Of a stretch of DNA of 64,000 nucleotides, positions 1 to 64,000 are shown in pieces; within the stretch, counting starts at the first letter, position 1; the number at the start of each line of letters is the position of its first letter. Source of the DNA: Terebella lapidaria (lineage: Eukaryota > Annelida > Polychaeta > Terebellida > Terebellidae); NCBI GenBank assembly GCA_949152475.1, contig OX424562.1, forward strand, positions 40,782,157 to 40,846,156, read 5' to 3'. The translations under genes and the position numbers were made by a program. The notes below the pieces were generated by a model, which searched no databases, was not told where the DNA came from, and saw nothing but the letters and a program-made list of their open reading frames with translations.

Positions 1-2094
1 GGAAATGATATATGCTGAATATTCTCGCGACCTTGAATTTGACCTCTGACCTTGGTTTCAAGGTCATAGCGGCCGTTCTCATCGAAAATGGCTAATTTTG
101 GACTTTGATGGTCGTTTTCTCAAAATCTGTTCAGTAACTTTTTTTCTTATTGATGCATAACACTCCTCATATGTACTTCTGTGACATGTATAAGTTTCGT
201 TGCGCTTGAATCACTCGAAGTGGGCCATTTTGGGCCCAAACTCGGCCCAGATGTGACTTTCCCATGTTAAATTTTCCCATGCTTTATAATGGGACACATC
301 AAGCCTAATATCTCACTTAATATTGAGATTAGAGACTAGGAATCAATTGTGGACATATAGGAAATGATATATGCTGAATATTCTCGTGACCTTGAATTTG
401 ACCTTTGACCTCATTTTCAAGGTCACAGGACAAAATGGCTAATATCTCGCTTATTATCGACTTTACAGCTTAGAAATCAATTGTGAACATATAGGCAATG
501 ATATATGTTGAATATTCTCGTGACCTTGAATTTGACCTTTGACCTCATTTTCAAGGTCACAGGACAAAATGGCTAATATCTCGCTTATTATCGACTTTAC
601 AGCTTAGGAATCCATTGTGAACATATAGGAAATGATATATGCTGAATATTCTTGTGACCTTGAATTTGACCTTTGGCCTCATTTTCAAGGTCACAAGACA
701 AAATGGCTAATATCTCGCTTATTATCGACTTTACAGCTTAGGAATCAATTGTGAACATATAGGAAATGATATATGCTGAATATTCTCGTGACCTTGAATT
801 TGACCTTTGACCTCATTTCCAAGGTCACAGGACAAAATTGCTAATATCTCACTTATTATCGACTTTACGGCTTAGGAATCAATTGTGAACATATAGGAAA
901 TGATATATGCTGAATATTCTCGTGACCTTGAATTTGACCTTTGACCTCATTTTCAAGGTCACAGGACAAAATGGCCAATATCTTGCTTATTAGCGACTTT
1001 GCAGCTTAGGAATCAATTGTGAACATATAGGAAATGATAAATGCTGAATATTCTCGTGACCTTGAATTTGACCCTTGACCTAAATTTCAAGGTTAGTCAT
1101 TTTATTTTCAGGTCAGAATACAAAATGGCTTATATCTCGCTTATTATCAAATTTACAGCTTAGGGGTCCATAGTGAACATATAGGAAATGATGTATGCTG
1201 AATATTTTGGTGATCTAGAATTTGACCTTTGATGTCATTTTCAAGGTCAGAGAACAAAGTGGCTAATATGTCCCTTATTATCATCTTTACATCTGCCCCT
1301 GATGACGCCGGTGTGTCTTTGGATAAACTATTTGGTCGGGCTTTGTTTCTATTGCAAAATGTTGTATTTTACCTTTCTTATTGGCATCATCAAAATTTGA
1401 TTGTATTGGTGGTAATAGATTGATACTTACATTTATACCACTGAGTCGGTGTCACTGCTGGCGGACGTTAAATCTGTCCCCGAGGATACCATCAACTCAG
1501 TAGCCTTCGGGCTTGTGATTGGGTACTTTTGTACTTGTCATGTATCTATTCCATAGGGTTAGATTCGGATTTCTAAATTATTTTCATAGGTTGTTGGGCA
1601 GTTGTATACTAATTCCATCTGGTGTACAGTAGAAACAACTACATTTAACACATTGTCTGCCCCTGAAGACGCCAGTGTGTCTTTGGATAAACTATTTGGT
1701 CGGGCTTTGTTTGTTTCTATTGCAAAGTGTAGTATTTTACGTTTCTTATTGGCATCATCAAAATCTGATTGTATTGGTGGTAATAGATTGGTACTTACAT
1801 TTACAGCATAGGAATCAATTGCGAATATAGAGGAATGATATATACTAAATATTTTCATAACCTTGAACTTGAACTTTGACCTCATTTTCAAGGTCACATC
1901 ACAGAATGGCTAATGTCTCACTTATTATCGACTTTACAGCTTAGGAATTTATTGTGGACATACTAGAAGTGATATATTTGTTGAAAATTTCATGGCCTTG
2001 AATTTATCATTGACTTTATTTTCAAGGTCACTGGACAAAAGGCTAATATCTAAAATGTATATTGTCCGGTAACCTTTCTTAGCCCTTGGGCTAA
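1..2094 (+). mobile_element. Family A hairpin-ended element, 3' part, with 134-bp tandem array
   Basis: Tandem monomers of about 134 bp (period read from the repeated AGGAAATGATATATGCTGAA at 360, 493, 627, 762, 896 and 1028) run to a family A 3' terminus at 2064-2094. That terminus is GTCCGGTAACC, a short spacer, then the hairpin TTAGCCC/GGGCTAA, followed by T's. The 5' end lies outside the window. The outer sequence resumes after the T's with CTCAAAAACTGTCTGATC, which elsewhere follows GGCCATTTT, so this element appears inserted in a T-tract of another copy. The structure fits non-autonomous Helentron-like (HINE/Pearl-type) elements; the class assignment is inference. Confidence 0.7.
1289..1800. 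repeat. Insert with about 145-bp direct repeats at both ends
   Basis: The 134-bp array is interrupted after CTTTACA at about 1288 and resumes near 1800. The insert begins and ends with two diverged copies of one sequence (about 1289-1436 and 1652-1805), each starting TCTGCCCCTGA and ending near TACTTACATTTA. Some 215 bp of unrelated sequence lies between them. No recognisable coding sequence is visible. It could be a small direct-repeat-flanked retroelement derivative; the family is not recognised. Confidence 0.45.
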
Positions 2095-4106
2095 TTTTCT
2101 CAAAAACTGTCTGATCAGTTTTGAGATTTTTGTTTCAAAAGATTCCCCTTATGTACCTTTATGATGTGTATAAGTTTTGTTGCCCTTGAATCGCTGGTCT
2201 CCGTGTGGCGGCCATTTTGAATTTTTGACGAGTCGGCGAAAAAAAATTTTTTGGCCCCAAATCGCGTTACTATCCATTTCGGGCCATTTCTAGGCAAAAA
2301 AAAATTTTCACCCTTTGAAAAAAATTTTGGACTTTGAAAATTTTCGGCACCTTTTTCCTTCATAATGGGAGCTGCCCGGACTGTACTCATAGAACGCTTA
2401 AAGATAGAGCTTAGATATTGGCACTTTCAAATGGGAAGTCATATATGGCGACTTGTGTGGTGACCTTGAATTTGACCTTGGATGACCTTGAAAGGTCAAA
2501 ATAGCCATTTTTGGGTCGAAAAATGCCCAAATTTGCAGCTTTTCTGTCTTTTCTCGAAAACTGTCTGATCAGTTTTGAGATTTTCGTTTCAGAAGATTCC
2601 CCTTATGTACCTTTATGATGTGTATGAGTTTTGTTGCCCTTGAATCGCCGGTCTCCGTGTGGCGGCCATTTTGAATTTTTGACGGGTCGGCGAAAAAATT
2701 TTTTTTTGCCCCAAATTGCGTTACTATCCACTTCGGGCCATTTCTAGGCAAAAAAAAATTTTTCACCCTTTGAAAAAAATTTTGGACTTGGAAAATTTTC
2801 GGCACTTTTTTCCTTTATAATGGGAGCTGCCCGGACTGTACTCATAGAACGCTTAAAGATAGTGCTTAGATATTGGCACTTTCAAATGGGAAGTCATATT
2901 TGGCGACTTGTGTGGTGACCTTGAATTTGACCTTGGATGACCTTGAAAGGTCAAAATAGCCATTTTTGGGTCGAAAAATGCCCAAATTTGCAGCTTTTCT
3001 GTCTTTTCTCAAAAACTGTCCGATCAGTTTTGAGATTTTCGTTTCAGAAGATTCCCTCTATGTACCTTTATGATGTGTATAAGTTTTGTTGCCCTTGAAT
3101 CGCTGGTCTCCGTGTGGCGGCCATTTTGAATTTTTGACGGGTCGACGAAAAAAAATTTTTTTGCCCCAAATTGCGTTACTATCCATTTTGGGCCATTTCT
3201 AGGCAAAAAAATTTTTTTCACGCTTTGAAAAAAATTTGGGACTGAAAATTTTCGGCACTTTTTCCCTTCATTAAGGGAGCTGCCTAGACTGTACTCATAG
3301 AATGCTTGAAGATAGAGCTTAGAAATTAGCACTTTCAAATGGGAAGTCATATATGAAGACTTGTGTGGTGACCTTGAATTTGACCTTGGATGACCTTGAA
3401 ATGTCAAAACAGCCATTTTTGAGTCGAAAAATGCCCAAATTTGCACCTTGTTTGTCTTTAATCGAAAACTGTCTGATCACTTTTGAGATTTTTATTTCAA
3501 AACATAGTAATTGGGGTTTTTGACATGATGTGTATAAATATGTATATAGTGTATAAAGTGCCTTGAATTGCTCAAAAGGCTAGAAATTTAGGCTGAATAG
3601 GCCCCAAATTTAATTTTTGGTCATTTTCCTTCAAATTTATCTGATCAGTTTTGAGATTTTTGTTATAAAACATGCTAATTGGGGTCCCTGACATTGTGTA
3701 TAAAGATGGAGTGCTTTGAATTGCTTAAAAGGCCCCTTGAGTGTGTAAATTGGCCTCTACAGCCAAAAAATGTTTGTAGGTATAGCTGGAATTGGAAGTC
3801 ATATACATGTATACCACATATATATGTGGCTTTTTTGGGTGACGTTGAACTTGACGTCAGATGACATTGAGTGCTATATCTCAGTGTCACGTCCAACAAG
3901 AAATGTGTAAATTTCGTTTATAGACAAAAGACTTGTAGATAGACCTTGTATTTGTATTTTGAACATACATGAATACAAGGTTATATGCTGCACACTTAAT
4001 GATGACATTGAAGTTCACGAAGATGATTGGTTTATCTTAACGTCATATCTCACCTGTCCTGTTTCAACTAAAGTTGTCCGGTAACCTATCTTAGCCCTTG
4101 GGCTAA
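2095..4106 (+). mobile_element. Family A element, 3' portion with 455-bp monomers
   Basis: Three monomers of about 455 bp (repeated CTGTCTGATCAGTTTTGAGA at about 2107, 2562 and 3017) are followed by a tail of about 650 bp. The tail ends in the family A 3' terminus at 4076-4106. Each monomer carries GGCGGCCATTTTGAATTTTT, an A-run/T-run block, CCTTCATAATGGGAGCTG, and clustered GACCTTGA motifs. The last 1083 bp are nearly identical to 6419-7508 and 47880-48962. The 5' half lies outside the window, to the left of the nested copy that ends at 2094. Confidence 0.65.
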
Positions 4107-4610
4107 TTTTTTAGGTTACCGGACCTTTGGTCCGATAACCTATTGCCGTGGTGTTGCGTTCGTCGTCCGGCGTCCGTCGTCCGTCAACATCCATATCTTT
4201 GAAGCTTATGATCGAATCTTCCTGAAATTTTGCACAAAAATGCTTAAAAATATTTCGAGAGGGAGGTATTTTTGATTTTTTTGATTTTCGAATTATTTTC
4301 AAAATGGCGGCCATTTTTGACGAAAAACAGCTAATTTTAGACTTTGACGGTCGTTTTCTCGAAAACTGTCTGATCAGATTTGAGATTTTTGTTTCAAAAG
4401 ATTTTCCTTATGTACCTCTGTGATGTGTATAAGTTTGGTTGCCCTTGAATCGCCGGTCTGCGTATGGTGGCCATTTTGAATTTTCGACGGGTCGACGAAA
4501 AAAAAATTTTCCGGCCCAAATCCAATTACTATCCATTTTGGGCCATTTCTAGACAAAAAAATTTTTTTCACCCTTTGAAAAAAATTTTGGAAAATTTTCG
4601 GCCCTTTTTT

Positions 4611-7508
4611 AGGTTACCGGACCTTTGGTCCGATAACCTATTGGCATGGCGTTGCGTCCGTCGTCCGTCCGTCCGTCCGTCCGTCCGGGCGGACGAGAGT
4701 ATGGTTGTGTGACTAGAAAAGGCACACAACCATAAGTTGTGAGGAAATTTCTTCTTGTGTGCCTATTTTGGGGAGTTGTGTGCCTATTTTAGATAGGAAA
4801 TTTAACATGTAAAAGGCACACAAGAAGGTCTCGTCCGCACGTCCGTCCGTCCGTCCGTCCGGCGTTAACATTTTTATCTTTAAAGTTAACGATCGAATCT
4901 TTCTGAAATTTTGCACAAAAATGCCTAAAAATATTTTGAGAAGGAGGTATTTTTTTGTTTTTTGATTTTCGCATTTTTTTCAAAATGGCGGCCGTTTTTG
5001 TCGAAAAACGCTCAATTTTGGACTTTGACGGCCATTTTCTCAAAAACTGTCTGATCAGTTTTGAGTTTTTGGTTTCAAAAGATTCCCCTCATATACCTCT
5101 GGGATATGTATAAGTTTGGTTGCCCTAAATCTGCCGGTTTTCGTGTGGCGGCCATTTTGAATTTTTGGCGGGTCGGCGAAAAAAAAATTTTTCGCCCCAG
5201 ATCGCATTACTATCCATTTTGGGCCATTTCTAGAGCAAAAAAAAATTTTCACCCTTTGAAAAAAATTTTGGACTTAGAAAATTTTCGGCACTTTTTCCCT
5301 TCATAATGGGAGCTGTCCGGACTGTACTCATAGAACGCTTGAAGATAGAGCTTAGAAATTGGCACTTTCAAATGAGAAGTCATATATGGCGACTTGTGTG
5401 GTGACCTTGAATTTGACCTTGGATGACCTTGAAAGGTCAAAACAGCCATTTTTGGGTCGAAAAACGCTCAAATTTGCACCTGGTCTGTATTTTCTCAAAA
5501 ACTCTCTGATCAGTTTTGAGATTTTTGCTTAAAAAGATTCCTCTTATATACCGCTGCGACGTGTATAAGTTTTGTTGCCCTTGAATCGCCGATCTCAGTG
5601 TGGCGGCCATTTTGAATTTTTGACGAGTCGGCGAAAAAAAATTTTTTCACCCCAAATAACATTACTATCCATTTTGGGCCATTTCTAGGCAAAAAAAAAT
5701 TTTCACCCTTTGAAAAAAATTTTGGACTTAGAAAATTTTCGGCACTTTTTTCCTTCATAATGGGAGCTGTCAGGACTGTACTCATAGAACGCTTGAAGAT
5801 AGAGCTTAGATATTGGCACTTTCAAATGGGAAGTCATATATGGCGACTTGTGTGGTGACCTTGAATTTGACCTTGGATGACCTTGAAAGGTCAAAATAGC
5901 CATTTTTGGGTCGAAAAATGCCCAAATTTGCATCTTTTCTGTCTTTTCTCGAAAACTGTCTGATCAGTTTTGAGATTTTCGTTTCAGAAGATTCCCCTTA
6001 TCTACCTTTATGATGTGTATAAGTTTTGTTGCCCTTGAATCGCCGGTCTCCGTGTGGCGGCCATTTTGAATTTTTGACGGGTCGGCGAAAAAAATTTTTT
6101 TTGCCCCAAATCGCGTTATTATCCACTTCGGGCCATTTCTAGGCAAAAAAAAATTTTTCACCCTTTGAAAAAAATTTTGGACTTAGAAAATTTTCGGCAC
6201 TTTTTTCCTTCATAATGGGAGCTGCCCGGACTGTACTCATAGAACGCTTAAAGATAGAGCTTAGATATTGGCACTTTCAAATGGGAAGTCATATATGGCG
6301 ACTTGTGTGGTGACCTTGAATTTGACCTTGGATGACCTTGAAAGGTCAAAATAGCCATTTTTGTGTCGAAAAATGCCCAAATTTGCAGCTTTTCTGTCTT
6401 TTCTCGAAAACTGTCTGATCAGTTTTGAGATTTTCGTTTCAGAAGATTCCCTCTATGTACCTTTATGATGTGTATAAGTTTTGTTGCCCTTGAATCGCTG
6501 GTCTCCGTGTGGCGGCCATTTTGAATTTTTGACGGGTCGACGAAAAAAAAATTTTTTGCCCCAAATTGCGTTACTATCCATTTTGGGCCATTTCTAGGCA
6601 AAAAAAATTTTTTCACCCTTTGAAAAAAATTTGGGACTTAGAAAATTTTCGGCACTTTTTTCCTTCATAATGGGAGCTGCCTAGACTGTACTCATAGAAT
6701 GCTTGAAGATAGAGCTTAGAAATTAGCACTTTCAAATGGGAAGTCATATATGAAGACTTGTGTGGTGACCTTGAATTTGACCTTGGATGACCTTGAAATG
6801 TCAAAACAGCCATTTTTGAGTCGAAAAATGCCCAAATTTGCACCTTGTTTGTCTTTAATCGAAAACTGTCTGATCACTTTTGAGATTTTTATTTCAAAAC
6901 ATAGTAATTGGGGTTTTTGACATGATGTGTATAAATATGTATATAGTGTATAAAGTGCCTTGAATTGCTCAAAAGGCTAGAAATTTAGGCTGAATAGGCC
7001 CCAAATTTAATTTTTGGTCGTTTTCCTTCAAATTTATCTGATCAGTTTTGAGATTTTTGTTATAAAACATGCTAATTGGGGTCCCTGACATTGTGTATAA
7101 AGATGGAGTGCTTTGAATTGCTTAAAAGGCCCCTTGAGTGTGTAAATTGGCCTCTACAGCCAAAAAATGTTTGTAGGTATAGCTGGAATTGGAAGTCATA
7201 TAGATGTATACCACATATATATGTGGCTTTTTTGGGTGACGTTGAACTTGACGTCAGATGACATTGAGTGCTATATCTCAGTGTCACGTCCAACAAGAAA
7301 TGTGTAAATTTCGTTTATAGACAAAAGACTTGTAGATAGACCTAGGCTTGTATTTGTATTTTGAACATACATGAATACAAGGTTATATGCTGCACACTTA
7401 ATGATGACATTGAAGTTCACGAAGATGATTGGTTTATCTTAACGTCATATCTCACCTGTCCTGTTTCAACTAAAGTTGTCCGGTAACCTATCTTAGCCCT
7501 TGGGCTAA
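4611..7508 (+). mobile_element. Family A element nested in the 4113-10686 copy
   Basis: The 5' palindromic terminus is at 4611-4639, followed by a CGTCC minisatellite that is itself interrupted by a small inverted-repeat insert. Next come the CAAAATGGCGGCC segment and four monomers of about 455 bp (about 5040-6860). The 650-bp tail ends in the 3' terminus at 7478-7508. About 2.9 kb in all, it looks structurally complete. No transposase, Rep or helicase coding is visible, so it would be non-autonomous. Confidence 0.6.
4691..4836. mobile_element. Small inverted-repeat insert inside the CGTCC minisatellite
   Basis: The segment starts GGACGAGA and ends TCTCGTCC, interrupting the CGTCC repeat. 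Just inside each end are GGTTGTGTG and CACACAAG, and GTGTGCCTATTTT occurs twice internally. At 146 bp with no coding potential it resembles a MITE. No target-site duplication can be assigned because the flanks are simple repeats. Confidence 0.45.
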
Positions 7509-9654
7509 TTTTTTGATTTTCGCATTTTTTTCAAAATGGCGGCCGTTTTCGACGAAAAATGCCTGATTTTGGACTTTGGCGGCCATTTTTAGGTTACCGG
7601 ACCAATGGTCCGATAACCTATTGGCATGGCGTTGCGTCGTCTGTCGCCCGTCGTCGTCCGTCGTCGTCATCCACATTTTTATCTTTTGTTTACAGGCGAA
7701 TTTTTCTGAAATTTTGCACAAAAATACTTAAAAATAATTCAAGAAGGAGGTATTTTTTAGTTTTTAGGTTACCGGACCTATGGTCCGATAACCTATTGGC
7801 ATGGCGTTGCGTCCGTCGTCTGTCGTCGTCCGTCGTCCGTCGTCGTCGTCCACATTTTTATCTTTTTTGTTTACAGGCGAATTTTTCTGAAATTTTGCAG
7901 AAAAATACTTAAAAATAATTCAAGAAGGAGGTATTTTTTAGTTTTTTGATTTTCGCATTTTTTTCAAAATGGCGGCCGTTTTCGACGAAAAATGCCTGAT
8001 TTTGGACTTTGGCGGCCATTTTCTCAAAATCTGTTCAGTAACTTTTTTTCTTTTTGATACATAAGACTCCTCATATGTACTTCTATGATGTCTATAAATT
8101 TCGTTGCGCTTGAATCGCTCGAAGTGAGCCATTTTGGCCCAAACTCGGCCCAAATGGGACTTTCCCATGTTAAATTCTCCTATGCTTTATAATGGGACAC
8201 ATTATGCCTAATATCTCACTTGATATTGAGATTAGAGACTAGGAATCAATTGTGAACATATAGGAAATGATATATGCTGAATATTCTCGTAACCTTGAAT
8301 TTGACCTCTGACCTCAGTTTCAAGGTCAGAGCACAAAATGGCTTATATCTCGCTTATTATCGACTCTACAGCTTAGGAATCAATTGTGGACATATAGGGA
8401 ATAATATATGCTGAATATTCTCGTGACCTTGAATTTGACCTCTGACCTCAGTTTCAAGGTCAGACCACAAAATGGCTTATATATCGCTTATTATCGACTC
8501 TACAGCTTAGGAATCAATTGTGGACATATAGGAAATGATATATACTGAATATTCTGATGACCTTGAATTTGACCTTTGACCCCATTTTCAAGGTCACAGG
8601 ACAAAATGGCTAATATCTCGCTTGTTATCGACTTTACAGTTTAGGAATCAATTGTGAACATATAGGAAATGATATATGCTGAATATTCTCGTGACCTTGA
8701 ATTTGACCTTTGACCTCATTTTCAAGGTCACATAACAAAATGGCTAATATCTTGCTTATTATCGACTTTACAGTTTAGGAATCAATTGTGAACATATAGG
8801 AAAGGATATATGCTGAATATTTTCGTGACCTTGAATTTGACCTTTGACCTCATTTCCAAGGTCACAGGACAAAATTGCTAATATCTCGCTTATTATCGAC
8901 TTTACAGCTTAGGAATCAATTGTGAACATATAGGAAATGATATATGCTGAATATTCTCGTGACCTTGAATTTGACCTTTGACCTATTTTCAAGGTCACAG
9001 GACAAAATGGCCAATATCTTGCTTATTAGCGACTTTACAACTTAGGAATCAATTGTGAACATATAGGAAATGATATATGCTGAAAATGCTCGTGACCTTG
9101 AATTTTACCTTTGACCTATTTTCAAGGTCACAGGACAAAATGGTCAATATCTTGCTTATTAGCGACTTTACAGCTTAGGAATTAATTGTGAACATATAGG
9201 AAATGATATATGCTGAAAATTCTCATGACCTTGAATTTGACCTTTGACCTCATTTTCAAGGTCAACAGGACAAAATGGCTAATATCTTGCTTATTATCGA
9301 CTTTACAGCTTAGGAATCAATTGTGAACATATAGGAAATGATATATTCTGAATATTTTAATGATATTGAATTTGACCTTTGACCTAAATTTCAAGGTCAG
9401 TCATTTTATTTTCAAAGTCAGATTACAAAATGGCTTATATCTCGCTTATTATCAAATTTACAACTTAGGGGTCCATAGTGAACATATAGGAAATGATGTA
9501 TGCTGAATAGTTTGGTGATCTAGAATTTAACCTTTGATCCCATTTTCACGGTTTGAGATATGGCGATTTCAGTGGTCACCTTGAATTTGACTTTCAACTT
9601 TCTCGGCTTAACTCTGTATATTTCTCCGGTAACCTTACTAGCCCATTGGGCTAA
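7509..9654 (+). mobile_element. Family A fragments with two stacked 5' termini and a 134-bp array
   Basis: A short fragment (7509-7590) resumes at TTTTTGATTTTCGC. It is followed by a 5' terminus at 7591-7619, then a second at 7766-7794 with an almost repeated 175-bp leader. The second copy continues through the CAAAATGGCGGCC segment and a 134-bp array (about 8206-9560) to a diverged 3' terminus at 9625-9654. The doubled leader may be a nested insertion that lost its partner or a local tandem duplication. Confidence 0.5.
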
Positions 9655-10727
9655 TTTTTCCTTCATAATGGGAGCAATCAGGACTGTTCTCATAGAACAC
9701 TTGAAGATACAGCTTAGAAATTGGCACTTTCAAATGGGAAGTCATATATGGCGACTTGTGTGGTGACCTTGAATTTGACCTTGGATGACCTTGAAAGGTC
9801 AAAACAGCCACTTTTGGGTCGAAAAATGCCCAAATTTGCACCTGGTCTGTATTTTCTCGAAAACTATCTGATCAGTTTTGAGATTTTTGTTTAAAAAGAT
9901 TCCTCCTATATACCTCTGTGACGTGTATAAGTTTTGTTGCCCTTGAATCGCCTATCTCCGTGTGGCGGCCATTTTGAATTTTTGACGAGTCGGCGAAAAA
10001 AATGTTTTCGCCCCAAATCGCATTACTATCCATTTTGGGCCATTTCTAGGGAAAAAAATTTTTTCACCCTTTGAGAAAAATTTGGGACTTGGAAAATTTT
10101 CGGCACTTCCTTCATAATGGGAGCTGTCGGGACTGTACTCATAGAACACTTGAAGATACAGCTTAGAAATTGGCACTTTCAAATGGGAAGTCATATATGG
10201 CGATTTGTGTGTTGACCTTGAATTTGACCTTGGATGACCTTGAAAGGTCAAAACAGCCATTTTGGGGTAAAAAAATGCCCAGATTTGCCTCTGTAGATGA
10301 AATGCTTGCAGATAGACCTCATGTTTGCATTATGAACATATAGGAAGACATATATGGCACAACTAATGATGACCTTGAACTTGATGTCAGATGACCTTGA
10401 GTGCCAAATGTCTGACTCGGAATGTGTAAATTGACCTGAGCGGCCTAAACGATTCCACCCAGATATATCTTTGTATTATGAACATATAGAATATCAAATG
10501 CCGCACCCATGCATGTAATGGTGACATTGAAGTTCACACGGATGACGTGGATTGGTAAATCTCAAGGTCATATGTTCACACTGCGAACCTTGATTGGTAA
10601 ATCTCAAGGTCTGTTACCTGCCTATGCTGCCATGACCAAACCAAAATTGTCCGGTAACCTATCTTAGCCTTTGGGGCTTGGGCTAATTTTCCAATGATTA
10701 GCATTTGTATATCGTGAAATATTAAAA

Positions 10728-10979
10728 TGTAAAATTACCTTCACAGAGTCCAGTCTTCAAGAGCCATTGTAGCGTTCGACCTTTCGAGTTTCACAAAAGT
10801 ACCCAAATTTTGTTCCTGACATTATGCTTCATATCTGTGGAAACACGGTACACTGTAAAATTACCTTCACAGAGTCCAGTCTTTAAGAGCCATTGTAGCG
10901 TTCGACCTTTCGAGTTTCACGAAAGTACCCAAATTTTGTTCCTGACATTATGCTTCATATCTGTGGAAACACGGTACAC
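10728..10979. repeat. Two tandem copies of about 125 bp
   Basis: TGTAAAATTACCTTCACAGA occurs at about 10728 and 10853. Each is followed by a near-identical stretch ending in ATCTGTGGAAACACGGTACAC. The unit lies between a family A 3' end (10686) and a family B 5' end (10986). No coding or structural RNA signature is seen. Confidence 0.7.
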
Positions 10980-10985
10980 ATTTTT

Positions 10986-13209
10986 AGCTTACCGGCCCTT
11001 TGGGCCGATAAGCTATTGTCATGGTATTTCGTCCGTCGTCCGTCGTCCGTCGTCCGTCCGTCGTCCGTCGTCCGTCGTCCGTCGTCCGTCCGTCGTCCGT
11101 CCGGGTCTGTAACTTTTTTTTGACGTGATGAATTTCCCCATAAATTTGTCAGAACATACCTTGGGCCAGTATCTAAAGACGTTTTTTTAATTTTTTTGAT
11201 TGAATCGTTTTTGCCGATTTGGCGGCCATTTTTGACGAAAAATTGCCAATTTTGGACTTTGGAGGCCATTTTCTCAAAAACTGTCTGATCAGTTTTGAGA
11301 TTTTTGTTTCAAAACATTCCTCTTATGTACCTTTATGATGTGTATAAGTTTCGTTGCCCTTGAATCGCCGGTCTGCGTGTGGCGGCCATTTTGATTTTTT
11401 GACGGGTCGGCGAAAAAAAATTTTTTTGTCCCAAATCAAGTCACTATTCGTTTTGAGCCATTTCCAGCAAAAAAAAAAAAAAAAATTTTTTTGCCCATTG
11501 AAAAATTTTTTGGACTTAGAAAATTTCCCCCAATTTTCCTTCATAATGGGAGCTGTGCAGAGTAAACTCATAGAACACTTGAAGATAGAGCCTAAGTAAT
11601 GGCACATTCAAATGGGAAACCATATATTGCGGTTTGAGTGATGACCTTGAATTTGACCTTCAATGACCTTGGAAGGTCAAAACGACCTTTTTTTGTCGAA
11701 AAATGACCAATTCTGGACTTGATGGCCATTTTCTCAAAAACTGTCTGATCAGTTTTGAGATTTTTGTTTTAAAACATTCCCCTCATGTACCTCTATGATG
11801 TGTATAAGTTTCGTTGCCCTTGAATTGCCGGTCTGCGTGTGGCGGCCATTTTGATTTTTTGACGGGTCGGCGAAAAAAAATTTTTTTGTCCCAAATCAAG
11901 TCACTATTCGTTTTGAGCCATTTCCAGCAAAAAAAAAAAAATTTTTTTTTGGCCATTGAAAAATTTTTTGGACTTAGAAAATTTCACCCAACTTTCCTTC
12001 ATAATGGGAGCTGTGCAGAGTAAACTCATAGAACACTTGAAGATAGAGCCTAAGTAATGGCACATTCAAATGGGAAACCATATATTGCGGTTTGAGTGAT
12101 GACCTTGAATTTGACCTTCAATGACCTTGGAAGGTCAAAACGACCTTTTTTTGTCGAAAAATGACCAATTCTGGACTTGATGGCCATTTTCTCAAAAACT
12201 GTGTGATCAGTTTCGAGATTTTTGTTTTAAAACATTCCCCTCATGTACCTCTATGACGTGTATAAGTTTAGTTACCCTTGAATCGCCTGTCTGCGTGTGG
12301 CGGCCATTTTAAATTTTTGACGGGTCAGCAAAAAAAATTTTTTTTGTCCAAAATCAAGTCACTATTCATTTTGAGCCATTTCCAGCAAAAAAAAAATTTT
12401 TTTGGCCATTGAGAAATTTTTTGGACTTGGAAAATTTCACCCAATTTTTCCTTCATAATGGGAGCTGTGCGGAGTAAACTCATAGAAGACTTCAAAATAG
12501 AGCCTAAGTATTGGCACATTCAAATGGGAAATCATATAATGCGGTTTGAGTGATGACCTTGAATTTGACCTTCAATGATGGCCTTGTAGCGCATGACACA
12601 CCGGTACCAGCAAGATCACCGAAGTTAAGCAACGCTAGGCGTGGGTAATACATGGATGGGTGACCCTGTTTGTGCATTCACCTGCGCTGCTGTATGCTGT
12701 TCACCCAAACAGTATAATTGGGCACCTGGCAATAGACAGAGATGGCAATTGTGTATGCACAGTTTCCCTGCGCCAAATAATGGCTGCACATGGAGCTGTA
12801 TGCCTCCCAGGAGGTTGAGTATGTGTCGGAGTGAACAGGTCTGCCGGGGATAATAATTGTGCAGTCAGAGAGACCGACTTGAGTTGGTGATCCTAGACTA
12901 TATAAAATGCTCATTATTATAATGACCTTGGAAGGTCAAAAACGATGAAATTTGTCTTTGGTGGCCATTTTGTCTAAATCTATTCAGACAGTTTTTCTCA
13001 AAATCATGTATAAGATTCTCTTTATGTACCTTTGTGGTGTGTAATTTGATTTCGTACTATAGTCCATACAGAAAATGTGTTTCCAGCAACATTTACGAAC
13101 ATTTTTTGACGATTAGAGTTCAAGATCAGTGTAACAATGTATATGTTGGAAAATCAATACTCTGCGTTTCTCATGATTGCCGGTAAGCTACAGCACCCTT
13201 GGTGCTATG
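10986..13209 (+). mobile_element. Family B hairpin-ended element, copy 1
   Basis: The 5' terminus is the palindrome AGCTTACCGGCCC to GGGCCGATAAGCT at 10986-11014, followed by a CGTCC/CGTCGTC minisatellite. About three monomers of 461 bp follow; they are homologous to but diverged from the family A monomer. The 3' terminus at 13179-13209 is GCCGGTAAGCT, a short spacer, then hairpin AGCACC/GGTGCT and ATG. A 5S-derived SINE interrupts the last monomer. The 2224-bp copy is collinear with 36840-39974, which has about two more monomers. Confidence 0.7.
12579..12920 (+). mobile_element. 5S rRNA-derived SINE (SINE3-like), copy 1
   Basis: The first 95 bp resemble 5S rRNA. GATCACCGAAGTTAAGCAAC and TACATGGATGGGTGACC keep the internal A-box, intermediate element and C-box of a type 1 Pol III promoter. 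About 250 bp of body follow, ending in a short ATT-rich tail. AATGA flanks both sides (12574-12578 and 12921-12925), and the uninterrupted monomer reads TTCAATGACCTTGG, so the insertion is clean. It is not a functional 5S gene: the 3' half of 5S is replaced by SINE body. Confidence 0.65.
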
Positions 13210-16200
13210 TTCACAAGATATTTGGTTGTTAATGTGATCAGCAATACAGAGATTTCTGCACTTTTCCAAAATGTTACTCGGAACTGTCGTCCGTCGTTGT
13301 CCGTAGTCGTCGTCGTCGTCGTCCGTCAACAATTTTATCTTCAAAGTTTACGATCGAATTTTTCTGAAATTTTGCACAAAAATGCCTAAAAATATTTCGA
13401 GAGGGAGGTATTTTTTAGTTTTTTGATTTTCGCATTTTTTTCAAAATGGCAGCCGTTTTCGACGAAAAATGCCTGATTTTGGACTTTGGCGGCCATTTTC
13501 TCAAAATCTGTTCAGTAACTTTTTAGGTTACCGGACCTATGGTCCGATAACCTATTGGCATGGCGTTGCGTCCGTCGTCCGTCCGTCCGTCGTCCGTCCG
13601 TTCACATTTTTATCTTTAAAGTGTATGGTCCGATCTTTCTGAAATTTTGCACAAAAATACCTAAAAATATTTCCAGGAAAGGATTTTTTTAGTTTTCTGA
13701 TTTCCGCATTTTTTTCAAAATGGCGGCCAGGTTCGACGAAAAATGCCTGATTTTGGACTTTGGCGGCCATTCTCTCAAAATCTGTTCAGTAACTTTTTTT
13801 CTTTTTGATACATAACACTCCTCATAATTTATGTACCCCTGTGACATGTATAAATTTCGTTGCGCTTGAATCGTTCGAAGTGGGCCATTTTGGCCCAAAC
13901 TCGGCCGAAAGGGGACTTTCCCATGTTAAATTTTCCTATGCTTTATAATGGGACACATTAAGCCTAATATCTCACTTAATATTTAGATTAGAGACTAGGA
14001 ATCAATTGTGGACATATAGGAAATGATGTATGCTGAATATTCTCATGACCTTGAATTTGACCTCTGACCTCGGTTTCAAGGTCAGAGCACAAAATGTCTA
14101 ATATCTTGCTTATTATCGACTTTACAGCTTAGGAATCAATTGTGGACATATAGGAAATGATAAATGCCGAATATTCTGATGACCTTGAATTTGACCTTTG
14201 ACCTCATTTTCAAGGTCACAGGACAAAATGGCTAATATCTCACTTATTATCAATTTTACAGCTTAGGGATCAATTGTGGACATATAGGAAATGATATATG
14301 CTGAATATTCTCGTGACCTTGAATTTGACCTCTGACCTCGGTTTCAAGGTCAGAGCACAAAGTGTCTAATATCTCACTTATTATCAACTTTACAGCTTAG
14401 GAATCAATTGTGGACATATAGGAAATGATATATGCCGAACAATCTGATGACCTTGAATTTGACGTTTGACCTCATTTTCAAGGTCACAGAACAAAATGGC
14501 TAATATCTCACTTATTATCGATTTTACAGCTTAGGGATCAATTGTGGACATGAAGGAAATGATATATGCTGAATATTCCCGTGACCTTGAATTTGACCTC
14601 TGACTTCAGTTTCAAGGTCAGAGCACAAAATGGCTAATATCTCGCCTATTATTGACTTTACAGCTTAGGAATCAATTGTGGACATGATAGGAAATGATAT
14701 ATGCCGAATATTCTAATGAACTTGAATTTGACCTTTGACCTCATTTTCAAGGTCACAGGAAAAGTGGCTAATATCTCGCTTCTTATCGACTTCACAGCTT
14801 AGGAATCAATTATGAACATATAGGAAATGATATATGCAGATTATTACCATGACATTGAATTTGACCTTTGACCTCATTTCCAAGGTCACAGGAAAAGTGG
14901 CTAATATCTCGCTTCTTATCGACTTTACAGCTTAGCAATCAATTATGAGCATATAGGAAATGATATATGCAGATTATTACCATGACATTGAATTTGACCT
15001 TTGACCTCATTTTCAGGATCTCAGGACAAAATGGCTAATATCTCGGTTTTTCTCGACTTTACAGCTTAGCAATCAATTGTGAACATATAGAAAATGATAC
15101 ATTCTGAACATTGGCATGACCTTAAACTTGACCTTTGACCTCATTTTCAAGGTCGCAGGACAAAATGGCTAATATCTCGTTTATTATCGACTTTACAGTT
15201 TAGGAATCAATTATGAACATATAGGAAATGATATATGCTGAACATTGCTATGACCTTGAATTTGACCCTTGACCTCATTTTCAAGGTCAGAGAACAAAAT
15301 GGCTAATATCTCGCTTTTTCCCGACTTTACAGCTTAGCAGTCAATTGTGAACATATAGAAAATGATATATTCTGAACATTGTCAGGACCTTGAACTTCAC
15401 CTCTGGCCTAATTTTCAATGTCACAGGACAAAATGGCTAATAGCACGCTTATTATCTACTTTACAGCTTAGGAATCAATTATGAACATATAGGAAATGAT
15501 ATATGCTGAATATTGCTATGACCTTGAATTCGATCTTTGACCTCATTTTCAAGGTCACAGGACATAATGGCTAATATCTCGCTTATTATTGACTTTACAG
15601 CTTAGGAATCAATTGTGGACATACTAGAAATGACATACTGTATGCCGAATATTATCGTGTCCTTGAATTGACCAATAACCTTATTTTCAAGGTCACGGGA
15701 CAAAATACTAATATCTGAAATATCTATTGTCCGGTAACCTTTCTTAGCCCTTGGGCTAATTTTTTTTTTATTGATGCATTTTTTTTTATTGATAACACTC
15801 CTCATATGTACCCCTGTGACATGTATAAATTTCGTTGCGCTTGAATCGCTCGAAATGGGCCATTTTGGACCCAAACTCGGCCCAAATGGGACTTTCCCAT
15901 GTTAAATTCTCCTATGCTTTATAATGGGACACATTAAAGCCTAATATCTCACTTAATATTGAGATTAGAGACTAGGAATCAATTGTGGACATATAGGAAA
16001 TGATATATGCTGAATATTGTCGTGACCTTGAATTTGACCTCTGACCTTGGTTTCAAGGTCAGAGCGGCCGTTTTAGTCGAAAAAATGGCCAATTTTGGAC
16101 TTTGACGGTCGTTTTCTCAAAATCTGTTCAGTAACTTTTTTTTCTTATTGATGAAAAACACTCCTCATATGTACCCCTGTGACATGTATAAATTTCGTTG

Positions 16201-18345
16201 TGCTTGAATCGCTTGAAGTGGGCCCAAACTCGGCCCAAATGTGACTTTCCCATGTTAAATTTTCCTATGCTTTATAATGGCACACATTAAGCCTAATATC
16301 TCACTTAATATTGAAATTAGAGACTAGGAATGAATTGTGGACATATAGGAAATGATATATGCTGAATATTCTCGTGACCTTGAATTTGACTTTTGACCTC
16401 ATTTTCAAGGTCACATGACAAAATGGCTAATATCTCGCTTATTATCGACTTTACAGTTTAGGAATCAATTGTGAACATATAGGAAATGATATATGCTGAA
16501 TATTTTCGTGACCTTGAATTTGACCTTTGACCTCATTTCCAAGGTCGCAGGACAAAATTGCTAATATCTCGCTTATTATCGACTTTACAGCTTAGGAATC
16601 AATTGTGAACATATAGGAAATGATATATGCTGAATATTCTCGTGGCCTTGAATTTGAGCTTTGACCTCATTTTCAAGGTCACAGGACAAAATGGCCAATA
16701 TCTTGCTTATTAGCGACTTTACAGCTTAGGAATCGATTGTGAACATATAGGAAATGATATATGCTGAAAATTCTCGTGACCTTGAATTTGACCTTTGACC
16801 TCATTTTCAAGGTCACACTACAAAACGGCCAATATCTTGCGTATTAGCGACTTTACAGCTTAGGAATCAATTGTGAACATATAGGAAATGATATATGCTG
16901 AAAATTCTCATGACCTTGAATTTGACCTTTGACCTCATTTTCAAGGTCACATGACAAAATGGCTAATATCTCGCTTATTATCGACTTTACAGCTTAGGAA
17001 TCACTTGTGAACATATAGGAAATGATATATGCTGAATATTCTCATGACCTTGAATTTGACCTTTGACCTCATTTCCAAGGTCACAGGACAAAATTGCTAA
17101 TATCTCGCTTATTATCGACTTCACAGCTTAGGAATCAATTGTGAACATATAGGAAATGATATATGCTGAATATTCTCATGACCTTGAATTTGGCCTTTGA
17201 CCTCATTTTCAAGGTCACTGGACAAAATGGCCAATATCTTGCTTATTAGCGCCTTTACAGCTTAGAAATCAATTGTGAACATATAGGAAATGATATATGC
17301 TGAATATTCTCGTGACCTTGAATTTGACCTCTGACCTCAGTTTCAAGGTCAGAGCACAAAATGGCTTATATCTCGCTTATTATCGACTCTACAGCTTAGG
17401 AATCAATTGTGGACATATAGGAAATAATATATGCTGAATATTCTCGTGACCTTGAATTTGACCTCTGACCTCAGTTTCAAGGTCAGAGCACAAAATGGCT
17501 TATATCTCGCTTATTATCGATTCTACAGCTTAGGAATCAATTGTGGACATATAGGAAATAATATATGCTGAATATTCTCGTGACCTTGAATTTGACCTCT
17601 GACCTCAGTTTCAAGGTCAGAGCACAAAATGGCTTATATCTCGATTATTATCGACTCTACAGCTTAGGAATCAATTGTGGACATATAGGAAATGATATAT
17701 GCTGAATATTCTGATGACCTTGAATTTGACCTTCGAACTCATTTTCAAGGTCATAGGACAAAATGGCTAATATCTCGCTTGTTATCGACTTTACAGCTTA
17801 GCAATCAATTATGAACATATAGGAAATGATATATGCAGATTATTGTCATGACCTTGAATTTGACCTTTGACCTCATTTTCAAGGTCACAGGACAAAATGG
17901 CTAATATCTCACTTATTATCGATTTTACAGCTTAGAATCAATTGTGGACATATAGGAAATGATATATGCTGAATATTCTCGTGACCTTGAATTTGACCTC
18001 TGACCTCATTTTCAAGGTCCAAGGACAAACTGGCTCATATCTAGCTCTTCTATTGACTGTATGGCTTGGGAATCAATTGTGGACATGATATAGAAAATGA
18101 TATACATTGAATATTTTGATGATCTTGAATTTGACCTTTGACCCTTCATTTTCAAGGCCACAGCACAAAATTGCTAATATCTCTCTGATTATTGAATTTA
18201 CAGCTTAGCAATCAACTGTGGACATGATATATGCTTAATGTTATATATGCTGAATATTCGCTTGACCTTGAATTCAACCAGTGACCTGGCTAACATCTAA
18301 AATATTAAACATTGTCCGGTAACCTATCTTCGGCCCTTGGCCTAA
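13210..18345 (+). mobile_element. Outer family A element interrupted at 13525-15759
   Basis: No clear 5' palindrome is seen. The CGTCC-like minisatellite begins about 13282 and leads through the CAAAATGGC segment to GTTCAGTAACTTTTT at 13524, where another copy is inserted. Sequence resumes at 15760 with T's and ATTGATGCAT, then ATAACACTCCTCATATG. A 134-bp array (about 15960-18310) leads to a 3' terminus at 18314-18345 with a diverged hairpin. Bases 13210-13281 after the family B end show nothing recognisable. Confidence 0.55.
13525..15759 (+). mobile_element. Complete family A element of the 134-bp-array type
   Basis: The 5' palindrome is at 13525-13553, followed by a CGTCC minisatellite, then TTCTGAAATTTTGCACAAAA and the CAAAATGGCGGCC segment. 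A long 134-bp array (about 13940-15725) follows, and the 3' terminus is at 15729-15759. It sits in the T-tract of GTTCAGTAACTTTTTTT, which the element itself also contains at 13784-13800, so one copy has inserted into the same tract of another. Length is 2235 bp and no coding is visible. Confidence 0.7.
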
Positions 18346-21120
18346 TTTTTTCTTTTCTTCCGCTGTTTTTGTTTCTGCGCGATAACTCGAGAACGCCTTG
18401 ACGGATCGACTTGAAATTTTCCCCACTGTCCAGACATTTGTAGATGTGCTGTATAGTTTTGAAGCCGGATCCGAGGTCTGTGACGATGAAATTAGGGTCA
18501 TCTTTTGGACTTCGTTTCCGCGCGATAACTCAAAAACCATTTGGGCAATGGCTGCAAAACTTTGCACGGAGGTTCATATATCAACAGGGAAGAACCCTAT
18601 CGATTTTGGGATCAATCCGTCAAACGACCTTTGACCTAGAGGTCGGAAGATTTTTCGCCCAGTCATCCTTGAGGTTTCCTGCATATCTCGGAAACGGTGT
18701 GTCGTAGAACAAAACGGACGTTATTTTTGGACTCGTCGCCCTAGACAAACATTTCCACCTTGACCTAGAAACAAACATTTTGACCTTGACCTTGAATTTT
18801 TCTGCTGAGTTGGCATTTTTCGTTTTCGTCGATATCTCGAAAACGGTGCGTCGTAGAGCGAAACGGACGTTATTTTCAGACTCGTCGCCCTAGACAATCA
18901 TGTCTAAGGGGTATTAGGGATGACCTTTGACCTTGACTTTGAATTTTTCTGCCGAGTCGGCATTTTTCGTTTTCGTCAATATCTCGGAAATGGTGCGTCG
19001 TAGAGTGAAACGGACGTTATTTTCGGACTCGTCGCCCTAGACAAACATGTCTAAGCGGTATTAGGGATGATCTGTGACCTTGAACTTGAATTTTTCTGCT
19101 GAGTCGGCATTTTTCGTTTTCGCTGATATCTCGGAAACGGTGCGTCGTAGAGCGAAACGGATGTTATTTTCGGTCTCGTTGCCCTAGACAAATATGTCTA
19201 AGGGGTATTAAGGCATTTCAGCAGAAATGCCTTTATGGTTTGTCAATTTTTTTTTTTTTTTTTCATTTTTCGGTTTCCGCACGATAACTTCAGATTGCCT
19301 CGGTGTATCTTTGCCAAATTTTCACTGCTGGTCAGAAATGTTGTGTGGAAGGAGCCTATTGTTTTTGAGCCGGCTCCAGGGTCCGTGAGGATGAAATCAA
19401 TGTTTCTGATTTCCGCATGATAACTCAAAAAGTATTATGGCAATGACCGTGCAACTTTGCATGGAGGTTCGTATATCACCAGGGAAGAAGCCTATTGATT
19501 TTGAGGCCGATTCGTCAAACGACCTTAGACCTAGGGCTCGAAATAATTTTAGCTGAGTCATCCTTGAGGCTCTCATGCATATCTCGGAAACGGTGCATCG
19601 TAGAGCGAAACAGACGTTATTTTCGGACTCGTCATCCTAGACAAATATGTCTAATGGGTATTATGGATGACCTCTGACCTTGACCCTAACATTTTTCGCT
19701 GAGTTGGCATTTTTCATTTTTGTCGATATCTCGGAAACGGTGCATCATAGAGCGAAACGGACGTTATTTTTGGACTCGTCGCCCTGGACAAACATGTCTA
19801 AGCGGTATTAGGGATGATCTGTGACCTTGAACTTGAATTTTTCTGCTGAGTCGCCATTTTTCTTTTTCGCTGATATCTCGGAAACGGTGCGTCGTAGAGC
19901 GAAACGGATGTTATTTTCGGTCTCGTTGCCCTAGACAAATATGTCTAAGGGGTATTAAGGCATTTCAGCAGAAATGCCTTTATGGTTTGTCAATTTTTTT
20001 TTCCACTTTTCGGTCCGCACGATAACTTCAGATTGCCTTGGTGTATCTTTGCCAAATTTTCACTGCTGGTCAGAAATGTTGTGTGGAAGGAGCCTATTGT
20101 TTTTGAGCCGGCTCCAGGGTCCGTGAGGTCCGTGAGGATGAAATCAATGTTTCTGATTTCCGCATGATAACTCAAAAAGTATTATGGCAATGACTGTGCA
20201 ACTTTGCATGGAGGTTCATATATCACCAGGGAAGAAGCCTATTGATTTTGAGGCCGATTCGTCAAACGGCCTTTGACCTAGGGCTCGAAATAATTTTAGC
20301 TGAGTCATCCTTGAAGGCTCTCATGCATATCTCGGAAACGGTGCATCGTAGAGCGAAACGGACGTTATTTTCGGACTCATCATTCTAGACAAACATGTCT
20401 AGAGGCATTATGGATGACCTTTGACCTTGACCTTAAATTTTTTCGCTGAGTCGTCATTTTTCGTTTTCGTCGATATCTCGGAAACGGCGCGTCATAGAGC
20501 GAAACGGACGTTATTTTCTGACTCGTGGCCCTAGACAAACATTTCCAACGGGTATTAGGGATGACCTTTGACCTTGACCTTAAATTTTTTCGCTGAGTCG
20601 TCATTTTTCGTTTTCATCGATATCTCGGAAACGGTGCATCATGGAGTGAAACGGACGTTATTTTCGGACCCGGGCCCTAGACAAACATATCTAAGGGGTA
20701 CTCAGGAATGAACTTTGACCTTGACCTTAAATTTTTTCGCGTAGTCGACATTTTTCATTTTCATCGATATCTCAGAAACGGTGTGTCGTAGAGTGAAACA
20801 GGCGTGAATTTTGGACTCGTGGCCCTAGACAAACATATCTAAGGGGTACTAGAGAAAAACTTGGACCTTGACCTGAAATTTTTTTCGCCAAGTCGGCATT
20901 TTTCATTTTCGTCGATATCTCGGAAAATGTGCATCGTAGACCGAAACGGAAGTTACTTTCGGACTTGTTGGCCCTAGACAAACATATCTGAGGGGTATTA
21001 CATGTAGGAATGAACTTTGACCTTGACCTGAAATGTTTTGCCGAATCGGCATTCTTCATTTTGATCAATTCCTCGGAAACGGTGCGACCTAGAGCAAAAC
21101 AGACATGAGACAGATAGTCG
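18346..21120. repeat. Family C repeat region with a monomer of about 146 bp
   Basis: It begins TTTTTTCTTTTCTTCCGC, and CGATAACTCGAGAACGCC is shared with the family D element at 61.2 kb. Monomers from about 18740 repeat GATATCTCGGAAACGGTGCG, GAGCGAAACGGACGTTATTT, CCTAGACAAACATGTCTAAG and TGACCTTTGACCTTGACCTT. AAGGCATTTCAGCAGAAATG hairpins occur at 19210 and 19957 and may be family C termini. Short reading frames here are repeat by-products. Confidence 0.65.
19040..20540. repeat. 747-bp tandem duplication including a hairpin and T-tract
   Basis: Two consecutive blocks of about 747 bp are nearly identical. Matching points include the hairpin AAGGCATTTC/GAAATGCCTT at 19210-19233 and 19957-19980, the following TTTATGGTTTGTCAATTTTT, and TCAGAAATGTTGTGTGGAAG. 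The second copy has a short internal duplication (GTCCGTGAG). High similarity suggests a recent event. Confidence 0.75.
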
Positions 21121-21184
21121 TAGGGGTATCAAGTTTGTCCTTCACATACATGTAATTGCACAATTGTCTTATCATGTTTGTCAG

Positions 21185-21465
21185 GGTCAGAGCACAAATT
21201 AAATGGCTAATATCTCATTTGTCATCTACTTTACAGGTTAGGAATCAATTGTGAACATATAGGAAATGATGTATGCCGAATATTTCGATGACCTTGAACC
21301 TGACATTTGACCTCGTTTTCAAGGTCAGAGCACAAAAACGCTAATATCTTGCTTATTATCGACTTTACAGCTTAGGCATCAATTGAGGACATATAGGAAA
21401 TTATATATGCCGATTATTCTCGTGAGCCTGAATTTGACCTTTGACCTCAATAAACTGAAACCGAT
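21185..21465 (+). repeat. Fragment of the 134-bp array
   Basis: Two to three diverged monomers, recognisable by ACTTTACAG, GGAATCAATTGTGAACATAT and CAAGGTCAGAGCACAAA, follow the family C block and stop near 21465. The 190 bp from there to 21653 show nothing recognisable. Confidence 0.6.
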
Positions 21466-21653
21466 ACAAAAGCAAAGAATATATTTGACAGTACTAGTCA
21501 GTTCCATTCTAGTTTCATATCATTGTATATTAGGCCCTAACACGATCGACTTACATAGAGCAAGTTTTAGGCGAGAATGATTTGCAATTATTCTCATGAC
21601 TTCATGACAATGCCTTCAGCTTACATATAACTGTCTTGGGTCAGGTAAAGCTA

Positions 21654-23683
21654 CAGTCCCATATAGGTGCCGGTGGAGCAAGGTGCATCCCGGAGGAATA
21701 CCGGGGTTGAACGGCCTCTGCACCGTGTTGACGCCGTGTTGACGTCGGGACGAGTCAGGATGCGACGAGATGCTCCGGGATTGAAAATGGTGCACCGCAG
21801 GTGACCGTCAGTCGAGGTTTTGGACTGTCAAAAACATCCGGGATGCACCGGCTCTCTGACTCTTTCCGGCATGCACCGTGTGAATGCCGTGTTGGCGATG
21901 TGATGAAACGTAGCTCGGCGCCGGTGAGTTTCGGTTGACGCCGTGTTGAACCTGGATCCCATAGATATTACATTACCAATATTGGGTAATCAAACTATAA
22001 ACAATATAGAGTGAATAAAGAGTGAATCGTGTGAACTAATGTGGTTTTTACAGTATTTTAATATCTGCAATCGTTCCAAAGTTATGATGAATTATTCAAA
22101 TTATTTCCCGTCAATTTTAAAACTATTATTCATGACATCACACCAGTGTAACTATTTTATTTACTTATATTTGGATGCTAAATCTGGATTTGATATATTA
22201 TCACAAGATATATTGTTATGTGGCGTCGCAATGAAAAATATACCGTAAATATGTGGAGTTGAACATCGCCATAGCAACCATTCCTTAGAAACTGCCCATG
22301 TCAGTGCCGTTGCTATGGACCTTTTCATAACTAAAAAGATAAAATTTTCTAAACTATCTGAAAAGATAAAATTATTTCATCTTTTACATGAACGACATAC
22401 CCGTTATTGCTTGTTTGAACCAGAACTTATCATATTCATTAAATTCTGATTATTTTTAATGACAAATGCGACGAAATAGTTATTAATACTCAAAATATAC
22501 ATAAAAGGTCAAATATCACGTAATATATGTTACTAATTAGCTTACAGTACTGGTGTGACGTCATGAATACTCATCATAATACTTAAAAAGGTGTCAATTT
22601 TGGCGGGAAAGTTCTACACAAATGTCGCCATAACTTTTCACCAAATTGGGATATCGGCATTGTGTAAAAACTGCCTTAATCCATGCGTTGCACTTACATG
22701 CCAAAATTAAGACACTTTTCGTTATGACTGTACCTCCACTTTAAATTTAAAGCTAGTATTCTGTATTTCAACAATAACAGTGGCAATATTACTCCATTTA
22801 CCAGTAAATAACTCCGGCATTCGCACATGCGAATTTCGCGTAATTCAATAACTCCAAAGTAGGGTACATGTGGAAGGGTTGGGGGGGGGGGGGGGGGGGA
22901 GTTATGTAGGAACTAATACCGAGATGAGAAAAAAAAAACCCTCAGTTTTCTTCTACTGGAATATAATACCGCCAAATGCGACAATAAATCCTCCAAATGA
23001 CCTCAGTGTATTGAATGAACCTCGACATATTTATTGGTTAATAATAATTACAAAACAGTTGCCTTCATATTGACATTCTTGTTTTTCTAATTATTTTGCA
23101 ATACTTTCTGCCAATTTGTAATATCATTTATTGCAATGAAAATAATTTAATTCCAAATGAAGAAAAAAAAATATCAGGCGCTCAAATATTCATCATGAAG
23201 ATAACTCAAAGACACGATCTGTATTTAGTATAGTTACAACACAAAATCAAGGACATGGAACGCCGGGGCTCTACCGGGGCTCAGTCGTGATCATGCAACG
23301 GCATTCACCTGTGGACATCTTGTTACTGCCTGCTACAACCGTGTTGCTCCGGCATTGGCCTTCATACGCCGGGGTACAACGTGCTTGTCACCGTGAAGTG
23401 CCGTGTTGACGCCGGCATGATCCGGGATACTATAAATGGTGCTCCGGGATGACCTCCGGGGTACATCGGCATTCGCTGTGTTGACATCGTGTTGGTGCCG
23501 GCTACTACCGGGGCTCAACCTTGATCTGCCGTGATGTACTGTCCTACCGTCGGCTTCAATACCCACCGGGGTGAAACGGGATGATTTTTGTGAAAAACAG
23601 ATGCCGGACCACCCCGATCTTGGAGGCCAATCTGCCGTGCTTCACCGTGTATTGTCGCAGTGCATCGGCCTCATATGGGACTG
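21654..23683. mobile_element. TIR-bounded DNA element, non-autonomous
   Basis: Inverted ends CAGTCCCATAT (21654) and ATATGGGACTG (to 23683) bound 2030 bp. Both subterminal zones (about 21670-21950 and 23255-23670) are GC-rich and packed with GTGTTGACGCCG, TGCACCG and CCGGGAT motifs, while the middle (21960-23240) is AT-rich with no long reading frame. The middle contains TGACGTCA at 22556 and a stem CCATAGCAAC/GTTGCTATGG at about 22268-22320. No target duplication is clear. Just outside the right end, a hairpin AGAGCC/GGCTCT followed by ATG and T's (23696-23722) resembles a family B 3' terminus, so the real right end could be 23718. Confidence 0.5.
22881..22899 (+). repeat. G homopolymer tract
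   Basis: A run of about 19 G's inside the AT-rich centre of the TIR element, preceded by GAAGGGTT. It is a likely slippage or assembly-error spot. Confidence 0.9.
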
Positions 23684-23718
23684 GGGCTTAAGCGCAGAGC
23701 CCTACGTACGGCTCTATG

Positions 23719-24913
23719 TTTTGATTTTCGAATTATTTTCAAAATGGCTGCCATTTTTGACGAAAAACGGCTAATTTTGGACTTTGACAGTCGTTTTCTC
23801 AAAAACTGTCAGATCAGAATTGAGATTTTCAAGGTCACAGGACAAAATGCATGGCTAATATCTGATATGATATATGATATATTCTGAATATTGTCATGAC
23901 CTTGAATTTGACCTTTGACCTAATTTTCAAGGTCACATGTCAAAATGGCCAATATCTCGCTTACTATCGACTTTACAGCTTAGGAATCAATTGTGCGCAT
24001 ATAGGAAATGATATAGTCCGAATATTTTGATGACCTTGAATTTGACCTTTGACCTCATTTTCAAGGTCAGAGCACAAAAATTGCTAATAGCTTGCTGATC
24101 ATCGACTTTACAGCTCAGGAATCAATTGTGAACATATAGGAAATGATATATACTGAATACTCTTTGATCTTGAATTTGACCTTCGACCTTTTTTTCAAGG
24201 TCAGAGCACAAAATGGCTAATATCTCGCTTATTATCGACGTCACAGCTTAGGAATCAATTGTGCACATATAGAAAAAGATGTATGTCGAATATTTTGATG
24301 ACCTTGAATTTGACCTTTGACCTTATTTTCAAGGTCAGGCACAAAATCGCTAATATCTCGCTCATTATCGACTTTACAGCTTGGGACTAACTTGTGGACG
24401 TATAGAAAATGATGTATGCTGAATATTTTGATGACCTTGAATTTGACCTTTGACCTTATTTTCAAGGTCAGGCACAAAATGGCTAATATCTCGCTTATTA
24501 TCGACTTTACAGGTTAGGAATCAATTGTACACATATAGGAAATGACATATGTCGAATATTCTGGTGACCTTGAATTTGACCTTCGGCCTTATTCACAGGA
24601 CAAAATGACTAATATCACAATTATTATCGATTTTACAGCTTAGGAATCCATAGTGAACATATAGGAAATGATATATGCTGGATATTCTCATGATTTTGAC
24701 CTCATTTTCAAGGTCAGATCACAAAATGGCTAATTTCTCACTTATTATCAACTTTACAGCTTATGAATCAATTGTGGACATACTAGAAATAATACATGCT
24801 GAACGTTTCCATGCCCTTGAATTGACCAATGACTTTATTTTCAAGGTCACGGGACAAAAGGCTAATATATTAAATATGTATTGTCCACTAACCTTTCTTA
24901 GCATTTGGGCTAA
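23719..24913 (+). mobile_element. Family A element, 3' part with 134-bp array
   Basis: It starts mid-element at TTTTGATTTTCGAATTATTT, then CAAAATGGCTGCC, and runs through diverged 134-bp monomers (about 23830-24880). It ends in a degraded 3' terminus at 24883-24913 (GTCCACTAACC in place of GTCCGGTAACC). Divergence between monomers is greater than in the arrays at 8-18 kb, suggesting an older copy. Confidence 0.6.
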
Positions 24914-25747
24914 TTTTTGGTTGTTTTCTCGGAAACTATCTGATCAGTTTTGAAATTTTTGTTTCAAAAATGCTAATTGGGGTCCTTGACATTGTTTATA
25001 AAGAGGAAGTGCCTTGAATTGCTGAAAAAGCCCAATCTGTGGGCTGGAAAGGCCTAAACAGGCCGATATTTACAAATTGCCGTATAGGGCAAAAATGCTT
25101 GTACATAGGGCTTAGGTGTGTATTATAAGCATATAGGAAGTCACATATGGTACATCTTTTTGTGACCTTTAGGTTGACCTCAGATGACCTTGGAGGCTAA
25201 ATCTCAAGGTCAGGGGGAAATGAAATGTGTAAATTGGCCTCTATAGAGAAAAAGCTTGTAGATAGGCTATGTTTATATTATGAACATTTAGGAAGTCTTT
25301 TGGTGACCTTGTTTCTGACATCAGATGACCTTGATTACTAAATCTCAATGTCAGATCTGACAAGAAATACAAATGTATGTAAATGGCTTGTGGGGCTAAA
25401 ACAATTGCACATACAGTTTAGGATTGCATTATTAGCATATATGTAGGGAGTCAGAAGAGCAGAAGGTCACCATCTTTTAGTGACCTTAGGGTTGATGTCA
25501 GGCAACCGTGAAGGCTTAATCTCAATGTCATGCCTGACCTGAAATGTGTAAATTTCAGAAAAAATACTTGTAGATAGACATTATATTTGTATTATGGATA
25601 TATGTTGTATACAAAATTTTATGCAGCACACCTAGGCTAATGGTGACATTGACGTATGTACAGAATTTACCTTGATTGGTAAACCTCAAAGTCATATCTC
25701 ACCTGTGGTGCTTAAACCGAAATTGTCCGGTAACCTATCTTAGCCCT
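24914..25747 (+). mobile_element. Family A tail segment with broken 3' end
   Basis: The sequence resumes with TTTTTGGTTGTTTTCTC and CTATCTGATCAGTTTTG, then a diverged version of the family A tail seen at 3470-4106. It ends in GTCCGGTAACCTATCTTAG at 25725-25743, where the hairpin is replaced by unrelated sequence. It appears to be the right flank of an old copy into which 23719-24913 was inserted. Confidence 0.55.
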
Positions 25748-27417
25748 CGTTTAGTTATCATGTGGAAACAAAGTCCAAAAATCGACATGAAATTTCATCC
25801 TCATGGACCTTGGATCTGGCCGAAAAACAAAAGGGTTCTTTCACATAAATATGTCTGATATTTGGCGAAGATACATCAAGGCAAACTAAAGTTATCGGTC
25901 GGGAACCAAAATGGCAGGAAAAAAAAATTCTGCTAGAACCATGCTTTAATAATCCCCTTTTCTTGACAATGTTGATATATTTGCAAGCCATACAAACACC
26001 TTGCTGGTACAAACTTCATGTAATGTGTATGAATCAAGTGACGTCCGAGTCCTGATGGGTTCAACAAGTTTATTCGAGTAGGCCAGGTGGTTTACATGCA
26101 ATGTATTACAATTGTATGCTGTATGTGAAGCACAACAAGCCATGGACACGAATACACACATGTTCTTGCAGAGAAGAACCAATCACAGTCACTTTTGGGG
26201 CATAACAAATTGGGAACAAGTAGACGAGCACAGCTCAATGACATTCAATACGGGGTACTTTCTGGATGAACTTATGAGAATAGGAACTGAAGAATACTGT
26301 AAAACAACTAATTTTGGCAGACGATTTATTTGGCGGTAGGGGAAAAACTACCAAATTAAATTGTCCGCCAAATTAACTAGATATATGTCAAGAAATATGT
26401 GATTTTGAAACCGCCAAATAACGTGGTGGTCACAACCGCCAAATTCAATAGCCGCCAAAATTAATCTTACTCTTTTCACAATATCCATCAGGGATATTGT
26501 GGCACGCAACTGAAAATCAGGAAAGGGCCACTAGAACTACACCAATGTTTAGGATGGAAGGATCAATGACTCTGCTTGTTACTCAGCTCATACAAACTTA
26601 AGTTCAGATTAATCCTTTGGTACATTTGCTTTCATAAGGGAATCTGGATCAAGAAAGTGAATATGTATTCGGGGTATTTTGTCCCATGCAGTTGGTCCAA
26701 TTCATATACCGGCAGGCCTTTTAGTCCTGAATAAACAGGGTATCTGAAGAATATATAAGGAATACTGAATTAAATACATGTACAAGTGTACTTTCTCTGT
26801 ACTGCGGACACATGTATATCTATGCATATTCAACAGTCCAGATACTAAATACAGATATTTTTGCCTGAAATGCTCACATGTGTACTACATTTAGTATTAA
26901 GTAGAGTATCAGCTGAACCTGGCGAGTAAATAAGCATGATGGGGATCAGAGGGTGCAGGATTATTTCATCAAATATACATTGAATATAACATGTATGACA
27001 AATGCGAATGATATGAATTATACATTGTATAATACACTGGTAACAATTTCCTAATAAGTGGGAACATGCACAATAAATGAAGCACAGATACACAGATTCC
27101 AAAACGTGCATACACTAGTTTGCATGAAAATTTAACATTTTTGAGAAATATAACACCTAAAATCGTTTGCAAGTTATTAAAATATTCTAATTCATGTTGA
27201 GTGAGCCTGTCAAAACAACAATAGAACCAAATTTAAACCTCGTACACATTTCAACATATATTCAAACAAATGAATGGAATATTGGAAATTTTTTGAACAG
27301 GGAGAATTCATTCCGAATTTAACAATTGGACAAGGGTAGGCTACACATTTCATCCTCAAACTTGCAGAAGTAAAATTGAGCTATAGTGTTGCACAATTGT
27401 GTACATATATTTCTAGC
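25748..27417. other. Intergenic stretch downstream of the FEM1 gene
   Basis: AT-rich, largely unique sequence. Apart from a small MITE-like element at 26309-26464, no conserved coding or RNA gene is seen. The part nearest 27417 should contain the 3' untranslated region of the minus-strand FEM1 gene. No polyadenylation signal was assigned. Confidence 0.5.
26309..26464. mobile_element. MITE-like element with GGCGG inverted ends
   Basis: The left end TAATTTTGGCAGACGATTTA with following TTTGGCGG pairs with the right end CCGCCAAATTC and GCCGCCAAAATTA in reverse complement, about 28 bp with a few mismatches. Internal copies of CCGCCAAAT occur. The flanks suggest a TA or TAA target, but this is ambiguous. 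Length is about 156 bp with no coding potential. Confidence 0.5.
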
Positions 27418-29442
27418 CTAGTGCATTTTAATAAAAGCAGCAAGCTTTTTTGACACATACTGGTTGTATGGTATGTCATTTTCTACTATGTTTCTGGCAG
27501 CTAGACACTGCAATGTCATGTGCCTAGCCGGGCAGATTGTGCCTTGTAGCGGTGTTCCAGACAGCAGCTGATAGGCTGATTTTCTGTCCTGATTGTATGC
27601 ATCGAAATGTGCCTCTCTGTTCAACAGTATATGCACAATTTCAGGTTTGATGGGTCTGTTGGAGGCTGCCACATGAAGTGGCATGTTGTTTTCCTGGTCT
27701 GTTACATCAGTACGAGCGCCCACATCCAGCAAAAGTCGCACAACATCAGCTGAAGGGAAGCTGCAGACGGGGTAGCGACCAACTGTCGTCGTACTTCTTG
27801 AGCAACACAAGTGCAGCAGGGAGTAGCCACGCGAACCTCGAGGGTCCAAGTGTACCAACTTATACACCAGCTTCTTGAAACAGTAAACTTGATCCTTCTC
27901 CAGTGCTGATTCAGTTTTGCACATCAAAGAAATCAAGTGAAGAATGATGACCATTAGACGATTGAAACTGGCCAGGTCCTTTTCTTTGTTGGTGCTCTTC
28001 TCGAGGAACTTCTGACCTGTTTCAAGTTCTGACAAAGATTTCTGGAGAATTTTGATGGTGTCATCGAAGGACACATGTTGAGGTTTCTTCGTCTGACTTT
28101 CAGACATCATAAAAGAAAAAAGTTCTGCGAATGACAAGAAGCTGCTCTGAGTCATTGGGCTGAGAGGATCAAGGGTTTTCTGCTGCATTTCAAGCGCATA
28201 CATCCACAATGTGATACATCGCTCAAAGTTGCCCATGTCAGCGTACACTGCACCTCTGTACCTGATGTAGTAGGATGTGTCTGGATGGGCAGGTCCCAGG
28301 ATTCGTTCTCGCAGCAGTAGAGCTTGCATCCTCATCCCATCAGGATCAGTGATTAGCTCTTCAAGTTCCCTGAAAGTTTTCACTTCTGTAGCATTCTCAT
28401 ACGCAGCAATTGAAGACTGGCTTCGTGGTTTCTCGATGATGTTATTAGTGTCTCTGTATCGTTCCTGGAGGGCACTTTTCCAGTATTTGTGTGCACCCAA
28501 CATGTCTCGCTTTTTATCCACATAAGTCGCTCCGAGGAGCTCGAGTGCATCAATCTTTTCAGTTCTTGTGCAGTTTTCTCGCTGTATGAGAAAGTCCACG
28601 ATTTTCGTATGACCGGTCACAGAGGCCGCTAGCAGGGGTGTCATTTCATAGGAATCTTTCTCCATTTGTGCGCTATAATCCAAGAGTAGCTTCATTATGT
28701 CAAGGCTCCCAGACTCAGCACAGTCGTGAAGTGCCGTATTACCTATAGGTATTTAGAGTAAAGTAGTTATTCTGTAACAGTTCTATTTAAGCTATAAACA
28801 CAAAAATATATAAATGTATTTGAAATTTGAATCTAACTATAAACATAATGTAGATGATCCATTTAGTTTGCTGATAATTTTACCTTTCAGGCTCTTCCTG
28901 TTCACATCTGCACCTTTTTCGAGGAGATACTTCACGATTCGATAGTGACCTTTGTAGCAGGATATCATCAAGCATGTGTGGCCGTGGCGATTAGCTATTT
29001 CAATGTCTGCACCATTTTCAACCAGAAATTTCACTATGTCGTAATGTCCATCAAAACATGCCGCTCTAAGTGGGGTTGAGTTAGTGAAAGTAGTATTGTT
29101 GACACATGCTCCAGAAGCGAGTAGATACTTGACAATGTCCAGATGGCCAGCTGCTGCTGCGCACCACAGCGGTGGCGCACCATCAATATTTTCCCCGTCA
29201 AACGTTACAGATCCTACCAACTCGACATCTGCAGAGCACTTTTCCACTAGAAAGTCCACAACATCGGTGTGGCCATTCCTAGCTGCCATTATCAGTGGCG
29301 TTGCTCCGTTGATTTTGCTTTGGATCAGTTTTGACACCTCGTCTTTTGAACGAGGATCCAAATATATTCTGAGTCGGTGAAGCTTGCCGTCTTTCGCAGC
29401 GTTATACACTTCCATCTTCAGTTCCGTGTGTGAAAACCCCAT
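27418..29442 (-). CDS. FEM1: FEM1A/C-like ankyrin protein, CUL2 E3 ligase substrate receptor
   Basis: Two exons are visible: 29442-28884 and 28742-27418, with a 141-bp GT-AG intron (28883-28743) splitting a Gly codon. The product is about 627 aa, close to vertebrate FEM1C and FEM1A. The start ATG at 29442 is the first in frame after a stop. Residues about 10-20 read MEVYNAAKDGKL, the family N-terminus. Six or seven ankyrin repeats span about 45-250, including TPLRAACFDGH, HTCLMISCYKGH and NTALHDCAESGS across the splice. A TPR-like middle has ALELLGATYVDKKRD and HPDTSYYIRYRGAVYADMGN. Two further ankyrin repeats lie at about 492-572, and a VHL-box-like MTLQCLAARNI precedes the C-terminal FIKMH. 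HDCAESG and KKRDMLGA favour FEM1A/C over FEM1B. Known family role: recognises C-terminal degrons for CUL2-RING ubiquitylation. No disruption is seen. Confidence 0.93.
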
Positions 29443-30519
29443 ATCAGTGACAGGATGGTCGACAGACAATTAACACATTGTTACAAAAGCTTGATCACAA
29501 AGAATAAATAGACATTTCGATGACGATGTTTTGACTTTGGATCCAGCCCAATATTATTTTGGAACTTCCGGAGCAGACATACCTACGCATGCGCATTCCA
29601 GTAGACTAGACTATCACGGTTATCAGTAATAATTATAAGGGGTATCCTTGCATCATCCTAACCGCGTCATGCACAGCACTTGGCGTAGATCGAATATTGT
29701 GAAGGAGAGGACAGAGCCAAGATTTATACAGAAGGGGGTCTGGTTGTCCTGGGACAATGCCCCGTGGTCAGTCACACAGTTTCGTTGAACTAGGTCGTTG
29801 GGGTCTGGGGCCTGCTAGAGAGCTCTAGATGTCATGTAGGGCAATCTCTCATGTAAATGTTATTTTGGGAAGCGTGGGGGATAGGAGTGACATAATACTG
29901 TAAATAATAGCAGATGAAATACTGCGAATCTTACAGTGATTTGCCTGTCATCTAGCTCTCCTTACAGCTGAGCTTTGCGGGGCTTCCAAAGGAAAGTCAA
30001 ACATCCAGAGCAACTCTACTTTATTCAGAAAAGACATTATTATTTAGCCTATAGATTCACTTATTTCGGCATTGCATTTTAGTAAAAAAAAAAGTGTGGA
30101 TTACCACCCACGGCCGATGTACTGATAAGAATAGGGCATAGCTATGCACATAAAGGGACATCAGTCGACAACAGCACACTCATATTTGTAAATGTTAGGA
30201 GATCACGTTTGCAGGATTAAACTTTGTATAAAGATAAAACAATCAAACATATGATCGTGTATTTGCCTGGTTGACCTGAATCTGAAAAAACTGTGGATAA
30301 TTGTGACCATATTTTAGCTAGATATTGTACAGTTAGCTAGCCTATGTGTAACACCATATAAGTTTATTATTCTTATGAACAAGTATAGGTATTAAATCTT
30401 ATCCAGATTGATTGGTTAATGCATTGTTGATAGATAGATTGATACGTTACAAATTATACTATTTGGTCATCAAATGAATGCTTCACATAAAAAAAAAAAA
30501 TCAGCCCCAGGTCTAAAAT
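29443..30519. other. Upstream region of FEM1, no further gene recognised
   Basis: This should hold the FEM1 5' untranslated region and promoter, reading leftwards. No TATA element or conserved exon could be fixed. A poly-A run near 30488 borders an inverted family A end. The rest is unique AT-rich sequence. Confidence 0.4.
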
Positions 30520-31298
30520 AGGTTACCGGACAATTTCGTGGCATTGCAGGTGACATCTTCAAGGTCAAGTTCTTGGTCACCAAAAGATGAAAGATATAGG
30601 TCTTCTTATGAGCCTAAATCACAATCCTCACTTCTAGGTGCAAGTAAATAAGTATATGCAAGTAATAATAATAATTAAAAATTAAAATTAAATCGGCTGC
30701 CTCAAGCAGTCCAGCGATTCAGTGTCATCGAAACTTATATGCGTCACAAAGATACATAAGAGAAATCTTCTGAAGCGAAAATTTCGAAACTGATTTGATA
30801 GGTTTTGTGAAAATGGCCTCCAAAATTCAAACTCGACTGAATTTTGTTCAAAATGGCCGTCATTCTGCTCAGAAAAACAAAAATATGAAGAAAAATATGA
30901 AAATAAAAATTACTACATAGATAGATGTGTTATTAGCCCATTTCTGGGAAGTTGTCTTGCATTTTGCTCAGAAAAACAATTCACATGCCTTAACTAACAT
31001 CACATCGAGCTACATTCAACACATCACACTGTGATGTGCCTACATGGACGGAATAGGCACAAAAGCCAATCTGTACCGATCTGAGACGTCTCCCTGATGG
31101 CAACATGGCATAGTGCTGATGCAGTGGATGATATAAGGCCTAATGAGAAGGCCTAATGTAGGCCTATAATGTGCCTATTTTTGTGCAAAATTTTGGAAAG
31201 ATTCGACCATAAACTTTAAAAATAAAATTGTGAATGGAAGACGGACGGACGACGGACGCAAAGCCACGACACCAGGTTGTCGGACCGTATGGTAACCT
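30520..31298 (-). mobile_element. Family A element, inverted, degraded
   Basis: Reading the minus strand, the 5' terminus (AGGTTACCATACGGTCCGAC) is at 31298-31274. A CGTCCGTC minisatellite remnant and the cell-entry leader TTTCCAAAATTTTGCAC follow. The 3' inverted copy GTCCGGTAACCT is at 30531-30520, with its hairpin eroded. Length is 0.78 kb; most internal monomers are missing. Confidence 0.55.
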
Positions 31299-31302
31299 AA
31301 AA

Positions 31303-32693
31303 TTAACCCAAGGGTTAAGATAGGTTACCAGACAATTTTGGTTGAAGCAAGACAGGTTAGATATGACATTCAATTTAACCATTTGAGGTCATCATCTTGA
31401 ACTTCAATGTCACCTTCAAGTGTGCAGCATATAAACTTGTATATGTTCAAAATACAAATACAAGGTCTATCTACAAGTATTTTGTCTTTAGACAAAATGT
31501 ACACATTTCAGTCCAAAATTTTTTTTCAAAGGGTGAACATTTTTTATTTTTGCCTAGAAATGACCCAAAAGGGATAGTAATGTTATCTGAACTTCGGTCA
31601 ATACATACATGTACATAGTACATACAATGCGATTTGAGGCAAAAAAAAATTTTCCCGCCGACCCGTCAAAAATTCAAAATGGCCGCCACACGGAGACCGG
31701 CGATTCAAGGGCAACAAAACTTACACACATCATAAACATAAAGGTACATAAGGGGATTTTAAAGAATAAAAATCTCAAAACTGATCAGACAGTTTTCGAG
31801 AAAAGACAGACCAGGTGCAAATTTGGGCATTTTTCGACCCCAGAATGGTCGGGTCATCCAAGGTCATCCAAGGTCAAATTTTAGGTCATCACACAAGTCG
31901 CCATGACTTCCCATTTGAAAGTGCCAATTTCTAAGCTCTACTGTATCTTCAGGCGTTCGAGGAATACAGTCTTGGCAGCTCCCATTATGAAGGAAAAAAG
32001 TGCCGAAAATTTTCTAAGTCCAAATTTTTTTTCAAAGGGTGAACAATTTTTTTGTCCAGAAATGGCCCAAAATGGATAGTACTAGTAATGGGATTTGGGC
32101 TGAAAAATTATTTTTTTTTCTGATCAGACAGTTTTTGAGAAAATGGCCGCCAATACTAAAATACCTCCTTCTCGAATTATTTCAAGGTATTTCAAATTTT
32201 TTTCAAAGGGTGAAATTTTTTTTTTCGCTTAGAAATGGCCCAAAATGGATAGTAAAGCGATCTGGGGCGAACATTTTTTTTTTTGCCGACTCGTCAAAAA
32301 TTCAAAATGGCCGCCACACGCCCACGGAGATCGGCGATTCAAGGGCAACAAAACTTATACACGTCACAAAGGTATGTAAGAGGAATCTTTTGAAACCAAA
32401 AACTAAAAACTGATCAGACAGTTTTTGAGAAAATGGCCGCCAAAGTTCAAAATCGACCATTTTTCGACGAAAACGGCCGCCATTTTGAGAAAAAATTGAA
32501 AAATAAAAAAACTAAAAAATACCTCCTTCTTGAATTATTTTAAGGTATCTTTTCCCAAATTTTCAGAAAGATTGGACCGTACACTTTAAAGATAAAAATG
32601 TGGACGGTACACTTTAAAGATAAAAATGTGGACGGACGGACGACGGACGCAACGTGACAGCAATAGGCTATCGGACCATAGGTTCGGTAACCT
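31303..32693 (-). mobile_element. Family A element, inverted, with 455-bp monomers
   Basis: On the minus strand the 5' palindrome is at 32693-32665 (AGGTTACCGAACC then GGTCCGATAGCCT), followed by a CGTCC remnant and two to three diverged 455-bp monomers. The 3' terminus is at 31332-31303 with hairpin TTAACCC/GGGTTAA. Its 3' end faces the 5' end of the 30520-31298 copy with only four bases between them, so the two copies are head-to-tail. Confidence 0.65.
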
Positions 32694-32787
32694 AAAAATT
32701 GAGCAAGATGTCGGAATAGGGCTCCCACTTCTCCTCTGTCTGATGAAGTGTCTGAACAGTGCTGAAATAGACTCAGCGAATATTTAC

Positions 32788-32844
32788 CTTGGCAGGCATT
32801 GAAGACCAGCAGCAATCGTTTCCTCCGAAATAATTGCTTGCAAT
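32788..32844 (-). CDS. Candidate isolated exon resembling the caspase catalytic segment
   Basis: On the minus strand, TTTTTCATAG precedes and GTAAATATT follows a 57-nt open segment in phase 2/1, both good GT-AG splice signals. The 18 complete codons read CKQLFRRKRLLLVFNACQ; a following G is expected if the next exon starts with G. This resembles the caspase stretch with Cys, Leu, Lys, hydrophobic residues, then Q-A-C-(R/Q)-G around the catalytic cysteine. Here Gln is replaced by Asn. Other caspase exons, including the catalytic His-Gly, were not found; they could lie beyond neighbouring repeats. It may be a relic exon or a chance match. Confidence 0.25.
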
Positions 32845-33015
32845 CTATGAAAAACAACAATAAGTTTGTGTTGTTTTAAATTTGGTGGGCGATAATATGG
32901 TATTTTCGAATGCTAGACGGTTCACCGACTCAGACGATTCATCGCCAATTTTAACGAGACGATTCTACGGCAGCCTATTACTCGTAGCGGATTAGTGCCA
33001 CACTTCTTTTTTTAA

Positions 33016-33083
33016 CTTGAATATTCAAGATGTCAAGTTGAATATTCAAGATGTCAAGTTGAATATTCAAGATGTCAAGTTGA
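33016..33083. repeat. 22-bp minisatellite with TTGAATATTCAA palindrome
   Basis: Three tandem copies of a 22-bp unit containing the perfect palindrome TTGAATATTCAA plus GATGTCAAG. Same unit type as the arrays at 51.4-51.8 kb and 53.1-53.2 kb. Confidence 0.85.
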
Positions 33084-33140
33084 AGGACTACCCGGGCTCC
33101 GGCCGCTGCCGGGCTGCGGCCGCTATACAAACATATAGAC

Positions 33141-33194
33141 ATAGCGCAGCCGAGGTGTGACCGCCTACCGGCGGTCACACCTCGGCTGCGCTAT
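33141..33194. repeat. Perfect 25-bp inverted repeat with 4-base loop
   Basis: Left arm 33141-33165 (starts ATAGCGCAGCCGAGG) and right arm 33170-33194 are exact reverse complements around TACC. GCGGCCGC blocks lie outside at about 33116 and 33206. It is the strongest simple hairpin in the window. It lies between the GC-rich arm and the long inner inverted repeat, and no equivalent was seen on the right side. Confidence 0.9.
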
Positions 33195-33295
33195 CTGTGG
33201 ACTGGCTGCGGCCGCCTATACAAATCAATACAAGATACCGGCGCCCATCGTGGTGAACGGTTGATTGATTAGACCTTAATTGTTTGTTTTAATAC

Positions 33296-33860
33296 ACCGG
33301 CGTGAAGTTAGCTACTTGTTACTAGTTCCTTATTCAAATCGAATAAGTAACCAGGAGCTGGCTACTTATTCAGTCTGGCTACTTATTCAGACATAATTTC
33401 ATGATGAATCAAGACTTGAGTGGCACTGCTGAATGTATCACCATTCGACCTGGTAAAATATTTTTGGTATAGATCTATCTAGATCTGCTTATCATTACGC
33501 GAAATATACTTTTTTGCTTTATTGTAGGTGTGGTACCAACCCCCCTCCCCCCTCTGCCCTCACCCCACCCCCTGCTATGCCACACGGAGGGTTGTGTGGC
33601 TGGTGATGCCTGTTAGCTTTACTGTATCAGCACCCAACGCTGGTTCAAAGCTGGCCATTTGTCCATTTTAACATAACTTTTTTGATATTCTAATTCTTGA
33701 GCCACCTCAAATCCTATACTAGTTCGAAGATACATATTAAATATATCAATCAGCATTAGTCCAAGACTGGCTCAAAATTCTATTCTCGAGGTATGACCCA
33801 TTGAAATAAAAACTTAAGGAAGTTCGTTTTTTTTTTTCGAATTCGACCAACTTTACGTAT
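33296..33860 (+). repeat. Left long inverted repeat of the 182-bp satellite block
   Basis: From CCGGCGTGAAGTTAGCTACT inwards it matches the reverse complement of 49465-50029 with few differences. Shared landmarks are two GGCTACTTATTCAG units, ATCTAGATCTGC, a C-rich tract (33539-33580), the ACACGGAGGGTTGTGTGGC stretch and a diverged satellite monomer. The C-rich tract differs in length between arms. Confidence 0.8.
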
Positions 33861-34256
33861 TTTCTGACAAAATCCTAATCCTTGAGCCACCCTAACTAAT
33901 ATATTACTTTGAAGAAACATATTAGAAGTATCAATCAGCATTTGTTCAAAACTGGCTCAAGATTTCGTTTCCGAGATATGACGCATTGAAATAAAAACTT
34001 AGCAAAATTCACTTTTTGGATATTTTGACCAAATTTACATATTTTCTGACAAAATCCTAATCCTTGAGCCACCCTAACTAATATATTTCTTTGAAGCAAA
34101 ATATTAGAAGTATCAATCAGCATTAGTTCAAGACTGGCTCAAGATTTCGTTTCCGAGATATGACGCATTGAAATAAAAACTTAGCAAAATTCACTTTTTG
34201 GGGATTTTGACCAACTTTACATATTTTCTGACAAAATCCTAATCCTCGAGCCATCC
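33861..34256 (-). repeat. 182-bp satellite, minus orientation
   Basis: Two monomers read on the minus strand (landmarks TTGAGCCACCCTAACTAATA and TTTCCGAGATATGACGCATT). The array flips orientation at about 34257, where CATCCTAATGCTGATTGATA joins opposite-strand copies. Confidence 0.8.
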
Positions 34257-36415
34257 TAATGCTGATTGATACTTCTAATATGTTGCTTCAAAGAAATATA
34301 TTAGTTAGGGTGGCTCAAGGATTAGGATTTTGTCAGAAAATATGTAAAGTTGGTCAAAATCCCCAAAAAGTGAATTTTGCTAAGTTTATATTTCAATGCG
34401 TCATATCTCGGAAACGAAATCTTGAGCCAGTCTTGAACTAATGCTGATTGATACTTCTAATATGTTGCTTCAATGAAATATATTAGTTAGGGTGGCTCAA
34501 GGATTAGGATTTTGTCAGAAAATATGTAAAGTTGGTCAAAATCCCCAAAAAGTGAATTTTGCTAAGTTTATATTTCAATGCGTCATATCTCGGAAACGAA
34601 ATCTTGAGCCAGTCTTGAACTAATGCTGATTGATACTTCTAATATGTTGCTTCAATGAAATATATTAGTTAGGGTGGCTCAAGGATTAGGATTTTGTCAG
34701 AAAATCTATAAAGTTGGTCAAAATACCCAAAAAGTGAATTTTGCTAAGTTTTTATTTCAATGCGTCATATCTTGGAAACGAAATCTTGAGCCAGTCTTGA
34801 ACTAATGCTGATTGATACTTCTAATATGTTGCTTCAAAGAAATATATTAGTTAGGGTGGCTCAAGGATTAGGATTTTGTCAGAAAATATGTAAAGTTGGT
34901 CAAAATCCCCAAAAAGTGAATTTTGCTAAGTTTTTATTTCAATGCGTCATATCTCGGAAATGAAATCTTGAGCCAGTTTTGAACTAATGCTGATTGATAC
35001 TTCTAATATGTTGCTTCAAAGAAATATATTAGTTAGGGTGGCTCAAGGATTAGGATTTTGTCAGAAAATATGTAAAGTTGGTCAAAATCCCCAAAAAGTG
35101 AATTTTGCTAAGTTTATATTTCAATGCGTCATATCTCGGAAACGAAATCTTGAGCCAGTCTTGAACTAATGCTGATTGATACTTCTAATATGTTGCTTCA
35201 AAGAAATATATTAGTTAGGGTGGCTCAAGGATTAGGATTTTGTCAGAAAATATGTAAAATTGGTCAAAATACACAAAAAGTGAATTTTGCTAAGTTTATA
35301 TTTCAATGCGTCATATCTCGAAAACGAAATCTTGAGCCAGTCTTGAACTAATGCTGATTGATACTTCTAATATGTTGCTTCAATGAAATATATTAGTTAG
35401 GGTGGCTCAAGGATTAGGATTTTGTCAGAAAATATATAAAGTTGGTCAAAATACCCAAAAAGTGAATTTTGCTAAGTTTTTATTTCAATGCGTCATATCT
35501 TGGAAACGAAATCTTGAGCCAGTCTTGAACTAATGCTGATTGATACTTCTAATATGTTGCTTCAAAGAAATATATTAGTTAGGGTGGCTCAAGGATTAGG
35601 ATTTTGTCAGAAAATATGTAAAGTTGGTCAAAATCCCCAAAAAGTGAATTTTGCTAAGTTTTTATTTCAATGCGTCATATCTCGGAAACGAAATCTTGAG
35701 CCAGTCTTGAACTAATGCTGATTGATACTTCTAATATGTTGGTTTAAGGTAGTACATTAGTTAGGGTGGCTCAAAGATTAGGATTTTGTCAGAAAATATG
35801 TAAAGTTGGTCAAAATACCCAAAAAGTGAATTTTGCTAAGTTTTTATTTCAATGCGTCATATCTCGGAAATGAAATCTTGAGCCAGTCTTGAACTAATGC
35901 TGATTGATACTTCTAATATGTTGCTTCAAAGAAATATATTAGTTAGGGTGGCTCAAGGATTAGGATTTTGTCAGAAAATATGTAAAGTTGGTCAAAATAC
36001 CCAAAAAGTGAATTTTGCTAAGTTTTTATTTCAATGCGTCATATCTCGGAAATGAAATCTTGAGCCAGTCTTGAACTAATGCTGATTGATACTTCTAATA
36101 TGTTGCTTCAAAGGAATGTATTAGTTAGGGTGGCTCTTGAGCCAGTCTTGAACTAATGCTGATTGATACTTCTAATATGTTGCTCCAAAGAAATATATTA
36201 GTTAGGGTGTACATTAGCATTACTTCTAATATGTTGCTTCAAAGGAATGTATTAGTTAGGGTGGCTCTTGAGCCAGTCTTGAACTAATGCTGATTGATAC
36301 TTCTAATATGTTGCTTCAATGAAATATATTAGTTAGGGTGGCTCAAGGATTAGGATTTTGTCAGAAAATATATAAAGTTGGTCAAAATACCCAAAAAGTG
36401 AATTTTGCTAAGTTG
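34257..36415 (+). repeat. 182-bp satellite array, plus orientation
   Basis: About twelve monomers start near ATGCTGATTGATACTTCTAA, with spacing of exactly 182 bp at 34987, 35169, 35351 and 35533. A truncated stretch of short partial units (36063-36300) lies near the right end. Many monomers carry a 60-codon open frame whose TAA overlaps the next monomer's ATG by one base. Because 182 is not a multiple of three, each monomer shifts frame, so a single long protein is impossible. Confidence 0.85.
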
Positions 36416-36839
36416 CAAGTTTTCATTTTCGAGATATGACCCATTGAAATAAAAACTTAGCAAAATTCACTTTTTGGGGATTTTGACCAACTTTACATAT
36501 TTTCTGACAAAATCCTAATCCTTGAGCCACCCTAATTAATGTACTACCTTGAAGCGATATAGTACAAGTATCAATTAGCCCTTGTCCCATGCTGGCTCAA
36601 GATTCTATTTTCAAACTATGAAGTACTGAAATAAGCATTCTTCATGAAATAGATTTTTCGTGTATTTGTCCATTTTAACGTAACTTTTCAAATATTCTAA
36701 TCCTTGAGCCACCTCAAATCCTATAGTATTTCGAAGATACATATTAGATGTATCAATCAGCATTAGTGCAAGACTGGCTCAAGATTCTATTCTAGAGATA
36801 TGACCCATTGAAATAAAAGCTTAGGGAAATTCGTTTTTT
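36416..36839 (-). repeat. 182-bp satellite, minus orientation, before the family B insert
   Basis: Orientation flips again near GCTAAGTTGCAAGTTTTCAT. Two to three diverged minus-strand monomers end in AAATTCG and a T-tract that receives the family B element at 36840. Confidence 0.75.
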
Positions 36840-39800
36840 AGCTTACCGGCCCTTTGGGCCGATAAGCTATTGTCGTGGTATTTCGTCCGTCGTCCGTCGT
36901 CCGTCGTCCGTCCGTCGTCCGTCGTCCGTCGTCCGTCGTCCGTCCGGGTCTGTAACTTTTTTTTGACGTGATGAATTTCCCCATAAATTTGTCAGAACAT
37001 ACCTTGGGCCAGTATCTAAAGACGTTTTTTTAATTTTTTTGATTGAATCGTTTTTGCCGATTTGGCGGCCATTTTTGACGAAAAATTGCCAATTTTGGAC
37101 TTTGGAGGCCATTTTCTCAAAAACTGTCTGATCAGTTTTGAGATTTTTGTTTCAAAACATTCCTCTTATGTACCTTTATGATGTGTATAAGTTTCGTTGC
37201 CCTTGAATCGCCGGTCTGCGTGTGGCGGCCATTTTGATTTTTTGACGGGTCGGCGAAAAAAAAATTTTTTGTCCCAAATCAAGTCACTATTCGTTTTGAG
37301 CCATTTCCAGCAAAAAAAAAAAAAAAAAATTTTTTTGCCCATTGAAAAATTTTTTGGACTTAGAAAATTTCACCCAATTTTCCTTCATAATGGGAGCTGT
37401 GCAGAGTAAACTCATAGAACACTTGAAGATAGAGCCTAAGTAATGGCACATTCAAATGGGAAACCATATATTGCGGTTTGAGTGATGACCTTGAATTTGA
37501 CCTTCAATGACCTTGGAAGGTCAAAACGACCTTTTTTTGTCGAAAAATGACCAATTTTGGACTTGATGGCCATTTTCTCAAAAACTGTCTGATCAGTTTT
37601 GAGATTTTTGTTTTAAAACATTCCCCTCATGTACCTCTATGATGTGTATAAGTTTTGTTGCCCTTGAATTGCCGGTCTGCGTGTGGCGGCCATTTTGATT
37701 TTTTGACGGGTCGGCGAAAAAAAAATTTTTTGTCCCAAATCAAGTCACTATTCGTTTTGAGCCATTTCCAGCAAAAAAAAAAAAAAAAAATTTTTTTGCC
37801 CATTGAAAAATTTTTTGGACTTAGAAAATTTCACCCAATTTTCCTTCATAATGGGAGCTGTGCAGAGTAAACTCATAGAACACTTGAAGATAGAGCCTAA
37901 GTAATGGCACATTCAAATGGGAAACCATATATTGCGGTTTGAGTGATGACCTTGAATTTGACCTTCAATGACCTTGGAAGGTCAAAACGACCTTTTTTTG
38001 TCGAAAAATGACCAATTTTGGACTTGATGGCCATTTTCTCAAAAACTGTCTGATCAGTTTTGAGATTTTTGTTTTAAAACATTCCCCTCATGTACCTCTA
38101 TGATGTGTATAAGTTTTGTTGCCCTTGAATTGCCGGTCTGCGTGTGGCGGCCATTTTGATTTTTTGACGGGTCGGCGAAAAAAAATTTTTTTGTCCCAAA
38201 TCAAGTCACTATTCGTTTTGAGCCATTTCCAGCAAAAAAAAAAAAATTTTTTTTTGGCCATTGAAAAATTTTTTGGACTTAGAAAATTTCACCCAATTTT
38301 CCTTCATAATGGGAGCTGTGCAGAGTAAACTCATAGAACACTTGAAGATAGAGCCTAAGTAATGGCACATTCAAATGGGAAACCATATATTGCGGTTTGA
38401 GTGATGACCTTGAATTTGACCTTCAATGACCTTGGAAGGTCAAAACGACCTTTTTTTGTCGAAAAATGACCAATTCTGGACTTGATGGCCATTTTCTCAA
38501 AAACTGTGTGATCAGTTTCGAGATTTTTGTTTTAAAACATTCCCCTCATGTACCTCTATGATGTGTATAAGTTTAGTTACCCTTGAATCGCCTGTCTGCG
38601 TGTGGCGGCCATTTTAAATTTTTGACGGGTCAGCAAAAAAAATTTTTTTTTCAAAAATCAAGTCACTATTCGTTTTGAGCCATTTCCAGCAAAAAAAAAA
38701 AAATTTTTTTTTGGCCATTGAAAAATTTTTTGGACTTAGAAAATTTCACCCAATTTTCCTTCATAATGGGAGCTGTGCAGAGTAAACTCATAGAACACTT
38801 GAAGATAGAGCCTAAGTAATGGCACATTCAAATGGGAAACCATATATTGCGGTTTGAGTGATGACCTTGAATTTGACCTTCAATGACCTTGGAAGGTCAA
38901 AACGACCTTTTTTTGTCGAAAAATGACCAATTCTGGACTTGATGGCCATTTTCTCAAAAACTGTGTGATCAGTTTCGAGATTTTTGTTTTAAAACATTCC
39001 CCTCATGTACCTCTATGATGTGTATAAGTTTAGTTACCCTTGAATCGCCTGTCTGCGTGTGGCGGCCATTTTAAATTTTTGACGGGTCAGCAAAAAAAAT
39101 TTTTTTGTCCAAAATCAAGTCACTATTCGTTTTGAGCCATTTCCAGCGAAAAAAAAAAAAAAATTTTTTTGGCCATTGAGAAATTTTTTGGACTTAGAAA
39201 ATTTCACCCAATTTTTCCTTCATAATGGGAGCTGTGCGGAGTAAACTCATAGAAGACTTCAAAATAGAGCCTAAGTATTGGCACATTCAAATGGGAAATC
39301 ATATAATGCGGTTTGAGTGATGACCTTGAATTTGACCTTCAATGACGGCCTTGTAGCGCATGACACACCGGTACCCGTAAGATCACCGAAGTTAAGCAAC
39401 GCTAGGCGTGGGTAATACATGGATGGGTGACCCTGTTTGTGCATTCACCTGCGCTGCTGTATGCTGTTCACCCAAACAGTATAATTGGGCACCTGGCAAT
39501 AGACAGAGATGGCAATTGTGTATGCACAGTTTCCCTGCGCCAAATAATGGCTGCACATGGAGCTGTATGCCTCCCAGGAGGTTGAGTATGTGTCGGAGTG
39601 AACAGGTCTGCCGGGGATAATAATTGTGCAGTCAGAGAGACCGACTTGAGTTGGTGATCCTAGACTATAAAATGCTCATTATTATAATGACCTTGGAAGG
39701 TCAAAAACGATGAAATTTGTCTTTGGTGGCCATTTTGTCTAAATCTATTCAGACAGTTTTTCTCAAAATCATGTATAAGATTCTCTTTATGTACCTTTGT

Positions 39801-39974
39801 GATGTGTAATTTGATTTCGTACTATAGTCCATACAGAAAATGTGTTTCCAGCAACATTTACGAACATTTTTTGACAATTAGAGTTCAAGATCAGTGTAAC
39901 AATGTATATGTTGGAAAATCAATACTCTGCGTTTCTCATGATTGCCGGTAAGCTACAGCACCCTTGGTGCTATG
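36840..39974 (+). mobile_element. Family B hairpin-ended element, copy 2
   Basis: The 5' palindrome AGCTTACCGGCCC/GGGCCGATAAGCT (36840-36868), a CGTCC minisatellite, and about five 461-bp monomers (repeated GCCGGTCTGCGTGTGGCGGC at about 37208, 37668 and 38129) lead to the 3' terminus at 39944-39974. It is inserted in the T-tract of AAATTCGTTTTTT in a satellite monomer, which resumes after 39974 as T's and GAATTCAACCAAC. At 3135 bp it exceeds copy 1 by 911 bp, matching two extra monomers. It carries the same SINE at the same position. Confidence 0.75.
39346..39685 (+). mobile_element. 5S rRNA-derived SINE (SINE3-like), copy 2
   Basis: Almost identical to 12579-12920 and in the same monomer position. 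It has AATGA on both sides (39341-39345 and 39686-39690) and GATCACCGAAGTTAAGCAAC in the 5S-like head. The shared insertion site means the SINE was present before the two family B copies separated. Confidence 0.65.
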
Positions 39975-39985
39975 TTTTTTTTTTT

Positions 39986-41153
39986 GAATTCAACCAACTT
40001 AACGTATTTTCTGATAAGATCCTAATCCTTGAGCCACCCTAACTATGAAGCAACATGTTAGAGGTATCAATCAGCCTTTGTCTCAGACTGGCTCAGGATT
40101 CTATTCTCCAACTACGGTGTACTGAATTAAGCATTCTTCATAAAATTGATTTTTCATATATTTTTCCATTTTAACGTAACTTTTCAAATATTCTAATCCT
40201 TGAGCCACCTCAAATCCTATAATATTTCGAAGATACGTATTAGATGTATCAATCAGCATTAGTGCAAGACTGGATCAAGATTTCATCCTCGAGATCTGAC
40301 CCATTGAAATAAAACTTTGGGAAAATAACTTTTTGGGGGTTTTGACCAACTATACATATTTTTTGACAAAATCCTAATCCCTGAGCCACCCTAACTAATG
40401 TACTACCTTGGAGCAACAGAGTAGAACTATCAATTAGCCTTTGTCCCAGGCTGGCTCAGGATTTTATTTTCAAACTATGATGTACTGAAATAAGCATTCT
40501 TCATGAAATAGATTTTTCGTGTATTTGTCCATTTTAACGTAACTTTTCAAATATTCTAATCCTTGAGCCACCTCAAGTGCTATGATATTTCGAAGATACA
40601 TATTAGATGTATCTATCAGCATTAGTGCAAGACTGGCTCAAGATTCTACTCTCGAGATATGACCCATTGAAATAAAAACTTAGGGAAATTCTTTTTTTCT
40701 TTTTAAATCGACCAATTTTACATATTTTCTGACCAAATCCTAATCCTTGAGCCACCCTATTTAATATATTACCTTTAAACAACTGTGACATATCAGAAGT
40801 ATCAATTAGTCTTTATCCCAGGCCGGCACAGGATTCTATTCTCCAACTATGATGTACTGAAATAAGCATTCTTCATGATGTAGATTTTTCGTATATTTGT
40901 CCATTTCTACATAACTTTTTAAATACTTTAATCCTTGAGGCACCTAAAATCCTATACTATTTCAAAGATACATATTAGATGTATCAATCAGCATTAGTGC
41001 AAGACTGGCTCAAGATTCTATTCTCGAGATATGACCCATTGAAATAAAAACTTAGGGAAATTCATTTTTTTGTTGAATTCAACCAACTTTACGTATTTTC
41101 TGACACAATCCTAATCCTTGAGCCACCCTAAATAATATACCACCTTGAAGCAA
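39986..41153 (-). repeat. Diverged 182-bp satellite, minus orientation
   Basis: About six minus-strand monomers more diverged than the plus arrays (landmarks TCCTTGAGCCACC and TATCAATCAGCATTAGTGCA). Several alternate between two subtypes with different spacing, suggesting a two-monomer higher-order unit. The array is cut at CCTTGAAGCAA (41153). Confidence 0.75.
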
Positions 41154-43168
41154 GAAATTCGCATGATTGAAACTAGACATGAACGTCTGCCTTATGACCT
41201 CGCTCCTTCCCGCCAAAACTGCTTCGCACCTGTGCGCGCGAATGCGCAGCAACTTCACTTTTCTGTCCACCGCCATTTTTGCTTGGTAGCTTGGATTGTT
41301 TTTCCCAGTGTATTCGTGGAATTTTGTCTGCAAACTAGTCATTTGCGATATATTCTGACGGAATTTCATCAGGGTTTCAAGAGGCATTGTTTCTATTATA
41401 GATTTGTGTCTATTGTGAATAAGTATTGTGACGATCTTTTGTTACTGCACTTCCGTCAGTGGTCGTATAGTCAGTTTGACCTATTATTGACTACCTGTCA
41501 TCAGATATTGTACCTGTTGTTTACGTTCACATTTATCTGTCGTCTTTACTTGGATATATTTTATAGTTGGTACCTTGTTCTACTAGTTTACTCAGCCATA
41601 TCCGTTTCCCTGTTAGGGTTTTCTTTCAGCGCAGTACAGGTTTTTAAGTGCCCACCACTTGTTCCCTGTTACTGTCAGTTGTTTGTTTACCCTTTGTGAT
41701 TGTGTAACCATGTCGTCTCAGTCTACTCTGGGCACCGGCTATGATTCAAGAAAGTGTTTCCAGTGCGGGATTAACACCCTTCGCCAAGGGGAGAAGCATG
41801 GTTTATGCTTTGATTGCTTGGATCATGGTCCGGTGTCCATGGAAGACCTGAGGTGCGACCTGAGTCGTACGTGGCTCCCGTCAGACTTTGTTCGGGCAAC
41901 GGAAGGCTATCCCCAGAGCTCGCAGGCTCAAAAAGATGCCTTGAGGCTGGCAGGCTCCGCTGGAGCGATGCCTGACCGTTCGTCGCTCATTGAGTCGGAC
42001 CCTGCCCCAATCACATAGGCCGTGTCGCGTGTCAACCCACCCCTGGGGTTGACGCAGGATATGGTTAACGTGGCTGTGCAGAGTTTCTTTGCACAGTCAC
42101 TAGGTTCCCATCAAGGTCCCTTGATTCCGGGACTCTGCTCTGCTGGGACAGGGAGTTCTGGCTGGTTCTTCGACCGCTGCTTTGCCAGGGGAGCTTGCTC
42201 CACCTGTTGGCAAGAAGGTGAAGACTTCTCCTCCCAAGAAGAAGTCTTCTCGTCTTGCCAAGGCAAAGGCAGTCGAGGGTACGCCCTCCCCTCACCCTCG
42301 GTGGGTCAGGGGGAGACGTCCGTCCCCGTTCTCCTTGCCTCTGGCATGTCAGGTGAGAGGAAGCGTCCTTCCTCGAAAGCTTTGGAGGTCGATCGCTCGT
42401 CACTTTTTGATGCCGGTCAAGGCTTCTCCGTCGGAATCTCGTTGGCTGATGGCTTTGCTTTGGGCATAGACCATGGAGCTTTGCTCGATGTGTCATTTGG
42501 TTCCTCAGTTTCGAGGCCCGAAGGGGCAGGGAACCCGGGCTCAAGATCATTCCTTCGATCGTGAGTCACAGCTCTCTGATTGTACTCTCGATCGTACACG
42601 ATCGAGGGTCGACCGGGTGGGTTTTGTTGGGGTCATTCCCCAGCAGGACCCAAGTCCTGCATTCTCTGGTGTAAGTCGTTTGACGGGCGCTACCAGGATC
42701 CAGGAGGCCTCTCATACCTCTCAGGCGGACTATGATATCCTCGGTCGGTCGATCTCCTCGTCTATGAGACCCTCGGTTGGATCTTACCAGAAACCCACTC
42801 TCTTATGGGTTTCTGATCTTACAGATCTAACGATCTTTGGTGGGGGCTGGTGGCGATGATCGGGACCATTCCTCATCAGAGAACGAGGTTAAAAATGGGG
42901 GGGGGGGGGGGGTGCGAAGGTTCTATGTTGATAGCAAGGCATACGCCAATATTGCCTATCGAGGCCTCAGAGTCTTCTAAGTTGACCGGATGGTTTGCGT
43001 CGGCGCCAGTTCGTCGACTGGTTTGGCTCCCTGTGGCTATCGCGTTGAACAAGGATATGACCAAGATCAATTCAGGGGTTACGGCGAGGAAGGACATGGC
43101 TTGCTCGAAGGTTGTGTTCCATACTCGCCGGGTTCAACCGGAGTCTATTGACATGTACAGAGCGTTAC
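41154..43168 (+). mobile_element. Decayed retroelement remnant with gag-like reading frame
   Basis: A GC-richer, non-satellite block of about 2 kb between two satellite arrays of opposite orientation. The reading frame from 41710 has a zinc-binding-like C-x2-C, 13-residue, C-x2-C motif (CFQCG then CFDCL) and looks like the first ORF of a DIRS- or LTR-type retroelement. Reverse transcriptase, RNase H and recombinase/integrase regions are absent and no terminal repeats were found. It is a broken fossil with several breaks. Family assignment is tentative; capture of a host fragment is an alternative. Confidence 0.35.
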
Positions 43169-46100
43169 AGACGTGGCTCGAGGATTAGGATTTTGTCAGA
43201 AACTATGTCTAAGTTGGTCAAAATCCCCAAAAAGTAAATTTCGATAAGTTTTTATTTCAATGGATCATATCTCGGAAATGAAATCTTTAGCCAGTCTGGA
43301 ACTAATGCTGATTGATACTTCTAATATGTTGCTTCAAGGTAATATATTAGTTAGGGTGGCTCAAGGATTAGGATTTTGTCAGAAAATATGTAAATTTGGT
43401 CAAAATACCCAAAAAGTGAATTTTGCTAAGTTTTTATTTCAATGCGTCATATCTCGGAAAGGAAATCTTGAGCCAGTCTTGAACTAATGCTTATTGATAC
43501 TTCTAATATGCTGCTTCAAAGAAATATATTAGTTAGGGTGGCTCAAGGATTAGGATTTTGTTAGAAAATATGTAAAGTTGGTCGAAATCCCCAAAAAGTG
43601 AATTTTGATAAGTTTTTATTTCAATGGGTCATATCTCGAAAACGAAATCTTGAGCCAGTCTTGAACTAATGCTGATTGATACTTCTAATATGTTGGTTTA
43701 AGGTAGTACATTAGTTAGGGTGGCTCAAAGATTAGGATTTTGTCAGAAAATATGTAAAGTTGGTCAAAATACCCAAAAAGTGAATTTTGCTAGGTTTTTA
43801 TTTCAATGCGTCATATCTCGGAAATGAAATCTTGAGCCAGTCTTGAACTAATGCTGATTGATACTTCTAATATGTTGCTTCAAAGAAATATATTAGTTAG
43901 GGTGGCTCAAGGATTAGGATTTTGTCAGAAAATATGTAAAGTTGGTCAAAATACCCAAAAAGTGAATTTTGCTAAGTTTTTATTTCAATGCGTCATATCT
44001 CGGAAATGAAATCTTGAGCCAGTCTTGAACTAATGCTGATTGATACTTCTAATATGTTGCTTCAAAGGAATGTATTAGTTAGGGTGGCTCTTGAGCCAGT
44101 CTTGAACTAATGCTGATTGATACTTCTAATATGTTGATTTAAGGTAGTACATTAGTTAGGGTGGCTCAAAGATTAGGATTTTGTCAGAAAATATGTAAAG
44201 TTGGTCAAAATACCCAAAAAGTGAATTTTGCTAACTTTTTATTTCAATGCGTCATATCTCGGAAATGAAATCTTGAGCCAGTCTTGAACTAATGCTGATT
44301 GATACTTCTGATATGTTGCTTCAAAGAAATATATTAGTTAGGGTGGCTCAAGGATTAGGATTTTGTCAGAAAATATGTAAAGTTGGTCAAAATACCCAAA
44401 AAGTGAATTTTGCTAAGTTTTTATTTCAATGCGTCATATCTCGGAAATGAAATCTTGAGCCAGTCTTGAACTAATGCTGATTGATACTTCTAATATGTTG
44501 CTTCAAAGGAATGTATTAGTTAGGGTGGCTCAAGGATTAGGATTTTGTCAGAAAATATGTAAAGTTGGTCAAAATACTCAAAAAGTGAATTTTGCTAAGT
44601 TTTTATTTCAATGCGTCATATCTCGGAAACGAAATCTTGAGCCAGTCTTGAACTAATGCTGATTGATACTTCTAATATGTTGCTTCAAAGAAATATATTA
44701 GTTAGGGTGGCTCAAGGATTAGGATTTTGTCAGAAAATATGTAAAGTTGGTCAAAATACCCAAAAAGTGAATTTTGCTAAGTTTTTATTTCAATGCGTCA
44801 TATCTCGGAAACGAAATCTTGAGCCAGTCTTGAACTAATGCTGATTGATACTTCTAATATGTTGCTTCAATGAAATATATTAGTTAGGGTGGCTCAAGGA
44901 TAAGGATTTTGTCAGAAAATATATAAAGTTGGTCAAAATACCCAAAAAGTGAATTTTGCTAAGTTTTTATTTCAATGCGTCATATCTTGGAAACGAAATC
45001 TTGAGCCAGTCTTGAACTAATGCTGATTGATACTTCTAATATGTTGCTTCAAAGAAATATATTAGTTAGGGTGGCTCAAGGATTAGGATTTTGTCAGAAA
45101 ATATGTAAAGTTGGTCAAAATCCCCAAAAAGTGAATTTTGCTAAGTTTTTATTTCAATGCGTCATATCTCGGAAATGAAATCTTGAGCCAGTTTTGAACT
45201 AATGCTGATTGATACTTCTAATATGTTGCTTCAAAGAAATATATTAGTTAGGGTGGCTCAAGGATTAGGATTTTGTCAGAAAATATGTAAAATTGGTCAA
45301 AATCCCCAAAAAGTGAATTTTGCTAAGTTTTTATTTCAATGCGTCATATCTCGGAAACGAAATCTTGAGCCAGTCTTGAACTAATGCTGATTGATACTTC
45401 TAATATGTTGCTTCAAAGAAATATATTAGTTAGGGTGGCTCAAGGATTAGGATTTTGTCAGAAAATATGTAAAGTTGGTCAAAATACCCAAAAAGTGAAT
45501 TTTGCTAAGTTTTTATTTCAATGCGTCATATCTCGGAAACGAAATCTTGAGCCAGTCTTGAACTAATGCTGATTGATAATTCTAATATGTTGCTTCAACG
45601 AAATATATTAGTTAGGGTGGCTCAAGGATTAGGATTTTGTCAGAAAATATATAAAGTTGGTCAAAATACCCAAAAAGTGAATTTTGCTAAGTTTTTATTT
45701 CAATGCGTCATATCTTGGAAACGAAATCTTGAGCCAGTCTTGAACTAATGCTGATTGATACTTCTAATATGTTGCTTCAAAGAAATATATTAGTTAGGGT
45801 GGCTCAAGGATTAGGATTTTGTCAGAAAATATGTAAAGTTGGTCAAAATCCCCAAAAAGTGAATTTTGCTAAGTTATTATTTCAATGCGTCATATCTCGG
45901 AAATGAAATCTTGAGCCAGTTTTGAACTAATGCTGATTGATACTTCTAATATGTTGCTTCAAAGAAATATATTAGTTAGGGTGGCTCAAGGATTAGGATT
46001 TTGTCAGAAAATATGTAAAGTTGGTCAAAATCCCCAAAAAGTGAATTTTGCTAAGTTTTTATTTCAATGCGTCATATCTCGGAAACGAAATCTTGAGCCA

Positions 46101-46682
46101 GTCTTGAACTAATGCGATTGATACTTCTAATATGTTGGTTTAAGGTAGTACATTAGTTAGGGTGGCTCAAAGATTAGGATTTTGTCAGAAAATATGTAAA
46201 GTTGGTCAAAATACCCAAAAAGTGAATTTTGCTAAGTTTTTATTTCAATGCGTCATATCTCGGAAATGAAATCTTGAGCCAGTCTTGAACTAATGCTGAT
46301 TGATACTTCTAATATGTTGCTTCAAAGAAATATATTAGTTAGGGTGGCTCAAGGATTAGGATTTTGTCAGAAAATATGTAAAGTTGGTCAAAATACCCAA
46401 AAAGTGAATTTTGCTAAGTTTTTATTTCAATGCGTCATATCTCGGAAATGAAATCTTGAGCCAGTCTTGAACTAATGCTGATTGATACTTCTAATATGTT
46501 GCTTCAAAGGAATGTATTAGTTAGGGTGGCTCTTGAGCCAGTCTTGAACTAATGCTGATTGATACTTCTAATATGTTGGTTTAAGGTAGTACATTAGTTA
46601 GGGTGGCTCAAAGATTAGGATTTTGTCAGAAAATATGTAAAGTTGGTCAAAATACCCAAAAAGTGAATTTTGCTAAGTTTTT
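43169..46682 (+). repeat. 182-bp satellite array, plus orientation
   Basis: About nineteen monomers, with 182-bp spacing clear at 44474, 44656, 45202, 45384 and 45566. A truncated junction where GGTGGCTC runs directly into TTGAGCCAGTC recurs at about 44090 and 46530. A higher-order pattern of monomer variants repeats around each. The array stops in the T-tract at 46678-46682, where a family A element is inserted. Confidence 0.85.
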
Positions 46683-48962
46683 AGGTTACCGGACCTATGG
46701 TCCGATAACCTATTGCCGTCACGTTGCGTCCGTCGTCCGTCCGTCGTCCGTCGTCCGGCGTCCGGCGTCCGTCGTCCGTCCACAGCTGTATCTTTAAAGT
46801 TTACAGGCGGATTTTTCTGAAATTTTGCACAAAAATGCCTAAAAATATTTCAAGAGTGGGTTTTTTTTTAGTTTTTTGATTTTCGCATTTTTCTCAAAAT
46901 GGCGGCCATTTTTGACAAAAAATGGCCAATTTTGGACTTTGGCGGCCATTTTCTCAAAAACTGTCTGATCAGTTTTGAGATTTTTGTTTCAAAAGATTCC
47001 CCTTATGTACCTTTATGATGTGTATAAGTTTTGTTGCCCTTGAATCGCCGGTCTCCGTGTGGCGGCCATTTTGAATTTTTGATGGGTCAGCGAAAAAAAT
47101 TTTTTTTGCCCCAAATCGCGTTACTATCCATTTCGGGCCATTTCTAGGCAAAAAAAAATTTTTCACCCTTTGAAAAAAATTTTGGACTTAGAAAATTTTC
47201 GGCACCTTTTTCCTTCATAATGGGAGCTGCCCGGACTGTATTCATAGAACGCTTAAAGATAGAGCTTAGATATTGGCACTTTCAAATGGGAAGTCATATA
47301 TGGCGACTTGTGTGGTGACCTTGAATTTGACCTTGGATGACCTTGAAAGGTCAAAATAGCCATTTTTGGGTCGAAAAATGCCCAAATTTGCAGCTTTTCT
47401 GTCTTTTCTCGAAAACTGTCTGATCAGTTTTGAGATTTTCATTTTCAGAAGATTCCCCTTATGTACCTTTATGATGTGTATGAGTTTTGTTGCCCTTGAA
47501 TCGCCGGTCTCCGTGTGGCGGCCATTTTGAATTTTTGACGGGTCGGCGAAAAAATTTTTTTTTGCCCCAAATCGCGTTACTATCCATTTCGGGCCATTTC
47601 TAGGCAAAAAAAATTTTTTCACCCTTTGAAAAAAATTTTGGACTTAGAAAATTTTCGGCACTTTTTTCCTTCATAATGGGAGCTGCCCGGACTGTACTCA
47701 TAGAACGCTTAAAGATAGAGCTTAGATATTGGCACTTTCAAATGGGAAGTCATATATGGCGACTTGTGTGGTGACCTTGAATTTGACCTTGGATGACCTT
47801 GAAAGGTCAAAATAGCCATTTTTGGGTCGAAAAATGCCCAAATTTGCAGCTTTTCTGTCTTTTCTCGAAAACTGTCTGATCAGTTTTGAGATTTTCGTTT
47901 CAGAAGATTCCCTCTATGTACCTTTATGATGTGTATAAGTTTTGTTGCCCTTGAATCGCTGGTCTCCGTGTGGCGGCCATTTTGAATTTTTGACGGGTCG
48001 ACGAAAAAAAAATTTTTTGCCCCAAATTGCGTTACTATCCATTTTGGGCCATTTCTAGGCAAAAAAAATTTTTTCACCCTTTGAAAAAAATTTGGGACTG
48101 AAAATTTTCGGCACTTTTTTCCTTCATAATGGGAGCTGCCTAGACTGTACTCATAGAATGCTTGAAGATAGAGCTTAGAAATTAGCACTTTCAAATGGGA
48201 AGTCATATATGAAGACTTGTGTGGTGACCTTGAATTTGACCTTGGATGACCTTGAAATGTCAAAACAGCCATTTTTGAGTCGAAAAATGCCCAAATTTGC
48301 ACCTTGTTTGTCTTTAATCGAAAACTGCCTGATCACTTTTGAGATTTTTATTTCAAAACATAGTAATTGGGTTTTTTGACATGATGTGTATAAATATGTA
48401 TATAGTGTATAAAGTGCCTTGAATTGCTCAAAAGGCTAGAAATTTAAGCTGAATAGGCCCCAAATTTAATTTTTGGTCGTTTTTCTTCAAATTTATCTGA
48501 TCAGTTTTGAGATTTTTGTTATAAAACATGCTAATTGGGGTCCCTGACATTGTGTATAAAGATGGAGTGCTTTGAATTGCTTAAAAGGCCCCTTGAGTGT
48601 GTAAATTGGCCTCTACAGCCAAAAAATGTTTGTAGGTATAGCTGGAATTGGAAGTCATATACATGTATACCACATATATATGTGGCTTTTTTGGGTGACG
48701 TTGAACTTGACGTCAGATGACATTGAGTGCTATATCTCAGTGTCACGTCCAACAAGAAATGTGTAAATTTCGTTTATAGACAAAAGACTTGTAGATAGAC
48801 CTTGTATTTGTATTTTGAACATACATGAATACAAGGTTATATGCTGCACACTTAATGATGACATTGAAGTTCACGAAGATGATTGGTTTATCTTAACGTC
48901 ATATCTCACCTGTCCTGTTTCAACTAAAGCTGTCCGGTAACCTATCTTAGCCCTTGGGCTAA
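46683..48962 (+). mobile_element. Complete family A element in a satellite monomer
   Basis: The 5' palindrome AGGTTACCGGACC/GGTCCGATAACCT (46683-46711), CGTCC minisatellite, CAAAATGGCGGCC segment, three 455-bp monomers and the 650-bp tail lead to the 3' terminus at 48932-48962. The host monomer reads GCTAAGTTTTT on the left and TTTTATTTCAATGCGTC on the right. Intact monomers read GCTAAGTTTTTATTTCAATG, so the insertion point is a T5 tract with at most T4 duplicated. Length is 2280 bp and no protein-coding region is seen. Confidence 0.8.
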
Positions 48963-49464
48963 TTTTATTTCAATGCGTCATATCTCGGAAATGAAATCTT
49001 GAGCCAGTCTTGAACTAATGCTGATTGATACTTCTAATATGTTGCTTCAAAGAAATATATTAGTTAGGGTGGCTCAAGGATTAGGATTTTGTCAGAAAAT
49101 ATGTAAAGTTGGTCAAAATCCCCAAAAAGTGAATTTTGCTAAGTTTTTATTTCAATGCGTCATATCTCGGAAATGAAATCTTGAGCCAGTCTTGAACTAA
49201 TGCTGATTGATACTTCTAATATGTTGCTTCAAAGGAATGTATTAGTTAGGGTGGCTCAAGGATTAGGATTTTGTCAGAAAATATGTAAAGTTGGTCAAAA
49301 TACCCAAAAAGTGAATTTTGCTAAGTTTTTATTTCAATGCGTCATATCTCAGAAACGAAATCTTGAGCCAGTCTTGAACTAATGCTGATTGATACTTCTA
49401 ATATGTTGCTTCAAAGTAATATATTAGTTAGGGTGGCTCAAGGATAAGGATTTTGTCAGAAAAT
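48963..49464 (+). repeat. 182-bp satellite array, continuation
   Basis: The interrupted monomer resumes and two to three further plus monomers lead into the right long inverted repeat. Confidence 0.85.
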
Positions 49465-50029
49465 ACGTAAAGTTGGTCGAATTCGAAAAAAAAAAAGAAC
49501 TTCCTTAAGTTTTTATTTCAATGGGTCATACCTCGAGAATAGAATTTTGAGCCAGTCTTGGACTGATGCTGATTGATATATCTAATATGTATCTTCGAAC
49601 TAGTATAGGATTTGAGGTGGCTCAAGAATTAGAATATCAAAAAAGTTATGTTAAAATGGACAAATGGCCAGCTTTGAACCAGCGTTGGGTGCTGATACAG
49701 TAAAGCTAACAGGCATCACCAGCCACACAACCCTCCGTGTGGCATAGCAGGGGGTGGGGTGAGGGGAGGAGGGGCGGGGGGAGGGGGGGGGTTGGTACCA
49801 CACCTACAATAAAGCAAAAAAGTATATTTCGCGTAATGATAAGCAGATCTAGATATACCAAAAATATTTTACCAGGTCAAATGGTGATACATTCAGCAGT
49901 GCCACTCAAGTCTTGATTCATCATGAAATTATGTCTGAATAAGTAGCCAGACTGAATAAGTAGCCAGCTCCTGGTTACTTATTCGATTTGAATAAGGAAC
50001 TAGTAACAAGTAGCTAACTTCACGTCGGT
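49465..50029 (-). repeat. Right long inverted repeat of the 182-bp satellite block
   Basis: Reverse complement of 33296-33860, ending outward in GTAGCTAACTTCACGTCGG. The G-rich tract at about 49745-49790 is longer and more interrupted than the C-rich tract of the left arm. Apart from that tract the arms differ at few positions. Confidence 0.8.
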
Positions 50030-51340
50030 TTTTAATACCGCCTGTTGATCCTCATGATTTTGACACGCCAGTAAGCGTGACATGAAGATATTGATAACTG
50101 ATAATTGATAGCACAATGCTTTTTCAAGGTTGAACATTTATTCATTGCCGCCAATTTGATACCCAAAAGTATCAATTAAAAAATATACGACAACTACATA
50201 TACAAAAGCTGATAATTGATAACACAATGCTTTTTCAAGGATGAAAATTTATTCATTGCTGCGAATTTCATACCCAAAAGTATCGATTAACAAATATACG
50301 ACAACTGCATATACAAAATCCTCAGATAATATCAAGCTGTAGCCTACAGAATTCATAGAATACTAATACCACTAGAACTACAAGTTATACAAGGGTCTTT
50401 CACTACTTGGAATCCCACTCGGTTGAGTCGCCTCAACCGGCATTTGTTGATAATTAATCCGCTCAGATCTATTTAATTGATTACTTTAATAATGGCTTAC
50501 AGTTTCACAGCTTCGGGTTATTCTACATCACCGTACATGGTGGCTTCTCAATTTATGCATGGTTAACCATTTGCGCGGGTGGCTTCCTGACAGTTGATGG
50601 ATATAATGCTTTGATTGGGTGGCTTCTTCGCAGTTGATGGCAATTACCGTGTATTTCAATCGTGTACCTTCAACCATAATATATTTGTTGTCCAATGTTT
50701 AAAAATAAAATTTTCATCAACATCTAATTTAAATATTCTAATGTTCCATACGTATACGTGGTTAATATGGCAGGTCTTGAAATTGACCGTATGTATTTGA
50801 TTATGAAGTTTTTTCTATGATCTTAGTTTCGTTTTAAATATGTGGTTGAAGTCTCTTCCATTTTTCTTTAATCTATCGTAATGTTTCTTATTTTTGTTTC
50901 TTATACATCGTTTAATATATTTCCTATGGTTTCCGTTGACGTCGTTAAAATCTCATCTATGCCTAATTGTATAGCATCCACAAAATACCACATAAAGTAT
51001 AAACACCTAGACTGACAAAAACACGACAAGTTGAATAATTCAAATAGTTTTTTATTTCAATTTATGGCTACACAGTACTATGTTCATGTAATCAGCTTTA
51101 TTTGATACAGTTAATTTGAATGGTGGGTCGACGACATCGATACTAGCAACGATGTCGTTCATGGTTTTCTGCATTGTCCATCTGGTTAGATCCTAGTATT
51201 CGCCGTTTACGCTCCGACATCAGCCAGGACAATCCACGCGAATCTGCAAATAAATGGAGTATATCAGACTAAAGGCAATGAGGTTTCAATACGCAAGCGA
51301 TTATTTAGTCTGGCTGCGTGTTCGTTCCGTCTTTTATCTA
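50030..51340. other. Unassigned AT-rich segment present only on the right side
   Basis: About 1.3 kb without counterpart on the left. It holds a 113-bp tandem duplication (50098-50323; TGATAATTGATA then ACAATGCTTTTTCAAGG) and otherwise no recognised gene or element. It may be an insertion into the right arm. Confidence 0.4.
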
Positions 51341-51440
51341 TCTCACAGGCGGCCGCACCCCGGCTCCAACAGGCGGCCGCACCCCGGCTATAACACGGGG
51401 GCCGCAGCCCGGCGGCGGCCGGAGCCCGTATACCCCAAGT
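51341..51440. repeat. GC-rich inverted partner block
   Basis: Two tandem CAGGCGGCCGCACCCCGGCT units, then CCGCAGCCCGGCGGCGGCCG and GAGCCCGTATA, the reverse complement of the block at 33085-33122. TTGAATATTCAAG follows immediately, mirroring the left side. Confidence 0.7.
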
Positions 51441-51467
51441 TGAATATTCAAGATAACAAGTTGAATA

Positions 51468-51690
51468 GCGTCACTGTCAGGGTACCTTATCATCGACCCT
51501 GTCCTTAATCATCGACCCCTGCAAACACTGCCAAACAACTGTGCAAAACAGACATCTGACAAAAACCACATGGAAAGTACTTCTAATACACATTTCAGCA
51601 CATTTCACATTTTAGATTAGTCAAGTTTTGCCCAGCCGTTTGCAGGGGTCGAGCATTAGGGAGAGGGTCGATGATTAGGTACTCTGACGC
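51468..51690. mobile_element. 223-bp MITE with TA target duplication
   Basis: The left end GCGTCACTGTCAGGGTACC and right end GGTACTCTGACGC are inverted, and the match extends inward through ATCATCGACCCT/AGGGTCGATGAT and TCGACCCCTGCAAAC for about 70 bp. TA flanks both sides (51466-51467 and 51691-51692). Joining the flanks restores GTTGAATATTCAAG, the surrounding minisatellite unit, so the insertion is exact. TA targeting suggests a Tc1/mariner-like parent (inference). Confidence 0.75.
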
Positions 51691-51692
51691 TA

Positions 51693-51815
51693 TTCAAGTT
51701 AACAAGTTGAATATTCAAGTTAACTGGTTAACAAGTTGAATATTCAAGATGACAAATTGAATATTCAAGATGACAACTTGAATATTCAAGAGGATAAATT
51801 GAATATTCAAGATGA
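51693..51815. repeat. TTGAATATTCAAG minisatellite
   Basis: Five to six units of TTGAATATTCAAG joined by short linkers such as ATGACAAG. It belongs to the same minisatellite as 33016-33083 and 53088-53241. Confidence 0.8.
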
Positions 51816-51819
51816 CGTA

Positions 51820-52216
51820 AGCCCCATATGATCAATCTTTTGGTGACCTTGACCCACAATGACCTTGAGTGCTCAAACTCAAGCTATGTTCATCACAGAA
51901 TGTATAGATTGTTCTTGGAAACAAAACTCTTGAAGATAGAACTAAGATGTGTTATGAACAATTGAGAGTCAGTAAGTAATCTGGTGCATTTTCTGGCAAC
52001 CTTGAGTGATCAAACTCCAGATAACTATATGACAATGTGATAATTCATTTAACAAGATAAATGCTATTACAGTATCTATTTATTTATGACATTGTGACAC
52101 ACTACTAAGTGCTACTTTGATAAAGGCATAAGAATACATTATATATGTGTGTATGTGTGCAATTGCTAAAATGTATTGAGTAATCGCTGGTAAGCTGCAG
52201 AGCCATTGGTCCTATG
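51820..52216 (+). mobile_element. Degraded family B-like element, 3' part
   Basis: Diverged tail-like sequence (GGTGACCTTGACCCACAATG) ends in GCTGGTAAGCTGCAGAGCC and a weakened hairpin followed by CCTATG (52186-52216), matching the family B 3' terminus. The 5' end is missing. Confidence 0.5.
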
Positions 52217-53087
52217 TTATTGACTTCCAGTTTGACATTGATCAGGAGTTTCACAATTTTTCATCTTGAATATCCAACTTTTCATTTTGAGTCATCGCGA
52301 ACATTCCAGTTACAACATCTTGAATATTCACGTTGTTTTCTTGAATATTCAACTTGTTAAGGATTGATTGCATGTGATCGGCATGAACCTGGCATTGACC
52401 AGCTGTCCATTCACTTATAATGTAAATATAAAGGTAACAAATTCATGAATTTACACACTTCCAATCAACATGAAACTTTGCCTTTCTGATTGTTAGCCAT
52501 CAAGGATTACTAACCGAGACTCTGTTTCTTACTAAGCAATGTTAAATTTGTTAAATTCATCGTTTTCATATGTCATTTTCCGACCTATTTCTCAGTCTGC
52601 AAAATACACTCACAACAGGGCAAGCGAAAGGATTATGCTGTGCAGCAAATAGCTAGTGAGGCCAGTAAAACTCACAGGTGATATGCACTCGGGTGCACCG
52701 AGGTGTTTGGGATTATGAATGTTCAGCTCATTGTATTCATCTCACAGAAAGTATAGCCCTAGATATTCTCATTCTTGTGACGACAACAAGGAATAAATAT
52801 ATGCAACAGCCAGTGCTTGTCAAGCAGAACACTCGAATCTTCGTTTTGGTGAAACGTATAAAATGAATTATCTAATCATCAAATTGCACAGCTTTCGTGA
52901 TATCATTTATGAAACCATGTCTCGGTTCATCATCCATGAGTATATGTGTGTGTGCTAGCCAAGTTTTAGGTCAGGGGATTGTATTGTTTTGGTGATTTTG
53001 TTACCTTTACTTTCACATTATAAGTCAATGGAAAAGTGCCTCAGTGCAGTCACCGGTAAGTTACGTGCAATCACACCTTAATTGATC
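52217..53087. other. Unassigned sequence between minisatellite arrays
   Basis: A few diverged TTGAATATTCAA units lie at 52260-52360. The remaining 700 bp show no recognised gene, RNA or element. Confidence 0.4.
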
Positions 53088-53241
53088 TTGAATATTCAAC
53101 TTGCTATCTTGAATATTCAACTTATTATCTTGAATATTCAAGTTGCATTATGTTGAATATTCAACTTGTCATCCTGAATATTCAACTTGACATCTTGAAT
53201 ACTAAGTATTCAACATGTCATCTTGAATATTCAAGATAAAA
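53088..53241. repeat. TTGAATATTCAAG minisatellite, outer right array
   Basis: Seven units with the TTGAATATTCAA palindrome and varied linkers, ending at AAAAAAAAGAAGTCG and TAATAGGCT (53261-53269), which mirrors the left outer end at 32972-33015. Confidence 0.8.
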
Positions 53242-53324
53242 AAAAGAAGTCGTATGGCCCTAATAGGCTATTTAGTATACACAGATACATGTAGATACAT
53301 ATATAGCCTATTTTTTATTCCAGT

Positions 53325-53525
53325 TTTAACGACGTTATAATATGTATGCTGTAATGTTGTAAGATACATATATCGTAATATATTGGATTATTTGTAGCTG
53401 CCGTTATAATATATATGATGTAATTTTGCAAGATACAAATATCGTAATATATTACATTATTATTGTATTATTTATAACCGACGTTATAATATGTATGATG
53501 TAATGTTGTAAGATACATATCATTA
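53325..53525. repeat. Tandem AT-rich repeat, three units
   Basis: CGTTATAATATGTATG with TGTAATGTTG and AAGATACATAT recurs three times with a period of about 65-80 bp. No gene or RNA function is evident. Confidence 0.7.
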
Positions 53526-54612
53526 TATTATATAAATGGTGACTGGTTTGGAGGGGAACATGGCGAAATGTTCCCCCGAGGAGACAATGTTGCCCGAGGC
53601 AACTGCCGTTATATTACCAATAACACATAAATTGTGGATTCATTCAAATTTATTTAAACACACACATCCTGACATGCACAAAATACACAAAATGTACACA
53701 AATTATTTTCTAACTAATCTGAGTACACCAGGTAGGCCTACTTAATCCCCAGTGCCCCTTACATTGAGATCCAGTTACGAAAATAAAATACATGCTTGAT
53801 TCCGACGTATCTATCACATCCTACCCATTCTCCATCATCGTAACTTAATAGTATTGACAAAATGTGTCGACTAAGAGGCAGCAAGCCACCAGCCTAACTA
53901 ATTGCACTTCACATCGCCCGCAGTAGCCCTGGCCTGCTGCATCGAAACTGGCGGTGAATCGTCTCATCAAAATTGGAGATGAATCGTCCGAGGCGGTGAA
54001 CCGTCCTGTTACCGTATTTTCATGTCTCATACCTTGTATCCGGACATAAGTAAAAAAACAGTTGAACATGTACTTAGCTGTGAATTTTTGTTGTAAATTG
54101 CCATCAGACAGTGTCAGAACATCGAACTTGCATATAAGAACATTTGTATGTTGATGATTCCACATTGTGAGAAATGGAAAGAGGATGCATCTTTCGGGCA
54201 AAAACAAAGGCATTGCAATTTTACACGTGCAACATATGGACTTTGAACATATATACTCTTGTGGCCTCATAAAATTATATGAAATTGAATTGTATTTGTC
54301 ATACGTATGTGTTATAGGCTTACTTGTATTGTATAACACTCAGACATATATACCTAAGTAAGTATGCCAGGGATTTAATTAGAACCCCATTCTTTACTTT
54401 ACAAGCAGTGTTCTTATATGTGAATAAACAGGGGGTCCTCATAGGTGAATGTAGCCGTGTGTAATATATTCATGTATAAATCTTCATATGTACATACTCA
54501 TTTTATTTTCATTCCATAATTAATATGTTTTACTAATTCTACAGTTCACAAATGCCAAGTCCTATAGTTTTTCCCGCCAATATTACTTCATTTCCTGTTT
54601 ATTTCTGCCTGG

Positions 54613-54620
54613 TATAAAAG
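54613..54620 (+). promoter_or_regulatory. TATA-like element upstream of PDCD7
   Basis: TATAAAAG lies about 480 bp before the PDCD7 start codon, followed by AATTTGGCGCCATG. A start site about 30 bp downstream is plausible. This is inference; no initiator was fixed. Confidence 0.35.
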
Positions 54621-54639
54621 CAATTTGGCGCCATGTTCA

Positions 54640-55096
54640 TCGTCTTTTGCTCTAAACAACTGACGGATGAACATCGACTCCTTACTTCATACTTCATACA
54701 TATCATCACTACATGGCACATCGTTGTATATATTTCAGGATAGTGACTGTAACTACTCCTATGTTATTATGAATATATGGGTGATTATATTTCTCTGTGT
54801 AACTTCAGGTAGATTTCATTCCAACTTAGGTATTTCTCTTGTTAGTTTAGTATGGCCATCCGTCGCTATATTCTTATAACTATATTGTCACCTCGTACAG
54901 TGTAATTCAGAGTGTAATACCGCTGTTAAACCCAAAAATAAATAACTTGAAAATCTTCATTTGCAGAGTACTGGATTAGAGAGAGACATACGAATCAAAC
55001 GATGATAAATGATTGTAGGATTTGCCACTTGTCATGTGCTGTTAATTGGAGCTATTCCCATCATACTTATTTGGAACTTGAGTGCTGTGAGGAACC
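54640..55096 (+). other. Possible 5' untranslated region of PDCD7
   Basis: A donor-like CTTCAG/GTAGAT at 54808 and an acceptor TTTGCAG ending at 54966 suggest a non-coding first exon (about 54640-54808) spliced to 54967 onward. Upstream ATGs at 54667 and elsewhere would be uORFs if this is transcribed. Without transcript data this is a prediction. Confidence 0.3.
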
Positions 55097-58000
55097 ATGT
55101 CACAGCCTGAAGACAAGCCCTCTGTGGGAGAGGAAGGGACTGGTAACATCGCCATCAGCCAAGAGCAAGGATCGCTTCACTCTCCTGGCCCCAGAGGATA
55201 TTGGCCTGAAACACAACCAAGATATCCAACACAAACACCACCATTTATGTTGGATGGTCAGCAAACATCAACATATTCACCGGAATATCAAAGATACCCA
55301 TTTCAACCTGATGGATTGCAACCTTACTTTCCACCATTGAATCGACCTCCTCCTCCCCCAGGCCCGCCACCATCACCATTTCCACCTGGGAGCCGAGGGA
55401 GACCACAATATCATCCTAGAGGTCTGGGTCCTCCACTCCCTCCCAGGGGCCCAAGGCCACCCTTCCCACCAGAAGCTTTTGGGTCGCATTTTCCTCATGG
55501 CAACTCAAGGCCAATGTTTCCAGAAGAACAAAGGCCACCTTTTGGCCAACACTGGCAAACATCGTCTCAAAGACATAATCATAGCATTTCAGTGCCATCA
55601 TTTTCAAATGGAAATATCAGTGGTTCGTCGGGGAGTGAAGTCTCAGATCATGTATCCGGATCCTCAGGATTCATGACAGTACAGGGGCTACCTGCTTCCA
55701 ACACCTCCAACACTGCTTCTTCATCAATAACTGGGAAATGTCTGAATACGGATGCAGATACAGGGTATCGAGGATGTGAATCGGGAAGCACTGACTCTGT
55801 GAATCAAAGGCAGAGGGATGATGAGTGGGTGGCGAGTTTTGTGGCAAGTCGACGGAAGAATAATGGAAAACCATCCAGCAAACCGGACAAGTTTTCTGTG
55901 AGTTTAAGTTATCATTGCATTTCTCTGAGTATTACTTTTATGTATTTTGGGTACCAACATTGTACATGTAGAATGGTTCTTGTGACTTCTTCACATAAGT
56001 TTATCATGTATTGGACCATGAGTTGTGGACTGCCAGGGTTTTTTTGCAGATCAGGGAAGCCCAAATTCTATTGAAAGAAGCGTTCCTCTTAAAACGAGAA
56101 CTGCAAAATTGTATCCAGACACTGAGGTGGAATCCTGCCTGTGTGAAAGATATCAAGGACAAGTTCGGTGAAATCAAGGTACTTGAACTGTGGCTTCTTA
56201 ATAACAGATTGTTGTCATGACTCTTACATAAAGTTAGAGTTGCAGACTAGAGTTGCAGACTATCATCCCACTATATTATTTGGTTTTCAGAAAAGATTGC
56301 AGATCGTAGAAGGGACTCTGAAAGAGCCAAGCAATATTAGATCACTTGAAGTTACACTCTCACGGAGAAAAAACAAACGGGTAAGTCAGTCAGTATATTT
56401 GTGTATGTTTTTGTTTACACAGTTTTTTCGTTTTCGAGTTTTTCGTGCTGAGATATACCAAATGTACTCCCTTTTGTTATATGATGTTTATAAATACATT
56501 TATGCACCTTTGTACATTGAGGCCCGCATTCGAAAGCGACGAGACTTGCTTAACCAAGAAAGGCAGCAGGCAGAAGTTAGACGTCTGGAGATTGGAGCAA
56601 AAATTGATCGGTTACAACAGAACGCCTCACAGAAAATACAGGATGCTAAAAAGGTGAACCAGAGTAAATTGTAATGTCTTATATATGTAATAAACATATT
56701 TTCTCCGGTAGCTTTTGGTAGACACCCTAGCCTCTTTCCTCACTCAGGCCGAAGAGGTGAAGAAAGCAGCTGACTCTATACTAGGAGAGGTGAGACGCAA
56801 ACATTTGGATGCCAAACGAGGTCAAGATCTGCTGAAGGCCCTGGCCAAGCTACGACAGGTTCGCAAGGAGAAGGCAGAAAGAAAAGGTCAGGGGAGGGTT
56901 TGTACTGTCGGGGAAAATATTGTGTCTACTGCACAGTGTTCAGACTACCGGGGTACCTGAACTTGATGCTTCGAAATGATTACATGTGCTAACAGTCAAT
57001 ATTCATAATCGATGTTCTATGATTGATCTCCCTGTGTCATACTAGGATTAACTGGCACAAATACCTTCGGGAAATAATAGGGTCATAATAGGATTATGAA
57101 CATTGAGGAAAGACTTGATCAAAATGAGATCAACAATTTTAAAGCGAACACTACAGTCTACATGACATGATTTCCCAAGGGTCTCAGCCATGTTATAGCT
57201 TGTAGCATGTATTGCAGGTGTTTACACACCCGAGGATGCGGACACGATATTCACGGAGCGACTGAAGGAACTCGAGGCTCTGTGGGAAAGACAGCTACAG
57301 ACTTACTCCGAGGAACAGCGAGTGTTAGAGGTCAGTTATTAGTCAGGCACATAACTACGGGGGGCACTTCTGGGCAATTGAAAGGTATTCTTTTCTCAAG
57401 AAGTATTGAATCCTGTCATGCCTAATCCTGATGATATTTTTGTCAATGTCACAGCATAGCAATGTATGCTAATGAACATGCTAAATAGTACTGAACATGC
57501 TAAATACATGTACATGTTGCCATAATTGATAACAAATACATTCCATTTCTTAAGGTGGATTCAATACAACATAATCACAATATCTATACCATGTACAAGT
57601 TGCACGGTTTGTCTTGTACCATGTCTCTACATGCACTACAAGGACTAGTGTGGATAGTTACGTACATGTATTACCATGATTGTCCAGTCAGCACTGTTCC
57701 TGCTGTTTGATAGGTAATGATGGAGGTGGAACACGAAGAGACCAAGGCACAGGAGGAAAAGAAGGGAAGGCAGAAGGAACATAGACAACTCAACATCTTC
57801 AGGAAAAACTACATGGCCAGTCTGTTTGGTACCGAAGGTCTGTATCAAGTCAGTCGCTCTTCATATATGACATCTATTGGCAAACTATAGCTTCTCTGAC
57901 AAACACTTTGGGTAATCTTTAATTGACATCTAATACATTGCCTGTTGTTGTTGCAAGTTCTGTAGAATTACATATCTTAGCACCATCAGCACGGGATTTT

Positions 58001-61000
58001 ACCTTCTTGTTTTCAGATTGTCTGGATGAAAACAATCCCCTGTACCCATACAGACAATACTATGAGGCAGCACATCACAGTATTGAAAACTTAATTGCCA
58101 TCAGGTAAGGCCACACCAATTTATAGAGTTGGTCTATGGAATCGCCGCCCCTAAATATCCATTCTCTAAATTTCGGTAAAAAAAATCGCCGCACCTATTT
58201 TGACCTGATAAAATCCATCGACAACTTAGTTTTTGCCCCAAATAAAATTCACAGTCAGTATCCACCCAAATGGTTGTCAAAAACCGCATTCAAAGAGCCA
58301 GTATTGCTATTTTCCGAGGAATTGTTTGAATCATTGTATGCCAACACTACACAAGATCACCTGTGAGCGGAAACTATCAGCATTTTGAGCCGTTGGCACA
58401 GCTCCGGGTGGGTCTTCCTAGCATGAAATGTTGAAATGTTCGTGAGTTTCTCTGTCATTTTTGTTTTCTCTCACTTCGTATGCCTGATATGACTTTCTGT
58501 CCCCGGAATATGAGATAACGGACCCTGTTTTGTTTGCTCGGAATACTAGTACTTAATACTGGGTATTGATTCCACGTCTGTACATGACTTAACAGAATAA
58601 ATCTTGGTACGAAAAATCTTCCAGAGCCCAACCAATAGTATCTTGCGATAGATAATTTTTCTGTAACTCTTAGGTCTATATATCTAACTATAATTATCGG
58701 AATACAGCAGGACAGTTTGGATTTTTAGGAAGAGCAGGGCTCTTCCTCTATGATATTGTTTTTTTTTGGATTTTTGAATTTTTTCTTTTGTTTACATTCT
58801 TGAAAGTGCCACTTGGAACCACAACAGGCTATTCAACTGTGGCTAATTGGGAGGGCCCGGGGCCCGTTGGGAGGAAAATGACGCCCGTGTACCTAATCAT
58901 GGTTAATGTAATAAGTTATTAGCGATAATAATCCCAGGAGACGTGTGTTCCGACCGTTTTTTTTTTTGTATGTCACCGTTTCATACCCATCACCACTCCC
59001 GTTTTGATCTCCACTGGAACAGTGCTTTCTTGCAATCATATGCACTCAAAGTTTTGGATATACATTCCGCACAATATATAGATACAGTATGGTATTGCAA
59101 CAATGAAAGACAAGTTGATACGGCAACATAATAATTATGTGTTAGTGGTGGTATTCCATATTTCAGTGGGCAAATTCAATTCTCGTGTGGCCCCGATAAG
59201 CAGTCACGGCAGTCGGCCCGCCAGCCAGAGAGTCACTGAATTGTCCAATCGGGAAGCTGTCTTGGCGGACACACCCACATGTTTATGAAATACACGTGGA
59301 TATAATGATATGCAAATGATCACGTGAGCGAGTCCCGCCAATTAGCGTACTGCCCCAAAAAATTGCTGCAGGGTCAAGGTCAAAATGCCAGCCGCCAAGA
59401 GATCGTCCAACCCATAGAAATCCCATATACATTATGGGATATCTATGGTCCAACCATAGAACTCCCAACTGAGTGCGGTATTTGTGGAAATACTTGTTAC
59501 GACCCAAATAAATGGTCTTTTCTATGACTCTTTCCTACTTCACTGGTAATACTTCATAAAAATATCACCACCGAAAGCTTGTTTATGGGGGAATTTAATT
59601 AAAAATGCCATTGAAGTGAAGCGAGATTTCAACGAGATTTGACTAAAAGGAACAGTCGGAAACAAACAAACAAAACTTGGCAGATTTGCGGAGCTTTTAC
59701 ACGGGAAAAAACTTAGTTTCCTCCTAAAATAAGCAGAAACAAATGGATACTAGATCTAGCACTTTTATCATGTTTATGATAGTTTCATATTGCCGACGAG
59801 AATTGTCAGTGCTGATTTTGATAGCAGTCACACGAGCGGCGATTCGGGGTGGGGGGTGTGCCTGGGCTACTTCAGTATTTGGCAGCTGACACTACACACT
59901 GCACACTGACACAACATGTACGCTGATCTTCAAACCAACATTTGGGCAAGGAGAAACATGATCGCATTGATGAAAAAAGATTTCATGCATGTCATGAATT
60001 ATTGGAAATGCAGACAAGTTACTGAAATGTCTCTGCAGTACAAATCAAAACACTGAAAAAAAATCCATAAAGAAATTTAAATCTAATTGATTGATTGATT
60101 GAATTTATTCAGTAAAATAACATACAGTATAAATAACATTATAGTGCACATTAAAATACACGGATGACACAAGAAAGTGAAGACACTTATTTCCATTGTG
60201 GTCCGGAGCTAAGACTAAAGCTCAAAAAACATTGTGCCTCCTAAATCAGAAAAAACATAATCAGAACCTTGAAAATCTTACACATTGGTCCCAAAAATAG
60301 TCGGGTGATTTTTAAACGTGTTGTGGCGATTTTGCCCTAAGCACGCGGCAGGTGATTGTAAACATAAATGCCATTCATGTGGCCTTTTCGTACTTGGCCT
60401 TATTTTGACATGCTCCGTTCGAGCGTGCGTTGCCACGGCGACGTATTGTAATTTACGTTCCAGTAAACTATAACAATGGATCGATTAAACCTCGCGTGCG
60501 CCCTACAGTTTCTGGTGTATTATATATACACTGGAAGCGACTCGTTCGAGGAGATTGTCCAAGATCGAGAGACAGGACGCACACGAGGCTCGCCATGAGC
60601 TTTGTGTTCCCTGTTTGTGAGTAGTGGGCTCCTAGAGCCCTGGGGACGATTTCCATGGGGAGGCCCGGGCTGGGAGAGACAAGTTGCTGACTCGGGGGCC
60701 TTCGGCCCTGTGGATCGCCAGCTCTCTCCCTTCCCGGGACGTGTGACAGAGGCTCTGGCCAGCATGTCGGGCTGTACGGGGTTCCGTCCCCGAGGCAGAC
60801 CGCGGCTCGCCAGGCCCCGCCAGTTAACACCGTAGGGATGAACCAGTTTCTGAACGGTGTCCGTAGGTCTGGGAGTGTCGGGTGGGCTGTTACCTGGTTA
60901 CCGTTAATGCTGAAGTAGTTACCGTGTCCGCCGCGACCTCCGGTGAGCGGCCCTGCCGCAAGGATCCGGAATAGCGGATGCGCGTCCGCAAGGACTCGGA

Positions 61001-64000
61001 TGAGAGAGGACTATCCTCGAGGATCCCGAAGAGCGGACGGTAGTCAATAACTTTACACGTGTTCAACAAGGTAAAGCTTCTGACTTGTAGAGATTTCATG
61101 GCTGTAACGGAATAAGTAACATTGGTTTTATTAGGCATCCCGATTGAAAATCGGGAGGCCTTATGTTTTTGTCTGTTTTTTTTTTTTTTTTTTGCTTTTT
61201 TTTTTTTTTTTTTTTTTTTTTCTTCCGCCGTTCGGTTTCCGGATCATAACTCTTGAACGCCTTAATCTATCTTTCCGAAATTTTCACAGCTCATCCGAAA
61301 TACTTTGCTCCTAACCCCTATTGTTTTTCGTCGAGACCCGAAATCCAAGATGGCCGCCAGCGGCCATTTTGAAAAAAAAAATCGGGCGATTCCTGTCAAT
61401 GTCATAATTTGATTCAGGCAATTTCCAGGGGGAAAAAATTTTTTGGGTGTATTTTTTTTTGGACTTAGAATTTTTCCCTCACCTGCCCCCATGCAGATGT
61501 AATACTGTGACTGAGCCATGCTACTGTATTCACTGACTTCAGCCTGCATGTCCAGCATGAGGCTAGGCTCTGCCCTCTCAGCCAGTGCAGTTTATGAGAG
61601 CCCTGCTCAGTAATGCCTGTGATAAGGCAATACCCCCCCCCCCCCTCTCCCTCCCCCACCTCCACTGTCAGCCAGTCTAATCTGCATATGAATGTAGCAA
61701 TGTATCAGTGACTTGTATGCACTGCCCCTCTTCCCCCCCCCCCCCCCCCCTCTCCTGTCCCCTCACCCCAGTTTACTATACTAACACCAACAAGTTGGAA
61801 CAATGCCCTCCTTCCCTTTCTAAAGAAAACAATAGGTGGTTATATAATGATGACCCAAACTGAAGATAACAGCTTTGAAGGTCTGCCTGGGCCTTGGTTG
61901 CCGGTCAATTGTTCATTGTATTCAGTTAAAACAGCACTGTGTTTATCTGGATGAAACTACATGCATTGTTTTGTTTTCTAGCTGTATTTCACATGCAGTG
62001 ACCAAATTATCATTGTTTTACTTAGTCAGAACCCAGAATAATTTCCTTTTTGCTTGTATTGTGAATGTCTGTCATGTCTGTACATTTAATACCTATTGAG
62101 ATTAAAACAAATATCTGATGGACATTTGTCTAGTGAGCAACTGCTATAATTTGAACTCTCACTCCCACCTGTGTTCAATAATCCTGGTATATGTAGTATA
62201 ATAACAGTCAAGTTTCACCATTAGAAAAGAAAAGAAAAATTGGGGGATGCCACAAAGCCTATAGGCTTTTATGTCTAGTTGATTAAGTCTTATTGGCCAC
62301 AATAAAAATAATTATTACAAGAAACATTTATTATTGGGTTCAACAATGTAAAGGTTCTGGGGCCCAGACGAGTCGACAGGTACCCAAATTCGGGGCGGGT
62401 CATACAATTACCTGGATCGGAATTTTGTTACTCGTATTTGAGAACAAATAAAGATATAGTTTTGAATATTTGTGATAAACACTAGTAAAATCACAAGAAT
62501 GACAAGGAAATCATCAGGAAAAAAAACGATAGTTTTATGAGGTCATGACATTGTGATCTTTCTCAAACTTGAAAATACTGGTAATTACTGACGAAACAAA
62601 TAATATGTGTCAAAGATCAATGTCTGGCGTTTACGTGTTACAAATTGCTTCAGTGAGTATCATTCAAATTTTGCTATATATTTGGACGGGTCGGGTCAGA
62701 CGACACAGGTACCCGGTTCGGAAATTTCCGACTCACTCGGGCCCTAAAAAGTTCTATCCAGTCATGACTAACCGAATAGGTTATCATTAGTTTTACTAGT
62801 TAAGTCTATTATTGACCACAATAAAAATAGTTACATGACAAGAAAATAGTTACATGACAAATTTATTGGCCCAACAAGGTATAGATTCTGCCCAGTAGAG
62901 TTACAATATGGCCACAACATATATGTACCAAATCAAATACAATATTCAAGGGTTTTTAAATAGTTCTGTGCAAACATTTTCGAAGCTCTTCCTTTGAGGC
63001 CAGTGGCCCTTGTTACTCAATAATACTGCAATAATTTGCGTTATTTTAGACAAAATTCATAAACATGACAGGACATGTAGTTCAACGTGACACATGACAA
63101 AATTATTCACAAATTTCTAAACTACCGGTATTTACTGTGAAAAAAGGCACAGAATACATATTGAATTGTTCATCTACCAAAAATTACTTATACGGCCTAG
63201 ATATATACATGTAGACGGGTTAACAGAGAAAAGTACAGGTTATAATTGATTTGAATGATCCTATTTTCCCGCCAAACTGGCCAATTTGATTCTATTGGAA
63301 CATGACGGTCGAATACAATATAAAAATAAGCGGCAAATACATAAGTTATCATTCAAAATAAAATCCCCCGCATGAATTTTGGCAATCTAAATTCCAAAGA
63401 TAGAAATTATTAATAGAAAAAAATATATCGCTCGTACCATTTTTGAAGTGAAATATTCCAAAGACAGAAAATTTAATATTAAATGTAAAAAAATTTCGCT
63501 CCCACGTACCATTTTTTTCGGACAAAAATCCATAGACCAACTTTATAAATTGGTGTGGCCTAAAACCTCTTGTACTAAATCTGTTAAAACAATCTCTTCA
63601 ATATGTCTGACAGTATTTTCTACGTTCTAATCCCAATATCCATGATATTGTGTGACTCAGTAGAGTGGAATTGTCTCGGGTCATCTCCTTGTTATTGACA
63701 CTCCGGATGAGGGCTCAGAGGGTTGCAGCTACTAGTGTATTTTAAAGAATGTATTAAGCGCTAAAATATTAGGGAACTAAGGGAAGTAATATGATCTGGT
63801 TACCTTGAATTTGACCTGGGATGACCTTCCGATGTGAAGCTATTGAACTATTGAGCTGATTTTGTGTAGCTGATAACCCCAGTGATAAAAGGAAATGTGC
63901 CAATAAGGTGTGTGATAAGCAGATACAACCATGTCACCAATAGAGACTGCAGAACATCAAGTTATTCATTTACAGACACGAGTGGGACTCGCACCTGATA
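55097..64000 (+). CDS. PDCD7: PDCD7 / U11-U12 snRNP 59K homologue, 3' end beyond window
   Basis: Exons by GT-AG sites and phase: 55097-55897, 56050-56178, 56291-56380, 56522-56653, 56712-56886, 57218-57330, 57714-57837, 58017-58104 and 63976 to the window edge, giving 559 codons so far. The ATG has A at -3 and an in-frame TGA two codons upstream. Residues about 75-145 are rich in Pro, Gly and Arg (RPPPPPGPPPSPFPP). From about 255 on the product is charged and helical, with coiled-coil-like stretches such as LLNQERQQAEVRRLE and ILGEVRRKHLDAKRGQDLL. FRQYY-type PYRQYYEAAHHSIENLIAIR leads across the last intron to HEWDSHLI, matching the vertebrate C-terminal RHDWDQYLVP region. Known family role: protein of the U11/U12 di-snRNP of the minor spliceosome. 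Intron donors look U2-type. The 5.9-kb last intron holds transposons. Confidence 0.88.
60429..60442 (+). promoter_or_regulatory. RFX X-box-like motif in a GC-rich intronic zone
   Basis: GTTGCCACGGCGAC differs at one position from the RFX consensus GTNRCCNNRGYAAC. It begins a GC-rich, CpG-rich stretch (60430-61080) otherwise unusual for this window. The open frames in that stretch overlap on both strands and match nothing recognised. A promoter or CpG-island role is speculative. Confidence 0.25.
61133..62266 (+). mobile_element. Family D hairpin-ended element in PDCD7 intron 8
   Basis: The 5' end AGGCATCCCGATT forms a hairpin with AATCGGGAGGCCT. Long T-tracts follow, then TTCCGCCGTTCGGTTTCCGG, shared with family C. 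The 3' end is GGGATGCC, a 4-base spacer, then hairpin AAAGCC/GGCTTT (about 62244-62269). It has the same logic as families A and B: a 5' palindrome, a 3' inverted copy of its first bases and a terminal hairpin, flanked by T-rich sequence. Length is about 1.13 kb. Poly-C tracts occur at 61631-61644 and 61735-61750. Confidence 0.6.

Follow-up and report, generated by a model that had tools for sequence, protein, structure and literature searches.

HINEs are non-autonomous Helentrons. As far as the available sections of PMC4067079 describe them, HINE-Mo and DINE-1 elements are deletion derivatives of Helentrons that encode a Rep/helicase with a C-terminal endonuclease, the palindromic subterminal inverted repeats (subTIRs) of HINE-Mo lie 2-4 nt from the 5' end, and TT is the target; the same is observed or proposed below for family A. 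The distance from the 3' subTIR to the end differs, being 38-60 bp in HINE-Mo according to these sections and about 20 nt here. The serine of Rep motif 2 is considered there as a diagnostic signature of Helentrons. The same work reports proto-Helentron-Pi from Phytophthora infestans, which has a 5' TT and a 3' CTAG and is inserted between A and T, like family D. However, D is non-autonomous, measures 1.15 kb and carries a left palindrome and a subTIR.

A close described relative is Cg_HINE from the oyster Crassostrea gigas (PMC7492417, in the sections available). It associates a 5' subTIR with a nearby complementary repeat, a GTCC-type microsatellite, a satellite-like central array, then a 3' subTIR followed by a palindrome, and it occupies T-rich targets for which empty sites exist. 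Families A and B share all these traits, and the association of related flanks with exchanged arrays described in PMC7492417 is also seen here among A1, A2 and B. According to the same sections, satellite-like arrays were spread by HINEs in the oyster, and the authors could link no autonomous Helentron to these HINEs. More generally, no link between a HINE and a Helentron in molluscs was found in the accessible parts of PMC7492417, PMC4067079, PMC11136912, PMC12628747, PMC10294476 and PMC7992393. By comparison with Cg_HINE, family A has here a Helentron that shares both its ends and a 134-bp array, this comparison being one of descriptions and not of sequences. Finally, Helitron-like elements of oyster with subTIRs and a 5' inverted repeat mix Helitron and Helentron features, like D as far as descriptions can be compared, and were proposed as intermediates (PMC7992393, available parts).

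The window analysed here, 64,000 nucleotides of Terebella lapidaria (C8:40782157-40846156 of a 761.6-Mb genome), contains four families of hairpin-capped elements, A to D. The initial annotation attributed to A, B and D, and probably C, a single terminal design, i.e., an initial palindrome, a final reverse complement of the first bases followed by a separate hairpin, and a location in T tracts. This design is complete in A and B; it holds for D except at the 3' boundary and is only half present in C. Furthermore, D, and probably C to judge by its left end, do not belong to the T-tract design, D ending with CTAG and inserting at A^T. The proposed superfamily of four families is thus split into two terminal classes. 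The identification of A and B as HINEs is retained with high confidence on the basis of their ends, their empty sites and their copy number and, for A, of an autonomous element encoding a Rep, a helicase and an endonuclease. It is very probable that A and B are HINEs, that an autonomous Helentron carries the ends of A and that C and D form a second terminal class of CTAG type. A, B and D are additions to known kinds of elements and not a new kind. Family A is represented by the following features:

46679..46682, forward strand: TTTT directly 5' of the palindrome, recognized from T-run counts and the empty site
46683..46711, forward strand: left palindrome of A (5' subTIR and its complement), folding z -5.65, 10,859 exact copies in the genome
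46727..46780, forward strand: CGTCC-type microsatellite in the leader of A
46949..48355, forward strand: satellite-like tandem array, 455-bp, A1 type
48932..48962, forward strand: 3' subTIR of A, GTCCGGTAACCT, then the hairpin TTAGCCCTTGGGCTAA at the terminus; in the genome, 4,279 exact matches to the right end with TTTT
13525..15759, forward strand: A2-type HINE with the ends of A and a 134-bp array at 13964-15716
31303..32693, reverse strand: diverged copy of A whose 3' hairpin, TTAACCCTTGGGTTAA, is compensated

The left end of A at 46683-48962 and 13525-15759 is a 29-nt palindrome, AGGTTACCGGACC-TAT-GGTCCGATAACCT, and the first letters of the element at 46683 (A46683) are AGGTTACCGGACCTATGGTCCGATAACCT. 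Both copies share, at the 3' end, the hairpin TTAGCCCTTGGGCTAA and the repeat GTCCGGTAACCT, which is the reverse complement of the first 12 bases of A (12 matches out of 12), so that the annotated layout is found at both places; the last letters of A46683 are GTCCGGTAACCT-ATC-TTAGCCCTTGGGCTAA. The TTTT at 46679..46682 is most likely the real 5' terminus of A46683. The A1 and A2 types have identical kinds of ends and leaders that are 78% alike across 370 bases, A1 harbouring the 455-bp array. A re-formed 3' hairpin, TTCGGCCCTTGGCCTAA, marks a subfamily seen in the window (18316-18341) and in loci L040 and L049.

Two elements of the window belong to family B:

10986..13209, forward strand: B-type HINE with a 458-bp array; the right flank after GCTATG is only TT
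36840..39974, forward strand: B-type HINE inserted within the 182-bp repeat, with a 461-bp array

B begins with AGCTTACCGGCCCTTTGGGCCGATAAGCT and finishes with GCCGGTAAGCT-AC-AGCACCCTTGGTGCT-ATG, its ends having also been noted as AGCTTACC...GGTGCTATG. As annotated, both copies follow the layout of A with AGCTTACCGGCCC...AGCACCCTTGGTGCT, and 11 of the 12 bases of the subterminal inverted repeat match. Between A and B, two pairs of the left palindrome are altered on both arms, and the 3' repeat of B tracks the change at position 3. The compensating changes that had been claimed within hairpins are therefore real, and the reverse-strand copy of A provides another one (TTAGCCC/GGGCTAA versus TTAACCC/GGGTTAA, at 31303-31318). 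B is a sister family of A, the identity between B and A1 reaching 80% across 1.7 kb, and the concerted change of its ends suggests that B depends on a separate, although related, transposase.

Families D and C comprise the following features:

61131..62278, forward strand: D element with corrected boundaries, 5'-TTAGGCATCCC...TTATGTCTAG-3' at A^TT; one empty site (L040:2356-2180)
61133..61161, forward strand: left palindrome of D, folding z -5.71, 938 exact copies
62244..62268, forward strand: 3' subTIR of D, GGGATGCC, and hairpin, AAGCCTATAGGCTT, with CTAG six bases further on
19210..19233, forward strand: left hairpin of C, preceded by ATT
19957..19980, forward strand: second left hairpin of C, 747 bp from the first, in a region of 147-bp repeats

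D displays the left palindrome and, on its right side, the GGGATGCC repeat and the AAGCCTATAGGCTT hairpin that had been annotated at 61133-62266; the 3' boundary given there is wrong, and the element lies at A^TT, in no unbroken T tract. The joined flanks of D are 92% identical to the paralogous empty site of L040, including a 14-base gap, and TTTTATGTCTAGTT is thus part of the insertion. Three local copies of D have TTATGTCTAGTT in common and diverge after it, and 983 of the 1,022 exact right ends of D continue to CTAG (TTATGTCTAG). Both local left ends of D (window and L043) are preceded by ATT. The simplest reading is that D is a 5'-TT...CTAG-3' element inserted between A and T; its termini, with one empty site, are of the published proto-Helentron type and not those of a T-tract HINE. 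This corrected boundary separates two terminal classes that look alike as long as the comparison is limited to their hairpins.

The two annotated left hairpins of C are present. A right end (a second copy of GAAATGCCTT with at most one mismatch, then a hairpin) was found nowhere in the window. The leader of C (19247-19339) shares 74% identity with that of D over 97 aligned bases, and ATT precedes the left end in four of four copies; we infer that C belongs to the same 5'-TT...CTAG-3' class as D. A 147-bp tandem array (18683-21104) holds both left hairpins of C and, considering that they lie 747 bp apart within it, the end of C may have been duplicated along with the array.

Besides these families, a palindrome, CCCCGAAC-AAA-GTTCGGGG, was noticed in L077 (around 75-130), in L079 (minus strand) and in L062, where it adjoins a right end of A; TATGG follows it in L077 and L079, and in L079 it is also followed by GTCGTCC. 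It has the appearance of a left end belonging to another hairpin family, located inside and beside these elements. On the minus strand (27418-29469), the window also carries a gene for ankyrin repeats, which is split into two open pieces and includes a weak TPR stretch; its layout may resemble that of FEM-1 proteins. Furthermore, short arrays of 21-bp units with TTGAATATTCAAGA occur on either strand at 33017-33084, 51731-51816, 52318-52358 and 53085-53201.

Exact 34-mer left ends number 10,859 for A, 587 for B and 938 for D in the whole genome, and exact right ends 4,279 for A (with a pattern including TTTT), 1,557 for B and 1,022 for D, while control patterns read backwards gave 0 matches every time. 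Among the places listed for contig C1, a left end on the same strand lies 0.3-6 kb upstream of 33 of the 49 right ends of A, 36 of the 98 of B and 72 of the 99 of D; 9, 2 and 4 right ends have a left end on the wrong side, and 1, 0 and 0 have one on the opposite strand, respectively. This test was restricted to the span of the shorter list and took in 98 of the 100 left ends listed for A, 50 of 100 for B and 83 of 100 for D, as well as 50 of the 100 listed right ends of A. The left and right ends of A, B and D are real paired boundaries.

Folding, which had been proposed as a check for both ends, distinguishes only the left ones. The left palindromes of the four families, folded as single-stranded DNA, have z values of -5.3 to -5.9, and 0 of 200 shuffles was as good. 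By contrast, the 3' hairpins have z values of -1.2 (A), -1.9 (B), -1.7 (D) and -0.5 (the Helentron presented below), with 9 to 53 of 200 shuffles folding equally well. The right ends of A and B both carry a 6-bp stem of unexceptional folding energy. Since these hairpins are not unusually stable, the case for them is their conservation.

A46683 and the B element at 36840 interrupt 182-bp tandem repeats whose intact monomers in the window constitute the empty site. The blocks of this repeat (33690-36414, 43173-46532 and 48963-49632), in which both elements are inserted, include 77-bp partial duplications. Five T are present at the empty site of A46683; in the filled state, five T precede the element and four follow it. 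The empty sites of the B element are at 40981-41134 and 33744-33898. Filled sites exceed empty ones by four T at two sites and by five at a third. T runs were counted in the window and in 37 loci (L002-L008, L039-L068) picked by good left-end matches, overlaps being counted once. The run on the left of A ends is exactly five in 32 of 47 cases, four in 5 and six in 5, whereas that on the right is 4-13 in 20 of 21 cases and two in the remaining one. A T tract is present at A and at the B element of 36840, the right side of the B element of 10986 being only TT. As the run is nearly constant on the left and variable on the right, the best reading is that of a 5'-TTTT that is owned by the element and enters T^T, a TTTT target duplication being a less probable one. 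Out of 17 complete local copies of A or B, 5 have a true paralogous empty site; for 5 others the matches are confined to tail-to-head neighbours of the copy itself, and the other 7 have no match. Moreover, 6 of the 47 left ends of A are located directly behind a right end; such tandem copies are a known trait of rolling-circle elements (PMC7492417, sections available).

Searching with the profile PF14214 revealed at least 150 Rep places in the genome, many of them in open frames of 2,000-2,900 codons. One of the four Rep copies that were read over 14 kb each, C9:36049350, has an A-type 3' end. The ends of A, B and D are absent, at the mismatches allowed, from the 14 kb read for each of the three others (C8:33507938, C4:28743594 and C8:36722461). 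A generic search for a 5' palindrome with a 3' repeat and hairpin found none in these three copies or in the C9 stretch, with a reach upstream of the frame of 1.2, 1.4, 0 and 0.3 kb in the four stretches. Clusters of Rep-helicase frames of about 1,650-2,320 codons were observed at C6:36.42-36.61 Mb, C6:42.48-43.13 Mb and C14:31.4-32.7 Mb, and RGSPHAH was read in the Rep of a relative that is abundant.

The genome was searched with 2,411 bases spanning the C9 end. At 31 further places, the match ends at query positions 2334-2340, position 2334 being the final T of GGGCTAATTTT / TCCGGTAACCTTTCTAGCCCTTGGGCTAATTTT; this number leaves out C6:9136513, which ends at 2334 close to another match, and the pieces stopping inside the element. 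For 25 of the 32 right ends (that of the query included), a Rep match lies upstream on the same strand and no more than 40 kb away, the distance being 6.2-9.1 kb in 22 cases. This test used 36 of the 150 listed Rep matches, and the 7 unpaired ends were compared by eye with the whole list.

The exact left end of A, TTTTTAGGTTACCGGACCTTTGGTCCGATAACCTATTGCC, lies 12.0 kb upstream of the Rep match of the C2 copy, and no right end of A (up to 4 mismatches) occurs in the 8.2 kb from this left end towards the coding region. Counting C2, this left end is found at the predicted place in six of seven copies (C2, C16, C4, C5, C14 and C12), being missing there in the C10 copy. The full C2 unit (C2:13060048-13079243) measures 19,196 bp and, by subtraction of the ends, the length is 19.1-19.2 kb in C2, C4, C5, C12 and C14. 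The C16 copy is about 22 kb long and has no Rep match among those listed. Both ends were read as letters in C4 and C14 only, with flanks in which no clean empty site was seen by eye; the right end was read as letters in C9, C4 and C14 and corresponds elsewhere to the stop of the match. Ten places, with that of the query among them, have an autonomous 5' region that is 98-100% alike, and the movement of this element therefore looks recent. The left flanks of C4 and C5 are similar and resemble the leader of another HINE, so these two copies are possibly not independent. In the C9 copy, from which the 3' boundary was obtained, the left end of A was not found in the 5.3 kb upstream of the frame. 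As the C2 left end is about 8.2 kb before the frame, a distance estimated by analogy, that of C9 may be farther out than the sequence read. The 3' part of a frame resembling that of a non-LTR retrotransposon was seen by eye upstream of the C9 element (L078).

The C9 copy encodes DUF6570, Helitron_like_N and PIF1 domains in one frame of 2,526 codons (PF14214, 5.1e-28; PF05970, 1.9e-20), the open frame of the C2 copy having 2,517 codons. In C9, the one copy read for it, an Exo_endo_phos domain (PF03372, 9.3e-6, above the cut-off) follows in a different frame from the main one and corresponds to the C-terminal AP-type endonuclease of Helentrons. Within the main frame, a match to Herpes_teg_N (PF04843, 1.6e-5), which is not a model of the OTU-type cysteine protease, reaches 25.1 bits for a cut-off of 25 and falls to 21.4 bits with a longer query. 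The structure of Helraiser (PDB 7lcc) matches the Rep region with an E value of 6.7e-6, and Rep motif 2, FYRVEFQQRGSPHIH (FQQRGSPHIH), has the serine between G and P. By the features compared, the 19-kb element is a Helentron. An autonomous Rep/helicase element with the AGGTTACC ends of A, which the initial annotation had suggested searching for, thus exists, and it probably moves family A. Identity between the C2 Helentron (first 1.5 kb) and the A2 HINE at 13525 (first 1.15 kb) amounts to 88-92%, through the palindrome, the CGTCC microsatellite, the leader and the 134-bp array, of which this copy of the Helentron has 5.3 units. At the 3' end, the likeness concerns only the last 35 bases or so (C9 copy, by eye). 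A2 HINEs therefore look like the 5' module of the Helentron joined to its 3' terminus.

It could be asked whether these elements are instead MITE-like derivatives of cut-and-paste transposons, with imperfect terminal inverted repeats and a TTTT target duplication. The 4-5 additional T of the filled sites can be read as such a duplication, and older relatives of HINEs were first named MITEs (PMC4067079, available sections). However, on the right side the inverted repeat is subterminal and the hairpin is located outside it; T runs are nearly constant on the left (five in 32 of 47) while they vary on the right, which fits T owned by the element better; 6 of the 47 left ends of A lie directly behind a right end, and the coding element sharing the ends of A encodes a Rep/helicase. 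Altogether, a cut-and-paste origin appears extremely improbable. Another explanation is that the left end of A on the 19-kb copies belongs to a HINE hitch-hiking upstream of an unrelated Rep-helicase element, as the A2-like first 1.5 kb of the C2 copy and the distant C9 copy, devoid of a left end of A in the 5.3 kb read upstream, could suggest. This is unlikely: the Helentron has an A-type 3' end of its own, at which the matches of 31 other places stop, many of these places not belonging to the close C2-like subfamily, and the left end is common to six copies, five of which measure 19.1-19.2 kb. A common left end and a near-constant length indicate that the 19-kb unit is mobile in its entirety, irrespective of its origin, and it is possible that the Helentron acquired its 5' module by fusion.

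The initial annotation had considered A, B, C and D as one superfamily of T-tract HINEs driven by a single Rep-helicase. All four left palindromes are followed by bases resembling TATTG or TTATG, and homology is seen between A and B as well as between the leaders of C and D. Nevertheless, D ends with CTAG and is inserted at A^TT, and at an E value of 1e-5 A1 has matches in A2 and B and none in D or the C region. Furthermore, among the 12 Rep matches listed on contig C1, no exact left end of B (0 of 11 testable) or of D (0 of 9 testable) was found by eye in the 20 kb preceding the match on its own strand. One superfamily with one enzyme is accordingly very unlikely. As no partner of B or D was found in this partial search of one contig, a Rep-helicase source is supported for A only, and the claim of a single source for all four families is not upheld.

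The reading that we prefer for A and B is that of satellite-carrying, non-autonomous HINEs that would be mobile by rolling-circle transposition. The Rep-helicase of the Helentron would nick at the junction between T and the palindrome; one strand would then be peeled off until the 3' subTIR and the hairpin, where the process would stop. The copy would enter a T tract, the 5'-TTTT being supplied by the element. The A2 HINEs would be derivatives that kept the 5' module of the Helentron (palindrome, CGTCC microsatellite and 134-bp array) and its last 35 bases or so. More tentatively, two classes of rolling-circle elements of this genome, Helentrons with an endonuclease (T tract, hairpin at the terminus) and elements resembling proto-Helentrons (A^T, CTAG), could share one design made of a 5' palindrome and a subTIR, and the coding Helentron, which has the 134-bp array as its HINEs do, might drive the dispersal of the satellite.

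An abundant HINE family, A, is thus tied to a Helentron that has a long open frame, near-identical copies and an array in common with it. Two points are of particular interest, namely the link between a HINE and a Helentron, which is lacking in oyster, and the presence of a satellite array within an autonomous element. With a known donor, known ends and a known target, the way in which rolling-circle transposons and satellite DNA are linked can be tested directly here.
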